This document shows, piece after piece, positions 1 through 64,000 of a stretch of DNA of 64,000 nt; within the stretch, counting starts at the first letter, position 1; each line of letters starts with the position of its first letter. The notes beneath the pieces are model-generated. The model was given only the letters and a program-made list of their open reading frames with translations, had not been told where the DNA came from and made no database searches. The stretch spans positions 1 through 64,000 of the forward strand of contig CALSPD010000027.1 in the NCBI GenBank assembly GCA_943788145.1, given 5' to 3'. Source of the stretch: an uncultured Flavobacteriales bacterium (lineage in GTDB: Bacteria; Bacteroidota; Bacteroidia; Flavobacteriales_G; Salibacteraceae). The position numbers and the translations under genes were made by a program.

Positions 1-2090
<2,090 letters not shown>

Positions 2091-2122
2091 GCTTATTATT
2101 TAACCATTCAGAGCAAATTGCA

Positions 2123-5100
2123 ATGGCATTAAGAAAAGAACAACGACCGCAAAGCGGCTTCAATCAAATAACTATCAGTCTGGCGTCTCCCGAGATGATT
2201 CTTGAAAAGTCTCATGGAGAGGTATTAAAGCCTGAAACAATCAACTATCGAACGTATAAACCAGAACGGGATGGTCTATTCTGTGAGCGAATTTTCGGTC
2301 CAGTCAAAGACTATGAATGTCATTGTGGTAAATACAAGCGAATCCGATATAAGGGAATCGTTTGTGACCGTTGTGGTGTTGAAGTAACAGAGAAAAAAGT
2401 GCGTAGAGAACGAATGGGACACATCTCATTGGTTGTTCCAGTTGCTCATATCTGGTATTTCAAATCCCTTCCGAACAAAATAGGTTACTTATTGGGCTTG
2501 CCTAGTAAAAAACTCGATTCGATCATTTATTACGAGCGTTATGTTGTAATCAATGCCGGTATTGCTAAGAATAAAGAAGGAGAGGAATTAAACTATCTTG
2601 ATTTCTTAACGGAAGAAGAGTACCTAGATATTCTAGATACGCTACCAAGAGAGAATCAATATTTAGACGATAATGATCCGCAAAAGTTCATAGCAATGAT
2701 GGGAGCTGATGCATTATATGCATTGCTTCAAAGATTGCAATTGGATGAATTGAGTTATGATTTGCGACATAAGGCTAATACTGAGACTTCGCAGCAACGT
2801 AAAAATGAAGCGTTAAAGAGACTTCAAGTTGTTGAGGCTTTTCGATCTGCGAACGAGCATATAGTGAACCGTCCTGAATGGATGATCGTTAAGGTGGTTC
2901 CAGTTATTCCACCTGAATTGCGTCCTTTAGTTCCTTTAGATGGTGGTCGTTTTGCCACATCGGATTTGAATGACCTGTACAGAAGAGTTATCATTCGAAA
3001 TAATCGACTTAAGCGTTTGCTTGAAATCAAAGCTCCTGAAGTCATCTTGCGAAACGAGAAGCGAATGCTTCAAGAAGCGGTTGATTCCTTGCTAGATAAT
3101 TCAAGAAAGTCTTCGGCTGTAAAAACGGAATCAAACAGAGCATTAAAATCGCTATCCGATAGTTTAAAGGGTAAGCAAGGGCGTTTTCGTCAAAACTTAC
3201 TTGGAAAGCGAGTTGATTATTCAGCGCGTTCGGTAATCGTTGTAGGTCCAGAATTGAAACTACATGAGTGCGGACTTCCTAAGGATATGGCTGCAGAGCT
3301 GTTCAAGCCGTTCATCATTCGAAAGCTGATTGAAAGAGGTATTGTAAAAACAGTAAAGTCAGCGAAAAAAATCGTTGATAAAAAAGAACCGGTTGTTTGG
3401 GATATTTTAGAGAATGTGTTGAAAGGTCATCCTGTTTTATTGAACAGGGCACCAACACTTCACCGTTTGGGTATCCAGGCATTTCAGCCAAAATTGATTG
3501 AAGGAAAAGCGATTCAGTTGCATCCTCTTGTATGTACGGCATTCAACGCGGATTTTGACGGTGACCAGATGGCCGTTCACGTTCCTTTAGGTCACGCAGC
3601 GGTATTAGAAGCTCAGCTCTTAATGTTGGCTTCACATAATATTTTGAACCCTGCGAATGGAGCTCCAATTGCCGTTCCTTCTCAAGATATGGTACTTGGA
3701 TTGTACTACACCACAAAGTCTCGTAAAAGTGATGAAACACGCACGATGCTTGGCCAAGGAAAGGTGTTTTATTCTCCTGAAGAAGTAATTATAGCATACA
3801 ACGAAGGAAAAGTTAATCTGCACTCTGAGATTAAGCTTCGAACCTATGAGTATGGTGAGCGAAAAATCATTGACACTGCATGTGGACGTGTTCTTTTCAA
3901 CCAATTGGTTCCAGAAAAAGCGGGTTACATCAATGAAGTACTTACTAAAAAGTCACTTCGAGATATCATCGGCCGAGTGTTAAAGACTTGCGGAATGGCG
4001 GCAACTGCCAAGTTCCTCGATGATATTAAGGCTTTAGGTTTTTACATGGCATTCAAAGGTGGTTTATCCTTTAATCTGGGTGATGTAATTGTACCAGATG
4101 AGAAAACTACGTTATTAGAAAAGGCCCAAACTGAGGTAGATGAGGTTATGATGAACTATAACATGGGTCTCATTACCAATAACGAGCGTTATAATCAGAT
4201 TATTGACATTTGGACACATACAAACTCCAAATTGACACATGTATTGATGAATCGACTTGAGAATGATAATCAAGGATTCAACTCGGTTTACATGATGTAT
4301 CATTCTGGTGCACGTGGATCGAAAGAGCAAATTCGTCAGCTCTCTGGAATGAGGGGATTGATGGCTAAACCACGTAAATCTGGAGCCCAAGGAGGAGCAA
4401 TTATTGAGAATCCAATTCTCTCTAATTTCCGTGAAGGTCTTTCTATCCTTGAATACTTTATCTCCACTCACGGAGCTCGTAAAGGTTTGGCGGATACGGC
4501 ACTTAAAACGGCCGATGCGGGTTACCTAACAAGAAGGCTAGTGGATGTCGCCCAAGATGTGATTGTTACTGCAGTAGATTGCGGTACGCTTCGAGGACTT
4601 ACAGCCACGGCTTTAAAGAAGAATGAAGATATCGTTGAAACGCTTGTCGAAAGGATCGTTGGTAGGACTAGTGTTTATGATGTTTTACATCCTGATACAG
4701 ATGAACTAATTGTCGCTACTGGTGAAGAAATTACAGATGAGGTAGCTAGTGCTATCGAAGCGGCTGGAATTGATGAAGTGGAAATTCGATCGGCTTTAAC
4801 GTGTGAAATGCCTCGTGGTATTTGTACAAAATGTTATGGTCAGAGTTTGTCAAGCGGTAATCAAGTTACCAAGGGAGAGGCTGTTGGAGTTATCGCAGCC
4901 CAGTCCATTGGAGAACCTGGTACGCAGCTGACACTTCGTACATTCCACGTGGGTGGTACGGCATCGAGTATTGCGTCCGAATCTAAAATTTTAGCCAAGG
5001 TCGATGGAACAGTCGAAATAGATGAACTTAGAACAGTAGAAAGGTCAGATAAAGATGGAACAGTTCATACGGTTGTAATTGGTCGATCTGCTGAAATGCG

Positions 5101-6424
5101 ATTGATCGATGCGAAATCAGGAATGACGGCTGTAACCAACATAATACCTTATGGATCTGAAATTTTCATAAAATCTGGATCGAAAGTGAAAAAGGGTGAT
5201 CTCATTTGTCAATGGGACCCATATAATGCAGTTATCCTTTCGGAATTTGGAGGAAAGCTTGTTTATGAAAGTATTGAAGAAGGAGTTACTTATAAGGAGG
5301 AGTCTGACGAACAGACAGGTTTCCGTGAAAAAGTAATTATCGATAATCGTGATAAGACAAAGAATCCAACTATCCACGTTACCGATGCTAAAGGTGAAAC
5401 GTTGCGTTCGTACAGTATTCCTGTAGGAGCACACATTATGGTTAACGAAGGTGACAAAGTAGGTTCAGGTGCTATTTTAATTAAGATACCACGATCTGGC
5501 GGAAACTCTTCAGGTGATATTACCGGAGGTCTTCCACGAGTTACTGAACTTTTTGAAGCTAGAAATCCTTCAAACCCTGCAATTGTTAGTGAAATAGATG
5601 GAATTGTAAGCTTTGGTAAAATAAAGCGTGGTAATCGTGAGATTATAGTTGAAACAAGAACTGGAGATGTTTCGAAATACCTTGTTCCGTTGTCAAGACA
5701 TATTCTTGTTCAAGAGAATGACTTTGTGAAAGCTGGGCAACCGCTTTCAGATGGTGCCATTACTCCAGCAGATATTCTTGCGATTATGGGCCCAACTGCG
5801 GTTCAGGAATACTTGGTAAATGAAATTCAAGAAGTTTATCGTTTACAAGGCGTGAAGATCAACGATAAGCACTTTGAGGTTATCGTGCGTCAAATGATGC
5901 GTAAAGTGATTATTCTTGATCCGGGAGATACTAAGTTCTTGGAAGCTCAGTCTGCTAATAAAGTTGATTTTATAGCAGAAAATGATCGAATATTTGGAAT
6001 GAAAGTCGTTATTGAAACGGGTGATTCAGAAACCCTGAAGCCAGGCCAAATTATTGATGCACGTAAGCTTAGAGATGAAAACTCAATACTTAGAAGAAAA
6101 GATAGAAAACTTGTAGAGGCTAGGGATGCTATCCCAGCGACAGGTCAACCAATTCTTCAAGGAATTACAAGAGCATCTTTACAAACGGAAAGCTTTATTT
6201 CAGCCGCTTCCTTCCAGGAAACGACAAAAGTATTGAATGAGGCTGCTGTTACAGGTAAAGTTGATCATCTAAAAGGTCTGAAAGAGAATGTAATCGTTGG
6301 TCACCTTATTCCTGCAGGAACTGGATTGATCGATTATAGAAATATTGTGGTTGGCAGTCAAGAAGAGTACGATCAGATGATTGGTGCTAATAAGGATGTG
6401 CTCATTGATGATTACACAAACTAA
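2123..6424 (+). CDS. rpoC: DNA-directed RNA polymerase beta' subunit
   Basis: Full-length 1,433-residue beta' subunit. The N-terminal zinc finger is visible as [20 protein letters not shown] (about residues 70-90). The catalytic magnesium loop [15 protein letters not shown] is near residues 474-488. The second zinc site is formed by the Cys of DCGT near 819 and [11 protein letters not shown] near 893-903. The trigger-loop region reads [20 protein letters not shown]. The C-terminus ([19 protein letters not shown], then HLIPAGTG) is typical. The frame is intact over 4.3 kb, unlike rpoB just upstream. It is cotranscribed with rpoB and with the DUF3467 gene 8 bp downstream. Confidence 0.99.
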
Positions 6425-6432
6425 GCAAAGAG

Positions 6433-6753
6433 ATGGCAGACGAAAGGGAAATGAAACCTGGACAGATTAACATTGAACTCAATGAAGAGATTGCCCAAGG
6501 TGAATATTCGAACTTGGCAGTTATCACGCATTCGAATGCGGAGTTTATTGTTGATTTCATTAGTATGATGCCAGGAACGCCAAAAGCTCGCGTAAAGTCG
6601 CGAATCATATTGGCACCGCAACATGCTAAAAGGCTATTGAAGGCACTTAATGACAACGTTAGGAAGTTCGAAAGCCAACATGGTGAAATCAACGATGTTG
6701 ATCCAAACACAGCTCCTTTTCCGATGAATTTCGGACCCACGGCAGAAGCATAG
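6433..6753 (+). CDS. DUF3467 domain protein
   Basis: Small 106-residue protein of the DUF3467 family, whose function is not established. The core is recognisable from NIELNEEIAQGEYSNLAVI, the NAEFIVDF motif and RIILAPQHAKRLLKALNDN. It has no signal peptide or membrane segment, so it is probably cytoplasmic. It begins 8 bp after rpoC and ends just before a strong hairpin, so it is the last gene of the rpoBC transcript. This position next to rpoC is common in Bacteroidota. Some DUF3467 relatives fall near immunoglobulin-like folds, but no role should be read from this sequence alone. Confidence 0.9.
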   Translation: MADEREMKPGQINIELNEEIAQGEYSNLAVITHSNAEFIVDFISMMPGTPKARVKSRIILAPQHAKRLLKALNDNVRKFESQHGEINDVDPNTAPFPMNFGPTAEA

Positions 6754-6778
6754 TATCTGCGAATTCAAATAATTAAAG

Positions 6779-6809
6779 TGGCTGCTCTTATGAGCGGCCA
6801 TTTTACTTT
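6779..6809 (+). terminator. rpoBC operon terminator, probably bidirectional
   Basis: Nine-base stem TGGCTGCTC (6779-6787) and GAGCGGCCA (6792-6800) with one G-T pair and a TTAT loop, followed by TTTTACTTT. The convergent patatin gene ends at 6803, and upstream AAAG gives U-rich sequence on the other strand too, so it can serve both transcripts. Confidence 0.75.
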
Positions 6810-9151
6810 AACGCCCTGTCGTTAAATAGGATGTAGCCAAAATGAACCAAAAAGGTAATTGGCGTGCGGTCATCTACACTAATCTCAGGCAAATTGTGGT
6901 AGTAGTTGACACTAAAACTCAAAGGACCTATAGGTGTATGATAGACTGCATTGGCAGTGGCTATGGTATATCGTCTGGCAAGGCTGCGGCTTCTAACAAA
7001 GCGATTTTCATTAACGTCTCCATCTCCATCTAAATCGTTAATGTCTGTGACCAAATCGGCAAAATTATAAGGCTGAAAAAGGTAGCCTTCAAATCGTAAA
7101 TCGATGTTTTTATAGATATTGAATATCACCTTGTGGCCAATTGCAGCATATTGGTAAGCTCTAAATGTTTCAAGAAATAAGGTTTTACTCTCAGGAGTAG
7201 GCTGAAAGGCTGGTGAGCGCAAGGAGCTTGATGAGTAGTTCGAAAAAAGTTCCATGGTAGAATAAACGCCTTCGGCAAAAAAACCTAATCTAATGACCCC
7301 TTTCGATTTATAGAAAACATCATAAGTCGTTTTAAAATCAAACCAATTATGAAATTTGAATAATCGAGATTGATCTAAGGATGTAGTGCCAGGAGTATAT
7401 GTTTCATCTCCTTCCGTATATCGAGCGGAAAGGGAAAACAATGTTCCCGAGTTGGCATATTGCTTTTTATTTAGACTGTTTTTTTCGAAAGCTAGATTCA
7501 AGGTTTGACCTCCAAAAACAGTTATGTCTTGTATGGATTCAGAACCAAAATTGGAGGTTTGATAATAGTCGTCTTTTAGGGAAACAGCACCACCGTTGAA
7601 GCTGATTTTGGTTTTGTTTGATATTGCAAACGAAAACCCTACTTGACCATATTGTTCATTTTGTATAAGGAAAAGGGAATTATTGTTTTCGAAAAAGGTG
7701 GCTCTGCTTTCGTAATAATTCCATCGATTTAGGGCGCCAGCAATTTCAAGATATATAGGAAATCGAGTAGGGATGTCAATTCTTCCAGTGCCTGAAAGTG
7801 AAGAGTAGAGCTTGCCAAAATAAGTGTTCGCATAAAAGCTCGTTCCGGTATTATTCATTGCTGAATATCCGATGCCAACATATCCTGTCGTTATGGGTCT
7901 TGAGGCTATGTTTCCACCAAATTCAATCAACAAGTTTTTCTCCTTTCGAATCTCCAATGTCAATTTATAACTCGAATCGGCCTTGACCCACTTTGGGTAT
8001 GGAAAAATCCGGTAGATCTTATCAGATTCAAGAAGACGATAATATCCTGTTCTCAATTCTTCCATTTGCAGAGATGAATTCTTTTTTGGTTTTAAGACTA
8101 GACCAACGTAAGCGGCTTGTGATTTGGTCAATCCCCTATATTCAATATCGTGAAACGCCAATGGTTCTTTGTGCCTATTAAACTCATCTCTACGTTCTTG
8201 AACTACTTTGGAATGAACCCTTCGATGCACCTTTTGTTTGATGTCATCCATTTCAGCCATAGCGGCCTTATATCCAGAAGAGACGTTTTCTGGGGCATGG
8301 TTAAAATCAAAGGTTCCAAATTTTACCAACGGTTCAATCAACACGCAACATTCCGCCTCAAGAGAATAATTTGTTTTGCTCACGACCAAATTTCGAAGTT
8401 GGGAAATAGCATCTCCTTCTTTAGGCGGATCCTCGTTAGAAGAAACATTACTTCCAATTATCACCTCTGGGTCGAATACTTCACGCATTACATCCGTTGG
8501 AAAGTTGTTATATAATCCGCCATCAAAGAGTAATTTACCATCAACCATTAATGGTTCGATGTATAACGGATAACTCATGCTGGCTCGAATGGTTCGGTTC
8601 AGATTTCCGTTATCAAAAACAATGGTTGATTTATCTTCAATGTTTGAAGCAACACAGCGAAATGGTACAAATAGGCTATCGAAATTGTAACCCGCCTGCA
8701 TACTCGCAGGTCCAAGTAAATTCATCATCTCTATATCTAAGGCCGAGGGATTGATGAAACTAGTCGGAATCGAGCTTTGCAAAAAATTCGAGTCTGAATT
8801 GAACCTGAATGAGAACCAACTGGCGTTTGGTGCGGGTTTCCGAAAGAAATAAATGTACTTATCTTCAATTTCCCCTTCCGCCAATTTTCGATAATAGTCA
8901 CTCGTCAGAATGGTTTCAATTTCAGCTGGGGAATAGCCAGCGGCATACATACCGCCTATCAATGCTCCGATTGACGTTCCTGTTATGTAGTCTATGGGAA
9001 TAGCGTTCTCTTCCAACGCTTTTAAAACTCCGATATGCGCTAAACCACTTGCCCCACCTCCACTTAATACGACACCTACTTTTTGACCAAGAACAACGGT
9101 TCCTAGCGAAAAGGTCCATAGAAGTAAAAAGCAAATTAACCTAGAAAGCAT
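6803..9151 (-). CDS. Patatin-like phospholipase with POTRA and outer-membrane beta-barrel
   Basis: 782-residue protein of the patatin/autotransporter-like type (PlpD-like layout). Residues 1-22 form a signal peptide. The patatin domain starts at once with oxyanion-hole motif SGGGASGLAHIG (30-41), nucleophile motif GTSIG (Ser60) and the catalytic Asp in FDGGLYNN (about 210). A POTRA-like segment (about 335-415) follows, then a beta-rich region to the end consistent with a BamA/TamA-type 16-strand barrel. It probably hydrolyses phospholipid acyl chains at or outside the outer membrane. A TAnnTTTG box lies only 4 bp before the start codon, so the mRNA may be leaderless. It is monocistronic and convergent with rpoC-DUF3467. 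Confidence 0.9.
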   Translation of the reverse strand: MLSRLICFLLLWTFSLGTVVLGQKVGVVLSGGGASGLAHIGVLKALEENAIPIDYITGTSIGALIGGMYAAGYSPAEIETILTSDYYRKLAEGEIEDKYIYFFRKPAPNASWFSFRFNSDSNFLQSSIPTSFINPSALDIEMMNLLGPASMQAGYNFDSLFVPFRCVASNIEDKSTIVFDNGNLNRTIRASMSYPLYIEPLMVDGKLLFDGGLYNNFPTDVMREVFDPEVIIGSNVSSNEDPPKEGDAISQLRNLVVSKTNYSLEAECCVLIEPLVKFGTFDFNHAPENVSSGYKAAMAEMDDIKQKVHRRVHSKVVQERRDEFNRHKEPLAFHDIEYRGLTKSQAAYVGLVLKPKKNSSLQMEELRTGYYRLLESDKIYRIFPYPKWVKADSSYKLTLEIRKEKNLLIEFGGNIASRPITTGYVGIGYSAMNNTGTSFYANTYFGKLYSSLSGTGRIDIPTRFPIYLEIAGALNRWNYYESRATFFENNNSLFLIQNEQYGQVGFSFAISNKTKISFNGGAVSLKDDYYQTSNFGSESIQDITVFGGQTLNLAFEKNSLNKKQYANSGTLFSLSARYTEGDETYTPGTTSLDQSRLFKFHNWFDFKTTYDVFYKSKGVIRLGFFAEGVYSTMELFSNYSSSSLRSPAFQPTPESKTLFLETFRAYQYAAIGHKVIFNIYKNIDLRFEGYLFQPYNFADLVTDINDLDGDGDVNENRFVRSRSLARRYTIATANAVYHTPIGPLSFSVNYYHNLPEISVDDRTPITFLVHFGYILFNDRALK

Positions 9152-9155
9152 AGCC

Positions 9156-9184
9156 CAAATTTAATGAACTTCGAACGTTGTCAA
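9156..9184 (-). promoter_or_regulatory. Promoter of the patatin gene
   Basis: On the minus strand TTGAC (9184-9180) is followed after 16 bases by TAAATTTG (9163-9156), a match to the Bacteroidota -33/-7 consensus. The initiator ATG is at 9151, so transcription would begin at or within the start codon. Confidence 0.55.
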
Positions 9185-9192
9185 CGGATCAG

Positions 9193-9975
9193 TTAGAGCC
9201 TAGATTTTAGTCCATTTAAATATGCTGGCGCTTGTATCAACCGAGATCCATACCAGCTGAAGATTTCACCATCGACTAATTCAATCTTAGCGCTTGGCAG
9301 GATTTCCTGAATTGCCTTAGCATGATGCGCATTAAAGGGAAATGGTTCACTCGAAAGCAAAACCAAATCAGGGTCTAATAATTTAATCTCTTCTATCGTT
9401 AAAGAGGGATACCTAGATTCAAAAGTTCTGGCCGGGTTTACCAAGCCAATGCGGGACATCATGGTATCGATAAATGTATCTGATCCTACAGCCATAAATG
9501 GTTTGTTCCATATAAGATAAATGGTTTTTACGGGGGGTGAAATAGGTTCTAAACCATCAAATCCATTTCGAATGTCCAGAATCAACATTTGAGCTTTTTC
9601 CTTTACATCGAGCAATCCACCCAAGTCCGATATCATATGGATTGCGTCTTCAAACGTTACGATATCGCTCATCCAAACCGGAAAACGTGCGCTGAGTTGC
9701 TCGATTTCTTCCTCTGTATTTTCTTCTTTATTTCCAATAATGAGGTCAGGCTTGAGATCGGAAATCTTTTGAAAATCTAAGGTTTTGGTGCCACCAACCC
9801 TTGGTTTGGTTTGATGCCATTCTTTTGGGTGAATACAAAATTTAGTTATTCCTACAATGCGATCACCGAGTCCAAGATCGAAAAGCAGCTCCGTCTGAGA
9901 CGGGACTAAACTTATGATGCGCATTGGAGGTTTCTCGACCTTGACGCTTCGTCCAATTTGATCGATGTATTCCAT
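9193..9975 (-). CDS. BtuF-like helical-backbone metal/cobalamin receptor
   Basis: 260-residue member of the class III periplasmic-binding fold used for cobalamin and siderophores. Family marks are RIISLVPSQTELLFDLGLGD (20-39), GITKFCIHP, VGGTKTLDFQKISDLKPDLI and the C-terminal LLDPDLVLLSSEPFPF. No signal peptide or lipobox is visible at the ATG, so it may act in the cytoplasm, as some Bacteroidota homologues appear to, or the export signal may be missing. No TonB receptor or ABC permease is adjacent. The downstream patatin gene starts 42 bp further on with its own promoter. Ligand unknown. Confidence 0.82.
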   Translation of the reverse strand: MEYIDQIGRSVKVEKPPMRIISLVPSQTELLFDLGLGDRIVGITKFCIHPKEWHQTKPRVGGTKTLDFQKISDLKPDLIIGNKEENTEEEIEQLSARFPVWMSDIVTFEDAIHMISDLGGLLDVKEKAQMLILDIRNGFDGLEPISPPVKTIYLIWNKPFMAVGSDTFIDTMMSRIGLVNPARTFESRYPSLTIEEIKLLDPDLVLLSSEPFPFNAHHAKAIQEILPSAKIELVDGEIFSWYGSRLIQAPAYLNGLKSRL

Positions 9976-10004
9976 GCTATTTTATTTGACTGATTACGCT
10001 TGTA

Positions 10005-11366
10005 TTATGACATTGCTGCCACCAAATCGTGTCTAGTAATTATGTGATATTTCCCTTGTCCCAAATCGACTAAAACGGCACCATTAGATTCATCGATCTT
10101 TTTGGAAATGGTACTTAATGGATCGCTGGCTTGAACCACAGGATATGGTGTGTGCATGTAGTTTGAAACCGCTTTGTCGCGAGCGCTTGGATCTTTGGTT
10201 AAGGCGGGTAATAAATGAACGTCATCCAAACTACCAACGAACTTTCCATCTTCCAATACCGGAAGTTGAGATACACCGAATTTCCGCATGATGGCAATGG
10301 CGTTATGTACGGGTTCTCCAGAATTAACGGTCAAAAGCGGTAAGTTTTTGTGTTCGCTTATTAAATCTCGAGCCACTTGATTTTCCTCATTTAAAAAACC
10401 TCGTTCTCGCATCCAATCATCGTTGAACACCTTGCCAACATAGCGTGAGCCATGGTCATGAAAAAGGACCACAACAACGGAATCTTCATTTAATTCGTGC
10501 TTCATTTGACGAATGGTTTGAAATGCTGAACCGGCTGAATAACCCAAAAGCATTCCTTCCTTTCTTGCCAGTTCTCGCGTTACCAATGCTCCATCGCGAT
10601 CAGTTACTTTTTCAAAATGATCAATCAATGAAAAATCAACGTTTTTTGGTAAGATGTCTTCGCCAATTCCTTCTGTGATGTAGCTATAAATCTCTTTTTC
10701 GTCAAAAATGCCCGTTTCATGGTATTTCTTAAAGACGGATCCGTATGAATCGGCACCCCAGATTTTAATCGCTGGATTCTTTTCCTTCAAGTATTTAGCA
10801 ACACCGGATATGGTGCCACCTGTGCCTACTCCAACGACAAAATGAGTTATTTTACCTTCGGTTTGTTTCCAAATTTCAGGTCCTGTGCTTTCGTAATGTG
10901 CAATGGAATTTCCTGGATTATCGTATTGATTAACCCAAAATGAATTGGGTATTTCTTCATTCAACCGCTTCGCTACGGAGTAATAAGACTCAGGATGATC
11001 AGGGGTGACATTGGTTGGGCAAACGTGAACCACGGCTCCAACAGCACGCAGAATGTCCATTTTTTCTTTGCTCTGCTTGTCGCTTAACGTACAATGTAGC
11101 TTATAACCTTTAACTATTGCAGCAAGTGCCAAACCCATTCCGGTATTTCCGCTTGTACACTCGATCAATGTTCCTCCTGGTTTGATTTGCCCATTCTTTT
11201 CAGCATCTTCAACCATTTTCAAAGCCATTCGGTCTTTGACGCTGTGCCCAGGATTAAAATATTCCAATTTGGCCAAAATGGTACCCGGAATATCTTCCGC
11301 TATTTTATTGAGTTTAACCATGGGTGTATTGCCAATGGTGCCGAGAATGTTTTCTTTGAAATCCAT
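10005..11366 (-). CDS. Cystathionine beta-synthase-type PLP enzyme with CBS pair
   Basis: 453 residues: a fold-type II PLP domain (about 1-320) joined to two CBS domains (about 335-450). Lys44 in NPGHSVKDRMA is the Schiff-base residue. TSGNTG (71-76) binds the substrate carboxylate, GVGTGGTISG binds the PLP phosphate, and GYSAGS is the serine loop near the PLP ring. The layout matches cystathionine beta-synthase (serine plus homocysteine, transsulfuration); a cysteine synthase using O-acetylserine cannot be excluded. The CBS pair (PVLEDGKFVGSLDD and the C-terminal copy) probably regulates activity. It lies 29 bp upstream of the BtuF-like gene and may be cotranscribed with it. Confidence 0.9.
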   Translation of the reverse strand: MDFKENILGTIGNTPMVKLNKIAEDIPGTILAKLEYFNPGHSVKDRMALKMVEDAEKNGQIKPGGTLIECTSGNTGMGLALAAIVKGYKLHCTLSDKQSKEKMDILRAVGAVVHVCPTNVTPDHPESYYSVAKRLNEEIPNSFWVNQYDNPGNSIAHYESTGPEIWKQTEGKITHFVVGVGTGGTISGVAKYLKEKNPAIKIWGADSYGSVFKKYHETGIFDEKEIYSYITEGIGEDILPKNVDFSLIDHFEKVTDRDGALVTRELARKEGMLLGYSAGSAFQTIRQMKHELNEDSVVVVLFHDHGSRYVGKVFNDDWMRERGFLNEENQVARDLISEHKNLPLLTVNSGEPVHNAIAIMRKFGVSQLPVLEDGKFVGSLDDVHLLPALTKDPSARDKAVSNYMHTPYPVVQASDPLSTISKKIDESNGAVLVDLGQGKYHIITRHDLVAAMS

Positions 11367-11401
11367 ACGAGGAAAATATTAAGTGCGCGAAAGTAAAACC
11401 C

Positions 11402-12634
11402 TTAGTTGAATCGAATGGTTTTAACTGGTTCTATCCGACTAACTATGAATGATGGTATGACCAGCATCAGTAGGGAGATCAAAATGCTTCCTAGATTAAT
11501 CATTAGAAGCGTGTCGATTTCGAAAAGGACAGGAACGTGATCGATGTAATAGTTTGCCTTGTTGAGCTTTAAGAATTCAAATTTCTGCTGAAACAGACCT
11601 AAGCCAATTCCGATCACATCGCCCCAAAAAGTTCCCAAAAGGATAAGGTAGGCTGCATTATAAAGAAATATGCGGCTAATGCTCTTGTTGTTGGCGCCCA
11701 TAGCCTTCAACAGACCAATCATGTTTGTCCGCTCCAAAATAAATACCAATAATGCCGTAATCATATTAATGCCAGAAACGAGCACCATGAGGGTGAGAAT
11801 GATTATTACGTTTAAATCTTGGAGTTCGAGCCAACCGAAGATCTCCATGAATTGGTCGGTTATTTTCAGCGTTGTGAATTCCCATGAAATGTGCTCGGAT
11901 ATAATATCATCCAGTCGGGGCAAATCTTCAAAGGACTTAAGTGTGACCTCGAATCCTGCTACTTGATCTTCTTCCCAGTTGTTCAATTTTTGGACATGCC
12001 TCAGGTCGCAAAGCATAATGTTTGAATCAAACTGATCCATGCCGCTTTCATAAACTCCGCCAATAATGAACCTGCGTTTACGCTCTTGCTCATCCTGCAC
12101 AAACACAACTGTTATTTTATCTCCTAATTTGAGATTGAGCTTGTCCAGTATGTACTTTGAAAGAACCACGCTATCCGTTTTACTGCTATCGGGCAGGGTG
12201 AATACAGATCCTGCTATTAGGTTTTGATTAAAGAAATCCCAATCAAAATCTCGATCAATTCCTTTTGCAACTACGCCTTTAATTTCACCATTGGCGACAA
12301 TTATTCCGCTTTTAAATGCATAAACATTGACTCCTTTTACGCTTGGTTCCTGCTCGATCGCCTCGATAAAGGGTTGATCGCGACTAATGGGTTTTGCGCC
12401 CATGGTGTTTTGAGGATTGTAGAGCGATATCTGCAAATGCGACCCAAAGCCGACCACCTTTTTGCGAATTTCTTGCTGAAAACCCGTCACAATGCCAATG
12501 GAAAGAATCATCACGGCCATGCCGATGGCGATGCCCGCCACAGCTATTTTTACAATGGCCGAGCTGCTCTGTCCCGTAAGGCCTTTTCTGCGGCCCCAAA
12601 TCATTTTTTTGGCTAGAAAGAGTTCGTAATGCAA
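11402..12634 (-). CDS. FtsX/LolC-LolE-type ABC permease
   Basis: 410-residue MacB/FtsX-type permease. TM1 (about 27-50) carries IAVAGIAIGMAVMILSIGIV, then a large periplasmic domain (about 55-265) and three further TMs (about 270-300, 315-345, 370-400). The cytoplasmic ERTNMIGLLKAMGANNKSI segment contacts the ATPase. This architecture and size match LolC/LolE lipoprotein-release subunits. The partner LolD-type ATPase is not in the window. The start codon read here is TTG, giving MHYELFLAKKMI, which aligns with the usual N-terminus of this family. It is divergent from the NamZ gene. Confidence 0.85.
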   Translation of the reverse strand: MHYELFLAKKMIWGRRKGLTGQSSSAIVKIAVAGIAIGMAVMILSIGIVTGFQQEIRKKVVGFGSHLQISLYNPQNTMGAKPISRDQPFIEAIEQEPSVKGVNVYAFKSGIIVANGEIKGVVAKGIDRDFDWDFFNQNLIAGSVFTLPDSSKTDSVVLSKYILDKLNLKLGDKITVVFVQDEQERKRRFIIGGVYESGMDQFDSNIMLCDLRHVQKLNNWEEDQVAGFEVTLKSFEDLPRLDDIISEHISWEFTTLKITDQFMEIFGWLELQDLNVIIILTLMVLVSGINMITALLVFILERTNMIGLLKAMGANNKSISRIFLYNAAYLILLGTFWGDVIGIGLGLFQQKFEFLKLNKANYYIDHVPVLFEIDTLLMINLGSILISLLMLVIPSFIVSRIEPVKTIRFN

Positions 12635-12714
12635 GCGTGCTCTGTTAAAAACTTAAGCGTGATTGAGTTTTTCTCGCGGTGAAGATGCGGATTTTTGGCT
12701 GGTATATTCAGCCT

Positions 12715-13905
12715 ATGAAGCCACTATTTACCTTTTGTTTTTTCGTTTTCTCTATTCTTTGCGTCCAAAGTCAGTCAAACTACAAAACGGATAAAGACAT
12801 TTCCGTTGGTGCCAAACAATACAAGGAATACGCCCCGTTGCTAAATGGTAAATCGGTGGGAATAGTAGGCAATCACACCACATTGATCGATTCTGCTCAC
12901 TTGGTAGATTGGCTCTTAGCGAAAGGCGTGAAGGTCAAAAAGGTTTTTGCACCAGAACATGGTTTTCGAGGAAAGGCTGATGCTGGCGAATCCGTAGATA
13001 GCGAAAAAGATGCAAAAACGGGCCTCCCCATTATTAGTCTCTATGGGTCGCATAAAAAGCCAACTGCTCAGGATTTTGAGGGAATTGACATCATCATTTT
13101 CGATATTCAAGATGTGGGCGCGCGATTCTATACCTACATCTCAACCATGACCTACGTTATGGAGGCATGCGCTGAAAATAGTATTCCGATCATCGTGCTT
13201 GATCGACCCAATCCAAATGGCTTTTACATCGATGGACCCATTTTGCAGAAGGAGTATAAATCCTTTGTGGGCATGCATCCGATGCCCATTGTACATGGAA
13301 TGACGGTGGGCGAATTGGCTCAACTTTTTAATGAAGAAGGATGGCTTGAAAATGGAGTGAAATGCGATTTAACCGTGGTTAAATGCAGGGGATATCAGCA
13401 TAGCGATATATACGTATTGCCCGTAAAGCCATCGCCAAACCTTCCAAATCAAAATGCCATTCTATTGTATCCGTCTTTGTGCTTGTTTGAAGGAACGGAT
13501 GTTTCTGTTGGTAGAGGTACAGATCATCCCTTCGAACTATTTGGACATCCGAATCTGACACAAGGATCTTATTTATTCGTCCCAAAAAGCACGGAAGGAG
13601 CTAAGAATCCTAAACATGAAGGCGTGCCATGCGTTGGCTGGGATTTAACCGAGTTTGGAGGAAAGAACATTCAACAGAAGCAACACCTCGTTATTGAATA
13701 CCTCGTAAATGCTTATCGAGAGTTTCCCGCCAAAGACAACTTTTTTCTATCCAATGGATTTTTTGAAAAGTTAGCTGGTACGGACGAGCTGCGAAGTCAA
13801 ATTGAAGCAGGCTTGACTGCCGATCAAATTCGAGCGTCTTGGCAACCTGGATTGGCGGCTTTTAATCGGACTAGGGTCAAGTACTTGCTTTATGAGGATT
13901 TTTGA
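12715..13905 (+). CDS. namZ: NamZ-like exo-beta-N-acetylmuramidase (DUF1343)
   Basis: 396 residues counted from the ATG at 12715, which gives a clean signal peptide (MKPLFTFCFFVFSILCVQSQ). An ATG 36 bp earlier would put a polar stretch in front. The DUF1343 core is clear: VGIVGNHTTLID, FAPEHGFRGKADAGE, IIFDIQDVGARFYTYISTM, LDRPNPNG, MTVGELAQLFN and FEGTDVSVGRGTDHPFE. The characterised member NamZ removes terminal MurNAc from peptidoglycan fragments, so a periplasmic muropeptide-recycling role is expected. The substrate of this copy is inferred from family only. The integron-like array starts about 135 bp downstream. Confidence 0.88.
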   Translation: MKPLFTFCFFVFSILCVQSQSNYKTDKDISVGAKQYKEYAPLLNGKSVGIVGNHTTLIDSAHLVDWLLAKGVKVKKVFAPEHGFRGKADAGESVDSEKDAKTGLPIISLYGSHKKPTAQDFEGIDIIIFDIQDVGARFYTYISTMTYVMEACAENSIPIIVLDRPNPNGFYIDGPILQKEYKSFVGMHPMPIVHGMTVGELAQLFNEEGWLENGVKCDLTVVKCRGYQHSDIYVLPVKPSPNLPNQNAILLYPSLCLFEGTDVSVGRGTDHPFELFGHPNLTQGSYLFVPKSTEGAKNPKHEGVPCVGWDLTEFGGKNIQQKQHLVIEYLVNAYREFPAKDNFFLSNGFFEKLAGTDELRSQIEAGLTADQIRASWQPGLAAFNRTRVKYLLYEDF

Positions 13906-14040
13906 GGGGCATTGATCTGTGCGGGCCAATGTGATTTAAGCTTCGTTGGTTCGTGTCTCCCTTGGAATGATATTACTGATGCAACTTGTTTGGAGAAAAA
14001 TCGATAAAATTGCTCAACGTGCTCATTTGCAGGATAAAAC

Positions 14041-14096
14041 CCAACCTCAACTAATTCGGATATATGCGATATTCGTATATATACGCGGTAGTGATA
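14041..14096 (+). repeat. Possible attC-like site at the 5' end of the array
   Basis: Weakest of the sites. GGATATATGCG (14058-14068) and CGTATATATAC (14074-14084) can pair at 9 of 11 positions around a 5-base loop. Right after them GGTAGTGATA (14087-14096) is nearly the reverse complement of CTATCACTAAC, which ends the next gene unit at 14640. CGTATATATACG is itself a perfect 12-bp palindrome, so coincidence is possible. Confidence 0.4.
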
Positions 14097-14107
14097 ATTA
14101 AAATCCG

Positions 14108-14674
14108 ATGAAACCACTCCTGAGATTAAAATCATGGCAAACCTTTATCGTATTGATATTTTCCACCATCTTAATTTTTATTGTGTCCATTTTCAACCTA
14201 TCCATTGATGATTGGTCTAGGGCTCAGACAATAGAGTTTTTTCGGATTGTTGGATTATTGATTTATACGCTTTGGCTCTTTTTTCTTGGACTTGAACTAA
14301 ATCGGAAGGACAATAACCCGTATAGATTCAACAATCTTTTACTGGCCTTTGCATCCTTTAGTTTTTTTACGGGATATGCTAGTATAAATCTTGCCGTTTT
14401 TCCGGCCTTTGAAACTTTGCCTTTTTCTATTCGGATTTTAAGTATGCCCTTGACATTTTTTGGACTCATATTCCTATTTTACAATATTCCAATGTCTCTG
14501 AAATCAATAGAATTGGACAGAAAAGTCAAATACTCTGAATGTTTGTTTGACGTACTTCTACTCTTCTCTAGTGTTATTGGAATAGGAATTTGGTGGCTTC
14601 AGCCAAGAATGAATAAAATTGAAAAAAAACTATCACTAACAAAACCTAAGAAAACATGTGGAGAAACGAACTGA
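14108..14674 (+). CDS. Small multi-pass membrane protein, cassette gene 1
   Basis: 188-residue protein not recognised as a named family. Hydropathy suggests five membrane segments, at about 12-32, 45-63, 75-97, 107-127 and 142-165, with a short basic C-terminal tail (RMNKIEKKLSLTKPKKTCGETN split by eye, no domain). The stop codon lies inside the following attC-like site, so the last dozen residues are encoded by the recombination-site repeat, a common trait of integron cassettes. It has no operon partner. The AT-rich sequence and high Ile/Phe/Lys content differ from the flanking NamZ and aminotransferase genes and fit horizontal acquisition. Confidence 0.65.
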   Translation: MKPLLRLKSWQTFIVLIFSTILIFIVSIFNLSIDDWSRAQTIEFFRIVGLLIYTLWLFFLGLELNRKDNNPYRFNNLLLAFASFSFFTGYASINLAVFPAFETLPFSIRILSMPLTFFGLIFLFYNIPMSLKSIELDRKVKYSECLFDVLLLFSSVIGIGIWWLQPRMNKIEKKLSLTKPKKTCGETN

Positions 14675-14764
14675 AAGTAAGCTTAGAACTTTGTAGTTTA
14701 GTTCGTCACGGGCGGACAGAAACGCACTTCGAAAACCCCACGTTTCTTAGCTAAATCGTTGGGC
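14634..14764 (+). repeat. attC-like site 1
   Basis: R'' CACTAAC ends at 14640. L'' TAAGAAAACATGTGG (14647-14661) pairs with L' CCCCACGTTTCTTA (14736-14749), leaving one extra unpaired A on one arm. CTAAATC then leads to R' GTTGGGC (14758-14764), an exact GTTRRRY match. It is about 75-80% identical by eye to site 2. Confidence 0.7.
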
Positions 14765-14779
14765 TTCATTTAAAATAAA

Positions 14780-15484
14780 ATGAGAATTCTTGCCACCTTA
14801 CTTCTACTTGGACTGACATTAACTTTCTGCACCCAGCCAGAAGTTACCACTGAAGACTCAGAACTAACACACAAGAACCTCCAAAGAATACTGAAACATA
14901 CATATTGGAAGTTTGCTTGGGAAAAAGCCATAGATCCCGAAAGGACTGGACATTACGAAGTTAAAGTTGCTAAACTTCAAAAATTGACAGAAGAGTTTAT
15001 TGCTTCAAAAGCTCAGTCAACCAATGAATTCAATGAACGCAAGCAAGAACTGATCGACTACATCAATTCACTTTATTCCAACAGACTTCCCCATTCAGTA
15101 CAGAAAGCTTCTGACGTGACCTATTTAGTTGATACACTGAACCACGAATCTGAATTGCAACTAGTTACAAGTAACAGCTATACCGCTGCAATTTTGACAA
15201 CAATAAACTTGATGCAAGAAAGTTCCTTTGATGCGTACTATTTTGACACGACCTATTTCTACCAGCGGGAAGTACAACTTAATGGAAATAAGGTAATTCA
15301 ACTTCTTCCAGTACCTATTAGCAACACTCAATATTCAAAACTCATTCTTGGAAACGATACAATGTACTTAGCACAAGACAGTATCTTTCTTGACGAGGAA
15401 CAAGTCAAACAATTCAAGACCTTCAAATATCACAAGCACAGTAAAGGTGGTAATATGAAGTACATTAAAGGAGAAATAAAATAA
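14780..15484 (+). CDS. Putative lipoprotein, cassette gene 2
   Basis: 234 residues with an N-terminal lipoprotein signal: hydrophobic MRILATLLLLGLTLTFC with the lipidated Cys at residue 17, then a Thr/Glu-rich linker. The body is mixed alpha/beta. A charged helical stretch (about 40-95) is followed by a beta-rich part with repeated Thr/Tyr (about 110-200). No family is recognised. The gene starts 15 bp after attC-like site 1 and ends 8 bp before site 2, so it fills its cassette completely. Probable location is the periplasmic face of a membrane. Function unknown. Confidence 0.65.
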   Translation: MRILATLLLLGLTLTFCTQPEVTTEDSELTHKNLQRILKHTYWKFAWEKAIDPERTGHYEVKVAKLQKLTEEFIASKAQSTNEFNERKQELIDYINSLYSNRLPHSVQKASDVTYLVDTLNHESELQLVTSNSYTAAILTTINLMQESSFDAYYFDTTYFYQREVQLNGNKVIQLLPVPISNTQYSKLILGNDTMYLAQDSIFLDEEQVKQFKTFKYHKHSKGGNMKYIKGEIK

Positions 15485-15492
15485 AAAACGAA

Positions 15493-15622
15493 GCCCACAA
15501 AACCAAAGAAAACATGGGGAGAAACGTACTGAAAGCAAGCATAGAACTTCGTAGTTTAGTTTGTCAAGGGCGGACAGAAATGTACTTCGAAATCCCCACG
15601 TTTCTTAGCTAAATCGTTGGGG
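15493..15622 (+). repeat. attC-like site 2
   Basis: R'' GCCCACAA (15493-15500). L'' AAAGAAAACATGGGGA (15505-15520) pairs with L' TCCCCACGTTTCTT (15593-15606) with one bulged A. R' is GTTGGGG (15616-15622). The end of the preceding unit (GAAGCCCA) is the reverse complement of its beginning (TGGGCTTC, from 14760). Homologous along its length to site 1. Confidence 0.7.
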
Positions 15623-15640
15623 CCAATTTGAAAAAAACGA

Positions 15641-16390
15641 ATGACAATCCAAGAAATATTAAGCAAAACAGAACACAGACCATGGGAAATTCCGACTGAC
15701 AGTTGGAAATTCTATCAAGAGTGGAATAAAGCAATATTTCTTCATTATCAAGTAGACCTGACCGAACTAAAAAAGTTTGTTCCCAAAGAATTGGTAATTG
15801 ACCTTTTTGATGGTAAACCGTGGATTTCAATCGTTGCCTTTACAATGGAAAAGATAAGACCGAAAAACCTACCTTCTTTTCCACCAATATCGGATTTTGA
15901 TGAAATAAATATTCGGACTTATGTTAAATCGACTAACAAGACCGGAGTTTATTTTTTGAGCATTGAGGGAGGAAAAAACCTGTCCTGTAAAGTCGCAAAG
16001 GGAGTTTCGGAACTTCCGTATCGATTTTCAGAAATTAAGCGGACCGACAATAAATATCAATCCAAAAATTCGGAATTTAACGACAGGCTTGACATTGAAT
16101 TTACGATAGGAAAGGAACTGAAAGAAAAAACGGAACTGGACAAATGGCTAACTGAAAGATATGCTCTTTTCCAAGATTCGAGCCAATCAATCAACGAATT
16201 TGACATCCATCATTTGGAATGGCCAATTAATCAAATTGACGTGCAAAAACTGGATTTCAGCTATCCGAGATTTGAAAATTTAATAACTAAAGAGCCAAGT
16301 AAAATCCATTACTCGAAAGGAGTAAAGGTGTTGGCTTGGGGGAAAATAAAAAAGAAAAAAACTAGCTACAACAAAACCTATACGCAATAG
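15641..16390 (+). CDS. DUF2071 (YqjF-like) protein, cassette gene 3
   Basis: 249-residue DUF2071 protein. Characteristic parts are the N-terminal HRPWEIPTDSWKFYQEWNK, HYQVDLTELKKFVPKELVID, FDGKPWISIVAFTMEKIRP, the INIRTYVK strand, GVYFLSIEGGKNLSCKVAKG and a C-terminal RYALFQDS...HHLEWP region. The family is acetoacetate-decarboxylase-like in fold but its biochemical role is unknown. The protein is soluble with no signal peptide. The last nine residues and the stop lie in attC-like site 3. It is a single gene between two recombination-site repeats, with no operon partner. DUF2071 genes are plausible mobile cassette cargo. Confidence 0.85.
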   Translation: MTIQEILSKTEHRPWEIPTDSWKFYQEWNKAIFLHYQVDLTELKKFVPKELVIDLFDGKPWISIVAFTMEKIRPKNLPSFPPISDFDEINIRTYVKSTNKTGVYFLSIEGGKNLSCKVAKGVSELPYRFSEIKRTDNKYQSKNSEFNDRLDIEFTIGKELKEKTELDKWLTERYALFQDSSQSINEFDIHHLEWPINQIDVQKLDFSYPRFENLITKEPSKIHYSKGVKVLAWGKIKKKKTSYNKTYTQ

Positions 16391-16434
16391 CGCCCTGCGG
16401 GACGCTACTGCGCATAGCTAAACCTCTAGCTGCA
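16367..16434 (+). repeat. attC-like site 3 (compact)
   Basis: The most compact and most convincing stem. CTATACGCAATAGCG (16378-16392) pairs with CGCTACTGCGCATAG (16403-16417), and the loop CCCTGCGGGA adds a CCC/GGG extension. The two mismatches are A-C on the top strand but T-G wobbles on the bottom strand, the strand that integron integrases fold and use. R'' is TACAAC (16367-16372); R' around 16425-16434 is degenerate. Confidence 0.7.
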
Positions 16435-16444
16435 AGTAAAATCG

Positions 16445-16945
16445 ATGACCAGAGAAATAAAATATCGGACGAACGGAGCTGTAGGGGCATTGCTTGATGA
16501 ATACGAAAAAGCCATATATGAACTAACCTTAACAATTGACGGACTAGATGAGAAGGGATTGGTATTTGTGGTTGATTCTGAAACAAAAGATGAAGACTGT
16601 AAATCAATTCAAACCTTATTGACTCACATAGTTCAAAGTGGTTTCACTTACGTTGTTGAAATAAGAAAGTGGCTTGGAGAAGAAATTAATTATCGTGACA
16701 AAGTGACTTTAAACAGCGTTCAAGAATACAAATCTGAGTTATCCGATATGTTCAATTTTACTGAAAGTCTCTTTATTGACCACCCAGATATTAACTTAAC
16801 CGAACTTGACTTTAGCAAGAAGATTAAAGTTAAATGGGGGCAGACTTTTGATATTGAACAATTAATGCAACACGCAATAGTTCATATATTAAGGCACAGA
16901 CGACAAATTGAAAAGTTTAAATTGAAATTAATAACCAGCAGCTGA
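16445..16945 (+). CDS. DinB-family protein, cassette gene 4
   Basis: 166-residue four-helix DinB/YfiT-type protein. The predicted metal-binding histidines are His in LLTHIVQSGF (helix 2) and the pair in MQHAIVHILRHRRQIEKFK near the C-terminus, the usual DinB signature. Relatives include bacillithiol- or mycothiol-dependent transferases and many uncharacterised proteins, so the reaction is unknown. The protein is cytoplasmic with no signal peptide. The TGA stop sits inside the R'' arm of attC-like site 4. DinB-like genes recur in cassette arrays and other mobile DNA, which fits this setting. Confidence 0.82.
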   Translation: MTREIKYRTNGAVGALLDEYEKAIYELTLTIDGLDEKGLVFVVDSETKDEDCKSIQTLLTHIVQSGFTYVVEIRKWLGEEINYRDKVTLNSVQEYKSELSDMFNFTESLFIDHPDINLTELDFSKKIKVKWGQTFDIEQLMQHAIVHILRHRRQIEKFKLKLITSS

Positions 16946-17131
16946 AACGGTATATAGCAAATGGGGCGTCAGTGGTTTAGACAAGTTCAGTGCTATTTAC
17001 CAACACCGCCAAATCGTTGATTTGGCTTTTAAGAATGAATAAATTAAAAACAAAATACAACGCTTTGGCTCAGTGCAAACTCGAAAGTTTATCGCTTTCT
17101 ACTGCCCTATTTGCCATATTAACCGTTGTGT
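16938..17131 (+). repeat. attC-like site 4 (long)
   Basis: L'' ATATAGCAAATGGGGC (16952-16967) pairs with L' GCCCTATTTGCCATAT (17104-17119), 14 of 16 positions. R'' ends GCAGCTGAAAC (16938-16948); R' is GTTGTGT (17125-17131). The GCAGCT in R'' matches the reverse complement of the start of the same unit (AGCTGC at 16428). The loop is unusually long, about 136 bp. Confidence 0.62.
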
Positions 17132-17141
17132 GTAATTTAAA

Positions 17142-17642
17142 ATGAAGAACTATTCGCCTCCAATTCAAGATCGTACACTAGATGAACTTATGACAATTGT
17201 TTATTCTCAAGAAGGAGACTGGCAAGACGATGCTAAAATCCAAGCTAAAACTGAATTAGAAAAGCGAGGTATTGAACAAGAAAAACAAAGTGAGCTTCTT
17301 GAAAAGAACAGACAACGGCAACTAAAACTCCAAAAGAGTTATGAGGAACAACTTGAGAGAAATGCCATTATTCCTTACAGCCGTAGTGATATGTTAATCA
17401 TTTTTCTCAAGGCACCATTCATAATAGTAGGACGTTGGTCGTATCAGCTTTCTATTCCTGAATTGAGAAGAGAAAACTTCCAGATTAAAACTCGTCAAAG
17501 ACTGATACTGCTAATCACAGGGACTTTATTCTGGATTTTATTCATTTATGGTAGCTATAAATGGTCGGAATACAATAGACTGCAGGAAATTGAGAACGCT
17601 GACATCTCTGATTGGGAGGAGAACAGAATAATAGATGAATAA
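17142..17642 (+). CDS. Small membrane-anchored protein, cassette gene 5
   Basis: 166 residues, family not recognised. The N-terminal 90 residues are charged and helical, with a coiled-coil-like Glu/Lys/Gln stretch (about 42-80: EKRGIEQEKQSELLEKNRQ and onward). A possible membrane-associated segment (about 88-105) and one clear TM (about 128-148, LILLITGTLFWILFIYGSY) follow, then an acidic tail. It starts 10 bp after attC-like site 4 and ends 8 bp before site 5. Its flanks, GTTGTGTGTAATTT and AAATTACACACAAC, are perfect reverse complements, making this the best-defined excisable unit of the array. Confidence 0.65.
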   Translation: MKNYSPPIQDRTLDELMTIVYSQEGDWQDDAKIQAKTELEKRGIEQEKQSELLEKNRQRQLKLQKSYEEQLERNAIIPYSRSDMLIIFLKAPFIIVGRWSYQLSIPELRRENFQIKTRQRLILLITGTLFWILFIYGSYKWSEYNRLQEIENADISDWEENRIIDE

Positions 17643-17650
17643 AAAAATTA

Positions 17651-17804
17651 CACACAACAAAGGTAACTGACCCCGAATCAAGTTCTGGACAGGTTTAACA
17701 ACCCTCCATTTCATCCAAAAACCACCTCAAATAAGCCTCCCGATAGCTATCGGGATAAGAGGCTTTATTTTTTAGCGTTGGTCAGTTTTCCTAAATAGTG
17801 AAGG
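17651..17804 (+). repeat. attC-like site 5, probably degenerate, at the 3' end of the array
   Basis: R'' CACACAAC (17651-17658). L'' AGGTAACTGACC (17661-17672) pairs with L' GGTCAGTTTTCCT (17780-17792). The R' position reads GTGAAGG (17798-17804), a poor match to GTTRRRY. The loop contains a separate terminator-like hairpin. Confidence 0.5.
17733..17772 (+). terminator. Hairpin terminator inside the last attC-like site
   Basis: Outer stem AAGCCTC (17733-17739) and GAGGCTT (17759-17765) encloses the perfect 16-bp palindrome CCCGATAGCTATCGGG (17739-17754), followed by TATTTTTT. It would stop plus-strand transcripts leaving the array. Confidence 0.65.
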
Positions 17805-17983
17805 TCTGATATGGGCTTAAAATCAGTCCTATTACGGCAATAAATGCGTTGGAGCATCATCGCGTTATGGCGGTTCAAATCTTATCAAACAGGATTGGCC
17901 GCCTTTAGCCGATTGAGAGCTAAATAATTGCTCTACCCAGATTTTCGGTAATCATGCGATAAGGATTTAATCTCAAGAGGAGT
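17805..17983. other. Non-coding stretch between array and aminotransferase gene
   Basis: With the attC-like site before it, this completes a 341-bp gene-free gap. I see no open frame, promoter box or hairpin of note in these 179 bases. Confidence 0.5.
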
Positions 17984-19213
17984 CTAAACCTTCGCAATAA
18001 AAACACTGCTTTGCTCTTCCAACGATCGGGGATAAGCATCTAAGGCTTGTCTTAACACTTCGATGGCCAATTCTAACTGCGGTTTTTCCAACACATATGC
18101 CAGTCGGACTTCGCGAATACCAAGTCCTTTCGAGGCGTAAAAGCCTTCAGCAGGAGCCATCATAAGCGTGTTTCCATTGTATTCAAAATTGTCCAAAATC
18201 CATTGGCAAAACTTTTCAGCATTGTCCACAGGAAGTTCGGCCATAGCATAAAAGGCGCCTCCTGGCATAGGGCAGGTTACACCTTCAATGCTATTCAATC
18301 CATTTACGAGGGTATTCCTGCGCTCAACGTATTCTTCTATAACATCGTTGAAATAACTTTCGGGTGTGGCTAAAGCGGCTTCGCCAGCAATTTGACCAAT
18401 GGTGGGCGGGCTCAGTCGAGCTTGAGCAAACTTCATGGCCGTGCTCATCACTTCCTTGTTTCTCGAAACAAGAGCACCAACTCGTGCTCCGCACATACTG
18501 TAGCGTTTCGAAACAGAGTCAACTACAATGGCGTGGTCATCCATGCCTTCTAAACTTAAAATAGAATGGTGCTCGCGACCATCGTAGCAAAATTCGCGAT
18601 AGACTTCATCGGCCAATAAGAAAAGGTCGTGCTTCAAACAGATTTTCTTTAGCGTTTCTAGTTCGGCTCGCGTATATAAATAGCCCGTTGGGTTTCCTGG
18701 ATTACAGATGATGATACCACGCGTTCGGTCGGTAATTAATTCTTCAAAATCCTCAACAGGTGGCAAGGCATATTTATCCTTTAAATAAGTAGTAACGGGC
18801 CGTAAAATGACTTGAGACTCTAATGCAAACGCATTGTAATTGGCGTAAAATGGTTCGGGAACAATGATTTCATCATCTTGATTGAAGCAAGTCATCATGG
18901 CAAACATGATAGCCTCAGAACCTCCATTTGTGACGATTATTTGATTGTGGTCAACGTCAATGCCGTTGGCTTTATAATAGTTGGTTAAACCCTTTCTATA
19001 GGAAAGGAAACCTGCGCTATGACTGTACTCAATAACCTTTTGGTCAAACGATTTGATGGCGTTGAGCGCCACTTCAGGCGTTTCAATGTCCGGTTGTCCG
19101 ATGTTGAGGTGAATTACATTTTTTCCAGCTTCGATCGCTCGTTCGGCATAGGGGACAAGCTTGCGAATTGGAGATTCGGGCATCGCGTAACCCTTCTTAG
19201 ATATAAACGGCAT
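17984..19213 (-). CDS. Class I/II aminotransferase, aspartate-type
   Basis: 409-residue fold-type I PLP enzyme. Substrate-binding NIGQPDIETPE is near 38-48, NGGSEAIMFAMM at the cofactor site, and CNPGNPTGYLYTRAELE near 173-189. DEVYREFCYDG carries the Asp that bonds the pyridine nitrogen. SVSKRYSMCGARVG contains the Schiff-base Lys236. LAYVLEK holds the C-terminal Arg region. The sequence resembles the aspartate/alanine-type subgroup, but donor specificity cannot be fixed by eye. It transfers an amino group from an amino acid to 2-oxoglutarate. It is a single gene on the minus strand; its 3' side faces the cassette array. Confidence 0.88.
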   Translation of the reverse strand: MPFISKKGYAMPESPIRKLVPYAERAIEAGKNVIHLNIGQPDIETPEVALNAIKSFDQKVIEYSHSAGFLSYRKGLTNYYKANGIDVDHNQIIVTNGGSEAIMFAMMTCFNQDDEIIVPEPFYANYNAFALESQVILRPVTTYLKDKYALPPVEDFEELITDRTRGIIICNPGNPTGYLYTRAELETLKKICLKHDLFLLADEVYREFCYDGREHHSILSLEGMDDHAIVVDSVSKRYSMCGARVGALVSRNKEVMSTAMKFAQARLSPPTIGQIAGEAALATPESYFNDVIEEYVERRNTLVNGLNSIEGVTCPMPGGAFYAMAELPVDNAEKFCQWILDNFEYNGNTLMMAPAEGFYASKGLGIREVRLAYVLEKPQLELAIEVLRQALDAYPRSLEEQSSVFIAKV

Positions 19214-19279
19214 AATGTCAAAATTTGAATCACTCTGAACGAGTTTCTAAATATAAAATCAATGGGGCAAAAAGCACAT

Positions 19280-19314
19280 AAAAAAAACCCAATGGTAAAA
19301 TTAACCATTGGGTT
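19280..19314 (-). terminator. Terminator of the DUF1573 gene
   Basis: On the minus strand, AACCCAATGGT (19314-19304) and ACCATTGGGTT (19296-19286) form a perfect 11-bp stem with a 7-base loop, followed by a run of eight T. A textbook intrinsic terminator. Confidence 0.85.
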
Positions 19315-19340
19315 CAAATTGAATTCCTCGAAAAAGAGTC

Positions 19341-19796
19341 TTAGTTAGCAGATGGTGCCATGGTTGGCTCTGCCGCTGGCATGGCAGAATCATCCGTTTT
19401 CGGAGCTGCATCGATGTTGCCTTTTATACGAATCACCTTAGAAGGTGAATTTGCTGCATTTGAAGTGATCGTTACCGATTTGTTTATTGGGCCGATTCGC
19501 TTGCTGTCATACTTTACTCGAATCACATTTGATTCTCCTGGTGCGATTGGTTCGCGTGGCCATTCTGGTACTGTACATCCGCATGATCCTTTTGCATTAG
19601 CAATAATCAAAGGCTCGGTACCGGTGTTTGTGAATTTGAATTCGGTGCTAGCATCACCGTGCTGTTTCATTTTTCCAAAGTCGTGTGTCTCTTTTTCAAA
19701 TGTAATTTCAGCTTTACTTTTTGGGGCAGCATCTTGAGCAAATACTCCCATCGTCATCATCATCAGCGCTCCAAGAGCTACAATTAATTTTTTCAT
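19341..19796 (-). CDS. DUF1573 secreted protein A
   Basis: 151 residues. The signal peptide (MKKLIVALGALMMMTMGVFAQ) is followed by one DUF1573 Ig-like domain (about 28-130) with the family marks THDFGKMKQHGDASTEFKFTN, ANAKGSCGCTVPEWPREPI (the conserved SCGC) and KSVTITSNA. The C-terminus is an Ala/Pro/Met/Ser-rich tail. It is exported to the periplasm or surface. DUF1573 proteins are abundant in Bacteroidota and their role is unclear. It ends at a strong terminator, and a TAAATTTG box lies 24 bp upstream, so it has its own transcript. It is paralogous to the next gene. Confidence 0.9.
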   Translation of the reverse strand: MKKLIVALGALMMMTMGVFAQDAAPKSKAEITFEKETHDFGKMKQHGDASTEFKFTNTGTEPLIIANAKGSCGCTVPEWPREPIAPGESNVIRVKYDSKRIGPINKSVTITSNAANSPSKVIRIKGNIDAAPKTDDSAMPAAEPTMAPSAN

Positions 19797-19819
19797 GGTT
19801 TCGGTTTTTTTATCGTGTT

Positions 19820-19827
19820 CAAATTTA
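19820..19827 (-). promoter_or_regulatory. -7 box of DUF1573 gene A
   Basis: TAAATTTG on the minus strand (19827-19820), matching TAnnTTTG, 24 bp before the ATG at 19796. No convincing -33 element was found. Confidence 0.45.
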
Positions 19828-19897
19828 CTTGGTGAGCTTGGGTGGTCTGTGCGTTTAACACAACATTAAGAATTGAATATGGACAATGCTCCAGTTT

Positions 19898-20272
19898 TTA
19901 AAGATCTGAATCCACAACATTTCCTTTAATACGCAACGTGGTTGGCGACTCAGGATCATTGGAATTGACCGTTACAGATTTTTGAAACGGACCTTTACTT
20001 TTTGCGTCATAGGTCACAGTAATCTCGCCTTTTTTTCCAGGCATGATAGGCGCCTTCGGATATTCAGGAACCGTGCAACCACAAGATCCTTCCGCTCCTG
20101 ATATAATTAATGGGGCTGAACCTTCATTCGTGAATTCGAATTTGTAGGTTGCTGGAACCTCAAATTTCACATCTCCAAAGTCGTGCGATTCACTTTCAAA
20201 TTCCATCTCAGATTGAGCAAAGCTGCCCAAAGACATAATGGCAAACGAGATAGCGATTAAAACTGGTTTCAT
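19898..20272 (-). CDS. DUF1573 secreted protein B
   Basis: 124 residues from the ATG at 20272, chosen because it opens a typical signal peptide (MKPVLIAISFAIMSLGSFAQ); an upstream in-frame codon would add 13 polar residues. Single DUF1573 domain with SHDFGDVKFEVPATYKFEFTN, GAEGSCGCTVPEYPKAPIMP and KSVTVNSNDPESPTTLRIKG. It is about half identical to DUF1573 protein A just downstream, indicating a local duplication. It lacks A's Ala/Pro tail and ends soon after the domain. Exported; function unknown. Confidence 0.9.
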   Translation of the reverse strand: MKPVLIAISFAIMSLGSFAQSEMEFESESHDFGDVKFEVPATYKFEFTNEGSAPLIISGAEGSCGCTVPEYPKAPIMPGKKGEITVTYDAKSKGPFQKSVTVNSNDPESPTTLRIKGNVVDSDL

Positions 20273-20358
20273 ATTGGCTTTATTTTTAGTGGGGTAAAAG
20301 TAACCCTGCATCTATTTCAATTACTCAGATTAACTAGCCTTTAACAGCAAAGAGACTT

Positions 20359-20366
20359 TACTTTTG
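20359..20366 (+). promoter_or_regulatory. -7 box of valS
   Basis: TACTTTTG, an exact TAnnTTTG match, 24 bp before the valS ATG at 20391. Confidence 0.5.
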
Positions 20367-20390
20367 CCGCTTCATAAAAAGTAGCTTGTA

Positions 20391-23006
20391 ATGAATGAGT
20401 TGTCGACACGATACAATCCGGCATCGGTAGAGGAAAAGTGGTATAAACACTGGATGAATCAAGGGTTTTTTAAGTCTGAAGTAGATTCGGATAAAGAGCC
20501 GTTTACCATTGTCATCCCTCCACCAAATGTTACGGGCGTCCTCCACATGGGACATATGTTGAACAACACGATTCAAGATATTTTGATTCGTAAAGCTCGA
20601 TTGGACGGAAAAAATGCTTGCTGGGTTCCAGGAATGGATCACGCTTCCATTGCTACGGAAGCGAAAGTGGTCAAACGCCTGCGCGAAAAGGGCATAAAAA
20701 AATCGGAAATAGGTCGCGAAGAATTCCTCAAACATGCGTGGGAATGGAAGGAAGAATATGGTGGAGTCATCCTCGAACAGCTCAAAAAATTGGGCGCCAG
20801 TTGCGATTGGGATCGAACCCGATTCACCATGGATGAAAAATATTACGAAAGTGTCATCGACACCTTCATCAATTTATTCGATAAGGGACTGATTTACCGC
20901 GGCTATCGTATGGTGAATTGGGATTGCGAAGCCCTTACAGCCGTATCGGATGAAGAAGTCATGCATACCGAAGAGTCCGGTAAACTTTATAGCGTTCGAT
21001 ATCACGTGGCTGGTACAAATGAGTACGTAACCATCGCCACCACCAGGCCAGAAACGATTGTAGGTGATACAGCCATTTGCATTCATCCAGATGACGAACG
21101 ATACACGCATTTGCATGGTAAAAAAGCCATCGTGCCTATCGTTAATCGCGAAGTGCCAATCATTCTAGATGAGTATGTGACTATGGACTTTGGAACTGGT
21201 TGTTTGAAGGTTACTCCCGCTCATGACACCAATGATTATGAATTGGGACAAAAGCATGGTCTTGATACCATTGATATCTTAAATGCCAATGGAACATTAA
21301 GCGATCAAGCCACGGTTTTAATAGGACAAGATCGATTTGAGGCACGAAAGAATATTATTCCATTATTGGAAGAGGCGAAGGCCCTCGTTAAGATTGAAGA
21401 CTATCAAAATAAAGTTGGTCGAAGTGAACGAACCAATTCCATCATCGAACCGAGGCTGTCGAAGCAATGGTTTGTGAATATGGAGTCGCTCGCTGCTCCA
21501 GCCTTAACAGCTGTTGAATCAGGTGAAATTAAATTTCATCCGGCCAAGTTTGCTAATACTTATAAGCATTGGATGACGAACATTAAAGATTGGTGTATAA
21601 GTCGTCAACTCTGGTGGGGACATCGTATTCCAGCTTGGTATTTTGGTGATGAAGACCAATTCGTTGTTGCCAAAACTGCGGAAGAGGCATTGGAAAAGGC
21701 GCGAGCCTTGGCTGGAGCTTCCATCGAGCTTGCCGACTTGCATCAAGATGAAGATGTAATGGACACTTGGTTCAGTTCTTGGATTTGGCCAATCAGTGTG
21801 TTTGATGGCATGTATAAGCGCGATGAATTGGATTATTACTACCCAACCAACGATTTGGTAACGGGGCCGGATATTATATTTTTCTGGGTGGCCCGAATGA
21901 TTATGGCTGGATACGAGTTTGAAGGTAAGCGCCCATTCGAGAATGTTTATTTCACGGGCATCATTCGAGATAAGTTGGGCCGTAAGATGTCTAAATCTCT
22001 AGGGAATTCGCCCGATCCCATTGAATTGATTGAGAAATACAGTGCCGATGGCGTTCGACTAGGTTTGTTGATGACGGCCCCTGCTGGAAACGACATACCG
22101 TTTGACGATGCAATATGCGAACAAGGAAGAAATTTCACCAATAAAATCTGGAATGCACTACGATTGATAAAGGGTTGGGAAATTGAGGATAAACCGCAAC
22201 CGGAAGTCAATGAATTGGCCATTCATTGGTTGAATGAGCGCATCAAAAAAGACGTGCTCGAGATTAATGATCATTATTCAAAGTATAGATTGAATGATGC
22301 CGCAATGAACATGTACAAATTGGTTTGGGATGCATTTTGCTCTTGGTATTTAGAGGCTATTAAACCCAATTATGGCGATGCCATAGATCGCGACACGTAC
22401 AACGAAACGATTCAAATTTTCGAAGAACTGATGACGCTTTTACATCCAATGATGCCTTTCATCAGTGAAGAAGTTTGGCATAGCCTAAAGCCGCGAGGCG
22501 AAGGGGAATGCGCCATAGTATCTTCATGGCCAAAAGCAGAAAATTGCGATGAGGAGACCATCGAAAATTTTGAGATGGCAAAGAGCATCATAACAGAAAT
22601 TCGAGCTATTCGGGCTTCAAAGAATCTATCGCCAAGAGAAGCATTGGAATTGCATCAAAAAGGCGATCAATTACCCTATGGTCAATTTCAAGCGGTGATT
22701 ACCAAATTAGCAAATACGTCCCTTTCGTTTAATTCAAATCCGGAGGGACCGGTAGCAAGTTTTATTATTGGTACAGCTGAGTTTACGGTTCCCTTAAAAG
22801 GTCTAATAGATGAATCGCAAGAGCGGGCAAAACTAGAAGAAGAGCTAAAGTATCAGCAAGGGTTTTTGAACTCCGTTGCTAAAAAATTGAGTAACGAACG
22901 CTTCGTTTCCAACGCACCAGAAGCCGTTGTGGCGGCCGAAAAGAAGAAAATGGCTGATGCGGAGTTGCGCATTAAATCGATCGGGGAGACTTTGGCAAAA
23001 CTCTAA
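20391..23006 (+). CDS. valS: Valyl-tRNA synthetase
   Basis: 871-residue class I synthetase charging tRNA-Val. The HIGH motif is PPPNVTGVLHMGHMLNN (about 44-60) and the KMSKS motif is GRKMSKSLGNSPDP (near 532). The CP1 editing domain shows TTRPETIVGDTAICIHPDD and GTGCLKVTPAHDTNDYELG. KDWCISRQLWWGHRIPAWY is the core signature. The anticodon-binding domain contains the WNALRLIKGW region, and a C-terminal coiled coil (about 800-870) ends the protein. Length and order are normal and the frame is intact. It is convergent with the YafK-like gene, with a gap of only 3 bp. Confidence 0.99.
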   Translation: MNELSTRYNPASVEEKWYKHWMNQGFFKSEVDSDKEPFTIVIPPPNVTGVLHMGHMLNNTIQDILIRKARLDGKNACWVPGMDHASIATEAKVVKRLREKGIKKSEIGREEFLKHAWEWKEEYGGVILEQLKKLGASCDWDRTRFTMDEKYYESVIDTFINLFDKGLIYRGYRMVNWDCEALTAVSDEEVMHTEESGKLYSVRYHVAGTNEYVTIATTRPETIVGDTAICIHPDDERYTHLHGKKAIVPIVNREVPIILDEYVTMDFGTGCLKVTPAHDTNDYELGQKHGLDTIDILNANGTLSDQATVLIGQDRFEARKNIIPLLEEAKALVKIEDYQNKVGRSERTNSIIEPRLSKQWFVNMESLAAPALTAVESGEIKFHPAKFANTYKHWMTNIKDWCISRQLWWGHRIPAWYFGDEDQFVVAKTAEEALEKARALAGASIELADLHQDEDVMDTWFSSWIWPISVFDGMYKRDELDYYYPTNDLVTGPDIIFFWVARMIMAGYEFEGKRPFENVYFTGIIRDKLGRKMSKSLGNSPDPIELIEKYSADGVRLGLLMTAPAGNDIPFDDAICEQGRNFTNKIWNALRLIKGWEIEDKPQPEVNELAIHWLNERIKKDVLEINDHYSKYRLNDAAMNMYKLVWDAFCSWYLEAIKPNYGDAIDRDTYNETIQIFEELMTLLHPMMPFISEEVWHSLKPRGEGECAIVSSWPKAENCDEETIENFEMAKSIITEIRAIRASKNLSPREALELHQKGDQLPYGQFQAVITKLANTSLSFNSNPEGPVASFIIGTAEFTVPLKGLIDESQERAKLEEELKYQQGFLNSVAKKLSNERFVSNAPEAVVAAEKKKMADAELRIKSIGETLAKL

Positions 23007-23009
23007 AGT

Positions 23010-23765
23010 TTAGTTCGATGCAGCCACCGTGTGCCGACCATTTGCATTAAACCCAATATTCGGCAATTGTTGCGTTTTATTAAAGATGTCATATCCAGCT
23101 TTTAGATCGGTCCATAAGCCGATTTTGTCCGAATCATTTGCAAAGTTCGCGCTCAAGCTCTTGAAATTTTGCTCGTCCAATTCCATGGGGAATATAGTGA
23201 CGGGGATACTCGTTTGACCGTTGTTTTTGGCCTCAATACAAAAGACATACAATTCTTTGATCCACTCATCCGTGAGCGGAATGCAGCCGATGGTTACACA
23301 TTGACCATGAATGAAAATGTCGCCTCCGAGTTTTGATTTATTGCCCAAAATGCGATCGCTTGGATTCGGATAATTTATGCCTAAGGATAGGTAATAGCTA
23401 CTGACGGGATTGTAGCGCTCGATGTGGTAGTATCCTTCCGGAACTTGATAATCGCCTTGCATTCTTTTTGGACCAAGGTTTCCAGAAGATTCACAGATTC
23501 GATAATCCTTGATGTGTTTGAATTGGGTATCGTTTCTGTTCTTGCCCCATAATTCGACCTTTTTTTCGGATTTAAAAGCTCGGATGTAGATCTCGAGCTG
23601 ATCTCGTTTTAATTTGTGCTTATCTAAAGTTGATTGAACGGCTGAATCCGTATCCGTATAGGCTTGACGCACCCTAGCATACTTTCTCTGATCAGCTTTG
23701 AAATCGTCCGAAGCAAAGCCCGATAAGAGCAAGATAACGGCAAGAAAAATGGTTATCCTTTTCAT
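23010..23765 (-). CDS. YafK-like L,D-transpeptidase-fold protein
   Basis: 251 residues from the ATG at 23765, selected because it begins the signal peptide MKRITIFLAVILLLSGFA. The YkuD/YafK catalytic region is IFIHGQCVTIGCIPLTDEWI, with His and the nucleophilic Cys of the HG-x(n)-GC motif. Upstream GYYHIERYNPVSSYYLSLGI and YPNPSDR match the YafK type. Family enzymes form or cut peptidoglycan cross-links or release envelope proteins from peptidoglycan; YafK/DpaA detaches Lpp in E. coli. The substrate here is unknown. It starts 5 bp after the YdcF-like gene and is surely cotranscribed with it, linking both to envelope maintenance. Confidence 0.85.
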   Translation of the reverse strand: MKRITIFLAVILLLSGFASDDFKADQRKYARVRQAYTDTDSAVQSTLDKHKLKRDQLEIYIRAFKSEKKVELWGKNRNDTQFKHIKDYRICESSGNLGPKRMQGDYQVPEGYYHIERYNPVSSYYLSLGINYPNPSDRILGNKSKLGGDIFIHGQCVTIGCIPLTDEWIKELYVFCIEAKNNGQTSIPVTIFPMELDEQNFKSLSANFANDSDKIGLWTDLKAGYDIFNKTQQLPNIGFNANGRHTVAASN

Positions 23766-23770
23766 AATCC

Positions 23771-24526
23771 TTAAATGTATCCCATAATCCAATAGCTGAC
23801 ATAGCCCATCCATTCGTGCATAAGCACATTCCAAAAGGCCAATGCCTGCGCATTTGGTAGAAAAAGATCAAGGGTGACTTGGTTTTCGCCCGACATGGGG
23901 TCGGTGGTATATGGAATAACGTTTATGCCTTCTTTTTGGTAACAAGCAACGGCTCGCCTCATGTGATAGCCTGAAGTAATGAGTAAAATGGGTTTGGTTT
24001 CCGCCTTTTGTTCAGCTAGAATCTGTTTGGTGTTTATAGCGTTTTCTCTTGTATTCCTCGATTCAGATTCAATGATAATCTTTGATTTTGGAACATTTAT
24101 GTCGTCCAGAAATTGAGCGATGAAGAGGCTTTCCCTTAAATCAGGTCGGGTGATATACCCACTGCCTCCTGACAGAATCAATTGATCTATCTTCTTCATT
24201 TCAAGCAATCGCAACCCTTGATTAAACCGATCACCAGCAAAACGAAACGTGGTGCGTTCGGTTAAGGTGTCGTAGGAAGCGTAACCGCCCAACACCACGC
24301 CATAGTCATAATCGTCTAAGTCTCGATCGACCGTGACGGGCACTTCCCACATTCTATTCACTTCTCGAATCAGCAAGGGATTGCTAAACAGGAAGAGGAT
24401 GACAATAGCCGAGAGGCGAAACTTTTTGCTGTGCTTTTTCCACATAAAACTCACTGCGACTAAAAGGAAGACCCAACTCAGCGGCAGGATAAGGAAGGAC
24501 AGGATTTTGGAGAGGATGAAAAACAT
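23771..24526 (-). CDS. YdcF/SanA-like DUF218 membrane protein
   Basis: 251 residues. Two N-terminal membrane helices (about 3-24 and 37-53) precede a DUF218 domain (about 72-215) with GVVLGGYASYD, LILSGGSGY, ESESRNTRENA and LLITSGYHMRRAV. The layout (two TM plus DUF218) is that of SanA/ElyC/YdcF proteins, linked to envelope integrity and lipid-carrier metabolism in E. coli; the reaction is unsettled. It is the first gene of a two-gene operon with the YafK-like protein (5 bp spacing). Confidence 0.87.
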   Translation of the reverse strand: MFFILSKILSFLILPLSWVFLLVAVSFMWKKHSKKFRLSAIVILFLFSNPLLIREVNRMWEVPVTVDRDLDDYDYGVVLGGYASYDTLTERTTFRFAGDRFNQGLRLLEMKKIDQLILSGGSGYITRPDLRESLFIAQFLDDINVPKSKIIIESESRNTRENAINTKQILAEQKAETKPILLITSGYHMRRAVACYQKEGINVIPYTTDPMSGENQVTLDLFLPNAQALAFWNVLMHEWMGYVSYWIMGYI

Positions 24527-24620
24527 GCGCTAAATGTAATGCGGATTCATTCGATGGCGTAAATTGTCCATTAATTCCGATTGTCAGATTTACAAGCTTT
24601 TGCTAAATAACATTGGATCT

Positions 24621-25541
24621 ATGTTTCAGCTTAGGTGCCTCACTATAGTTGTTTTATTGACACAATATTCCAGCCTTCAAAGCCAAGAATCATGGGCTTT
24701 GAAGGCTGGATGTTATCAAGATATCTGGATTTCTAAAGTAAGTGAGACCGTTCAAACGGATGATTATATCTACAAACAAAGCCCTATTCTTGGCTATTAT
24801 AGTTACAGATTAAAACCGCCATTTTATCAAAATGCTTTTGATCCAACAGGTTATGCCTTACCGTCTTTTCAATTGGGCTTGGAAAGCCCTGAAAAGCATT
24901 TAGGAGCCAAATTAAATTACCGATTCGGACTTGCTTTCACCTTTCCTAATCGCGTACATACATCAGGGTTGTTTTCGATGACTTCTCTCTATTTTAAAAC
25001 AAGCAATGGATTAAGCTTGGATAGTAATCATCACCCAACGGGTGGAAGTACAACGTACGGTTGGTGTTTAGGGTTGAGTCCTTATATATCGTTTCAATTT
25101 GGGGAAGCACAGTGCCAATTTGTAAACCGTTCTTCCTTAACCATAGGCGCTGTTTATTTTAATAGAAAAATCTTGGATAGGAATAAAAATTATGAAACAT
25201 GCTTGCAATCACCTTTTGGGTGGTATGAATGGTACCCAATTGCTTATTATATTGGAACTAAAAGCATTCAGACAACTGACTATACCAAAGATTACACGCA
25301 AGGTTATGGCTTACAGATTGGATACAATTATAAATTCGAACTAATAAAACACAGGCTTAAAATGGAAGCTTTTATGCGCTACACCCACGGAATGTTGCCC
25401 CTAATGAAGGCGAAATATGTCGTTCGAATTGATGGGGTAGACTATAGCTACTACACCGAAAATCGAGGAACTTCCTTCCAAGTTGGGTTTTTGTTTCGGC
25501 TTAAACAATTCAATAAAAAGGATCAGGACGTGAACATTTAG
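24621..25541 (+). CDS. Predicted outer-membrane beta-barrel protein
   Basis: 306 residues from the ATG at 24621. This start gives a signal peptide (MFQLRCLTIVVLLTQYSSLQSQ); the longer frame begins with a polar 19-residue extension. The mature part alternates aromatic and polar residues in short strands (LGAKLNYRFGLAFTF, YGLQIGYNYKFELI, TSFQVGFLFRLKQ), as expected for a beta-barrel of 10-14 strands. No specific family is recognised. The last bases overlap by 4 bp with the convergent DUF3667 gene. Function unknown. Confidence 0.65.
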   Translation: MFQLRCLTIVVLLTQYSSLQSQESWALKAGCYQDIWISKVSETVQTDDYIYKQSPILGYYSYRLKPPFYQNAFDPTGYALPSFQLGLESPEKHLGAKLNYRFGLAFTFPNRVHTSGLFSMTSLYFKTSNGLSLDSNHHPTGGSTTYGWCLGLSPYISFQFGEAQCQFVNRSSLTIGAVYFNRKILDRNKNYETCLQSPFGWYEWYPIAYYIGTKSIQTTDYTKDYTQGYGLQIGYNYKFELIKHRLKMEAFMRYTHGMLPLMKAKYVVRIDGVDYSYYTENRGTSFQVGFLFRLKQFNKKDQDVNI

Positions 25542-26251
25542 CTGAAAAAATAAGCGTGAATTCCTAAACCTATTGCAGTAGGAATGGAAATGAAAGCATA
25601 TGAAACAATCAGGCTTAGCACGAATAAGAGAAAACCTTTGAACCAATGTTTTTTGGTCACTCGAATAAAAACATAAGCGATCAGTATTATTTCAACTTGC
25701 GCAATGGTATGCCAAAAGTCGGCAGCAATTTGAGGAAGGGGAAGGATCAAAATGTCCATCACAATATCCAGCGCAACCATAAGGGAATAGCCGTAAGCGG
25801 CTAACACTAAATGCTCGGCATAATTCCATTTCAGACTGCGGAATACGATCCATGATCCTAGGGCGAATATTGGCGCATTTAGAAGGAGTATAATGTTTAA
25901 GTATTCGTTGATGATGTTAGTGACATTGGCCAAAAGCGCTTTGTCGTCTCCCGTAAGTTTCATGTAATTCCCAATGTCATAATCGGCCAACGAAGCCATT
26001 ATTACAGCTCCAGTGGCAACTGTAAACAACAAACGAAAAGGATTCATGTATCGAAATCGATTGCCTGAAATGAAAGCTTCAATCACTTGCTCGGGGCGTT
26101 TGATCAAACTCCAAAGCGTAAAAAACAGCCCACGCTCCAAATTGAAAACTTGACTCAGTGCGTCTGTTATGATGTATTTCAATGAAAGCCTAGGCGCATC
26201 GAGCTTACGATGGCAATGACTACAGCTTTCTATTTCTTTCAATTTCTCCAT
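25538..26251 (-). CDS. DUF3667 membrane protein
   Basis: 237 residues. The N-terminus carries a possible metal-binding CSHCHRKLDAPRLSLKYI, then the family stretch FTLWSLIKRPEQVIEAFISG with RYMNPFRLLF, followed by four or five membrane helices (about 75-95, 110-140, 145-170, 180-205, 212-235). DUF3667 is widespread in Bacteroidota and has no assigned function. The promoter box TAGCTTTG (26281-26274) overlaps the divergent promoter of the sulfotransferase gene. Confidence 0.8.
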   Translation of the reverse strand: MEKLKEIESCSHCHRKLDAPRLSLKYIITDALSQVFNLERGLFFTLWSLIKRPEQVIEAFISGNRFRYMNPFRLLFTVATGAVIMASLADYDIGNYMKLTGDDKALLANVTNIINEYLNIILLLNAPIFALGSWIVFRSLKWNYAEHLVLAAYGYSLMVALDIVMDILILPLPQIAADFWHTIAQVEIILIAYVFIRVTKKHWFKGFLLFVLSLIVSYAFISIPTAIGLGIHAYFFS

Positions 26252-26273
26252 CTACATAAATAGGTGTGACGAA

Positions 26274-26287
26274 CAAAGCTAGTTTTG
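26274..26287. promoter_or_regulatory. Overlapping divergent -7 boxes
   Basis: CAAAGCTAGTTTTG reads TAGTTTTG on the plus strand (26280-26287) and TAGCTTTG on the minus strand (26281-26274), both TAnnTTTG matches sharing the central TA. The arms would serve the glycan operon (plus) and DUF3667 (minus), so polymerase could occupy only one side at a time. Confidence 0.5.
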
Positions 26288-26337
26288 CAGGCGAATTAAT
26301 GATAATCACAGGACTTTTTCACCTAAAATAACCGGTC

Positions 26338-27200
26338 ATTTTACCTAATACAATTATAGCAGGAGCTCCGAAAAGCGGCTCGAGTTCCTTGTTTTGGTGG
26401 CTAACTGCACATCCAGATGTTTGCGGTTCTAGCGTCAAGGAAACCCATTTTTTTGACGATGAGATTTATCCTCGGTTTAATGCCACAGCTAATGTGCATG
26501 AACATGGTTTGGATGTCTATGAAAAATACTTCGCACAATGTGAAGGAGCCAAGGTTGTTTTAGAGGCTACACCCATCTACCTCTATCAGCAAACGGCTAT
26601 AAAAGCTTTTGCGGACTTTTTGCCAAAACCCAAGGTGTTATTTGTTTTGCGAGAGCCCTCTCAACGCGCGCACTCTCAATTTCGATTTAATAAGTATCGG
26701 CTCGGAAACATTGACTTGGGGATGAGCTACGAACAGTATTTGAAAAAGACAGAAGGCTCTGCCAACAATCCACTTGATCGAGGTTTCTACATAAACTTCC
26801 TACAGCCGTGGATAAATGCGATCGGAAAAGAAAACATGCTTGTGGTTCAGGCCGAATCGCTCTTTTCCAATCGGGTTGAAGGCATGAAGGCTATTGCGCG
26901 TTTTTTTAAGCCTAGATCCAAGCTTTTACGATGGTTTCGATTACATGAAGCGAAACGAAACCCGCAAAATGCGAAGTACAGGACTACACCGCTTGGGATT
27001 AAAAATTCAACCGCTTGTACCTCAATGGATTCAGGAGAAAGTGCTGATACCGCTTTATTTAAAAATGAACTCAACCGCTATGCCACCGGTTAGTGCTAAA
27101 GAGAAGGAAGCAATCCAATCGTTCAAATCACAATTTTATCGAAAGCAATCAAAGGCTTGCTGCCGAGTTTCCTAATATTGACCTTTCGCTTTGGAAGTGA
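26338..27200 (+). CDS. PAPS-dependent sulfotransferase, two +1 frameshifts
   Basis: Repaired product of about 286 residues, the normal size. The 5'-phosphosulfate loop is IIAGAPKSGSSSLFWWL near the N-terminus; the 3'-phosphate motif is LFVLREPSQRAHSQFRF. One extra T in the run 26901-26907 and one in 27134-27137 break the frame. Removing them gives AIARFLSLDPSFYDGFDY and a C-terminus ending FPNIDLSLWK. The enzyme would transfer sulfate from PAPS to a glycan. No ATG, GTG or TTG precedes the PAPS loop in frame: the frame opens at 26332 after a stop, and ATT at 26338 (giving MLPNTIIAG) is the only plausible start, so an ATG-to-ATT error or a non-canonical start is possible. Its stop overlaps the next gene. 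Confidence 0.8.
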
Positions 27201-28335
27201 TTTTGGAGAAAAAGAACATCGTCATAATAGGCCCCGCACACCCATATCGAGGCGGCATTGCCGACACGAATGAAGCCATGTGTCGAGCATTTAATCGAGC
27301 TGGTCACAATGCCCAACTTGTCACGTTCTCGGTGCAATACCCCCAATTTTTTATTTCCGGGTAAATCTCAATTCAGTTCAGAGATAGCACCAGAGGGATT
27401 AGTCATTCACCGATGGATAAACAGCATGAATCCATTCAATTGGATGCTCAGTGCGCGAAAAATTAATGCACTCAATCCAGATGTGGTAATCATTCGTTAT
27501 TGGCTTCCCATGATGGGCCCGTGTTTGGGTTCAATCGCCCGTTTATTAAAGACATCCATTAAAATAATAGCTATTACCGATAATGTGATTCCGCATGAAA
27601 AGCGCTTGATGGACACAACGTTCACCAGCTACTTTATGGGCGGTTGTCATGGATTTATGGCGCTTTCATCTTCGGTTAAGAAAGATCTCGAAAGTTTGAC
27701 CGAAAAGCCGTCATCTTTTTTCCCGCATCCAATCAATGATCAATTGGGTGATTTGGTGGAAAGACGCGAAGCCCGAACTCGTCTCGGATTGGATTTAGAA
27801 GGAAAACTACATCCTGTTTTTTGGTTTCGTACGTAAATACAAAGGCCTAGATTTATTGATGGAAGCAATGGCCGATCCGCGCATGAAGGATGCAAATATC
27901 CAATTGATTGTAGCTGGAGAGTTTTACGATGATCCGGCCGATTATTTGGAGCAAATCAAGCGCCTTGGTTTAGAAGATCGAGTTGTATTGCGCAACGACT
28001 TCATTCCTTCTGAGGAAGTGGGTAACTATTTCTGCGCGGCCAATTTGGTTACTCAAACCTACCGAACTGCTACACAAAGCGGTATTACGCAGATGGCATT
28101 GCATTTTGAAGTTCCTGTATTGGTGACGCGTGTAGGCGGTTTAGACGAATTTGTCAAAGAAGGTCAGACCGGTTTGTTTGCTTCAGTCGAGCCAGATGAT
28201 ATAGCGGAAAACATTGTACGGTTCTTCCATGAAGATCAAGACGTGTACTCGGAAGCAATTCGAAATGAGAAAAGCCGTTTTTCATGGGATACCTTTGTCG
28301 AGCAATTTGTTTTATTTTCCAAAGAATTAAGCTAG
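27197..28335 (+). CDS. GT4-type glycosyltransferase, two +1 frameshifts
   Basis: Repaired product of about 378 residues. Start is GTG at 27197, overlapping the sulfotransferase TGA, or TTG at 27203. The N-terminal domain has IVIIGPAHPYRGGIADTNEA (nucleotide-sugar glycosyltransferase loop) and the C-terminal domain has LFFGFVRKYKGLDLLMEAM, VAGEFYDDP and the FEVPVLVTRVGGLDEFV donor-sugar region. Extra bases lie in the T run 27347-27352 and at CC 27813-27814; removing one at each restores QYPQFLFPGKSQ and LHLFFGFVRKYKG. It transfers an unknown sugar in a surface-glycan pathway. It is followed 1 bp later by gmhA. Confidence 0.85.
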
Positions 28336-28336
28336 C

Positions 28337-28912
28337 ATGAATCTGTACCAACATATCTTAGACGAATCCATCCAAATTCGAGAAACATTAAAAAATGATT
28401 TGGAAACTCAGCAAAGCTTTGCGCGAATCGTTGAAGACGTGGAGCACTGTTTTCGAAATGGAGGAAAGTTATTGCTATGTGGTAATGGTGGCAGTGCAGG
28501 CGATGCTCAACACATTGCAGCTGAGTTGAGTGGGCGATTCGTCCTAGACAGGGAGCCGTTATTTGCCGAGGCCTTGCATGTCAATAGCAGTTATTTAACC
28601 GCGGTTGCGAATGACTATGGCTACGATGAGGTTTATGCTCGAATGGTGCGCGCCATGGGGCGCGATGGCGATGTACTCATTGGGTTTTCCACAAGTGGTA
28701 ATTCTAAGAATGTGGTAAAAGCGTTGGAAGCGGCAAGAGCTCGAAATATGACTACCATCGCTTTTCTTGGCGAAAAACCGGGGAATATGGGACCGCTGGC
28801 ACATCATAAATTATGCATTCCTTCAAGCAATACGGCTCGAATTCAAGAATTACACATCACATTTGGTCATATGCTTTGTCAAGAAGTGGAGCAGCGAATT
28901 TTTGGTCAATGA
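28337..28912 (+). CDS. gmhA: Sedoheptulose-7-phosphate isomerase GmhA
   Basis: 191-residue SIS-domain enzyme converting sedoheptulose 7-phosphate to D-glycero-D-manno-heptose 7-phosphate, the first step of ADP- or GDP-heptose synthesis. Phosphate-binding LLCGNGGSAGDAQHIAAELS is near 46-65. FSTSGNSKNV is the second SIS motif, and NTARIQELHITFGHMLC carries the catalytic Glu and His region. Length is normal and the frame intact. It sits 1 bp after the glycosyltransferase and overlaps gmhB (ATGA), so heptose supply is translationally coupled to the glycosyltransferase. Confidence 0.96.
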   Translation: MNLYQHILDESIQIRETLKNDLETQQSFARIVEDVEHCFRNGGKLLLCGNGGSAGDAQHIAAELSGRFVLDREPLFAEALHVNSSYLTAVANDYGYDEVYARMVRAMGRDGDVLIGFSTSGNSKNVVKALEAARARNMTTIAFLGEKPGNMGPLAHHKLCIPSSNTARIQELHITFGHMLCQEVEQRIFGQ

Positions 28913-29448
28913 ATATCCCAACAGAAATGAAATTTGACCGGACTTGGACTTTGTTTTTAGATCGCGATGGAGTGATAAATCAACGTTTGATGAATGACTA
29001 TATCAAAACCATTGAGGGTTTTGTGTTCCTCGATGGAGTCTTGGAAGCCATGCCCATATTCAATCAGATATTTGGGCAAATTGTGGTCGTGACAAATCAA
29101 CAAGGCATCGAAAAAGGATTAATGACGGAAAAGGATCTTTACAACATTCATGCGCGAATGCTTAACTCGATTCGAGACAAAGGTGGCCGCATTGATGCCA
29201 TTTATCACTGTCCAGAGTTAGCGAACACCAACGCTGAGTGTCGAAAGCCGAATACGGGTATGGCGTTAGAAGCCAAAACCGATTTTCCTGAAATTGATTT
29301 CGAAAAGTCCGTCATGATTGGTGATAGTATTTCGGATATGGAGTTTGGTCGAAAGCTTGGCATGACATGTGTCTTTGTTGGAGAGCACGAAGATTACGAT
29401 TCAGTGCCTTCGCTCATTCACTTTGCAAGGCGGATAACTTCCAAATAA
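28909..29448 (+). CDS. gmhB: D-glycero-D-manno-heptose-1,7-bisphosphate 7-phosphatase GmhB
   Basis: 179 residues from the ATG that overlaps the gmhA stop. HAD-IIIA phosphatase: nucleophile motif FLDRDGVIN (Asp residues), VVTNQQGIEKG as motif II, zinc-type cysteines in HCPELANTNAECRKPNTG, and motif III MIGDSISDMEFG. It removes the C7 phosphate from heptose bisphosphate. No HldE/HddA kinase or nucleotidyltransferase is present in the window, so ADP- versus GDP-heptose cannot be decided. It is the last gene of the sulfotransferase-glycosyltransferase-gmhA-gmhB operon. Confidence 0.92.
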   Translation: MNIPTEMKFDRTWTLFLDRDGVINQRLMNDYIKTIEGFVFLDGVLEAMPIFNQIFGQIVVVTNQQGIEKGLMTEKDLYNIHARMLNSIRDKGGRIDAIYHCPELANTNAECRKPNTGMALEAKTDFPEIDFEKSVMIGDSISDMEFGRKLGMTCVFVGEHEDYDSVPSLIHFARRITSK

Positions 29449-29476
29449 CCAACAATAAGGAGCCCCGATTAGCAGC

Positions 29477-29484
29477 TACATTTG
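29477..29484 (+). promoter_or_regulatory. -7 box of the MORN-repeat gene
   Basis: TACATTTG, an exact TAnnTTTG match, 9 bp before the ATG at 29494. The in-frame TTG at 29482 lies inside this box, which argues for the ATG as start. Confidence 0.5.
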
Positions 29485-29493
29485 ATTTTAGTT

Positions 29494-30297
29494 ATGATAT
29501 CGAGAACAATATTTTTAATTGCCTTTGGCCTTTTACCTTGGCTGGCGAGCGCGCAAGAATCCGTGAACCAAACCGATGCAAAGGGTAGAAAACAAGGTGT
29601 TTGGGCCAAGCAATACGAAACAGGCGGTGATCGCTACCGAGGTCAGTTTAAAGACGATAAAGCCGTTGGTATTTTCTTTTATTACTATGACAATGGCGCG
29701 AAAAGTTCAGAAGTATCCTACATGGGCGAAGATGGAGTAGAAGCCGATGCGAGGTTTTTTCATCACAACGGTGCAGTCATGGGAGAGGGCCGCTACAAAA
29801 ATCAAAAGAAAGAGGGCGAGTGGAAATACTATGATGATCAAACGGTGCTAAGCTCCATTGAGCATTATAAGGATGGTAAATTACATGGCATTTCTAAGGT
29901 CTATTTCTTAGATGGAACCTTGGCAGCGTCTATACCTTATGCCGATGGGTTAAAATCGGGTGATTTTGAAGAGTATTTTTCTGATGGAACGCTTCGTATG
30001 AAGGGCACATATCAAGACAACACCTACACTGGCGAGTATGTTCAGAACTTCCCTGACGGAAAGCCTATGATAAAAGGTCAATACAAGGCGGCTGTTAAAG
30101 ATGGATTGTGGGTGTATTATGCCGATGATGGTCGCATTAAGGCGCAGCAGGTCTATGAAAAAGGAAAATTAATCAAGGATAAAATCGAAGAGGGTTTTGA
30201 GCCAGAAGCCGTTCCGATTGACATTGAAGAAAAAGACAAGATTGACGAGAACCAGCTGCTTGAGGAATACTACAAGAAAAACGAGATAGAAAAGTAG
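29494..30297 (+). CDS. Secreted MORN/YwqK-like repeat protein
   Basis: 267 residues from the ATG at 29494. The signal peptide (MISRTIFLIAFGLLPWLASAQ) is followed by about eight degenerate MORN-type repeats of 20-24 residues with a Y/F-x-D/N-G-x-L/K-x-G pattern, for example HYKDGKLHGISKVYFLDG and YADGLKSGDFEEYFSDGTLR. The tail (about 230-267) is highly charged. Database labels such as YwqK-family antitoxin are applied to this repeat type, but nothing here indicates a toxin-antitoxin pair. It is probably periplasmic or surface exposed. Transcribed alone. Confidence 0.8.
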   Translation: MISRTIFLIAFGLLPWLASAQESVNQTDAKGRKQGVWAKQYETGGDRYRGQFKDDKAVGIFFYYYDNGAKSSEVSYMGEDGVEADARFFHHNGAVMGEGRYKNQKKEGEWKYYDDQTVLSSIEHYKDGKLHGISKVYFLDGTLAASIPYADGLKSGDFEEYFSDGTLRMKGTYQDNTYTGEYVQNFPDGKPMIKGQYKAAVKDGLWVYYADDGRIKAQQVYEKGKLIKDKIEEGFEPEAVPIDIEEKDKIDENQLLEEYYKKNEIEK

Positions 30298-30453
30298 TTT
30301 TAATCTATTGTGCGTAAAGCGCTGTTCCAGTCGGTAAAGGTCAATTAACAAAGAACCCGCACTCAAATTATTTCTGTCATGTTTTTTCACTAAGAAATAT
30401 CGGCTGCTTCATCCATTAATTAGAACTTTGTAGCTGAAAATGAGGTTGGTGCT

Positions 30454-31599
30454 ATGAGTAAAAACGGAAGAATTTTAGTGGCGATGAGTGGAGGAATAGA
30501 TAGTTCCGTAGCAGCTATGTTGCTTCACGATCAAGGTTATGAAGTGGTAGGAATGACCATGAAAACATGGGATTATGCCACGAGTGGAGGATCACGTAAA
30601 ACCACGGGTTGTTGCAGTTTAGACGACATTAACGATGCCCGCGACTTGGCCGTTCAGAAGGGGTTTCCACATATGATCCTCGACATTAGAGCTGAGTTTG
30701 GCGATTTCATTATAGACAATTTTGTTGAAGAGTATTTGGCTGGGCGTACACCTAACCCCTGTATCATGTGCAATACACACATCAAGTGGGATGCGCTTTT
30801 GCGTAGAGCCGATCAATTAGATTGTGAATTTATCGCGACCGGACACTATGCCAACAGCCGAGAAGAAAATGGACGATACATTGTTTCAAAGGGATTGGAT
30901 GAGAATAAAGACCAGTCCTATGTGCTTTGGGGCTTAAAGCAGGAAGCATTGGCTCGAACCAAATTTCCTTTAGGTGGTTTCACCAAACCAGAAATACGTC
31001 AAATGGCCTTTGATCAGGGATTTCAGGAACTAGCGAAAAAGAACGAGAGCTATGAGATTTGTTTTGTTCCCGACAACGACTATCGCGGCTTTTTAAATCG
31101 TAAAGTGGATGGATTGGAGGAACGTATGAGTGGAGGTCGATTCTATGACAATCAAGGCAACGATCTTGGTGAACATCGGGGTTATCCCTATTACACCGTT
31201 GGTCAACGCAAAGGATTAGGGAAGGCATTTGGCGAACCCATGTTTGTGACCAAAATTGACCCGATTACCAATTCAGTGTTTTTGGGTCGTGAAGAGGAGT
31301 TAAACGCCACATCTATGTACGTGCGAAACTTAAACGTACAGAAATATCCAGCTATCACAAATGGAATGGAAGCCTTGACCAAGATTAGGTACAAAGACAG
31401 TGGTGCCATGGCACAACTTTTCAACCAAGAAGATGGTCGTTTAAAAGTAGATTTCGCACATAATGTTTCAGCTGTTGCGCCAGGTCAGAGTGCGGTTTTT
31501 TACGATGGGAATGATGTGATTGGCGGTGGTTTTATCGCTCGTGAGAACGAGGTTCCGCTTAGCCACGCTAGAAAAATCATTGATAAAAAGTTGGCGTAA
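30454..31599 (+). CDS. mnmA: tRNA-specific 2-thiouridylase MnmA
   Basis: 381-residue enzyme that thiolates U34 of Lys, Glu and Gln tRNAs. The PP-loop VAMSGGIDSSVAAMLL is at about 9-24. The first catalytic Cys is in RTPNPCIMCNTHIKW (about 105) and the second in ESYEICFVPDNDYRGFL (about 205). YYTVGQRKGLG marks the central domain, and a C-terminal beta-barrel follows. TTGCCSLDDINDAR is typical of the family. Its stop codon is immediately followed by the ATG of the next lipoprotein gene. The frame is intact. Confidence 0.97.
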   Translation: MSKNGRILVAMSGGIDSSVAAMLLHDQGYEVVGMTMKTWDYATSGGSRKTTGCCSLDDINDARDLAVQKGFPHMILDIRAEFGDFIIDNFVEEYLAGRTPNPCIMCNTHIKWDALLRRADQLDCEFIATGHYANSREENGRYIVSKGLDENKDQSYVLWGLKQEALARTKFPLGGFTKPEIRQMAFDQGFQELAKKNESYEICFVPDNDYRGFLNRKVDGLEERMSGGRFYDNQGNDLGEHRGYPYYTVGQRKGLGKAFGEPMFVTKIDPITNSVFLGREEELNATSMYVRNLNVQKYPAITNGMEALTKIRYKDSGAMAQLFNQEDGRLKVDFAHNVSAVAPGQSAVFYDGNDVIGGGFIARENEVPLSHARKIIDKKLA

Positions 31600-32256
31600 A
31601 TGAGTAGGTCAATTTCTTACCTATTGTTTGTCCCATTGCTGTTTATTGGATGTAAGGGTGAACCGTTGGAAGAAATGAAATTTGGCTACGAATACTTGCC
31701 GCTGACTATAGGTAGTCAAATCGAATACGATGTAGATTCTATAGTTTATGATGATTTTTCGGGTGTAAGAACAACCTATGAGTTTGTCCTCAGAGAGCGA
31801 ATCGTAGAAGTTTACGATGATTTAAATCAGCGAAAGGTGTATCGCGTTGAACGAGCCAAACGCGCATCCGATACGACAGATTTCAGGGTGTATGAGTCTT
31901 ACGGTCTTTTGATTGATGGCACCCGATTAGAGAAACTTCGCGATAATTTAAGAACCATTCCTTTAGTCTTTCCGGTGCGAGATGATGTGGTGTGGGATGG
32001 AAATGCACTTAATGCCAAAGCAAGAGTGAATTACCGATATGATTACGTGGATCGTCAAGTAGCGTACTCAGGAATTATCTTCGACTCTACGCTTCGAGTT
32101 TTGCAATGGGTTGACACAACTAATCTGATAGAAAAGCGATTTTCCGAAGAGCGATATGCGAAAGGCCTTGGTCTTGTTTACAAGGAGTTTTTTGAAATAG
32201 AAACCAATTTTGATTTGGACTCAGGATTACATTGGATTCAGACCATCCGGCCTTAA
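31600..32256 (+). CDS. Putative lipoprotein
   Basis: 218 residues with a lipoprotein signal (MSRSISYLLFVPLLFIGC, Cys at 18). The mature part is beta-rich with repeated charged strands (SQIEYDVDSIVYDDFSG, VRTTYEFVLRERIVEVYDD, RFSEERYAKGLGLVYKEF). The ending GLGLVYKEFFEIETNF is reminiscent of small Bacteroidota lipoproteins of unknown function. It starts directly after the mnmA stop with no gap and is probably translationally coupled to it. It overlaps the convergent DUF3857-like gene by 4 bp. Confidence 0.75.
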   Translation: MSRSISYLLFVPLLFIGCKGEPLEEMKFGYEYLPLTIGSQIEYDVDSIVYDDFSGVRTTYEFVLRERIVEVYDDLNQRKVYRVERAKRASDTTDFRVYESYGLLIDGTRLEKLRDNLRTIPLVFPVRDDVVWDGNALNAKARVNYRYDYVDRQVAYSGIIFDSTLRVLQWVDTTNLIEKRFSEERYAKGLGLVYKEFFEIETNFDLDSGLHWIQTIRP

Positions 32257-34300
32257 TTCAAACTGCGATAGGTCAAGGTTAACTGGCCTGCGCATTCCAT
32301 AGCATTATAGATTTCAGCAACTTGATGAATTTCTTCAGAAGGCATCATGTGCGCGTTAGACTTGAACTGTGAAACAATCCTTAAACGATTTCCTTGAAAT
32401 GTAAACTGGAGTAAGTAGTTGCCAAAATCATTCTGAATTACAATATGGGTAGGTCGATCGATTAATTCGATTTCGTGATCAAATTCCAGCATAAATGAAT
32501 AATTATCCGACTGCTTGAAATCGGGATAAAAATCAAAATCACGGTGGGTTGAATCAATTTGATATCGAATGTGTTTAATCCAATGGCCAAGGTCTAATGT
32601 TTGGATTTGATCATCAAGGCCTTTCGCTCTTGTCTCGAAATCAAGTTCAATTTTCGTTTCAAATGGAAACAGCGCATTGGTTTCAACCACTTTAAAATAG
32701 GCCAACGTGCAGTTTGCTATACTATCTGTAACGATTTGGTTGTATTGTTTGTCTACACCTGTTGTTATTTCCTTGCAGATGTAATTTGATCGAGAGGCTG
32801 TAGAAAATTGACCAGACAATAAAACTCGTCCTTGAACTTTCACGATTCCGGTCTTTACTTCAATACTCGCAAGGGCATTCGTAGCGCGTTTGTTTTGATC
32901 CATGCTGCTTTCAAGCGAGGGTACGAGCATCCGGTTGAGGTGCCAACCTTGATTCCGGGTTCCAAACGAAAGTTCAATGTCTTTTGGTTTATAACTTCGA
33001 TCAGGGGCAAAGTTTACATTCATGTCGCATCCTTCTAAAAAATAGGGTAGTTCATCAGCATAAAATCCGCATTGCGATGACTTTGGCAGCATGAATAAGA
33101 GCTGGCCGTTCTCCAGAACTGCCGCGTAGGCCTGCACTCCCTGATAAAAAGGTTTTGCAAACCAATTCGAAAATCGGCCTACGCGATTGTCCATCGGTGT
33201 TACGATCCAATAGTCTTTTCTAAGTCCGTCTAAAATCAAGGGATAAGTCTCGAATTTATTGGATTCTCGGATAACCTGATTCATTAAATCTTCTCCTGAA
33301 TTAGGCTGGAAAAGTTGCTCACCTTTCAGGTAGCTATCATCCGAATCATACTTAAAAATCAAGAGCGGTTAGGTTATATACGCTAGCGATTTTTTGAAGC
33401 GTTGTGCTATCATCGTCTTCGATATGGCTCTGAAGAAAGTCTTCAAGAAGCATGAATTTTTTTATAAGTCGAACCAATGGAAATCGATTCCTTGTTGTCA
33501 AAGATTATTTTGTTTCGAAGGGTATTTATGCCAAAGGTTTGTAGGCTAGTTATGGCCTCGATGTGAGGAACTTCTAAATATGGTCGTGAGCAGTTTTCAT
33601 CCGTGATCGAAGGCAACCTGTCGAAATGCCATTTGTCAGTTATGAGGTCGCGTTTGTAACTGAAATGTGGTTCGGCTGCGTTTACATAATTGAAAACAAT
33701 CGAAGCCGCTTCCGATTTAGAAATGCGATAAGTGACATCTTGTTTTGGGACCTTACCATGAAAGAAAATTCGAAATGAATCGAATTCATGTTGATTAAGG
33801 ATTTGCGGAAAACTGATGATATAGTGGATCGAAACAACATCATCACTTCTTAAGTTTTTAATCGGATAACGCAGTTCTGGCACTTCACCATAAAGCAAGT
33901 CAGATTCTCTGAAAACCCGAATCATGTGTGATTGCGGGGCATCCGTTACCACAGTGATGTATTTGCCATCCCTTCGAATCTTGATCTCGATGGATTTGAT
34001 TTTTACTTGATCTAAGTAAAAACCGGATGTGCGGGCCGCAGAATTATAATCCTCATAAAGTGGATCGAACGATTCAGGAATTGAAAGATAAGGCAATGCG
34101 TTTGGATCATTGATGCGCATTTCCCGTTTACACTCAACTGTGATTTGCGTATTGTTTGTGTAATTATCATACTTGGTATTTGGTGCGATAAATCGGAAGT
34201 GGATATCCTCTTTTTCAATGGTGTAAGGATATTCTTGGGCAAATGAATATAACCCACCAAGCATTGAAATAAATAGCAGTATGTAGCTCCTTGCCACCAC
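32253..34300 (-). CDS. DUF3857/transglutaminase-like secreted protein, two +1 frameshifts
   Basis: Two partial frames join into one product of about 681 residues when one base is removed from the T run 33457-33463 and one from the A run 33354-33358 (plus-strand letters). The bridge then reads YKKFMLLEDFLQ and NLTALDFKYDSDDSY. The start is GTG at 34300 (or 34297) with signal peptide ARSYILLFISMLGGLYSFAQ. The N-terminal half is DUF3857-like (TYRISKSEAASIVFNYVN, LPSITDENCSRPYLEVP). The second half aligns loosely with the transglutaminase core and tail, but the usual DCKD catalytic Cys motif is not seen. It probably acts in the periplasm; function unknown. Confidence 0.6.
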
Positions 34301-34344
34301 CTTTCAATATTAGCAATAATGAAAGGTGGCCGTGCGAAAACAAC

Positions 34345-36409
34345 TTATTTCTTCTGCTGTGCCTCGAGGTCTAAGAAAAAGGCGTATTCCAAGGCTATTT
34401 CCTTATAGATTTCGAATCGACCAGAGGCGCCACTGTGGCCAAACTCCATATTTGTTTGCAACAAAATCATGTTCGAGTCTGTTTTCAAATCGCGCAGTTT
34501 TGCAACCCATTTTGCGGGTTCCCAATATTGAACTTGAGAATCGTGCAATCCAGTTGTGACCAGCAAGTTTGGATATGACTTTGCTTCAACATTGTCGTAA
34601 GGAGAGTAGGTCATCATATATCGGTATGCTGCCTCTTCCTTTGGATTGCCCCATTCATCAAATTCGCCTGTTGTAAGCGGAATGGTTTCGTCCAGCATGG
34701 TGGTTACAACATCAACGAATGGCACGGCAGCAACTATGCCTTTCCACAGTTCGGGACGGAGGTTGATTACTGTTCCCATGAGTAGCCCACCAGCACTTCC
34801 GCCCATGGCGTACAAATGCTCACGTGAAGTGAATTTTTCAGAAATCAAATAATCTGCACAGTCGATGAAGTCGTTGAAGGTATTTGTCTTGCGCATCATT
34901 TTTCCGTCCTCATACCATTGCCTTCCCAAGGTTTGGCCACCGCGAATGTGGGCGATGACAAAAATGAAACCTCGATTCAATAGGCTTAATCTTGAAGGGC
35001 TAAAACTCGGTTCAATGTTTATACCATATGAGCCATATCCATATAGTAACAAAGGTGTTTCTTGTGAAGGAACGGTGTCCTTTTTATAAACTAGGGAAAT
35101 TGGAACTTTCACTCCATCGCGAGCAGTCACCCAATGGCGTTTTGCTTGGTAGTCATTTTTTTCAAAGCCGCCCAGAATTTCCTTTTCTTTTAATACGTTT
35201 CGCTCCATTGTTTTCATGTCATATTCTATGACGGAAGGAGGTGTTGTAAGGCTTTGATAGGAAAGGCGAAGCTTCTGACTATTGAACTCAGGATTAATGC
35301 CCGTGCTGACCGAATAGACGGCTTCTTCAAATTCGATGTAATGCTCAACTTGTGTATTCCATTCGATAATTCGAATCCTGTTCTGAGCTTGAGATTTTTC
35401 TGAAATCACTAAGTAATCCGTAAAAATGTCCATGTCTTCGAGCAACACGTCAGCGCGATGTGGAATGACTTCCTCCCAGTGTTCAAGTCCTGTTTTTGAC
35501 TCGCTTGTTTTCATCAGGCGAAAGTTGGTCGCCTCATGATTTGTTAAGATGTAGAACTCATTTTTATAGTGAGCAATGCCGTATTCAAGGTTGCGTTGTC
35601 GTGGTTGTAGCATTTTCCATTTTCCTTCAGGCGCATCCGCAGGTAGCAATTGATATTCGTCTGAAACGGTTGCGCTGCTGTGCAAATACAGCCACTTTTT
35701 TGATTTGGATTTTCCTACACCTACATTAAATCGCGCGTCTTCCTCGACAAAAACGAGCTCATCCAAACTTGGATCGGTACCCAAGACATGTTTGTAAATC
35801 ATCGATGCCCGAAGGGTCACCTCGTCTTTTCTGGAGTAGAATATCGTTTTGTTGTCGTTCGCCCACACAAAGTTTCCAGAAGTACCTTCGATTACATCTT
35901 CATGGTATTCACAAGATATAATCTGCTTTATCCGAATGGTGTAAATCCTTCGACTCAATGTATCCTCAGCATAAGCAATCAGCTCATTATTTGCACTGAT
36001 TTGAAAGCTTCCGATTTGGTAATAACTATAACCTTGAGCTAGTTCGTTTTCGTCCAAAAGGATAACCTCTGTACCGTTAAGTGAAGCTGTTTTTCGGCAG
36101 TAAATCGGATATTCTTTGCCCTCCTCGTATCGCGTGTAATAGTAGAATCCATCCAAAAGGTAAGGTACCGATTCATCGGTTTGCTTTATCCTTCCAATTA
36201 ACTCATCGTAAAGCTCTCCTTGCAATCCTTCGGTGTCAGCCATCACCGTTTTTGTGTAGGCATTCTCTGCTTCGAGGTAATCCAATATTTCCGGATCTTT
36301 TCGATCCATGTCACGAAGCCAATGATAGTTGTCAATGCGAGTATGACCATGAATGGTCATTTCATGGGGGATTTTTTTTAGCCACAGGTGGCTTGTGTGA
36401 TTTTATCAT
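34345..36409 (-). CDS. ptrB: Oligopeptidase B (S9A prolyl-oligopeptidase family), one +1 frameshift
   Basis: An intact frame of 671 residues begins at the ATG 36360 (MTIHGHTRIDNYHWLRD). Homologues start earlier with KKIPHE before this Met. Removing one T from the eight-T run at 36372-36379 joins it to an ATG at 36409 and gives about 687 residues, the usual length. The catalytic triad is visible: Ser in MGGSAGGLLMG (522 from the inner ATG), Asp in TGLHDSQVQYWEP and His in EFGHSGASGR. The beta-propeller occupies the first 400 residues. It cleaves peptides after Arg/Lys in the cytoplasm. It lies 45 bp from the preceding gene's start. Confidence 0.93.
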
Positions 36410-36422
36410 GGGAATGCTACTA

Positions 36423-38825
36423 CTAGTTTGCAGAAATCGTTAAACCTGCAATTTTAAATAAGATCAATTTACTCGAATCTAGAGCTGAAAAAGGGGCAAA
36501 GGTATAGACCGCAAGATGCGCTAACCAGCTTAATCCATTTTTATAAAATGGAAGTGTTGCCGTTGTTTTCGAATCTACAATTCGGATAAAGTATTTTCCA
36601 GCGATGAGCTGACTAATATCCATGTTTAAACCGCTAGCTGATCGAGCATTTTGAGACAGAATGATGCGTCCGGTAATGTCGAAAAGTTCAATCGTTGCAT
36701 CTCTTTGTGTGCTTGAGCTAGCTTTAATCAAAATGAAATCTTTGGCAGGATTTGGACTTACTGTCCAAAAGTCGGTCGTTGGTGTCGAGCTAATTCCAGC
36801 TGGGATGATCGTTACCTTAACCGTGTCGGCTGAATGGCAACCATTGCTATCGGTAACGGTAACAGCATATTGTCCAGACGTATTTACATTTAGGGTTTGG
36901 CCAGTAGCTCCCGTACTCCATTGATAAAATGTGAAGCCAGGTCCAGCGTTAATGGTATGATTTCCAGTGGCGGTTATGTTGTTTCCGAGGTTGACTTGAA
37001 CTGGAGTCACATAAGTGACAACGATAGTGTCAATGCCCATACAACCAGCGCTATTGGTCACCGTTAATATGAATGTTCCTCCGGATGAAACCACTTTTAT
37101 CGCACCTGTTTCGCCTGTTGACCAAGCAAATGAAGTTGCGGGTCCATTTGTTACCTGAGCTGTCATTCCAAATACAGTCGATCCACATACATTGGTGTCG
37201 GGGCCCAAATCTGGAATGGGGTCGGGGCCAATCGAGCCTACTGTAGCCGTAGCTTGTCCTTCGCAACCTAATCCATCCGTAATGGTTGCCATATACGTTC
37301 CCGGAAGCAGGTTGGTAACCGCTGCCGTTGTGCTATTGTTGGGGTCATTCCAAAGGAAGCTATAACCGGAGCCGCTTCCACCAATTGCCGTTGCGTTGAT
37401 CGAGCCATTATTCGTCAGCTTGCAAGATGCGTTGACCACGGTTGAAGTCATCGAAACGGCCGAAGGTTCATCGAGAAAAATGGAATCGATGGAAATGCAT
37501 CCGTTGTCATCAGTTATGGTAAATACATGATATCCAGTTGCTAATCCGTTCGAAACGCTGTCGATGCTTCCGTTGGCCCAAACGAAATCATACGGTGGTA
37601 ATCCGCCTGTAACGTGCAAGGTGATCGAACCGTCATCATCTCCAAAACACGTTGGCTCTGTCATGTCATAACCAATGGTATGAGGCCCGTTTGCTGAAAT
37701 TGCGAGGATAAATTCCTTCGTATTTGAAGCATCCCATCCGACAATTTCACTCGAGTAGTTTACGCTAGAAATGGCTTGAATATCCCAATTATTGGCCGCG
37801 CCATTATTGCGTTTGGCGAAACCAATGTTGCAGTCATTGTTGTTAATAAGCGCATTTCCGTCATAATAATAATCGACTGTATAATTTGAAGTTCCCATAA
37901 TGAAAACACCCCAATAATGATTGGTGTCAAAATAGAGTAGAGGTGATGGCGCATTCGTGTTATATGGAACGGAGTCAACTCGATAAATATGAGCTCCAAT
38001 GGTCGTTCCAGAGTTATGAGTTATTTGCAATGAGTCGCCTTGAGAATGTGACATGCCAAAACTGAAAGTGTTGCCATAAACATATTTGCTTCGGTCTCCG
38101 ATAGGAGCTCCCGAATTTTTCCAAGTTGGGCCGCTCGTGAGCGTTCCGTTGTAGCTGTTATTGCTCACATCTTCTGTGGTGCTTCCACTTCCTTCATTCA
38201 ATGGCCAATAAGCAGTTAAACTGGAATAATTTGGGTGAGTCGATGTGATTTTTTTACACATCCAATTTCGAATCGTGGTTTGGCTTAATGCGGTATTGAA
38301 AACAGAAATATCATCGAGTTCACCGTCAATGATTCTGCTGCTCGCATAGTTACGTCCAATTTCGAAAGTTGAACTTGCTGTAAAAGTTCCTGTCTGAGCT
38401 ACACTCGCATCTAATACACCATTGATGTAAATTTTCATGGTTGCCCCATCGTAAGTGGCTGCAATATGATACCAAGTGTTGTTTGATAAGGTCGTATTGC
38501 CATTGAGCTTAATATGAGTTGATCCAAAAAGCAAAATGAATTGAACTTTTTCTGGAGCCAAGTTCCCGTCTCCTAGGCGAACGGCTGCGTGCGAACCAGT
38601 TTGTTCTATCCCAAATAAAGAAGTAATGTAGGGCGATGCCGATTTAAACGAGTGAACTCGTATCCAACCTTGCAGGGTGATTTGATTTGAACTTAGATTT
38701 ATAGAACCGCAATCTACGTAGTTTGAGCTGCCGTTAAAATCGAGCATTTTCCCACTTCCAGGTTGGGCCTTAAGAGTGGTGAGGAAAAAGACAAAAAGAA
38801 TTGATAAAGTGACCGTGAATTTCAT
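36423..38825 (-). CDS. LamG/SprB-repeat T9SS type A cargo protein
   Basis: 800 residues from the ATG at 38825, which starts signal peptide MKFTVTLSILFVFFLTTLKAQ. A LamG/concanavalin-like domain (about 25-205: LDFNGSSNYVDC, WYHIAATYDGATMKIYINGV) is followed by a linker domain. Two SprB-type repeats come next (PTCFGDDDGSITLHVTGGLP and the copy starting ASCKLTNNGSI), then Ig-like repeats of LGPDT type. A T9SS type A sorting domain (WTVSPNPAKDFILIKA, LIAGKYFIRIV) is near the end. The 37 residues after FYKN look unlike a sorting-domain end; one extra T at 36538-36542 would explain this and move the stop to 36530. It is a secreted adhesin-like surface protein. Confidence 0.85.
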   Translation of the reverse strand: MKFTVTLSILFVFFLTTLKAQPGSGKMLDFNGSSNYVDCGSINLSSNQITLQGWIRVHSFKSASPYITSLFGIEQTGSHAAVRLGDGNLAPEKVQFILLFGSTHIKLNGNTTLSNNTWYHIAATYDGATMKIYINGVLDASVAQTGTFTASSTFEIGRNYASSRIIDGELDDISVFNTALSQTTIRNWMCKKITSTHPNYSSLTAYWPLNEGSGSTTEDVSNNSYNGTLTSGPTWKNSGAPIGDRSKYVYGNTFSFGMSHSQGDSLQITHNSGTTIGAHIYRVDSVPYNTNAPSPLLYFDTNHYWGVFIMGTSNYTVDYYYDGNALINNNDCNIGFAKRNNGAANNWDIQAISSVNYSSEIVGWDASNTKEFILAISANGPHTIGYDMTEPTCFGDDDGSITLHVTGGLPPYDFVWANGSIDSVSNGLATGYHVFTITDDNGCISIDSIFLDEPSAVSMTSTVVNASCKLTNNGSINATAIGGSGSGYSFLWNDPNNSTTAAVTNLLPGTYMATITDGLGCEGQATATVGSIGPDPIPDLGPDTNVCGSTVFGMTAQVTNGPATSFAWSTGETGAIKVVSSGGTFILTVTNSAGCMGIDTIVVTYVTPVQVNLGNNITATGNHTINAGPGFTFYQWSTGATGQTLNVNTSGQYAVTVTDSNGCHSADTVKVTIIPAGISSTPTTDFWTVSPNPAKDFILIKASSSTQRDATIELFDITGRIILSQNARSASGLNMDISQLIAGKYFIRIVDSKTTATLPFYKNGLSWLAHLAVYTFAPFSALDSSKLILFKIAGLTISAN

Positions 38826-38914
38826 AATCGTTTGGTTGGAAATGTGAAGGTATATTTTAAACAAGCATCTGAATACTTCTCCTTATTATTGACGGGAAAA
38901 ATATTTTATAAAAC

Positions 38915-39571
38915 ATGAAATTCTTCATCGATACGGCAAATTTGGCAGAGATTAAAGAGGCGAATGATCTGGGTATTTTAGATGGTGTTACCACTAATCC
39001 GAGCTTGATGGCTAAGGAGAAAATTGTTGGTTACGATGCCATACGACAACATTACATAGACATCTGTAATCTTGTGGAAGGTGATGTAAGTGCTGAGGTT
39101 ATATCTACTGATTTAAAAGGCATGATTCGCGAAGGCGAGGAACTGGCTGAGTTACACCCGAATATCGTGGTGAAGATTCCCATGATTAAGGATGGAATTA
39201 AAGCCTTGAATCACTTTTCTACCAAGGGCATCAGAACAAACTGCACCTTGCTCTTTTCGCCCGGACAAGGCTTGCTGGCGGCAAAGGCTGGGGCCACCTA
39301 TGTCTCGCCTTTTCTTGGAAGACTTGACGATATCAGTTCAGACGGACTGCAGCTCATAGCCGATTTGCGTCTGATTTACGACAATTACGGATTTGAAACA
39401 CAGATTCTTGCGGCTTCCATTCGTCATCCTATGCACATCGTTGAATGTGCTAAAATTGGGGCGGACGTTGCCACATGTCCTCTGCAACCCATTTTATCCT
39501 TATTGAATCATCCACTAACCGACTCTGGATTGGCTAAATTCTTGGCTGACCATAAAAAAGGAAATGCATAG
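38915..39571 (+). CDS. Transaldolase-family protein (fructose-6-phosphate aldolase type)
   Basis: 218-residue TIM-barrel enzyme of the short transaldolase/FSA subfamily. N-terminal [30 protein letters not shown], the Schiff-base Lys87 in [30 protein letters not shown] and the C-terminal [21 protein letters not shown] are all in place. The subfamily includes true transaldolases and fructose-6-phosphate aldolases, and the sequence does not settle which. It is followed 5 bp later by an Nramp-like transporter and is divergent from the LamG gene. Confidence 0.92.
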
Positions 39572-39576
39572 GTGAA

Positions 39577-40839
39577 ATGACTGCCCTTCGCGACAAACTA
39601 GCCCTTTACGGTCCCGGATTGCTCTATGCCGGGGCAGCAGTTGGTGTTTCTCATTTGGTTCAAAGTACTCGAGCTGGAGCTGAGTTTGGCTTCCAACTGC
39701 TATGGGTTGTCCTCGTGATCAATGTGATTAAGTATCCAATTTTTGAAATCGGGCCTCGGTATGCTGCCGCAACTGGTACAACGCTACTGGATGGATATCG
39801 AAAAATTGGTAAATGGGCAGTTTACACCTATATGTTACTGAGCATTTCGACTATGTTCATCATCATGGGAGCCATATCACTTGTTACGGCCGGACTTTTT
39901 GTCCAATTTATAGGAATTGAGATGGATGCGCGCATTGTAGCTGTTTTGCTCCTTTCACTCTCTGTGCTTTTGCTGGGATTTGGTCGTTATTCAACCTTAG
40001 ATCGGTTTATGAAGGTGATCATTCTACTCTTGACTGCTTCAACTTTGTTCGCAGTCGGGCTAGCAATAGCTGAACCTTCCATTCGGCTCGAGGAATTTGA
40101 AACAACATTTGATTTTTCAAATTCCCTAAACGTCTTTTTCTTGGTGGCTCTGATTGGGTGGATGCCTGCTCCAATAGATATTAGCATTTGGCATTCCGTA
40201 TGGTCCATTTCTAAAATGAAGGAGCAAGGAGGATTAATTAACCTCAAAAATTCCTTAAACGACTTCAAGCTTGGTTATTGGGGAACAACCATTCTTGCTG
40301 CTGGTTTTTTATCTCTCGGAGCGCTGGTTTTATATGGAACGGGCAATGCCTTGGCTGAGGGAAGTATTCCGTTTTCTGCCCAATTGATAGGTATGTACAC
40401 CAACAACATTGGTCAATGGGCATTTCCCTTTATTGCATTGGCTGCATTCACGACCATGTTTAGCACCTTACTAACGTGTCTCGATGCATTTCCTCGAACA
40501 CTGAGAAAATCTACCAAGCTTATTTCCGCAGCTTTTTCATCACGGTCGCTTCATCAAAATCTATATTGGATTTGGATTGTCATCACCGCCTTTGGCACGT
40601 CAGTTATTCTCTTATTTTTCTCTTCGAGCATGCTTTCGCTCGTTGACTTAGCCACAACCATTTCATTTGTAGTTGCGCCAATTTTGGCCATCTTGAACTG
40701 GAAAGCGATGAATGATCCGGACATTCCAGAAAACTTGAAGCAACCAAAATACCTTCAGAAATTCCACTTGATTTCCATAGGATTATTAACGGCTTTTAGC
40801 CTTTGGTTTCTTTACACCAAGCTGTCGCTTTATCTTTAG
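39577..40839 (+). CDS. Nramp-fold transporter with altered metal-site motifs
   Basis: 420 residues, eleven predicted membrane helices in the Nramp arrangement (GPGLLYAGAAVG in TM1; GLALAI...; a long 2+7 inverted repeat). Canonical Nramp proteins carry DPGN in TM1 and MPHN in TM6. Here the TM1 position reads GVSHLVQSTRAGAEFG, with no DPGN, and the TM6 position reads GWMPAPIDIS, with MPAP in place of MPHN. Classical Mn/Fe transport is therefore doubtful; other substrates have been proposed for Nramp-related proteins lacking these residues. It is located in the inner membrane. It begins 5 bp after the transaldolase gene and is followed 15 bp later by a T9SS cargo gene. Confidence 0.82.
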   Translation: MTALRDKLALYGPGLLYAGAAVGVSHLVQSTRAGAEFGFQLLWVVLVINVIKYPIFEIGPRYAAATGTTLLDGYRKIGKWAVYTYMLLSISTMFIIMGAISLVTAGLFVQFIGIEMDARIVAVLLLSLSVLLLGFGRYSTLDRFMKVIILLLTASTLFAVGLAIAEPSIRLEEFETTFDFSNSLNVFFLVALIGWMPAPIDISIWHSVWSISKMKEQGGLINLKNSLNDFKLGYWGTTILAAGFLSLGALVLYGTGNALAEGSIPFSAQLIGMYTNNIGQWAFPFIALAAFTTMFSTLLTCLDAFPRTLRKSTKLISAAFSSRSLHQNLYWIWIVITAFGTSVILLFFSSSMLSLVDLATTISFVVAPILAILNWKAMNDPDIPENLKQPKYLQKFHLISIGLLTAFSLWFLYTKLSLYL

Positions 40840-40854
40840 CCTCCAAATTCGAAC

Positions 40855-42768
40855 ATGATGCGCATATTCATATCCCTCTTTTTGATTCTCCCAATGAGTC
40901 TTTTTGCTCAAAATGTAACATACAAGGCTGAGAAGCGCATCATAACCGATTCATGGACAGTAAGTCCAGCTATGTTCGAAGATGACATGGACGTATCGAT
41001 AAAACATGTTGTAGCTCCTTTTCCAAGTGGTGAGGGCGATCGGCAATTTTTGATCAAACAAAAAGCGAAGTCTGCCGTCATGTTTCCACGAACAGAGAGC
41101 GCACAGCATGCGGCACGAGATGCACGAGCAGCTGGTGATTCCTTGATGGTTATGGACAGCTTTGCCGTCCGTTTCTTTCTGAATGATTTCATCATGACGG
41201 GAGGCACACCAAACGACAACACCCTGGCTATTTCCAATGAAGGAAAATTGATTGCATCCTTCAATAGTCAACTTTGGGGTTATGATATAGAAGCCGACAC
41301 CTTCCTGTTTAAGTCAAACAATCCGCATCCGAGTTTCAATCAATTTGTAGGAAACTACACGTCAAGTGGTCTCACCATTGGATCTAGCGCATTTGATCCA
41401 AAACTGTTCTATCATCCAGGTCGTGATCGTTTTGTTTTTCTTTTTCTAACTGACGGACAAGACACCCTGAATAGCTCCACAGTTATTGCCTTTTCGAGCA
41501 CAAACAATCCTTCCGATGATTGGTATGCATATCGATTGGATGGAAATCCCTTTTTGGATGGAACCTGGACTGATTATCCGCAAATCGCCTTAAACGATCA
41601 TTCGTTGTATTTAACTTTAAACCAACTTTCGGGACCATCTTGGGTGGCAGACTTTGATCAAACCATCATTTGGCAATTGGATTTAGATGCAGCCTTTAGT
41701 GGAGAATCGACCTTGCCAACAACTATTCACAGTGGTTTTGCGCACGATGGTAAAAGCCTTCGTTATTTGCGTCCAGTGAAAACGGCCTTTGGGCCGGAAG
41801 GTGAAAACATGTACTTCATTTCAAATCGACCTCGGGCAATTCAGAATGATTCGATTTGGATCATCGAGTTGACAGGCGATGTGGATAACGCATCCATCGT
41901 AAATCAAACGTTGGTACAGTCAGACATCAGTTATGGCATTCCGCCATACGCTCATCAAGCAGCTGGACACACGTTTTGGACAAATGATGCACGACCATTG
42001 GGTGCCATGCGCATCCAAAACGAAATTCACTTTGTGGGCAACACCATTAATTCAGAAAATGGTTTAGCGGGCATCTTTCATGGTGTGATTAAGGACGTTA
42101 CTAACCCGACCGTTACGGGTAAAATTATTTCAGATGATGTGCTCGAATTTGGATTTCCCAATATTGAATTCATGGGCTTAACCGAAACCGATCGCGATAT
42201 GATCATCAGTTTCAACCATACTTCCCCGGTTGATTTTGCTGGAAATGCAGCTGTTTATGTCAATGATGATGGCGAACACGGGCCAACACAACTGCTTAAA
42301 AAAGGAACAACTTACGTTGACATGATTTCCCAAGCGTTTGATGTGAATGAGCGCTGGGGCGATTATATCGGCCTACAACGGCAATATAGCAAGGTAGCCA
42401 CCGCTTGGGTGGCCGGTTATGTGAGCTATGGTAATAAACGAAACGGTACTTGGATTACAGAAGTGGCAACGCCCAAAAACGGTCCAACGGGCGTTTCAAG
42501 TGTCGAAGCGATACGCAAACCAATTTTGTTTCCAAATCCAACAGCCGAGTTTGTTGCATTTGAATTTGATCTGGAAAATTCGGCTTATGTTTCTGTGCAA
42601 CTTTTTGATATGAAAGGAAATTTAGTGCGCGATCTGAGCCGTGGAAATGTGAAACAAGGAAAAAACGTACTAAAATTCAATATTCAAACCTTGCCAGCTG
42701 GGATTTACAACCTTCGAATGACCAGTAATGGTGGCGTTTTATTGTCTGAAAAAGTCGTTAGGAATTAA
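40855..42768 (+). CDS. T9SS type A cargo protein, probable beta-propeller
   Basis: 637 residues. The signal peptide (MMRIFISLFLILPMSLFAQ) precedes about 520 residues rich in short beta strands and Asp/Gly turns (VGNYTSSGLTIGSSAFDPKL, DRFVFLFLTDGQD, GTWTDYPQIALNDHSLYLTL), suggesting a beta-propeller. The last 80 residues are a type A sorting domain: KPILFPNPTAEFVAFEFD, SVQLFDMKGNLVRDL, LPAGIYNLRM and a final EKVVRN. It would be exported by T9SS and released or anchored at the surface. Catalytic residues are not recognised. Confidence 0.85.
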   Translation: MMRIFISLFLILPMSLFAQNVTYKAEKRIITDSWTVSPAMFEDDMDVSIKHVVAPFPSGEGDRQFLIKQKAKSAVMFPRTESAQHAARDARAAGDSLMVMDSFAVRFFLNDFIMTGGTPNDNTLAISNEGKLIASFNSQLWGYDIEADTFLFKSNNPHPSFNQFVGNYTSSGLTIGSSAFDPKLFYHPGRDRFVFLFLTDGQDTLNSSTVIAFSSTNNPSDDWYAYRLDGNPFLDGTWTDYPQIALNDHSLYLTLNQLSGPSWVADFDQTIIWQLDLDAAFSGESTLPTTIHSGFAHDGKSLRYLRPVKTAFGPEGENMYFISNRPRAIQNDSIWIIELTGDVDNASIVNQTLVQSDISYGIPPYAHQAAGHTFWTNDARPLGAMRIQNEIHFVGNTINSENGLAGIFHGVIKDVTNPTVTGKIISDDVLEFGFPNIEFMGLTETDRDMIISFNHTSPVDFAGNAAVYVNDDGEHGPTQLLKKGTTYVDMISQAFDVNERWGDYIGLQRQYSKVATAWVAGYVSYGNKRNGTWITEVATPKNGPTGVSSVEAIRKPILFPNPTAEFVAFEFDLENSAYVSVQLFDMKGNLVRDLSRGNVKQGKNVLKFNIQTLPAGIYNLRMTSNGGVLLSEKVVRN

Positions 42769-42803
42769 TCGCTGAAATTATTTCTATCAGGCAGGGGCGA
42801 ATG

Positions 42804-42811
42804 TACATTTG
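42804..42811 (+). promoter_or_regulatory. -7 box of the ABC-F gene
   Basis: TACATTTG, exact TAnnTTTG, ends 6 bp before the GTG at 42818. The transcript would start at or next to the initiation codon, i.e. nearly leaderless. Confidence 0.5.
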
Positions 42812-42817
42812 CACCCC

Positions 42818-44791
42818 GTGATAAGTCTCAATAATATTTCTGTTTCCTTCAGTGGAATTGACCTTTTTAAAGAAGTTTCGCTCGTTATAAATGAGCGAGA
42901 TCGCATCGGTCTGGTTGGTAAAAATGGCGTTGGAAAAAGTACGCTGCTAAAAATAATTCTTGGTTTTCAGGAAGCGGATAGCGGTTCGGTCGTTATTCCG
43001 GATGGGCGAAAAATCGGCTATCTGCCCCAAGAAATGGTTTTTGAGGGAAACCAAACCATTTGGACAGAGACGCTTCGTGCCTTTCATGAGGTGAATGCAT
43101 TAAAAGCAAGGGAAGCACAAATCCAAAAGGAGTTGATCGAGCGAACCGACTATGAATCCGATTCGTATCATCAAATCATTGATGAATTAGGAACGCTTCA
43201 CATGCGTTTGGATATTATCGATGATGGTAAAGGTGAGCAAAAGGCAGAGCGCATTTTATTGGGATTAGGCTTTAAACGAGAAGAGTTTGATCGATTGATT
43301 TCTGAGTTTAGTGGTGGTTGGCAAATGCGTGTGGAGCTGGCCAAACTGATTCTTCAAGCCCCAGATTTGTTGCTGCTCGATGAGCCGACAAACCACCTGG
43401 ATATTGACTCTATCATGTGGTTAGAAGATTTCTTCATGGACTATCCGGGTGCCATCATGATGATTTCGCACGATAGAATGTTTTTAGATAACATCACAAA
43501 TCGGACAGTAGAAATTGTGAAGGGTCGGATTTACGATTATAGCGTAAGTTATTCCAAGTTCGTGTTGATTCGACAAGACAGAATTGAGCAACAAAAAGCT
43601 GCTTTTGATAATCAGCAGCAATACATAAAACAACAGGAGCGATTCATTGAGCGCTTTAAGGCTAAGGCTTCAAAAGCGAAGCAAGCCCAAAGTAAAATGA
43701 AGCAGCTCGATAAGCTTGATCGAGTGGAAGTGGATGAAACGGATAAGTCGTCCATTCAGTTTCGTTTTCCGCCTGCTCCAAGATCGGGAGATGTGGCTGT
43801 GAAAGCGCGAAGTTCTTCCAAAGCTTATGGGAAGAAAACCATTTTCTCGGGCGTAGATTTTGACATTTTTCGAGGGGAACGTGTGGCATTTGTTGGGAAA
43901 AATGGTCAAGGTAAATCGACTATGATCAAGATGATTGTAGGTGACGAACATGGAACGGGCGAATTGATTACAGGTTACAATGTGGAAGTGGGCTACTACG
44001 CTCAGATTCAAGAAAAGACCTTAAATCCAGAAGATACAGTCGAGAAAGTTATCGAGAACGAAGCCACAGGAGAAAACGCCAAGATTCACAAGGTGCGCGG
44101 CCTTTTGGGAGCCTTCTTGTTTGGTTCCGAAGATTACAACAAGAAAGTGAAAGTATTGAGCGGTGGAGAAAAGAGTCGATTGGCGCTAGCAAAACTTCTT
44201 CTTCGAGAATGTAATTTGTTAATCCTCGATGAGCCAACCAATCACCTTGACATTAGCGCAAAAGAGGTGTTGAAAAAAGCCTTGATTGATTACAATGGAA
44301 CCTTGATTGTAGTTAGTCACGATAGAGATTTCTTGCAAGGCCTAACTGATCGAACATTTGAGTTTAAAGAAGGCCGTGTGAAAGAGCACATCGGAACGAT
44401 AGATGACTTCTTGGGCGCGTATAAAATTCAGTCTTTCCGTGAATTTGAAAGCGAGAAGAAGGTAGAAGCAGCAAAAGAAAAAGCCAAGGAAGAAGCTCAA
44501 ATGGCCGATTCAAACTCAGGTTTGAGCAACAAGGACAAACGAGAAATGGAAAAAGAGTTGAAGCGCCTCAAAAACACCCTCGGTTCACTAGAAAGGAAAA
44601 TTGAAACTAAGGAGAAAGAGATAGCCGACCTCGAAACCTTATTGGCCGACCCCAAGGCAATAGCTGATCCCGCAAATGGCGATGTGTTTTTTAAGCATTC
44701 GGAATTGCAAAAAAAGCTCGAAGAATACATGCATCGATGGGAGAAAACGGGTGAAGAAATCGACACTATGGTGCAAACACTTAATGATTGA
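42818..44791 (+). CDS. ABC-F family ATPase
   Basis: 657 residues from GTG at 42818 (MISLNNISVSF, the family's usual N-terminus); a TTG 9 bp earlier lies within the promoter box. Two ABC cassettes without membrane helices. The first Walker A is GLVGKNGVGKSTLLK, with signature FSGGWQMRVELAK and Walker B LLLLDEPTNHLDI. The second has FVGKNGQGKSTMIK, VLSGGEKSRLALAK and NLLILDEPTNHLDI. The inter-domain P-site tRNA-interaction linker (about 245-320) is charged. The C-terminal coiled coil (about 560-657) resembles YheS/Uup. ABC-F proteins act on ribosomes to relieve stalling or confer antibiotic protection. Confidence 0.93.
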   Translation: MISLNNISVSFSGIDLFKEVSLVINERDRIGLVGKNGVGKSTLLKIILGFQEADSGSVVIPDGRKIGYLPQEMVFEGNQTIWTETLRAFHEVNALKAREAQIQKELIERTDYESDSYHQIIDELGTLHMRLDIIDDGKGEQKAERILLGLGFKREEFDRLISEFSGGWQMRVELAKLILQAPDLLLLDEPTNHLDIDSIMWLEDFFMDYPGAIMMISHDRMFLDNITNRTVEIVKGRIYDYSVSYSKFVLIRQDRIEQQKAAFDNQQQYIKQQERFIERFKAKASKAKQAQSKMKQLDKLDRVEVDETDKSSIQFRFPPAPRSGDVAVKARSSSKAYGKKTIFSGVDFDIFRGERVAFVGKNGQGKSTMIKMIVGDEHGTGELITGYNVEVGYYAQIQEKTLNPEDTVEKVIENEATGENAKIHKVRGLLGAFLFGSEDYNKKVKVLSGGEKSRLALAKLLLRECNLLILDEPTNHLDISAKEVLKKALIDYNGTLIVVSHDRDFLQGLTDRTFEFKEGRVKEHIGTIDDFLGAYKIQSFREFESEKKVEAAKEKAKEEAQMADSNSGLSNKDKREMEKELKRLKNTLGSLERKIETKEKEIADLETLLADPKAIADPANGDVFFKHSELQKKLEEYMHRWEKTGEEIDTMVQTLND

Positions 44792-44885
44792 AAACCGTTT
44801 GATTTGTAATCGATTATTGGTTAATTGATTTCTTTTTACCTTGAAACGCCTTATTAGGCAAGCGCTTATCAGTAGTTCTTCACGA

Positions 44886-46946
44886 ATGATTCGAATATTA
44901 ATCTTCATTTTCTTCATTGCCGGGTTTTCACGGAATGTGCATGCCCAAGGAAATTTTGTGAAGAATGGCGGGTTTGATACCTTATCGCCTTGTCCGTCTG
45001 GTTTGTCTCAAATTTATCAGGCATCGTGGAATTTACCGACACTTCATGCTGGTTCGAGTGACCTTTTTAACGTTTGTGCCACCAATGCCAGCGTTGGCGT
45101 ACCGTCAAATTTTAGAGCCAATAATTGTCCAGCTTTTAATGGTGGAGGCTATGTTGGGGGCTATCTTTATTTGAATGCATCAACGTATAAAGAATACATA
45201 TGCGACACACTTAAAGCACCTCTAGTTGCTGGGCGCATATACATCGTTTCCTTTATGTATAAGTTGGCTGATATGGCGGCTCTGGCAACGGATGATCTGG
45301 GGTTTTATTTAAGCGTAAATTATCCTGCAGGAAACACATATGGTGCGCTTGGTGTGGTTCCAACATCGCAAAATACTTCAGGAAATTTTTTGACCGATCA
45401 AGTCAACTGGCAGCTCTATACAGACACTATTGTGGCTTTGGGAGGAGAAGAATACATCACGCTTGGTGGTTTTGATAGTATTTCCAATTCGATTGTTTTG
45501 GATAGCACCTCAACCAATGGTTGGGCTTATTACTATTATGACAGCGTGAGCATCTATGAGTTTTATGGAATAGAACAACCGGACATTTGTCTGGGTGAAA
45601 CGGCTTTCCCTGAAGTTGATACTGCAGGAGTCGATTCATTGTATTGGGATTTCGATGATCCCAGTTCTGGTGCATTAAACAATTCAACGCTATTTTTCCC
45701 GCAACACCTATATCAAGATTCTGGAACTTATACGATTAAAGTTGTTCGATTCTTTGGTTCGGTGACGGATACTTTAGAAACGACATTTCAAGTTTATCCG
45801 CGTCAGTCTATTCAATTAGGATTGGATACATTGCTTTGCCGTGAAGCAGAATTTACGCTGTATGCCTCGCAACCCTTTTCCAATTTCCTGTGGCAAGATT
45901 TAAGCACTGCTGACAGCTTTGTCGTTGATGGCGACACGGTGGTTTATGTTACTGTGTTTGGAGCCTGTGATACTGTTTCAGACACCCTGCGAATTATGTA
46001 TGATGATTCCATTCGTTTTGATCTCGGTCCTGACACAACCTTGTGTGGAGGAAGCAATTATCTCCTGGATTCAAAAATTGATGTACGAGCTCAATTACTT
46101 TGGTCAACAGGAGATACAACTTTAGCTTTAAATGTGTTAGAAAGCGGCACTTACACTTTAAACGCCCAAAATGCGTGTGGGGCAGAAAATGACACAGTAA
46201 AGATTATTTTCAAACCGATTCCATCGTCCGTTCTCTTACCCGCAGATACGGTTAATTGCTTTGATAATGCCATCGTGTTGACTCGACCCGATTTAGATAG
46301 CACGACTTACGTTTGGAGCGATTCCACCAAGAAAAAGACCTACACGGTTGACACGACAGAGACGGTTTGGTTAGCAGCATTTAATGATTGTGGGATTACC
46401 GTTGACACGATGCGAATTGTTTTCAATGGTGAGATAGAGTCAGATTTAGGTAGCGATACCATCATTTGCAATCTAGATTCTCTTGTGCTAAATGCACATC
46501 AAAATGGCGCGACCTATGTCTGGAATACGGGTGATACAGCCGACTCTATCGTAGCTAGCACCAAAAGCCAATTGTATATAGTCACCATTACATTACGCGA
46601 ATGTCAAACCATCGAATCCAAGCGAGTCGATTTGTCTGATGTGTTTTGTCCGAGTATTGATTGCCGCCTACAAACCATGAATGTGTTCACGCCAAACGCA
46701 GACGGTGTTAATGACATTTGGCGTGCTACAAGTGATTGTGAAATCCTATCCTACCAATTGAATATTTATAACCGTTGGGGACAACTAGTCCATTCCAGCG
46801 CCAATGCCGAATTTGGTTGGGATGGCTTTATTGATGGCGTACCAGCTTCAGAAGGGACATACTTTTTTGAACTTCAATTCCGAGACACGGTTGTGGTAGA
46901 TGTCGATCGACAGGGTTTTAAGGGTTTTCTGACGCTGATACGTTAA
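44886..46946 (+). CDS. T9SS type B surface protein 1 of tandem family
   Basis: 686 residues from the ATG at 44886 (signal MIRILIFIFFIAGFSRNVHAQ); a longer frame adds 15 polar residues. N-terminal domain (about 25-225) is jelly-roll-like (GNFVKNGGFDTLSPCPSG, VSFMYKLADMAAL). A PKD domain (about 235-315) and three or four Ig-like repeats with the LGxDTxxC pattern follow. The C-terminal gliding-associated domain reads NVFTPNADGVNDIWRA, IYNRWGQLVHSS, GWDGFIDGVPASEGTYFFEL. The last 360 residues align without gaps with the three following genes but are more diverged at DNA level, and the N-terminal domain is unrelated to theirs. Confidence 0.88.
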   Translation: MIRILIFIFFIAGFSRNVHAQGNFVKNGGFDTLSPCPSGLSQIYQASWNLPTLHAGSSDLFNVCATNASVGVPSNFRANNCPAFNGGGYVGGYLYLNASTYKEYICDTLKAPLVAGRIYIVSFMYKLADMAALATDDLGFYLSVNYPAGNTYGALGVVPTSQNTSGNFLTDQVNWQLYTDTIVALGGEEYITLGGFDSISNSIVLDSTSTNGWAYYYYDSVSIYEFYGIEQPDICLGETAFPEVDTAGVDSLYWDFDDPSSGALNNSTLFFPQHLYQDSGTYTIKVVRFFGSVTDTLETTFQVYPRQSIQLGLDTLLCREAEFTLYASQPFSNFLWQDLSTADSFVVDGDTVVYVTVFGACDTVSDTLRIMYDDSIRFDLGPDTTLCGGSNYLLDSKIDVRAQLLWSTGDTTLALNVLESGTYTLNAQNACGAENDTVKIIFKPIPSSVLLPADTVNCFDNAIVLTRPDLDSTTYVWSDSTKKKTYTVDTTETVWLAAFNDCGITVDTMRIVFNGEIESDLGSDTIICNLDSLVLNAHQNGATYVWNTGDTADSIVASTKSQLYIVTITLRECQTIESKRVDLSDVFCPSIDCRLQTMNVFTPNADGVNDIWRATSDCEILSYQLNIYNRWGQLVHSSANAEFGWDGFIDGVPASEGTYFFELQFRDTVVVDVDRQGFKGFLTLIR

Positions 46947-47009
46947 CAACTAGTTCGTGTTTTTTGGTCGAAACATGCCACTTTTGCTCGAAAACTGCGT
47001 CTCCATACC
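46947..47009 (+). promoter_or_regulatory. 63-bp repeated intergenic region with promoter, copy 1
   Basis: This region and those at 49494 and 52038 are all exactly 63 bp and largely identical. Each contains CACTTTTG (46979-46986 here), one mismatch from TAnnTTTG, placed 23 bp before the ATG. Each paralogue may therefore have its own copy of one promoter. Confidence 0.5.
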
Positions 47010-49493
47010 ATGCTTCGAATTGTTTCTCTGTTTTTTATCTTATTTATCGTTGCAAACGCGCACGCCCAAACTCCTGCAGATTGGTGGTATTTTGGTAATC
47101 AAGCTGGTTTACACTTTGAAGCGGGAGGACCTGTGGCCGACCCAAATGGGGTGTTGAGTACAAGCGAAGGTTGCGCTTCCATCTCTGACGCTGGAGGAAA
47201 TTTATTGTTTTATACCGATGGTATTTCAGTGTTCGATGCAACACACACATTAATGCCAAATGGGGGAGGATTATTAGGTAATTCTTCATCCACTCAGTCG
47301 GCCATTGTTATTCCTCGGCCACAATCAAACACCCAGTTTTACATCTTTACGGTCGATGACGGTGCGGGAGTTGACGGTATGAAATACACTAAAGTTGATA
47401 TGACGCTAAACGGTGGTTTAGGCGATGTTGTCACCTCTGAAAAGAACATTTCACTCGTTACTCCAACGGCAGAAAAAGTTGCCAGTTTGAAAAAACCAAA
47501 TGGTTATTGGGTCGTGACGATGAAAATCCCATCCGATACCGTTTATGCCTATGAAGTTACGTCTGCAGGAGTGAATCTGACGCCCGTTACAAGCAATACT
47601 GGACTTTCCCTCACCACATCAAACTTTTGGGGTTACCTTAAAGGAAACGTCCAAAGCTCCAAATTGGGTTTCATATCGCAAGGAATAAGCGAAGCTTATG
47701 TGTTTGATTTTGATGTGACTACCGGAATGGTGACGGGCTCAGTAGCGATTACACAAACCATTGGAGGAGGCACAGGATATGGCATTGAGTTCTCACCAGA
47801 TGGCAACTTACTTTATACAATGAGTTATGGTACTTGCGATTTGAAACAATATGATCTAACCCTTGTAACATCTGCGGCAATCTCAGCTTCAGAGGTCATT
47901 TTGGGAAATACGGTTAGTGGCGGAGGGGCGCTTCAAATCGGTCCAGATGGTAAAATGTACATATGCAGAAGTGGAAAACCATATCTAAGTGCTATTGAGT
48001 TTCCGAATGTCTATGGATCAGGTGCCAATTTCATTGATACGGCCGTTGCCCTGTCTACCGGTAAAACATGTGTGTTAGGGTTACCAACCTTCGTTCAGTC
48101 CTTCTTTAATGTTGCTTTTGATGCGGACAATGCATGCTTTGGTGATAGTTCTTTTTTTAGCGTTGACACTGTTGGTGTAGATAGCGTGAAATGGAATTTT
48201 GGTGATCCCGCAAGCGGAACGAGTAACACATCCAACGACTTCTTTCCTTTTCATATTTTCAGCGATACCGGTGCATTTACCATAACCTTAATTGCCTATT
48301 CAGATACCTTGGTTGATACTGCTTATCAATCGGTTTTTATTTACCCGCATCAATCGGTCGATTTTGGCCCAGATACCCTCGTTTGTCGTGGGACTCAATT
48401 GGAACTGGTTGTTACCCAACCCTATGCCCAGTTTCTTTGGCATGATACCACCACAGCTGACACGTTTTTAACTACAGGTGAAAATATAGTTTGGGTACAA
48501 GTTTCGGGTTATTGCGACACGGTTTCGGACACGTTATTTATTTCCTACGATGATACGATTGAATTTGACCTTGGACCAGACACCTTGCTTTGTGGTGGAA
48601 CAGGTTATTTCATCGATGCCAATGTTCAGCAAAACGCCATCATTCAATGGAATACGGGCGATTCAGTGGATGCTATAACGGTGACCGAAAGTGGGATTTA
48701 CGAAATGAATGCAGTTAATACCTGCGGACCGGTAAATGACACGATTAAGGTCACCTTTAAACCGATTCCGAGTTTGAGTTTACTTCCTCCCGATACCCTA
48801 AATTGCTTCGATAAAGCCATTGTTTTAACGCGGCCAGACTTGGATAGCACGACTTTCATTTGGAGTGATTCGACCAAGAAGAAGACTTATACCGTTGATT
48901 CGACCGAAACGGTCTGGTTGGCGGCTTTCAACGAGTGTGGCTCATCCATCGACACCATAAATATTGTGTTTAATGGAGAAATAAAATCGGAGCTAGGAGC
49001 AGATACCATCATTTGCAATCTAGATTCTCTTGTGCTAAATGCACATCAAAATGGCGCGACCTATATCTGGAATACGGGCGATACAGCCGACTCCATCGTT
49101 TCGGGTACGAAGAGCCAATTGTACATCGTTACCATCACTTTGCGTGAATGTCAGACCATAGAGTCGAAACGGGTTGATCTATCCGATGTGTTTTGTCCAG
49201 GTATCGATTGCCGCTTACATACCATGAACGTTTTCACTCCTAATGGAGATGGCGTAAACGATATTTGGCGCGCCTCGAGTGATTGTGAAATCCTTTCGTA
49301 TCAGCTTAATATATACAACCGTTGGGGGCAGCTAGTTCATTCTAGCGCCAATGCTGAATTTGGTTGGGATGGCTTTATCGATGGCGTTCCAGCGTCAGAA
49401 GGAACATACTTTTTTGAGCTGCAATTCCGAGACACGGTTGTTGTCGATGTCGACCGACAAGCATTTAAAGGGACTTTTATGCTAAAGCGTTAA
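47010..49493 (+). CDS. T9SS type B surface protein 2 of tandem family
   Basis: 827 residues. The signal peptide (MLRIVSLFFILFIVANAHAQ) is followed by a beta-propeller-like N-terminal domain (about 22-375) opening with TPADWWYFGNQAGLHFEAGG and containing KPNGYWVVTMK and IGPDGKMYICRSGKPYLSAI. A PKD domain (about 378-450: VKWNFGDPASG) and four Ig-like repeats of about 85 residues (each with FGPDT/LGPDT and a Cys) come next. The last part is a gliding-associated C-terminal domain (NVFTPNGDGVNDIW, YNRWGQLVHSS). It is targeted to T9SS and anchored on or released from the surface. The N-terminus has diverged from the next two genes while the C-terminus is nearly identical. Confidence 0.9.
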   Translation: MLRIVSLFFILFIVANAHAQTPADWWYFGNQAGLHFEAGGPVADPNGVLSTSEGCASISDAGGNLLFYTDGISVFDATHTLMPNGGGLLGNSSSTQSAIVIPRPQSNTQFYIFTVDDGAGVDGMKYTKVDMTLNGGLGDVVTSEKNISLVTPTAEKVASLKKPNGYWVVTMKIPSDTVYAYEVTSAGVNLTPVTSNTGLSLTTSNFWGYLKGNVQSSKLGFISQGISEAYVFDFDVTTGMVTGSVAITQTIGGGTGYGIEFSPDGNLLYTMSYGTCDLKQYDLTLVTSAAISASEVILGNTVSGGGALQIGPDGKMYICRSGKPYLSAIEFPNVYGSGANFIDTAVALSTGKTCVLGLPTFVQSFFNVAFDADNACFGDSSFFSVDTVGVDSVKWNFGDPASGTSNTSNDFFPFHIFSDTGAFTITLIAYSDTLVDTAYQSVFIYPHQSVDFGPDTLVCRGTQLELVVTQPYAQFLWHDTTTADTFLTTGENIVWVQVSGYCDTVSDTLFISYDDTIEFDLGPDTLLCGGTGYFIDANVQQNAIIQWNTGDSVDAITVTESGIYEMNAVNTCGPVNDTIKVTFKPIPSLSLLPPDTLNCFDKAIVLTRPDLDSTTFIWSDSTKKKTYTVDSTETVWLAAFNECGSSIDTINIVFNGEIKSELGADTIICNLDSLVLNAHQNGATYIWNTGDTADSIVSGTKSQLYIVTITLRECQTIESKRVDLSDVFCPGIDCRLHTMNVFTPNGDGVNDIWRASSDCEILSYQLNIYNRWGQLVHSSANAEFGWDGFIDGVPASEGTYFFELQFRDTVVVDVDRQAFKGTFMLKR
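48414..49493 (+). repeat. 1,080-bp near-identical block, copy A
   Basis: Starts in the second Ig-like repeat (CCCAACCCTATGCCCAGTTT) and runs to the stop codon. It aligns without any length change with 50958-52037 and 53484-54563; differences are scattered, mostly synonymous, substitutions. Confidence 0.9.
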
Positions 49494-49556
49494 AAACTAG
49501 TTCGTGTTTTTTAGCGGAAACATGCCACTTTTGCCCAAAGATTGCGTCTCCATACC
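49494..49556 (+). promoter_or_regulatory. 63-bp repeated intergenic region with promoter, copy 2
   Basis: Same length as copies 1 and 3 and almost identical to copy 3, including the TTCGTGTTTTTTAGCGGAAA segment and CACTTTTG at 49526-49533. Confidence 0.5.
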
Positions 49557-52037
49557 ATGCTTCGAATTGTTTCTTTGTTTTTCTTGTTGCTTTTCTTTGG
49601 TAAAGCAAATGCTCAAACTCCTGCCGATTGGTGGTATTTTGGGAACCACGCGGGTTTGCATTTCACCAGTGGTGGCCCTGTCGTGTTGAATGACGGTCAG
49701 ATGACAACAAGTGAAGGTTGCACCACCATTTCTGACCCTCAAGGTAACCTCTTATTTTATTCAGACGGAATTACAGTTTGGGATAAAAACCATCAAGTAA
49801 TGCCTAATGGCACTGGACTTTTAGGGAATCCATCATCGACTCATTCGGGTATGGCCGTACCACGGCCGGGAAGCACAACAGAATTCTATTTGTTTACAGC
49901 AGATGCATCAGGGTCTGGCGGTCAAGGAATGCATTATACCAAAATTGACATGACGTTGAATTCTGGTGACGGAGACGTGGTGACAAGCGAGAAGAATGTC
50001 TTTTTAGCTGATTCTACCTGTGAAAAAATAGCTGGTGTGAAGAAATCAAATGGATATTGGGTTTTGACACATACCCAATATACCGATGACTTTTATGCTT
50101 TTTCAGTTACAGCCTCAGGCGTTAATTTAACACCTGTCATAACCAATACTGGAGTAAATATTGGTTATGGTTTTGGTTTTGGAATCAAACCATCCACGCA
50201 AGGAGATCAGGTAATTTGTACGCATCATTCCATGGATTCTGCATATCTGTATGATTTTGATTTAAATAGCGGAATGGTTACCAATACTATTGGAATAGGC
50301 GCGTCAGTTTCGGGAACCTTGTTATATGGGGTTGAGTTTTCACCTAGTGGTGATCTGTTGTATATGCAGCCGTATAGTGCCGGAACCGTCTTTCAGTATG
50401 ACTTAACGCAAGGAACGTCTGCCGCGATTTCCGCTTCCGAAATCACATTAGGTTCAGGGTCTGGTGGAGGAATGTTGCAACTTGGACCAGATGGTAAAAT
50501 GTATTGTGCCCGCGTTGGACAACCCAAACTGAGTGTTGTCCATTTTCCCGATGTCTTAGGAACAGGAGCGAGCTGGGAAGATACCAGTATTGTACTTTTA
50601 ACAGGATCAAATAGTAATTACGGATTACCAACATTTGTCCAAACTTTTTTCAGCATAGGATTCGATGTCACAAATGGTTGCATTGGCGATACATCCTTCT
50701 TTAGCTTGGATACGAGTGGTGTGGATAGCGTGAAATGGAATTTTGGCGATGTAGCGAGCGGAGTAAATAATACTTCCAATACCTATTTTCCATACCATAT
50801 TTTTAGTGATACGGGTGCATTCACGGTTACGCTTATTGCTTATTCTGACACACTCGTGGATACTGCCCTACAAGAAATATTCATATATCCTCACCAGTTC
50901 ATTGATCTCGGTACAGATACCTTGGTTTGTCGTGGAACGGAACTCATTTTTAGTGCGGCCCAACCCTACGCTCAGTTTCTATGGCACGATACCACCACGG
51001 CTGACACGTTTTTGACTACAGGTGAAAATATAGTTTGGGTGCAAGTTTCGGGTTATTGCGACACGGTTTCGGACACGGTATTTATTTCCTATGATGATAC
51101 GATTGAATTTGACCTTGGACCAGACACCTTGCTCTGTGGTGGAACAGGTTATTTCATCGATGCCAATGTTCAACAAAACGCCATCATTCAATGGAATACG
51201 GGCGATTCAGTGGATGCTATAACGGTGACCGAAAGTGGGATTTACGAAATGAATGCAGTTAATACCTGCGGATCGGTAAATGACACGATTAAGGTCACTT
51301 TTAAACCGATTCCGAGTTTGAGTTTACTTCCTCCCGACACCCTAAATTGCTTCGATAAAGCCATTGTTTTAACGCGGCCAGACTTGGATAGCACGACTTT
51401 CATTTGGAGTGATTCGACCAAGAAGAAGACTTATACCGTTGATTCGACCGAAACGGTCTGGTTGGCGGCTTTTAACGAGTGTGGCTCATCCATCGACACC
51501 ATAAATATTGTGTTTAATGGAGAAATAAAATCGGAGCTAGGAGCAGACACCATCATTTGCAATCTAGATTCTCTTGTGCTAAATGCACATCAAAATGGCG
51601 CGACCTATATCTGGAATACAGGCGATACAGCCGACTCCATCGTTTCGGGTACGAAGAGCCAATTGTACATTGTTACCATCACTTTGCGTGAATGTCAGAC
51701 CATAGAGTCGAAACGGGTTGATCTATCCGATGTGTTTTGTCCAGGTATCGATTGCCGCTTACATACGATGAACGTTTTCACCCCTAATGGAGATGGCGTA
51801 AATGATATCTGGCGCGCCTCAAGTGATTGTGAAATCCTTTCGTATCAGCTTAATATATACAACCGTTGGGGTCAGCTAGTTCATTCTAGCGCCAATGCTG
51901 AATTTGGTTGGGATGGCTTTATCGATGGCATTCCAGCGTCAGAAGGAACATACTTTTTTGAACTTCAATTCAGAGACACGGTTGTTGTCGATGTCTATCG
52001 ACAAGGATTTAAAGGGACTTTAATGCTAAAGCGTTAA
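49557..52037 (+). CDS. T9SS type B surface protein 3 of tandem family
   Basis: 826 residues from the ATG at 49557 (MLRIVSLFFLLLFFGKANAQ), matching the start of gene 2. Same architecture: propeller-like domain opening TPADWWYFGNHAGLHFTSGG, with LGPDGKMYCARVGQPKLSVV; PKD domain (VKWNFGDVASGVNN); Ig-like repeats; gliding-associated C-terminal domain. The N-terminal 380 residues share only scattered blocks with genes 2 and 4. One Asp in the last strand of the C-terminal domain is replaced by Tyr (VVVDVYRQGF versus VVVDVDRQ). Probably exported by T9SS. Ligand unknown. Confidence 0.9.
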   Translation: MLRIVSLFFLLLFFGKANAQTPADWWYFGNHAGLHFTSGGPVVLNDGQMTTSEGCTTISDPQGNLLFYSDGITVWDKNHQVMPNGTGLLGNPSSTHSGMAVPRPGSTTEFYLFTADASGSGGQGMHYTKIDMTLNSGDGDVVTSEKNVFLADSTCEKIAGVKKSNGYWVLTHTQYTDDFYAFSVTASGVNLTPVITNTGVNIGYGFGFGIKPSTQGDQVICTHHSMDSAYLYDFDLNSGMVTNTIGIGASVSGTLLYGVEFSPSGDLLYMQPYSAGTVFQYDLTQGTSAAISASEITLGSGSGGGMLQLGPDGKMYCARVGQPKLSVVHFPDVLGTGASWEDTSIVLLTGSNSNYGLPTFVQTFFSIGFDVTNGCIGDTSFFSLDTSGVDSVKWNFGDVASGVNNTSNTYFPYHIFSDTGAFTVTLIAYSDTLVDTALQEIFIYPHQFIDLGTDTLVCRGTELIFSAAQPYAQFLWHDTTTADTFLTTGENIVWVQVSGYCDTVSDTVFISYDDTIEFDLGPDTLLCGGTGYFIDANVQQNAIIQWNTGDSVDAITVTESGIYEMNAVNTCGSVNDTIKVTFKPIPSLSLLPPDTLNCFDKAIVLTRPDLDSTTFIWSDSTKKKTYTVDSTETVWLAAFNECGSSIDTINIVFNGEIKSELGADTIICNLDSLVLNAHQNGATYIWNTGDTADSIVSGTKSQLYIVTITLRECQTIESKRVDLSDVFCPGIDCRLHTMNVFTPNGDGVNDIWRASSDCEILSYQLNIYNRWGQLVHSSANAEFGWDGFIDGIPASEGTYFFELQFRDTVVVDVYRQGFKGTLMLKR
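50958..52037 (+). repeat. 1,080-bp near-identical block, copy B
   Basis: Ungapped partner of 48414-49493 and 53484-54563. Similarity with copy C also extends about 25 bp upstream (CGTGGAACGGAACTCATTTT here). Confidence 0.9.
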
Positions 52038-52100
52038 AAACTAGTTCGTGTTTTTTAGCGGAAACATGCCACTTTTGCCTAAAGATTGCGTCTCCATTCC
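52038..52100 (+). promoter_or_regulatory. 63-bp repeated intergenic region with promoter, copy 3
   Basis: Differs from copy 2 at only a few bases and keeps CACTTTTG (52070-52077) 23 bp before the ATG at 52101. Confidence 0.5.
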
Positions 52101-54563
52101 ATGCTTCGAATTGTTTCTCTTTTCATTCTAACATTTGTTTGCTTTAATCTAAAAGCTCAATCTCCAGCAGATTGGTGGTTTTTTGGTCAAAATGCAGGGG
52201 TGCATTTTACAAGTGGTGGGCCTGTGGCGGATACGAATGGCCAAATGGTAACGCAAGAAGGATGTGCCTCCGTTTCTTCCAGTGATGGTGATTTGTTGTT
52301 TTACACAGATGGATTAAAAGTTTGGGATGCTTCGCATACGGTAATGCCTAATGGTGATAGTTTGTACGGGAATGGTAGTTCTACACAAGCGGCCGTTATT
52401 GTGCCTTACCCTGGAAATCCTAATAAATATTACATTTTCACTGTAAGTGGTTGCACGGGCGGCACCTACAATACGGGCAATCATTATTTTGCTTACTCCG
52501 TTGTAGATATGAATTTAAACACTGGATTGGGAGATGTGCTAGGTGCCCAAAAAAATGTGGTGTTATTCGATTCTGCATCTGAGCGTTGTACAGCTGCGCT
52601 TCATGCCAATGGCAATGATATTTGGGTGATAGGAAAACAAGAAAACAGCAATAAATACTATTCCTTTCATTTAGCAAATTCAGGTATTGTTGACACCGTT
52701 ATAACTGAAGTCGGCCTTGTCGGAGGATGTGTTGGTTACATGCTCGCCAATCATGCTGGTGATCAAATTGTAGTAGGCAACTATGGCGCTTCCGTTGAAG
52801 TTTTTGGTTTAAATCAGTCAACAGGAGTGCTCGATTCCGTTTTAACGCTTACTCCAGGTGCTTATGGCGTGCATTTTTCTCCTAGTGATGAATTACTATA
52901 CACAGCGAGTTTAACCAACATTTTTCAGTACGATTTAACCGCAGCGAATGTGCAAGGATCTCAATTTTCGGTAACCACGGTGTCGGGTCTTTATACAATT
53001 GCTGAAGGTCCAGATGAAAAGCTTTACACGTCTAAATATCAAACAAGTTATTTAGCCAGAATCAATGATCCCAATCAGTTGGGTGCAGCCTGTAATTTTC
53101 AAGATTCTGCTGTTTACTTGGAAGGGCGTATTTGTAGAGTTGGTCTTCCCAACCATGTGGCTGCAGGTCTTTTTCTTATTGGAGACATTGATGTAGACGG
53201 TCGCTGTTTTGGTGATTCCACCTTCTTTACGGTGGATACAACCAACGCGGATAGCGTGCGGTGGAATTTTGGCGATCCAAGCACAGGTGTTTTGAACCAA
53301 TCCACAGCTTTTAGCGATTGGCATTTATACAGTGACACTGGCGAGTTTCTGGTCACACTTATAGTATACAAGGATTCACTAATTGATACGGCTTATCAAA
53401 CCGTAATGATTTACCCTTACGCAGTTGTTGACTTGGGTCCCGATACAATAGTTTGTCGTGGAACGGAGCTCATTTTTAGTGCAGCCCAACCCTACGCTCA
53501 GTTTCTATGGCACGATACCACCTCGGCTGACACGTTTTTGACTACAGGTGAAAATATAGTTTGGGCTCAAGTTTCGGGTTATTGCGACACGGTTTCGGAC
53601 ACGATATTTATTTCCTATGATGATACGATTGAATTTGACCTTGGGCCCGACACGCTGCTTTGTGGTGGAACAGGTTATTTCATCGATGCCAATGTTCAAG
53701 AAAACGCCATCATTCAATGGAATACGGGCGATTCAGTGGATGCTATAACCGTTACCGAAAGTGGGATTTACGAAATGAATGCAGTTAATACCTGCGGATC
53801 AGTAAATGACACGATTAAGGTCACTTTTAAACCGATTCCGAGCCTTACGCTTCTACCTGCCGACACGCTCAACTGTTTTGATAAAGCCATTGTTTTGACC
53901 CGACCTGATTTGGATAGCACGACTTTCATTTGGAGTGATTCTACCAAGAAGAAGACTTATACCGTTGATTCGACAGAAACGGTCTGGTTGGCGGCTTTCA
54001 ACGAATGTGGCTCATCCATTGACACCATCAATATTGTATTTAACGGAGAAATCAAATCGGAACTTGGTACGGACACCATCATTTGTAATCTAGACTCTCT
54101 CGTCTTGAATGCGTATCAATATGGTGCGACTTATATCTGGAATACTGGCGATACGGCCGACTCTATTGTTTCGGGCACGAAAAGCCAATTGTACATTGTT
54201 ACCATCACTTTACGTGAATGTCAGACCATAGAGTCGAGACGGGTTGATCTATCCGATGTGTTTTGTCCAGGTATCGATTGCCGCTTACATACCATGAACG
54301 TTTTTACCCCTAATGGAGATGGCGTAAACGATATTTGGCGCGCCTCGAGTGATTGTGAAATCCTTTCGTATCAGCTTAATATTTACAACCGTTGGGGGCA
54401 GCTAGTTCATTCTAGCGCCAATGCTGAATTTGGTTGGGATGGCTTTATCGATGGCGTTCCAGCGTCAGAAGGAACATACTTTTTTGAACTTCAATTCCGA
54501 GACACGGTTGTTGTCGATGTCGATCGACAAGGATTTAAAGGCTCAATAACGCTACAGCGGTAG
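52101..54563 (+). CDS. T9SS type B surface protein 4 of tandem family
   Basis: 820 residues from the ATG at 52101 (MLRIVSLFILTFVCFNLKAQ). The propeller-like domain opens SPADWWFFGQNAGVHFTSGG and contains blade motifs such as YGVHFSPSDELLYTASLTN and EGPDEKLYTSKYQTSYLARI. It has extra Cys residues (SGCTGG, SERCTAAL, GGCVGYML) not seen at these places in genes 2 and 3. PKD domain (VRWNFGDPSTG), Ig-like repeats and gliding-associated C-terminal domain follow, the last 360 residues almost identical to genes 2 and 3. It is convergent with the OmpA-like gene with a 2-bp gap. Confidence 0.9.
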   Translation: MLRIVSLFILTFVCFNLKAQSPADWWFFGQNAGVHFTSGGPVADTNGQMVTQEGCASVSSSDGDLLFYTDGLKVWDASHTVMPNGDSLYGNGSSTQAAVIVPYPGNPNKYYIFTVSGCTGGTYNTGNHYFAYSVVDMNLNTGLGDVLGAQKNVVLFDSASERCTAALHANGNDIWVIGKQENSNKYYSFHLANSGIVDTVITEVGLVGGCVGYMLANHAGDQIVVGNYGASVEVFGLNQSTGVLDSVLTLTPGAYGVHFSPSDELLYTASLTNIFQYDLTAANVQGSQFSVTTVSGLYTIAEGPDEKLYTSKYQTSYLARINDPNQLGAACNFQDSAVYLEGRICRVGLPNHVAAGLFLIGDIDVDGRCFGDSTFFTVDTTNADSVRWNFGDPSTGVLNQSTAFSDWHLYSDTGEFLVTLIVYKDSLIDTAYQTVMIYPYAVVDLGPDTIVCRGTELIFSAAQPYAQFLWHDTTSADTFLTTGENIVWAQVSGYCDTVSDTIFISYDDTIEFDLGPDTLLCGGTGYFIDANVQENAIIQWNTGDSVDAITVTESGIYEMNAVNTCGSVNDTIKVTFKPIPSLTLLPADTLNCFDKAIVLTRPDLDSTTFIWSDSTKKKTYTVDSTETVWLAAFNECGSSIDTINIVFNGEIKSELGTDTIICNLDSLVLNAYQYGATYIWNTGDTADSIVSGTKSQLYIVTITLRECQTIESRRVDLSDVFCPGIDCRLHTMNVFTPNGDGVNDIWRASSDCEILSYQLNIYNRWGQLVHSSANAEFGWDGFIDGVPASEGTYFFELQFRDTVVVDVDRQGFKGSITLQR
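53484..54563 (+). repeat. 1,080-bp near-identical block, copy C
   Basis: Ungapped partner of copies A and B. It is the last copy, and no 63-bp promoter repeat follows it. Confidence 0.9.
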
Positions 54564-54565
54564 TC

Positions 54566-55402
54566 TTATTTGCCAATCCGCATAAGATTCAGCGCCTCTT
54601 CATTATTGGTTTCAATGATAATCTCCACCTTATCGCAATTGGTTTTTCTTCCGCTTGCTGCATTTTCACAAATCTGAGCACCAATCATTGCATCAAATGA
54701 TTTGTAAGTACTTGATTTTAATAAGTCTTTGTCCAATACAGCCGCCTTATTGCTTGCAGATAATTTGCCTTCATCGTTATCGCTAATTCCAACGATATAT
54801 AGGGTCAGGCCTCTTGAAACTTCTAATACCGGTAAAAAACGGTTGATGAAGGTTTGTCCACTAGCTGAAATCGATGATTTATCTGATGAGAACAAGGCAT
54901 TGTCTTTTACCGTAATGATCATTTTTGAACCTTTTAGTTCGACCAATACTTCCCCGTTCTTATACGGTTCCATGGCAATAGTAGCCGCTGTATTTGCATT
55001 TTTTAATTGAGTTTCATTCTTCGCGATCGCTTCGCGCGATTCGGTGCCTTGACTTTCCTGATGCATTTTCATCATGTCCAATTCGTGCTGTTGCATCCGT
55101 TCTTGGTCAAGCATGCCCAATTGTTCCATACTCAATGGCGGCATATTGGCGGCTTTAATTTGCTCGTTTAGCTGTCGAATTTCATTATGTGCATCTTTCA
55201 ATTGCATACTCAAATCATCTACACGAGGGTCTTCTTGCATGACTCCATCTCGCTCGGGATTCGCCTGATTTTGCAGGGCCGATAAAATATTCTGTGATGT
55301 TCGTAATTGTTCGACTTCGGATTCCAAGGCCGAGTATTTTTTACTTGAAACACAAGAGGTAAGTAATAGCGAAGCAAAAGCAATGGATAGAGCTGTTTTC
55401 AT
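54566..55402 (-). CDS. OmpA-like lipoprotein, degenerate
   Basis: 278 residues. The lipoprotein signal (MKTALSIAFASLLLTSC, Cys17) precedes a helical coiled-coil segment (about 24-140, Gln/Glu/Met rich). The C-terminal domain begins like OmpA (VELKGSKMIITVKDNALFSS, ISASGQTFINRFLPVLEVS, LYIVGISDNDEGKLSASNKA) but lacks a clear NxxLSxxRA motif for peptidoglycan binding; ASNKAAVLDKDLLKS stands in its place. It probably sits in the outer membrane facing the periplasm. It is separated from the next beta-barrel gene by that gene's terminator, so the two need not be cotranscribed. Confidence 0.7.
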   Translation of the reverse strand: MKTALSIAFASLLLTSCVSSKKYSALESEVEQLRTSQNILSALQNQANPERDGVMQEDPRVDDLSMQLKDAHNEIRQLNEQIKAANMPPLSMEQLGMLDQERMQQHELDMMKMHQESQGTESREAIAKNETQLKNANTAATIAMEPYKNGEVLVELKGSKMIITVKDNALFSSDKSSISASGQTFINRFLPVLEVSRGLTLYIVGISDNDEGKLSASNKAAVLDKDLLKSSTYKSFDAMIGAQICENAASGRKTNCDKVEIIIETNNEEALNLMRIGK

Positions 55403-55410
55403 ATGGTATA

Positions 55411-55440
55411 AAATAAAAAGCCACCAAAAATTGGTGGCTT
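55411..55440 (-). terminator. Terminator of the beta-barrel gene at 55467
   Basis: On the minus strand AAGCCACCA and TGGTGGCTT form a 9-bp stem (55440-55418) with a short A/T loop, followed by TTTTATTTT. Confidence 0.8.
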
Positions 55441-55466
55441 CAAATATCGCTTCTTGATTCTAATTA

Positions 55467-56393
55467 TTAGAAGGCAACACCTAGAGAGATGTTTAATAAT
55501 CTTAATCGACCTAAAAATCCATTGAAATCAGCTGACACAGAATTCGAATTTCCAACGAAAGATATCTTGTTGCCAATGTAGGGAAGTGCAGCGATCACTT
55601 GTCCTATGCCTTCGTCAAATCCATCGGCAATCGTTTTCCAAGTCGGGGTGTCATCATCAGTCATGTCAACGGGTTGGCCGGTCATTGCAGTTAAATCGGC
55701 TTCAATTTGTGCTTGATCAATTAAAGTTCCGTCTACACCAGTTGAAATGCTACCCATTCCACCTCCAAAACCTAACCAAAGGATGTCTAAGGCCACGCGA
55801 TCGCCTATCAACCATTGATTACCAATACCGATTACAGCTCCAAAGTTTTTCATTTGAACAGTTAAATCGTAGTTGTTGTTGTATAAATAAGGAACCGATC
55901 CAATGGAAGTGTTGACATCCATTATATATCCATAGTTAATAGCCATGATTGTTTTCAATGATGAATAATAGGGTTCGACACTCAAATAGAATCCTCGTGG
56001 AGCGCCTTTTTTACCAGGATAAAACCTGAATTCGGGGCTCAGATAAAGGCGATTCGTGGTTAAGGAAGTGATGACTCCGTATCCTTTGGCAGGATCAATA
56101 CCAGTGCTCAAGGCGGTATTTGCTTCCGTCATAATTCGCGATAGCTGTCGCTTTGGGCCAAAAATAATGTTGGCGCTTAAACTAATTTTTGAACCAAGGG
56201 CACGCTCATAGGTCAAGTTCAATGGGATAGAACTAACAGGTATGAGACCAACCATAGTCCGAATTGGTTTCGTTTTAATGACATTGTTCCGAGATGGAAT
56301 TACGTCTTCTGACGAACTCATTTCGACTTCTTGCGCACAAAGGGATCCCATCAATAAGGTGCCTAAAAGAGCTAAAGTGATTTTTTTATTCAT
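55467..56393 (-). CDS. Outer-membrane beta-barrel protein (DUF3575-like)
   Basis: 308 residues. The signal peptide (MNKKITLALLGTLLMGSLCAQ) is followed by a beta-barrel pattern: MVGLIPVSSIPLNLTYERAL, LYLSPEFRFYPGKKGAPRGF (typical of DUF3575-like barrels), FYLSVEPYYSSLK, GIGNQWLIGDRVALDILWLG and a C-terminus LLNISLGVAF ending in Phe, as outer-membrane barrels often do. A long loop (about 210-270) carries an Asp-rich segment. Ligand and role unknown. It ends at a strong terminator. Confidence 0.75.
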   Translation of the reverse strand: MNKKITLALLGTLLMGSLCAQEVEMSSSEDVIPSRNNVIKTKPIRTMVGLIPVSSIPLNLTYERALGSKISLSANIIFGPKRQLSRIMTEANTALSTGIDPAKGYGVITSLTTNRLYLSPEFRFYPGKKGAPRGFYLSVEPYYSSLKTIMAINYGYIMDVNTSIGSVPYLYNNNYDLTVQMKNFGAVIGIGNQWLIGDRVALDILWLGFGGGMGSISTGVDGTLIDQAQIEADLTAMTGQPVDMTDDDTPTWKTIADGFDEGIGQVIAALPYIGNKISFVGNSNSVSADFNGFLGRLRLLNISLGVAF

Positions 56394-56536
56394 GTTTTCT
56401 AGGGTTTAATTTGAATAAATACAAAGCTCTGTATCTCCCGTTTAGTAGGAGATACGGTGATAATCGTGTACCATCTACGGTAAAAAACCTAAAATAATTA
56501 CAGTACTATGTAATGCATAGTAATGGTTTATACCTA

Positions 56537-56544
56537 TATATTTG
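56537..56544 (+). promoter_or_regulatory. -7 box of the padR-pspC operon
   Basis: TATATTTG, exact TAnnTTTG match, 17 bp before the ATG at 56562. The neighbouring TACAGTACTATGTAATGC region (56501-56518) is rich in short palindromes and could be the PadR operator. Confidence 0.45.
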
Positions 56545-56561
56545 TCCGGAAATCAATTTTT

Positions 56562-56915
56562 ATGAACATAGAAAACTCAAAAGCGCAGTTAAGGAAAGGG
56601 ATATTGGAGTTTTGTGTTTTGGCACTTTTGAAGCACAAGGAGGCGTATCCGTCCGAATTATTGACTTCGCTCAAGGAGGCTCAATTGATTGTGGTTGAAG
56701 GCACTTTATATCCGTTGTTGAGCCGCCTTAAAAATGCAGGCCTCCTCACGTATAGGTGGGAAGAATCTAAATCTGGCCCCCCACGTAAATACTATTGCTT
56801 AACCGAACAAGGCGTTACATTTTTAGCAGAATTATCATCATCATGGGATGATTTGAAACTAGCTGTAGAAGCCTTATTAAAAGATAACCAAACGAAAACG
56901 AAGGACTCAAAATGA
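56562..56915 (+). CDS. PadR-family transcriptional regulator
   Basis: 117 residues from the ATG at 56562, which gives the usual PadR start (MNIENSKAQLRKGILEFCVL). The winged helix spans about 10-85: LLTSLKEAQLIVVEGTLYPL as recognition helix region, LLSRLKNAGLLTYRWEES, and the wing SGPPRKYYCLTEQG. A short C-terminal dimerisation helix follows. It overlaps the PspC gene by 4 bp (ATGA), so the two are translationally coupled. In Bacteroidota this pairing is common, and PadR probably represses its own operon in response to envelope or drug stress. Confidence 0.92.
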   Translation: MNIENSKAQLRKGILEFCVLALLKHKEAYPSELLTSLKEAQLIVVEGTLYPLLSRLKNAGLLTYRWEESKSGPPRKYYCLTEQGVTFLAELSSSWDDLKLAVEALLKDNQTKTKDSK

Positions 56916-58580
56916 AAAAAACAATACAAGTAAACCTCAGCGGTCAGGTCTTCACGTTGGACGAAGATGCTTACGACCGTTTATCGGCCTACCTCAATCA
57001 AATTAGTCGGCTTTACGATAGAAGCGCAGGAAAAGAAGAGATTCTGCAAGATATTGAAGTGCGCATTGCCGAGTTATTCATCGAAAAACTTGGAGAGTTA
57101 AGGCAAGTGGTTAGCCTTCGAGATGTGGATTCCGTGATCGAAATTATGGGTCGTCCTGAGCAGTTTGAAGGAGACTTTGACGGTGAATCGGAAGCCAGTA
57201 GATCAAGTACTTACGAAGAAAATGAATATCGGGCTAGGCGATTATTTCGCGATCCAGATGATCAAGTGATTGGTGGTGTTTGTTCGGGAATTGGTTACTA
57301 TTTTGGCATTGATCCACTTTGGGTACGCATCGCTTTTGTTTTAGCATTGGTGGTATTCGGAACAGGCGTTTTGTTTTATATCATACTCCACATCATTGTT
57401 CCAGAGGCGAAAACAGCCTCTGAGAAGTTGCACATGCGGGGTGAACCTGTAAACATTGGGAGCATTGGCAAATCCATCGAGGAAGAACTAAATGCCTTTG
57501 GAGAACGCTTTTCAAATAGTGGGGGCGCTTTCGGGCGAAGCAGCGGAAAAAAAGCTCGCACGAGGAATTGATCGAACGTTTTATTTCATAGCTGAATTGC
57601 TGCGAAAGCTCTTTAACGTTATAGGTAAATTCCTCGGAGCCTTATTTGTCATTTTAGGAACCTTCACCGTAATCGCACTTTTAGCTGCGTTGTTCAATGT
57701 AGCCGATGTCATTCATTTTGGTGCCGATCGATGGAGTGCGAGCATGGATATTTACGAGTGGGGTGAGATTGTTTTTGATTCGTCTGAGTGGTTAATAGCA
57801 TCAGTGGCAGGATTATTCTTGCTTGTCGGAATACCTTTCATTGCCCTAGCTTATAGCGGATTAACACTACTCTTTCCAGGAAATCGTATTCCGTATTTGG
57901 GCACAGCCCTGTTCGGGCTATGGTTTTTAGGATTGGTCTTGACCATTTTCTCTGGATTTAGCATCCTAAAATCATTTTCAAAGGAAGAAACAGTAATTGA
58001 ACGCTATGCGTTGGAAGAACTAGGAATTCGCCAAGACACGTTGATCATACGATCTGGGAGTGATCCGTTTAACATATCGGCAAGTCGCGGATACAGCGCA
58101 AACCGAGATTTTATGATCAAATTGAGCGATGATAAAGTTACCAGAGGAAATCTTGAATTTACCATCATGGAAATGCCGTCAAAAAGGGCAGTGGTCGAGA
58201 TTTGCAAAAGGTCTGAAGGTGCCACGTTTGATCAGGCGCAAAGTAAAGCCGAAGCCATCAATTACAGCTTTGAAAATGACAGCAATACGCTCATCTTTAA
58301 TCCATTTTTCACGTTTCCATCTCGAGATTTGTTGCGGGCTCAGGAACTAACCATTCATTTATCTATGACGGAAGGAATGGTCGTTTTTTTAGATGAATCA
58401 TCAAAACGCATTATAAAGGATATTCCGAATGTCACCAATATTTATGACCCTTATATGACGGGACATTATTGGAAAATGGAAAAAGAAGGATTGATCTGTC
58501 TGGATTGCGAGGAAATCGAAAAAAGTGATGCTCAAAATGAAGGCATCAAAGAAGTTTCGATTCAAGTGAACATAGACTAA
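56912..58580 (+). CDS. PspC-domain membrane protein, one +1 frameshift
   Basis: Repaired product of about 555 residues. The N-terminal part (1-100) reads MKKTIQVNLSGQVFTLDEDA and DIEVRIAELFIEKL. The PspC domain (about 108-170) has RRLFRDPDDQVIGGVCSGIG and a TM, ending IVPEAKTASEKLHMRGEPVN. After about 212 the frame breaks in the seven-A run at 57547-57553; removing one A links to KKLARGIDRTFYF and three or four more TMs (about 222-255, 290-315, 325-350), then a periplasmic beta-rich tail. This is the standard long Bacteroidota PspC protein. It is an envelope-stress type membrane protein in an operon with PadR. Confidence 0.88.
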
Positions 58581-58610
58581 AAAAGAGGCTGTTTAGTTAG
58601 GTAAGGTGAG

Positions 58611-58640
58611 GCCTGAAATCCTTTATAGATTTCGGGCTTT
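58611..58640 (+). terminator. Terminator of the padR-pspC operon
   Basis: GCCTGAAATC (58611-58620) and GATTTCGGGC (58628-58637) form a 10-bp stem with one mismatch/wobble position and a 7-base loop, followed by TTT. Confidence 0.7.
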
Positions 58641-58669
58641 ACTGTTTTCACTTTGCGGCCTTGGTTGAT

Positions 58670-58677
58670 TATCTTCG
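58670..58677 (+). promoter_or_regulatory. Possible -7 box of the E1 gene
   Basis: TATCTTCG, one mismatch from TAnnTTTG, 63 bp before the ATG at 58741. Weak evidence. Confidence 0.3.
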
Positions 58678-58740
58678 CGCGTCAGCCGAGGCGATTGATT
58701 CACGCTTTTAGGCTACTCACAACTGAAAAAATCAACTTAT

Positions 58741-61158
58741 ATGGCAGAAACCGCGGCACGAGAAGAAAAGGAGATTAGCAGAGACGAGCTCAAAATAGAG
58801 ATACTCAACGATTATCGGTTGGCCAATGTTAGTCGAGAAGTGAGCCTTTTGGGAAGACGAGAAGTACTTACGGGAAAAGCCAAGTTTGGCATTTTAGGTG
58901 ACGGGAAAGAATTGGCACAATTGGCGCTTGCTAAACAATGGATGCCAGGAGATTGGCGATCTGGCTATTATCGAGATCAGACTATGATGATGGCAGCAGG
59001 ATTGCTCACACCTGAGCAGTTTTTCGCCCAATTGTATGCTACTGCTGAAATAGAGCATGAGCCGGCATCTGCGGGCCGGATGATGAATGGCCATTATGCT
59101 TCAAGGACGCTGGATGAAAATGGTGATTTTATCGACCTCATGGCCCAACCGAATTCATCTGCCGATATTTCGCCAACGGCTGGGCAAATGCCGCGACTTT
59201 TAGGCCTCGGATTGGCGAGTAAATTCTATCGAAACAACCCTGAGTTAACGAATCACGAGCGATTTAGCAACAAAGGAAATGAAGTTGCTTTCGGCACCAT
59301 TGGTGATGCCTCCACAAGTGAAGGTCCGTTTTGGGAAGCGATGAATGCGGCCGGTGTTCTACAAGTACCTATCGTGATGTCAGTATGGGACGATGGTCAC
59401 GGTATATCGGTTCCAAAAGAATTTCAAACGATAAAACAAAGCATCAGCGAAGCGCTTGCTGGATTTCAGCGAACGGATAGTCAACCGGGCTTTGAGATCT
59501 TAAGAGTAAGAGGTTGGGATTATCCAAACTTGGTTTTGACTTACGAAAAAGCTGTCCGAATTGCACGTGAAGAGCATGTTCCAGTTTTGGTGCATGTCGA
59601 AGAAGTAACTCAACCACAAGGACATAGTACAAGTGGTTCGCATGAACGATACAAAAGCGCTGAGCGACTACAATGGGAAAAGGATTTTGACCCTATTTCC
59701 AAGTTTAAGGAATGGATATTATCCAAGGCATTGGCGACTGATGAGGAATTGGCTAACATTGAGTCAGAGGCAAAAAAAACGGCCCGCGATGCGAAAAACG
59801 AAGCTTGGAAAACCTTTTTGGCACCTATAAAAGAAGATCATAAGGCTGTTGTCCAGCTTATTACCAACCTAGGTGCTGAAAGTAAGAATGCCGTTTTTAT
59901 CAATAAGGTACGTGATTCGATAGCGAGCGCCACCGATCCGCTTCGCAAGGAAGTGTATGAAGCTGCTCGCAAAGCACTCCGATATGCTCGAAAGGAAAAC
60001 TTGGTTTCGAAGGCTCCTTTGATCCGTTGGATTAACAATGGTCTGGAAGAAAACCACGAGCGTTATTCTTCTTTTTTATACAGCCAATCGTCCGATTCGC
60101 CTTTAAAAGCTAAGGCCGTTGCCGCGACTTATGATGGAGAAAAGCAAGTAGATGGTCGAGAAATTCTACGCGACAATTTTGACGCCTTACTGAAGAAATA
60201 CCCTGAACTCATCGTATTTGGCGAAGATGCTGGGAAAATTGGTGGAGTAAATCAAGGTTTGGAAGGCCTGCAAGCCAAATATGGCGTTCATCGAGTTTTT
60301 GACACGGGTATTCGAGAGTGTACCATTGTTGGACAAGGTATTGGCATGGCCATGCGCGGATTAAGACCAATAGCCGAGATTCAGTATTTGGATTATTTAC
60401 TCTATGCTCTTCAAATTTTGAGCGATGATTTAGCTACGGTTCAATATCGAACGCGAGGCGGGCAAAAGGCCCCTTTAATCATCCGAACAAGAGGGCACCG
60501 ATTGGAAGGAATATGGCACAGTGGTTCTCCTATGGGAATGATTGTTCATGCGCTTCGAGGAATGCACGTCTGCGTGCCAAGAAATATGTGTCAGGCAGCT
60601 GGAATGTACAACACGTTGATGGCTGGTGATGATCCTGCTCTTGTGATCGAATCGTTGAATGGATATCGATTAAAGGAAAAGCTTCCAACCAATTTGGGCG
60701 AGTTCAGTGTTGAGTTGGGTAAAGTTGAAACCATGCTTGAAGGCGATGATATTACCATTGTTACATATGGTTCCATGGTACGAATGTGTGTGGAGTCTGC
60801 CAAGAGCTTGCATGAAGCAGGCATTTCAGCCGAAGTAATTGATGTGCAAACGCTTTTGCCATTCGATCGCAACCACGACATTGTTGAAAGCATCAAAAAG
60901 ACAAATCGAGTCATATTTATTGACGAAGATGTGCCAGGTGGAGCCTCGGCTTACATGATGCAAGAAGTTTTAGAGAAACAAGGCGCATATCAGTATTTAG
61001 ACACCCCTCCGACTACGTTATCGTCTAAGTCCCATCGTCCGGCCTACGGATCCGATGGTGATTACTTTTCGAAGCCTTCAAACGAAGATATATTCGAAAC
61101 CATTTATGCCATCATGAACGAGTCTGACCCACAGACTTATCCAGATATGTATGCGTAA
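58741..61158 (+). CDS. Fused 2-oxoacid dehydrogenase E1 (alpha-beta), branched-chain type
   Basis: 805 residues joining an E1 alpha-like half (about 1-450) and an E1 beta-like half (about 475-800). The alpha half has the thiamine-diphosphate/Mg region GTIGDASTSEGPFWEAMNAA and WDDGHGISVPKEF, and RSGYYRDQTMMMAAGLLTPE. The beta half has FGEDAGKIGGVNQGLEGLQ, FDTGIRECTIVGQGIGMAMR, IRTRGHRLEGIWHSG and DIVESIKKTNRVIFIDEDVP. This fused form is common in Bacteroidota and usually annotated as 2-oxoisovalerate dehydrogenase E1. The substrate is not certain from sequence, and the E2 and E3 partners are not in the window. It overlaps the next gene by 8 bp. Confidence 0.92.
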   Translation: MAETAAREEKEISRDELKIEILNDYRLANVSREVSLLGRREVLTGKAKFGILGDGKELAQLALAKQWMPGDWRSGYYRDQTMMMAAGLLTPEQFFAQLYATAEIEHEPASAGRMMNGHYASRTLDENGDFIDLMAQPNSSADISPTAGQMPRLLGLGLASKFYRNNPELTNHERFSNKGNEVAFGTIGDASTSEGPFWEAMNAAGVLQVPIVMSVWDDGHGISVPKEFQTIKQSISEALAGFQRTDSQPGFEILRVRGWDYPNLVLTYEKAVRIAREEHVPVLVHVEEVTQPQGHSTSGSHERYKSAERLQWEKDFDPISKFKEWILSKALATDEELANIESEAKKTARDAKNEAWKTFLAPIKEDHKAVVQLITNLGAESKNAVFINKVRDSIASATDPLRKEVYEAARKALRYARKENLVSKAPLIRWINNGLEENHERYSSFLYSQSSDSPLKAKAVAATYDGEKQVDGREILRDNFDALLKKYPELIVFGEDAGKIGGVNQGLEGLQAKYGVHRVFDTGIRECTIVGQGIGMAMRGLRPIAEIQYLDYLLYALQILSDDLATVQYRTRGGQKAPLIIRTRGHRLEGIWHSGSPMGMIVHALRGMHVCVPRNMCQAAGMYNTLMAGDDPALVIESLNGYRLKEKLPTNLGEFSVELGKVETMLEGDDITIVTYGSMVRMCVESAKSLHEAGISAEVIDVQTLLPFDRNHDIVESIKKTNRVIFIDEDVPGGASAYMMQEVLEKQGAYQYLDTPPTTLSSKSHRPAYGSDGDYFSKPSNEDIFETIYAIMNESDPQTYPDMYA

Positions 61159-61882
61159 AAAGCTCTTGATTTTGGGCTTAGCGTTGCTACATTTCGCGGC
61201 ATTTGCGGGAGGTGAAAAGTTTCAAATCAATTTCCATATTTCACCGAACGGGGAATGGCTCTGGTTTAGTGGGAGCCCGAGTTCTAGCTTTTATAACAGC
61301 AGCTTTGGCACAAAGCTTTCTTATAACGTAGGTTTAGAATACAAGCGCTTCTTTGATCCATCCTTGAGTTTGAGTATAGGCGCGCTTTACATGAACAAAG
61401 GGTTTCGAAATAAGGATCCTTTTGACCCTTCACAAATCACCTTGTATAGCAGTCATATGGCTGCCCTTCCTATAAGCTTAAATATTCATCAAGATATTAC
61501 TAGACGAACGGAAATGATTTATTCACTCGGCATTGTACCTGGATACAGCTTTTCGGAGCGGGTAAGAAGTTCTTTGTATTCTGGGGAGGATAATCCGACC
61601 GAAGGACTGTTTGATCTGGCCGATTCAAAAGGAAATATTGATTTACTCAATGACGTTTACCTTGGGGCGGCTTTGGGGATCGGCATTTCGACCTATTTAA
61701 AAAGCCGCGTTGTAATGGTCATACAACCAACGTTTAAATTTCAGCTAAACAACGCGCATGATTATCTCGGAATATTTATTCCAGGAGATCCAGTTGCCAT
61801 GCGAATGAATTCCTTCGGAGTTGATTTTAAAATCGGATATTTCTTCACCAAACAAGTCCGAAATCGTACCAAAGATATATAG
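61151..61882 (+). CDS. Predicted outer-membrane beta-barrel protein
   Basis: 243 residues. The signal peptide MRKKLLILGLALLHFAAFA is followed by strands of porin-like character (SYNVGLEYKRFFDPSLSLSIG, MIYSLGIVPGYSFSERVR, VVMVIQPTFKFQLN, NSFGVDFKIGYFFTKQ). It belongs to the small PorT/OmpW-like barrels frequent in Bacteroidota but no specific family is clear. The ATG lies inside the end of the E1 gene (8-bp overlap) and its end overlaps the next frame, so it is part of a tightly packed transcript. Confidence 0.68.
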   Translation: MRKKLLILGLALLHFAAFAGGEKFQINFHISPNGEWLWFSGSPSSSFYNSSFGTKLSYNVGLEYKRFFDPSLSLSIGALYMNKGFRNKDPFDPSQITLYSSHMAALPISLNIHQDITRRTEMIYSLGIVPGYSFSERVRSSLYSGEDNPTEGLFDLADSKGNIDLLNDVYLGAALGIGISTYLKSRVVMVIQPTFKFQLNNAHDYLGIFIPGDPVAMRMNSFGVDFKIGYFFTKQVRNRTKDI

Positions 61883-62981
61883 CAAGTTGGCCTTTCTTGG
61901 GCTGTTGAGCGCCTTCCTTTTGTTGTCGCTTCAATCGGTATTCAGGCTTTTTCCCGTTGCCAAGCTTAACGGAGAAGAAATTGCTCCACAGCCAATGGCA
62001 CTCAACCTAGCATCATTCAAGGAAGGAGAGTGGCAAAAGCATCAATCCATGCAATCTACCCGAACTTTTGCTTTTCGAGCTCAATGCGCTCGGATCTACA
62101 ATCAACTCAATTATTCCTTTTTTGGAGAAACTACTTATTTCATCGAAGCAGGCAAGGACGGATATCTTTTTGAGAAGGTTTATTCGGCTTCCGTTTGCGG
62201 AGAAAATTTCGCAGGCCATGAAAAACTCACGAATCAACTGGATTCTTTGGATCGGTTAGACCAACTGCTGAAATCGCGAGGTAAAACGTTAATCGTGCTT
62301 TTGGCGCCAAATAAGTATCGATTTTTTCGAGAGAAAGTGGATCTGGACTGTGATCAAGAACAAACTAATTATGATGTAATTCGCACGTTGCTCGACCAGA
62401 AACAGATTGAAACGATCGATTGCAATCGATTGTTTCAAGACAAAGACGCAACGTATCCACTCTTCTCGAAAAACGGCACGCATTGGAGCATTTATGGTGC
62501 AGGTCAGGTGGCGAAGGAGTTGCAAAACATGTTGGTTGAAGGAGGTTATTCAGATGGAGTCCTATCCGAGCAAAGCATTGAAATGGATGAATTCCCTAGA
62601 TATACGGACAAGGATTTGCACGATTTATTGAATATTATGCAACTGCCGCCAAAGGAAACGCTAGCCTATCCTACATATCAATGGAGTGGTCAAAAGAAGC
62701 CCCGAACTTTGATTGTTGGAGACAGTTATTATATGACTTTTTATTACCTGAATTTACATGAAACCATGTTTGCGGCAGACAGTAAGTTCTTTCATTATGC
62801 GAAGGAGCAAGTTGGAGTTAATCCCAAGATAGGTGAACCATTGACATCGGAAATGATTGCAGCAGAACTAGACCGATCCGATGTTATTATTTTGGAATCG
62901 AATGAAGATGCTTTAAGCAAATTTGGGTGGGGCTTTATTTCAAAGGCCGTTGAAATGCTAGAATCTGAACCATCATTATGA
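61821..62981 (+). CDS. AlgX/AlgJ-like SGNH-hydrolase-fold membrane protein
   Basis: 386 residues if read from TTG at 61821; a TTG at 61887, just after the preceding stop, would shorten it to 364, and neither start has a strong ribosome-binding site. One N-terminal TM (about 23-45) is followed by an extracytoplasmic domain with the AlgX/AlgJ pattern: GKTLIVLLAPNKYRFFREKV, KNGTHWSIYGAGQVAKEL (catalytic His region) and RTLIVGDSYYMTFYYLN (GDS nucleophile block). Family members add O-acetyl groups to exported polysaccharides. It overlaps the following glycosyltransferase by 4 bp (ATGA), which supports a joint glycan-modification role. No MBOAT acyl-donor partner is seen in the window. Confidence 0.75.
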   Translation: MILKSDISSPNKSEIVPKIYSKLAFLGLLSAFLLLSLQSVFRLFPVAKLNGEEIAPQPMALNLASFKEGEWQKHQSMQSTRTFAFRAQCARIYNQLNYSFFGETTYFIEAGKDGYLFEKVYSASVCGENFAGHEKLTNQLDSLDRLDQLLKSRGKTLIVLLAPNKYRFFREKVDLDCDQEQTNYDVIRTLLDQKQIETIDCNRLFQDKDATYPLFSKNGTHWSIYGAGQVAKELQNMLVEGGYSDGVLSEQSIEMDEFPRYTDKDLHDLLNIMQLPPKETLAYPTYQWSGQKKPRTLIVGDSYYMTFYYLNLHETMFAADSKFFHYAKEQVGVNPKIGEPLTSEMIAAELDRSDVIILESNEDALSKFGWGFISKAVEMLESEPSL

Positions 62982-64000
62982 AAGTGCTCATCATCGGACA
63001 TCAATGGCCAGAGCCAAATTCATCGGCTGCCGGCAGTAGAATGCTTCAACTCATTCAAGTTTTTTTGGAAGCCGGATGGAATTGCCATTTTGCTTGTGCG
63101 GCCCGAAGTTCAGAGTATGCGGCCGATTTGAAAAGAATAGGCGTTGAAACCCACGATATTGAATTGAATCAATCGTCTTTTGATCATTTCATAGAGCAAT
63201 TAAAGCCCGACATGGTGTTGTTCGATCGCTTTATGGTAGAAGAACAATTTGGTTGGCGCGTGGCTCGAGTTTGTCCGAATGCTTTACGCATTTTAGACTC
63301 TGAAGATTTGCATTTTTTGCGTTATGCGCGGGAGGAAGCGGTGAAGAAATCGATGGACTTGGAGTCGTTAGATTTACATACAGATAGGGCCATTCGTGAG
63401 ATAGCTGCCATTTATCGCTGCGATATGACTTTGATTATATCCAACTATGAAATAGCGCTCTTAAGAGACGATTTTGGAATAGCCGAACGCCAATTGATGT
63501 ACGTTCCATTTATGGTCGAACCAAAAGATAAAAAGGCCATTACCTTGTTACCAAGCTTTGAAGATCGAGCTGAGTTTGTTTCTATTGGAAATTTTCTTCA
63601 CGCTCCCAATCGAGATGCCGTACTTTTTTTGAAACAAGAAATCTGGCCCCTGATTCGAGCGACTTTACCAAAGGCTGAAATGCATATTTATGGTGCTTAT
63701 ACAGACGAATCGGTAAGACAACTTCACAATGAAAAAATGGGCTTTTTGATCAAAGGAAGAGCTGAAGACGCCAATAAAGTCATCGCTCAATCGCGAGTGA
63801 TGTTGGCACCCTTGCGATTCGGAGCAGGTTTAAAAGGTAAACTCATCGAAGCCATGCAAGCAGGAACACCAAGCGTGACAACTAGCGTAGGTGCTGAAGC
63901 TATGTTTTCGGGCGCTTCATGGTGCGGTTCCATTCAAAATGAGCCTCAACAATTTGCGCAGCAGGCAACCGAATTATACGGTGATGAAGGCAAATGGACT
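62978..64000 (+). CDS. GT4-type glycosyltransferase, truncated by window end
   Basis: Frame open from the ATG at 62978 to the last base, 341 residues visible and no stop. The N-terminal domain starts MKVLIIGHQWPEPNSSAAGS and includes LDSEDLHFLRYAREEA, a stretch seen in many Bacteroidota glycosyltransferases. The C-terminal Rossmann domain has SIGNFLHAPNRDAVLFL, MHIYGAYTDESVRQL, GFLIKGRAEDANKVI and the donor-binding LAPLRFGAGLKGKLIEAMQA with GTPSVTT. It is coupled by ATGA overlap to the AlgX-like gene. The sugar donor is unknown. Confidence 0.88.
   Translation, partial: MKVLIIGHQWPEPNSSAAGSRMLQLIQVFLEAGWNCHFACAARSSEYAADLKRIGVETHDIELNQSSFDHFIEQLKPDMVLFDRFMVEEQFGWRVARVCPNALRILDSEDLHFLRYAREEAVKKSMDLESLDLHTDRAIREIAAIYRCDMTLIISNYEIALLRDDFGIAERQLMYVPFMVEPKDKKAITLLPSFEDRAEFVSIGNFLHAPNRDAVLFLKQEIWPLIRATLPKAEMHIYGAYTDESVRQLHNEKMGFLIKGRAEDANKVIAQSRVMLAPLRFGAGLKGKLIEAMQAGTPSVTTSVGAEAMFSGASWCGSIQNEPQQFAQQATELYGDEGKWT

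Follow-up and report, generated by a model that had tools for sequence, protein, structure and literature searches.

A small, partly decayed cassette array in a Bacteroidota genome that probably belongs to an IntI-independent, XerA-like integron lineage

Introduction

In the genome of an uncultured Flavobacteriales bacterium, five short genes stand in a row, separated by inverted repeats, and no recombinase lies beside them. What kind of units are these, and which enzyme would have moved them? The initial annotation of the 64,000-nucleotide stretch analysed here (the window) proposed a cassette array without an integrase (CALIN). From sequence comparison we conclude, with a probability of about 0.82, that the window contains an integron cassette array, small and in part decayed, that is located away from an integrase and derives from a XerA-like, IntI-independent lineage.

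Results

Cassette units and their separators

We observed five single genes between 14.09 and 17.66 kb, all on the + strand (5/5) and separated by sites B-E, as first annotated (Table 1). Their open reading frames (14108-17642) encode 188, 234, 249, 166 and 166 aa, with NamZ on one side and an aminotransferase on the other. PADLOC returned 0 matches for the five cassette proteins at E<=0.01, and Rfam 0 families at the gathering threshold over the whole window.

The separators were scored with a covariance model, R1, built from 54 sites at 18 loci; none of the sites comes from the source genome, and three of the loci are from its genus. R1 recognised three of the six sites clearly (B, C and D) and E weakly, but not the outer sites A and F; by this model, the proposal that the repeats are attC stands for the inner separators only. 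By resemblance, site A is closer to an attI-type left border, with a hairpin, GGT and the start of cassette 1. Sites B and C are 91% identical across 125 nt and lie 858 nt apart, and C to D spans about 870 nt. Homologues of the DUF2071 gene in cassette 3 occur in 7 of 296 genomes, source genome included, and in the other six no R1 site was found beside it (10 bits, E 0.76 at locus L192).

Bottom-strand folding, a check suggested at the outset, gave a divided result. As a single sequence, D folded better than its shuffles (z -5.1), as did F (z -3.8), but B (z -0.67), C (z -0.95) and A (z 0.35) did not; B and C are called on R1. Between strands, the bottom fold was better by 1.3-4.1 kcal/mol at C, D, E and F, equal at B (-14.1/-14.0) and reversed at A, where the top strand is better. 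A generic stem scan of 426 kb of the source genome produced 39 hits at a score of 13.5 compared to 29 in shuffled sequence, and separated from chance only above 16 (7 hits vs 0). Its strand call is unreliable at some palindromic sites (L202 and L205), so orientation there was taken from R1.

Complementarity between the start and the end of the same cassette, the trace that recombination at G^TT leaves, is visible in the window as well. Three of the five cassettes match in strict register, and the sum of 26/40 is attained by 1 of the 120 end permutations, namely the true order. Cassette 5 carries a perfect inverted match of 14 nt, and cassette 4 reaches 6/8 after a 2-nt shift that was picked post hoc. 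Judged from its mismatched start and end (4/8), cassette 3 is chimaeric.

Table 1. Coordinates of the array, its sites and its flanking genes in the window.
Feature	Position	Strand	Description
NamZ (exo-beta-N-acetylmuramidase)	12679..13905	+	left flank kept in genus, at equal position; Pfam NamZ_N/NamZ_C E 2.4e-83/4.5e-32
Site A	14057..14089	+	hairpin CGGATATATGCGA/TCGTATATATACG, then decayed box (GGT instead of GTT)
Cassette 1	14088..14757	+	gene 14108-14674, membrane-protein-like, without Pfam family; start/end match 7/8, register of boxes set by eye across decayed bases
Site B, attC	14634..14764	+	R1 50.4 bits; crossover GTT 14758-14760
Cassette 2	14758..15615	+	gene 14780-15484, lipoprotein-like (by eye); start/end match 7/8, register set by eye as for cassette 1
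Site C, attC	15492..15622	+	R1 44.7 bits; AAC box decayed to AC
Cassette 3	15616..16425	+	gene 15641-16390, DUF2071, Pfam E 1.3e-56; start/end match 4/8
Site D, short attC	16366..16431	+	R1 33.3 bits with filters off, missed under default filters; right GTT box lost
Cassette 4	16426..17124	+	gene 16445-16945, DinB-like under the Pfam cut-off; start/end match 0/8 in strict register
Site E, long attC (182 nt)	16946..17127	+	stem score 16.8; R1 19.6 bits, in wrong register
Cassette 5, up to R'' box	17125..17658	+	gene 17142-17642, no family over cut-off; start/end match 8/8
Site F, right border	17652..17799	+	AAC box intact, stem AACTGACC/GGTCAGTT, inner terminator-like hairpin, no GTT
Aminotransferase class I/II	17984..19213	-	right flank kept in genus, at equal position; Pfam Aminotran_1_2 E 4.7e-54

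An interrupted gene order

The array interrupts a NamZ-aminotransferase order that is otherwise kept in the genus. Genes 1-5 were absent from all 11 stretches of the locus in relatives. Ten of these stretches reach the NamZ-aminotransferase junction, one with 46 bp and nine with other genes in it, and the remaining contig (G017) stops 3.5 kb past NamZ, short of the aminotransferase, with the junction out of view. R1 gave 0 matches at E<=1 on the 98.7 kb of the 11 stretches.

The array may instead have moved into this junction as a whole block (an island, or by transformation) and stayed unshuffled since. The decay of boxes at sites A, C and D, the 46-bp junction of one genus relative and the resemblance of site A to an attI-type border all favour such a move, but tblastn gave no convincing integrase remnant beside site A (short, scattered hits, lowest E 0.027), and we regard it as possible though unlikely. 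A block move is compatible with the preferred explanation as far as the nature of the units is concerned.

Candidate recombinases

The integron-integrase model TIGR02249 has 11 matches at E<=0.001 in the source genome, none of them on the window's contig, in agreement with the initial annotation. The proposed search for intI in the rest of the genome came up empty, with no IntI above the TIGR02249 cut-off. Instead, it revealed two XerA-like tyrosine recombinases on two other contigs, C25 and C5, so "integrase-less" is the best reading locally but does not extend to the genome. Both enzymes fall below the TIGR02249 cut-off of 265 bits (C25 228.4, C5 204.4), and with the XerA model NF040815 (cut-off 220 bits) C25 is above at 241.1 and C5 below at 211.3. 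The named relatives of the genome's recombinase point to Bacteroidota as the host phylum; patch-less enzymes, as such recombinases are called below, occur for example in Algibacter onchidii and Winogradskyella ursingii. Since the source genome is 86.6% complete, a nearer integrase could be missing.

Unlike the integrases of canonical integrons, these recombinases are without the ~43-residue IntI-specific insertion (patch-less), and their Arg-to-His spacing is 88-90 aa vs 130-132 in IntI. The C25 enzyme has a gap of 17 residues between the aligned stretches, vs 60 in 2a3v, and does not count as carrying the IntI-specific domain. In a quickly built tree of 92 rows, the enzymes with IntI-type spacing form one branch (SH-aLRT 100), which also holds L110 with a spacing of 112, and the patch-less enzymes of these integrons sit on another (98), joined by patch-less enzymes of other phyla. 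The source genome's own XerD-like row has a very long branch, and with its poorly supported deep order the tree speaks neither for nor against a sister relation to IntI.

Two subtypes can be told apart, and both differ from canonical integrons: the long one has an extra N-terminal domain and an array downstream on the same strand, and the short one an array divergent from the recombinase. A downstream attI is not unique, having been reported for archaeal integrons (PMC9668308). The N-terminal domain is weakly HARP-like by sequence. Against HARP (PF07443, cut-off 25 bits), one of 10 N-termini scored over the cut-off (L105, 28.7) and two under it (18.4 and 18.1), and 7/10 had no match at E<=0.01; whole proteins matched in 3 of 22 cases at E<=0.5, and the genome's own C25 and C5 enzymes in none at E<=5. 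A profile of the domain found 4o66 as its best PDB match (76-residue chain of a SMARCA-like protein, E 0.025), followed by an unrelated choline-binding protein (E 0.031). Structure search with the whole enzyme model gave little information on the domain.

attI-like sites, cassette ends and stems beside patch-less recombinases

Comparison across loci shows that patch-less recombinases adjoin an attI-like GTT and arrays of R1-type attC. A GTT followed by at least 6 nt complementary to the R'' of the first attC was present 27-256 bp past the recombinase match at 22 of 29 loci, among them the source genome's own C25 locus; the other seven failed the test, and with the R'' of another locus 2/812 passed. 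The inverted repeat just ahead of attI is a tendency only (mean score 5.96 vs 3.01 shuffled; 8.3% of shuffles equalled or exceeded the observed mean). Arrays hold one orientation relative to the recombinase. On the expected side, 9 of 22 recombinase loci had no site; eight of these have <3.5 kb downstream, and the ninth is the genome's own C5 locus (8 kb).

The same comparison shows that cassettes were joined at G^TT. For 54 cassettes, the start and the end of one cassette agreed at 5.59 of 8 positions vs 2.55 when ends were permuted (sd 0.20; maximum 3.28 in 5000 permutations), and R'' matched the R' of the same linear site at only 2.62. One cassette is 87-92% identical across ~1.35 kb from the GTT onward in three genomes, standing first beside the recombinase in one and behind an attC in two. 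The 60 nt ahead of its GTT match at 0.30-0.32, compared to 0.60 when both are attC arms.

The attC stems, in turn, are maintained by covariation. Paired positions made up 94.8% of cells, with 241 double changes vs 84.8 in shuffles; further pair types numbered 41, an unremarkable figure equalled by 32 of 500 shuffles. Because the stem scan credits bottom-strand wobble, the counts were redone with symmetric scoring, which left 94 on the bottom strand vs 4 on the top. The bottom strand was predicted to be the more stable in 53 of 56 sites, as near-fixed bottom-strand G.T pairs in the stems make it fold better.

Co-occurrence of sites and recombinases

We observed that R1-type attC sites track the patch-less recombinase and not IntI. 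Among 118 genomes sampled from the phylum, 39 have a canonical IntI above the cut-off. In IntI-free genomes, R1 sites were present in 29 of 30 with the patch-less recombinase vs 19 of 49 with neither integrase. Of the 47 genomes with the patch-less recombinase, 5 have no R1 site. R1 lists made under default filters are lower bounds: the C25 site is unlisted there though it otherwise scored 67.4 bits, and one genome (G106) had no R1 match in the survey, yet four at locus level (L204).

The array could also be an ordinary CALIN in which a canonical IntI, elsewhere or in the past, did the moving, with the XerA-like recombinase as a bystander. This would draw on the 39 IntI-bearing genomes and on the ability of exogenous IntI to act in trans on CALINs, described in PMC9668308. 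However, the source genome is without an over-cut-off IntI, and of the 29 genomes listed for its class, 1 has IntI, 22 have the patch-less recombinase and 23 have R1 sites. IntI did not raise the occurrence of R1 sites in genomes negative for the patch-less recombinase (7/22 with IntI vs 19/49 without, p 0.61). In 222 kb surrounding 14 canonical IntI genes from the phylum, R1 found one weak match (22.3 bits), and the generic stem scan shows divergent sites beside 9 of the 14. We consider this origin improbable. R1 gave three weak matches (18.5-22.6 bits) over 330 kb from 29 loci outside the phylum, 27 of which show IntI-type spacing. Both results fit the early remark that this attC type may be poorly covered by existing models.

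It is hardly credible that the repeats are dispersed palindromes (terminators, REP/MITE-like) between ordinary genes, for although B and C alone fold no better than shuffles and site F contains a terminator-like hairpin, palindromes leave the cassette start/end complementarity, the recombinase-side GTT, the single orientation to the recombinase and the homology starting at GTT without a reason.

Discussion

Much of this system resembles canonical and sedentary chromosomal integrons: a tyrosine recombinase adjoins an attI, the cassettes share one orientation and mostly carry a single gene, the attC sites form hairpins bearing Y-AAC...GTT-R boxes, units join at G^TT, and at most sites the bottom strand is predicted to fold better. 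In canonical attC, strand preference comes from extrahelical bases; here it accompanies fixed bottom-strand G.T pairs instead. As in a CALIN by the IntegronFinder definition (two or more attC separated by <4 kb, with no integrase close by), several attC lie <=4 kb apart on a contig without an integrase match, but they belong to another attC family, and the source genome encodes recombinases of the fitting kind on other contigs. Xer enzymes resolve dif sites; in contrast to XerA and archaeal Xer (NF040815; PDB 4a8e, 5hxy), the enzymes here adjoin cassette arrays, and the long subtype has an N-terminal domain.

In the XerA-like reading that we prefer, a recombinase without the IntI-specific domain would take the role of IntI. 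It would bind the folded bottom strand of attC, with the N-terminal domain of the long subtype perhaps helping to hold single strands, nick at G^TT with its tyrosine and move cassettes between attC and attI. The enzymes of contigs C25 and/or C5 may have served the window array in trans. IntI also puts cassettes at secondary genomic sites (attG-type insertion), and a similar event would account for cassettes distant from attI. Boxes at sites A, C and D would have been lost later, leaving the array largely immobile now.

More broadly, we lean towards a second lineage of integrons that does without IntI and is widespread in Bacteroidota, perhaps also outside it. Its XerA-like recombinases, many of which would carry a HARP-like domain for binding single strands, would recombine attC in folded, single-stranded form, and fixed bottom-strand G.T pairs would set the strand choice. 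If true, the IntI-specific domain, regarded as an integron hallmark, would be dispensable for integron recombination, and one could test whether folded single-stranded DNA requires that domain to recombine or whether such recombination arose twice. Surveys that demand the domain would have overlooked the lineage, and a large reservoir of mobile cassettes would lie hidden in a major phylum. Integron surveys accept an integrase only with the IntI-specific domain, according to PMC9668308. A large survey of complete genomes (PMC9024848) counts one complete integron in Bacteroidetes, in Salinibacter ruber, setting aside earlier integrase-only elements and Chlorobi/Ignavibacteriae. Integrons with a patch-less recombinase are apparently undescribed so far, as no description of such a lineage was found in the open-licence PMC literature, which does not cover preprints.

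One Spirochaetota MAG points to a possible reach past Bacteroidota.

Recombinases of the genome

We extended the search for intI, which the initial annotation had not placed in the window, to the whole genome (31 contigs totalling 2.886 Mb, 86.6% complete), in which the window is C27:1-64000. This yielded two tyrosine recombinases, on contigs C25 and C5, which are the genome's best matches to TIGR02249 (integron-integrase) but stay below its cut-off of 265 bits, with whole-protein scores of 228.4 (C25) and 204.4 bits (C5). The best family of both is NF040815 (XerA). Six positions, which we take to be catalytic, are invariant among 16 aligned relatives (R237, K262, H325, R328, H351 and Y360 in the C25 enzyme). 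The C25 enzyme differs from IntI4 (2a3v) in having ~43 fewer residues between two aligned stretches; we call such enzymes patch-less. Within the order, 23 of the 42 genomes (among them this one) encode homologues at E ≤ 1e-40.

The C5 recombinase (L014, G000:C5:8062-9198, - strand) is nearly the same as an enzyme of the congener G028 (L056, G028:C9; branch 0.013). Since valyl-tRNA synthetases of the two genomes are 82% identical, the C5-type recombinase was likely transferred recently within the genus.

Orientation of arrays at recombinase loci

In a stem scan (score 13), 13 of 22 recombinase loci were followed downstream by attC-like sites on the strand of the recombinase. At least two were present at 11 of the 12 loci with more than 5 kb downstream, the twelfth being C5. 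A one-genome-per-species search was then analysed for the best 80 of at least 590 loci. The spacing from Arg (G.R..E) to His (H.LRH) was 88-91 or 130-132 in 73 of these 80; the other seven gave 94 (L085), 112 (L110), 106 (L140), 96 (L141, L150) or no measured value (L135, L148). In the 88-90 group, which includes the isolates Seonamhaeicola aphaedonensis, Winogradskyella ursingii, Algibacter onchidii and Flavobacterium aciduliphilum, we saw arrays downstream on the recombinase's strand (e.g. L081, L082, L086, L097, L111); in the group with 130-132 spacing we saw them upstream and on the other strand (e.g. L116, L126, L139). Downstream matches on both strands did occur at certain IntI loci, L119 and L122 among them. 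Symmetric scoring of 46 loci gave 70 + strand matches in 284 kb downstream and 13 in 331 kb upstream, with 13 in 662 kb of shuffled control. Seven loci form a short subtype (ORFs of 246-319 aa) with the 89-residue spacing kept and a divergent array.

N-terminally extended enzymes also occur in records named outside Bacteroidota, possibly through MAG contamination: L093 (Undinarchaeota MAG), L095 (Firmicutes MAG) and L105 (Spirochaetota MAG), the last with an attI-type GTT (+118) followed by an attC-like site (+876). The patch-less enzymes of L102, L106 and L111 (Marinilabiliaceae, GWF2_41_31) have a longer, different-looking N-terminal part (MFF...) and their own branch; attC-like sites lie downstream in L106 and L111.

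Cassette ends and attI

We assessed cassette ends at 90 sites from 46 loci, of which 79 with Y-AAC and GTT-R were kept and 11 dropped. The 79 delimit 54 cassettes at 17 loci. The start of a cassette matched its own end at a mean of 5.59 of 8 positions, compared to 2.55 for permuted ends and 2.62 for the two halves of a single linear site, as required of circular cassettes cut at G^TT. By the same complementarity test, the first cassette starts 27-256 bp past the recombinase match in 22 of 29 loci (null 2/812; misses L057, L072, L073, L205, L081, L097 and L111). In the short subtype the test succeeded at four of seven loci (null 0/42), at one of which the match lies 2 kb away. One cassette is common to G041, G008 and G033, at 87-92% identity from the GTT onward, and the DNA ahead of the GTT is unlike among them; in G033 it is the first behind the recombinase.

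Structure of the attC sites

A bottom-strand alignment (A3) of 54 of the 79 sites (112-130 nt, identical sites counted once) was used to build the covariance model R1; it covers 18 loci, three from the genus, with the own genome excluded. Its 21 pairs in three helices are paired in 94.8% of cells, and in 33-53% when the structure is slid. Double changes occur at 16 pairs in 241 cells (shuffled 84.8); the count of additional pair types is unremarkable, being reached by 32 of 500 shuffles. Three of the pairs are invariant, or almost so, as bottom-strand G.U (53/54, 53/54 and 40/54 sequences), which on the top strand are A.C mismatches. Wobble-blind scoring found 94 wobbles on the bottom strand versus 4 on the top, and predicted stability favours the bottom strand in 53 of 56 sites (mean 3.2 kcal/mol).

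On loci held out of training, R1 placed arrays divergently at 7/7 short-type and downstream on the same strand at 3/3 long-type loci, each in a single orientation save one weak reverse match in L197. L197 (G079:C33) and L204 (G106:C1) hold several attC-like site pairs ~124 nt apart. In each pair one member has an identical, high stem score (24.2), as though every attC were accompanied by a hairpin repeat.

Co-occurrence across the phylum

Among 118 genomes of the phylum, which are not independent, R1 sites (strict filters) were present in 68, a patch-less enzyme (profile A1, E ≤ 1e-60) in 47 and IntI over cut-off in 39. R1 sites occurred in 29/30 genomes with patch-less enzymes only, 13/17 with both, 7/22 with IntI only and 19/49 with neither. 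Patch-less enzymes were associated with R1 sites in IntI-negative (Fisher p = 7e-8) and IntI-positive genomes (p = 0.0095); for IntI in patch-less-negative genomes, p was 0.61. Of 14 IntI genes in the phylum, nine had divergent sites in a generic scan judged by eye; R1 gave a single match (22 bits) in the 222 kb around the 14. G106 carries both integrases (IntI C1:1000596, patch-less C1:2286815).

Bacteroidota are listed among integron-bearing phyla (PMC8618304), with one complete integron reported for Bacteroidetes proper (PMC9024848). IntegronFinder-style searches are described as requiring the IntI-specific domain (PMC9668308), and published attC models cover 11 taxa, Bacteroidota not among them, in a main text without 'bacteroid' (PMC8352920). 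In open-licence PMC papers, our search found no description of integron integrases lacking that domain.

The window array

The five genes between NamZ and the aminotransferase share one orientation.

Array genes and their neighbours in the window
Feature	Position	Strand	Description
NamZ	12679-13905	+	left neighbour of five-gene array
Gene 1		+	membrane-like protein
Gene 2		+	lipoprotein-like protein
Gene 3		+	DUF2071 protein, E 1.3e-56
Gene 4		+	weak likeness to DinB
Gene 5		+	no family over cut-off
Aminotransferase	17984-19213	-	right neighbour of five-gene array

A NamZ homologue was identified in 12 of the 13 genus genomes (this one included). The junction with the aminotransferase was reached in 10 of 11 fetched genus stretches; in the eleventh (G017) the contig ends 3.5 kb past NamZ. 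Nine of the ten relatives have other DNA there (by ORF reading, a ~0.8 kb lipoprotein-like gene in seven, an SDR-like gene in one and an ABC pair in one), and in G028 the junction is only 46 bp. None of the 11 stretches matched genes 1-5, nor did R1 at E ≤ 1 find a site in these 98.7 kb. By this comparison, the array is an insertion. In G028 (L177, C5:795681-806294), NamZ and the aminotransferase each match in several pieces, either pseudogenes or sequence errors, at the same place as the 46-bp junction.

Sites B and E look intact and the boxes of A (GGT), C (AC) and D (no GTT) are broken; B and C are 91% identical across 125 nt, and cassette 3 is chimaeric. Most likely, the cassettes were put in at a secondary place by the genome's own patch-less enzymes, or arrived as a single block, with decay since then.

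Elsewhere in the genome, R1 sites were found on C20 (n = 5), C25, C1, C4, C12 and C5, those on C12 and C5 in one of two R1 runs, spanning 426 kb; the C5 match (25.1 bits) is truncated by the contig end. The C20 sites (L017, C20:1-20000) have as neighbours a series of nearly identical coding repeats (~60 nt) and, by reading, apparent IS pieces. In the window, four consecutive large ORFs (701, 827, 831 and 825 aa; 44841-54563) have common DNA blocks ~76-96% identical with a period of ~2.53 kb, a tandem gene duplication.
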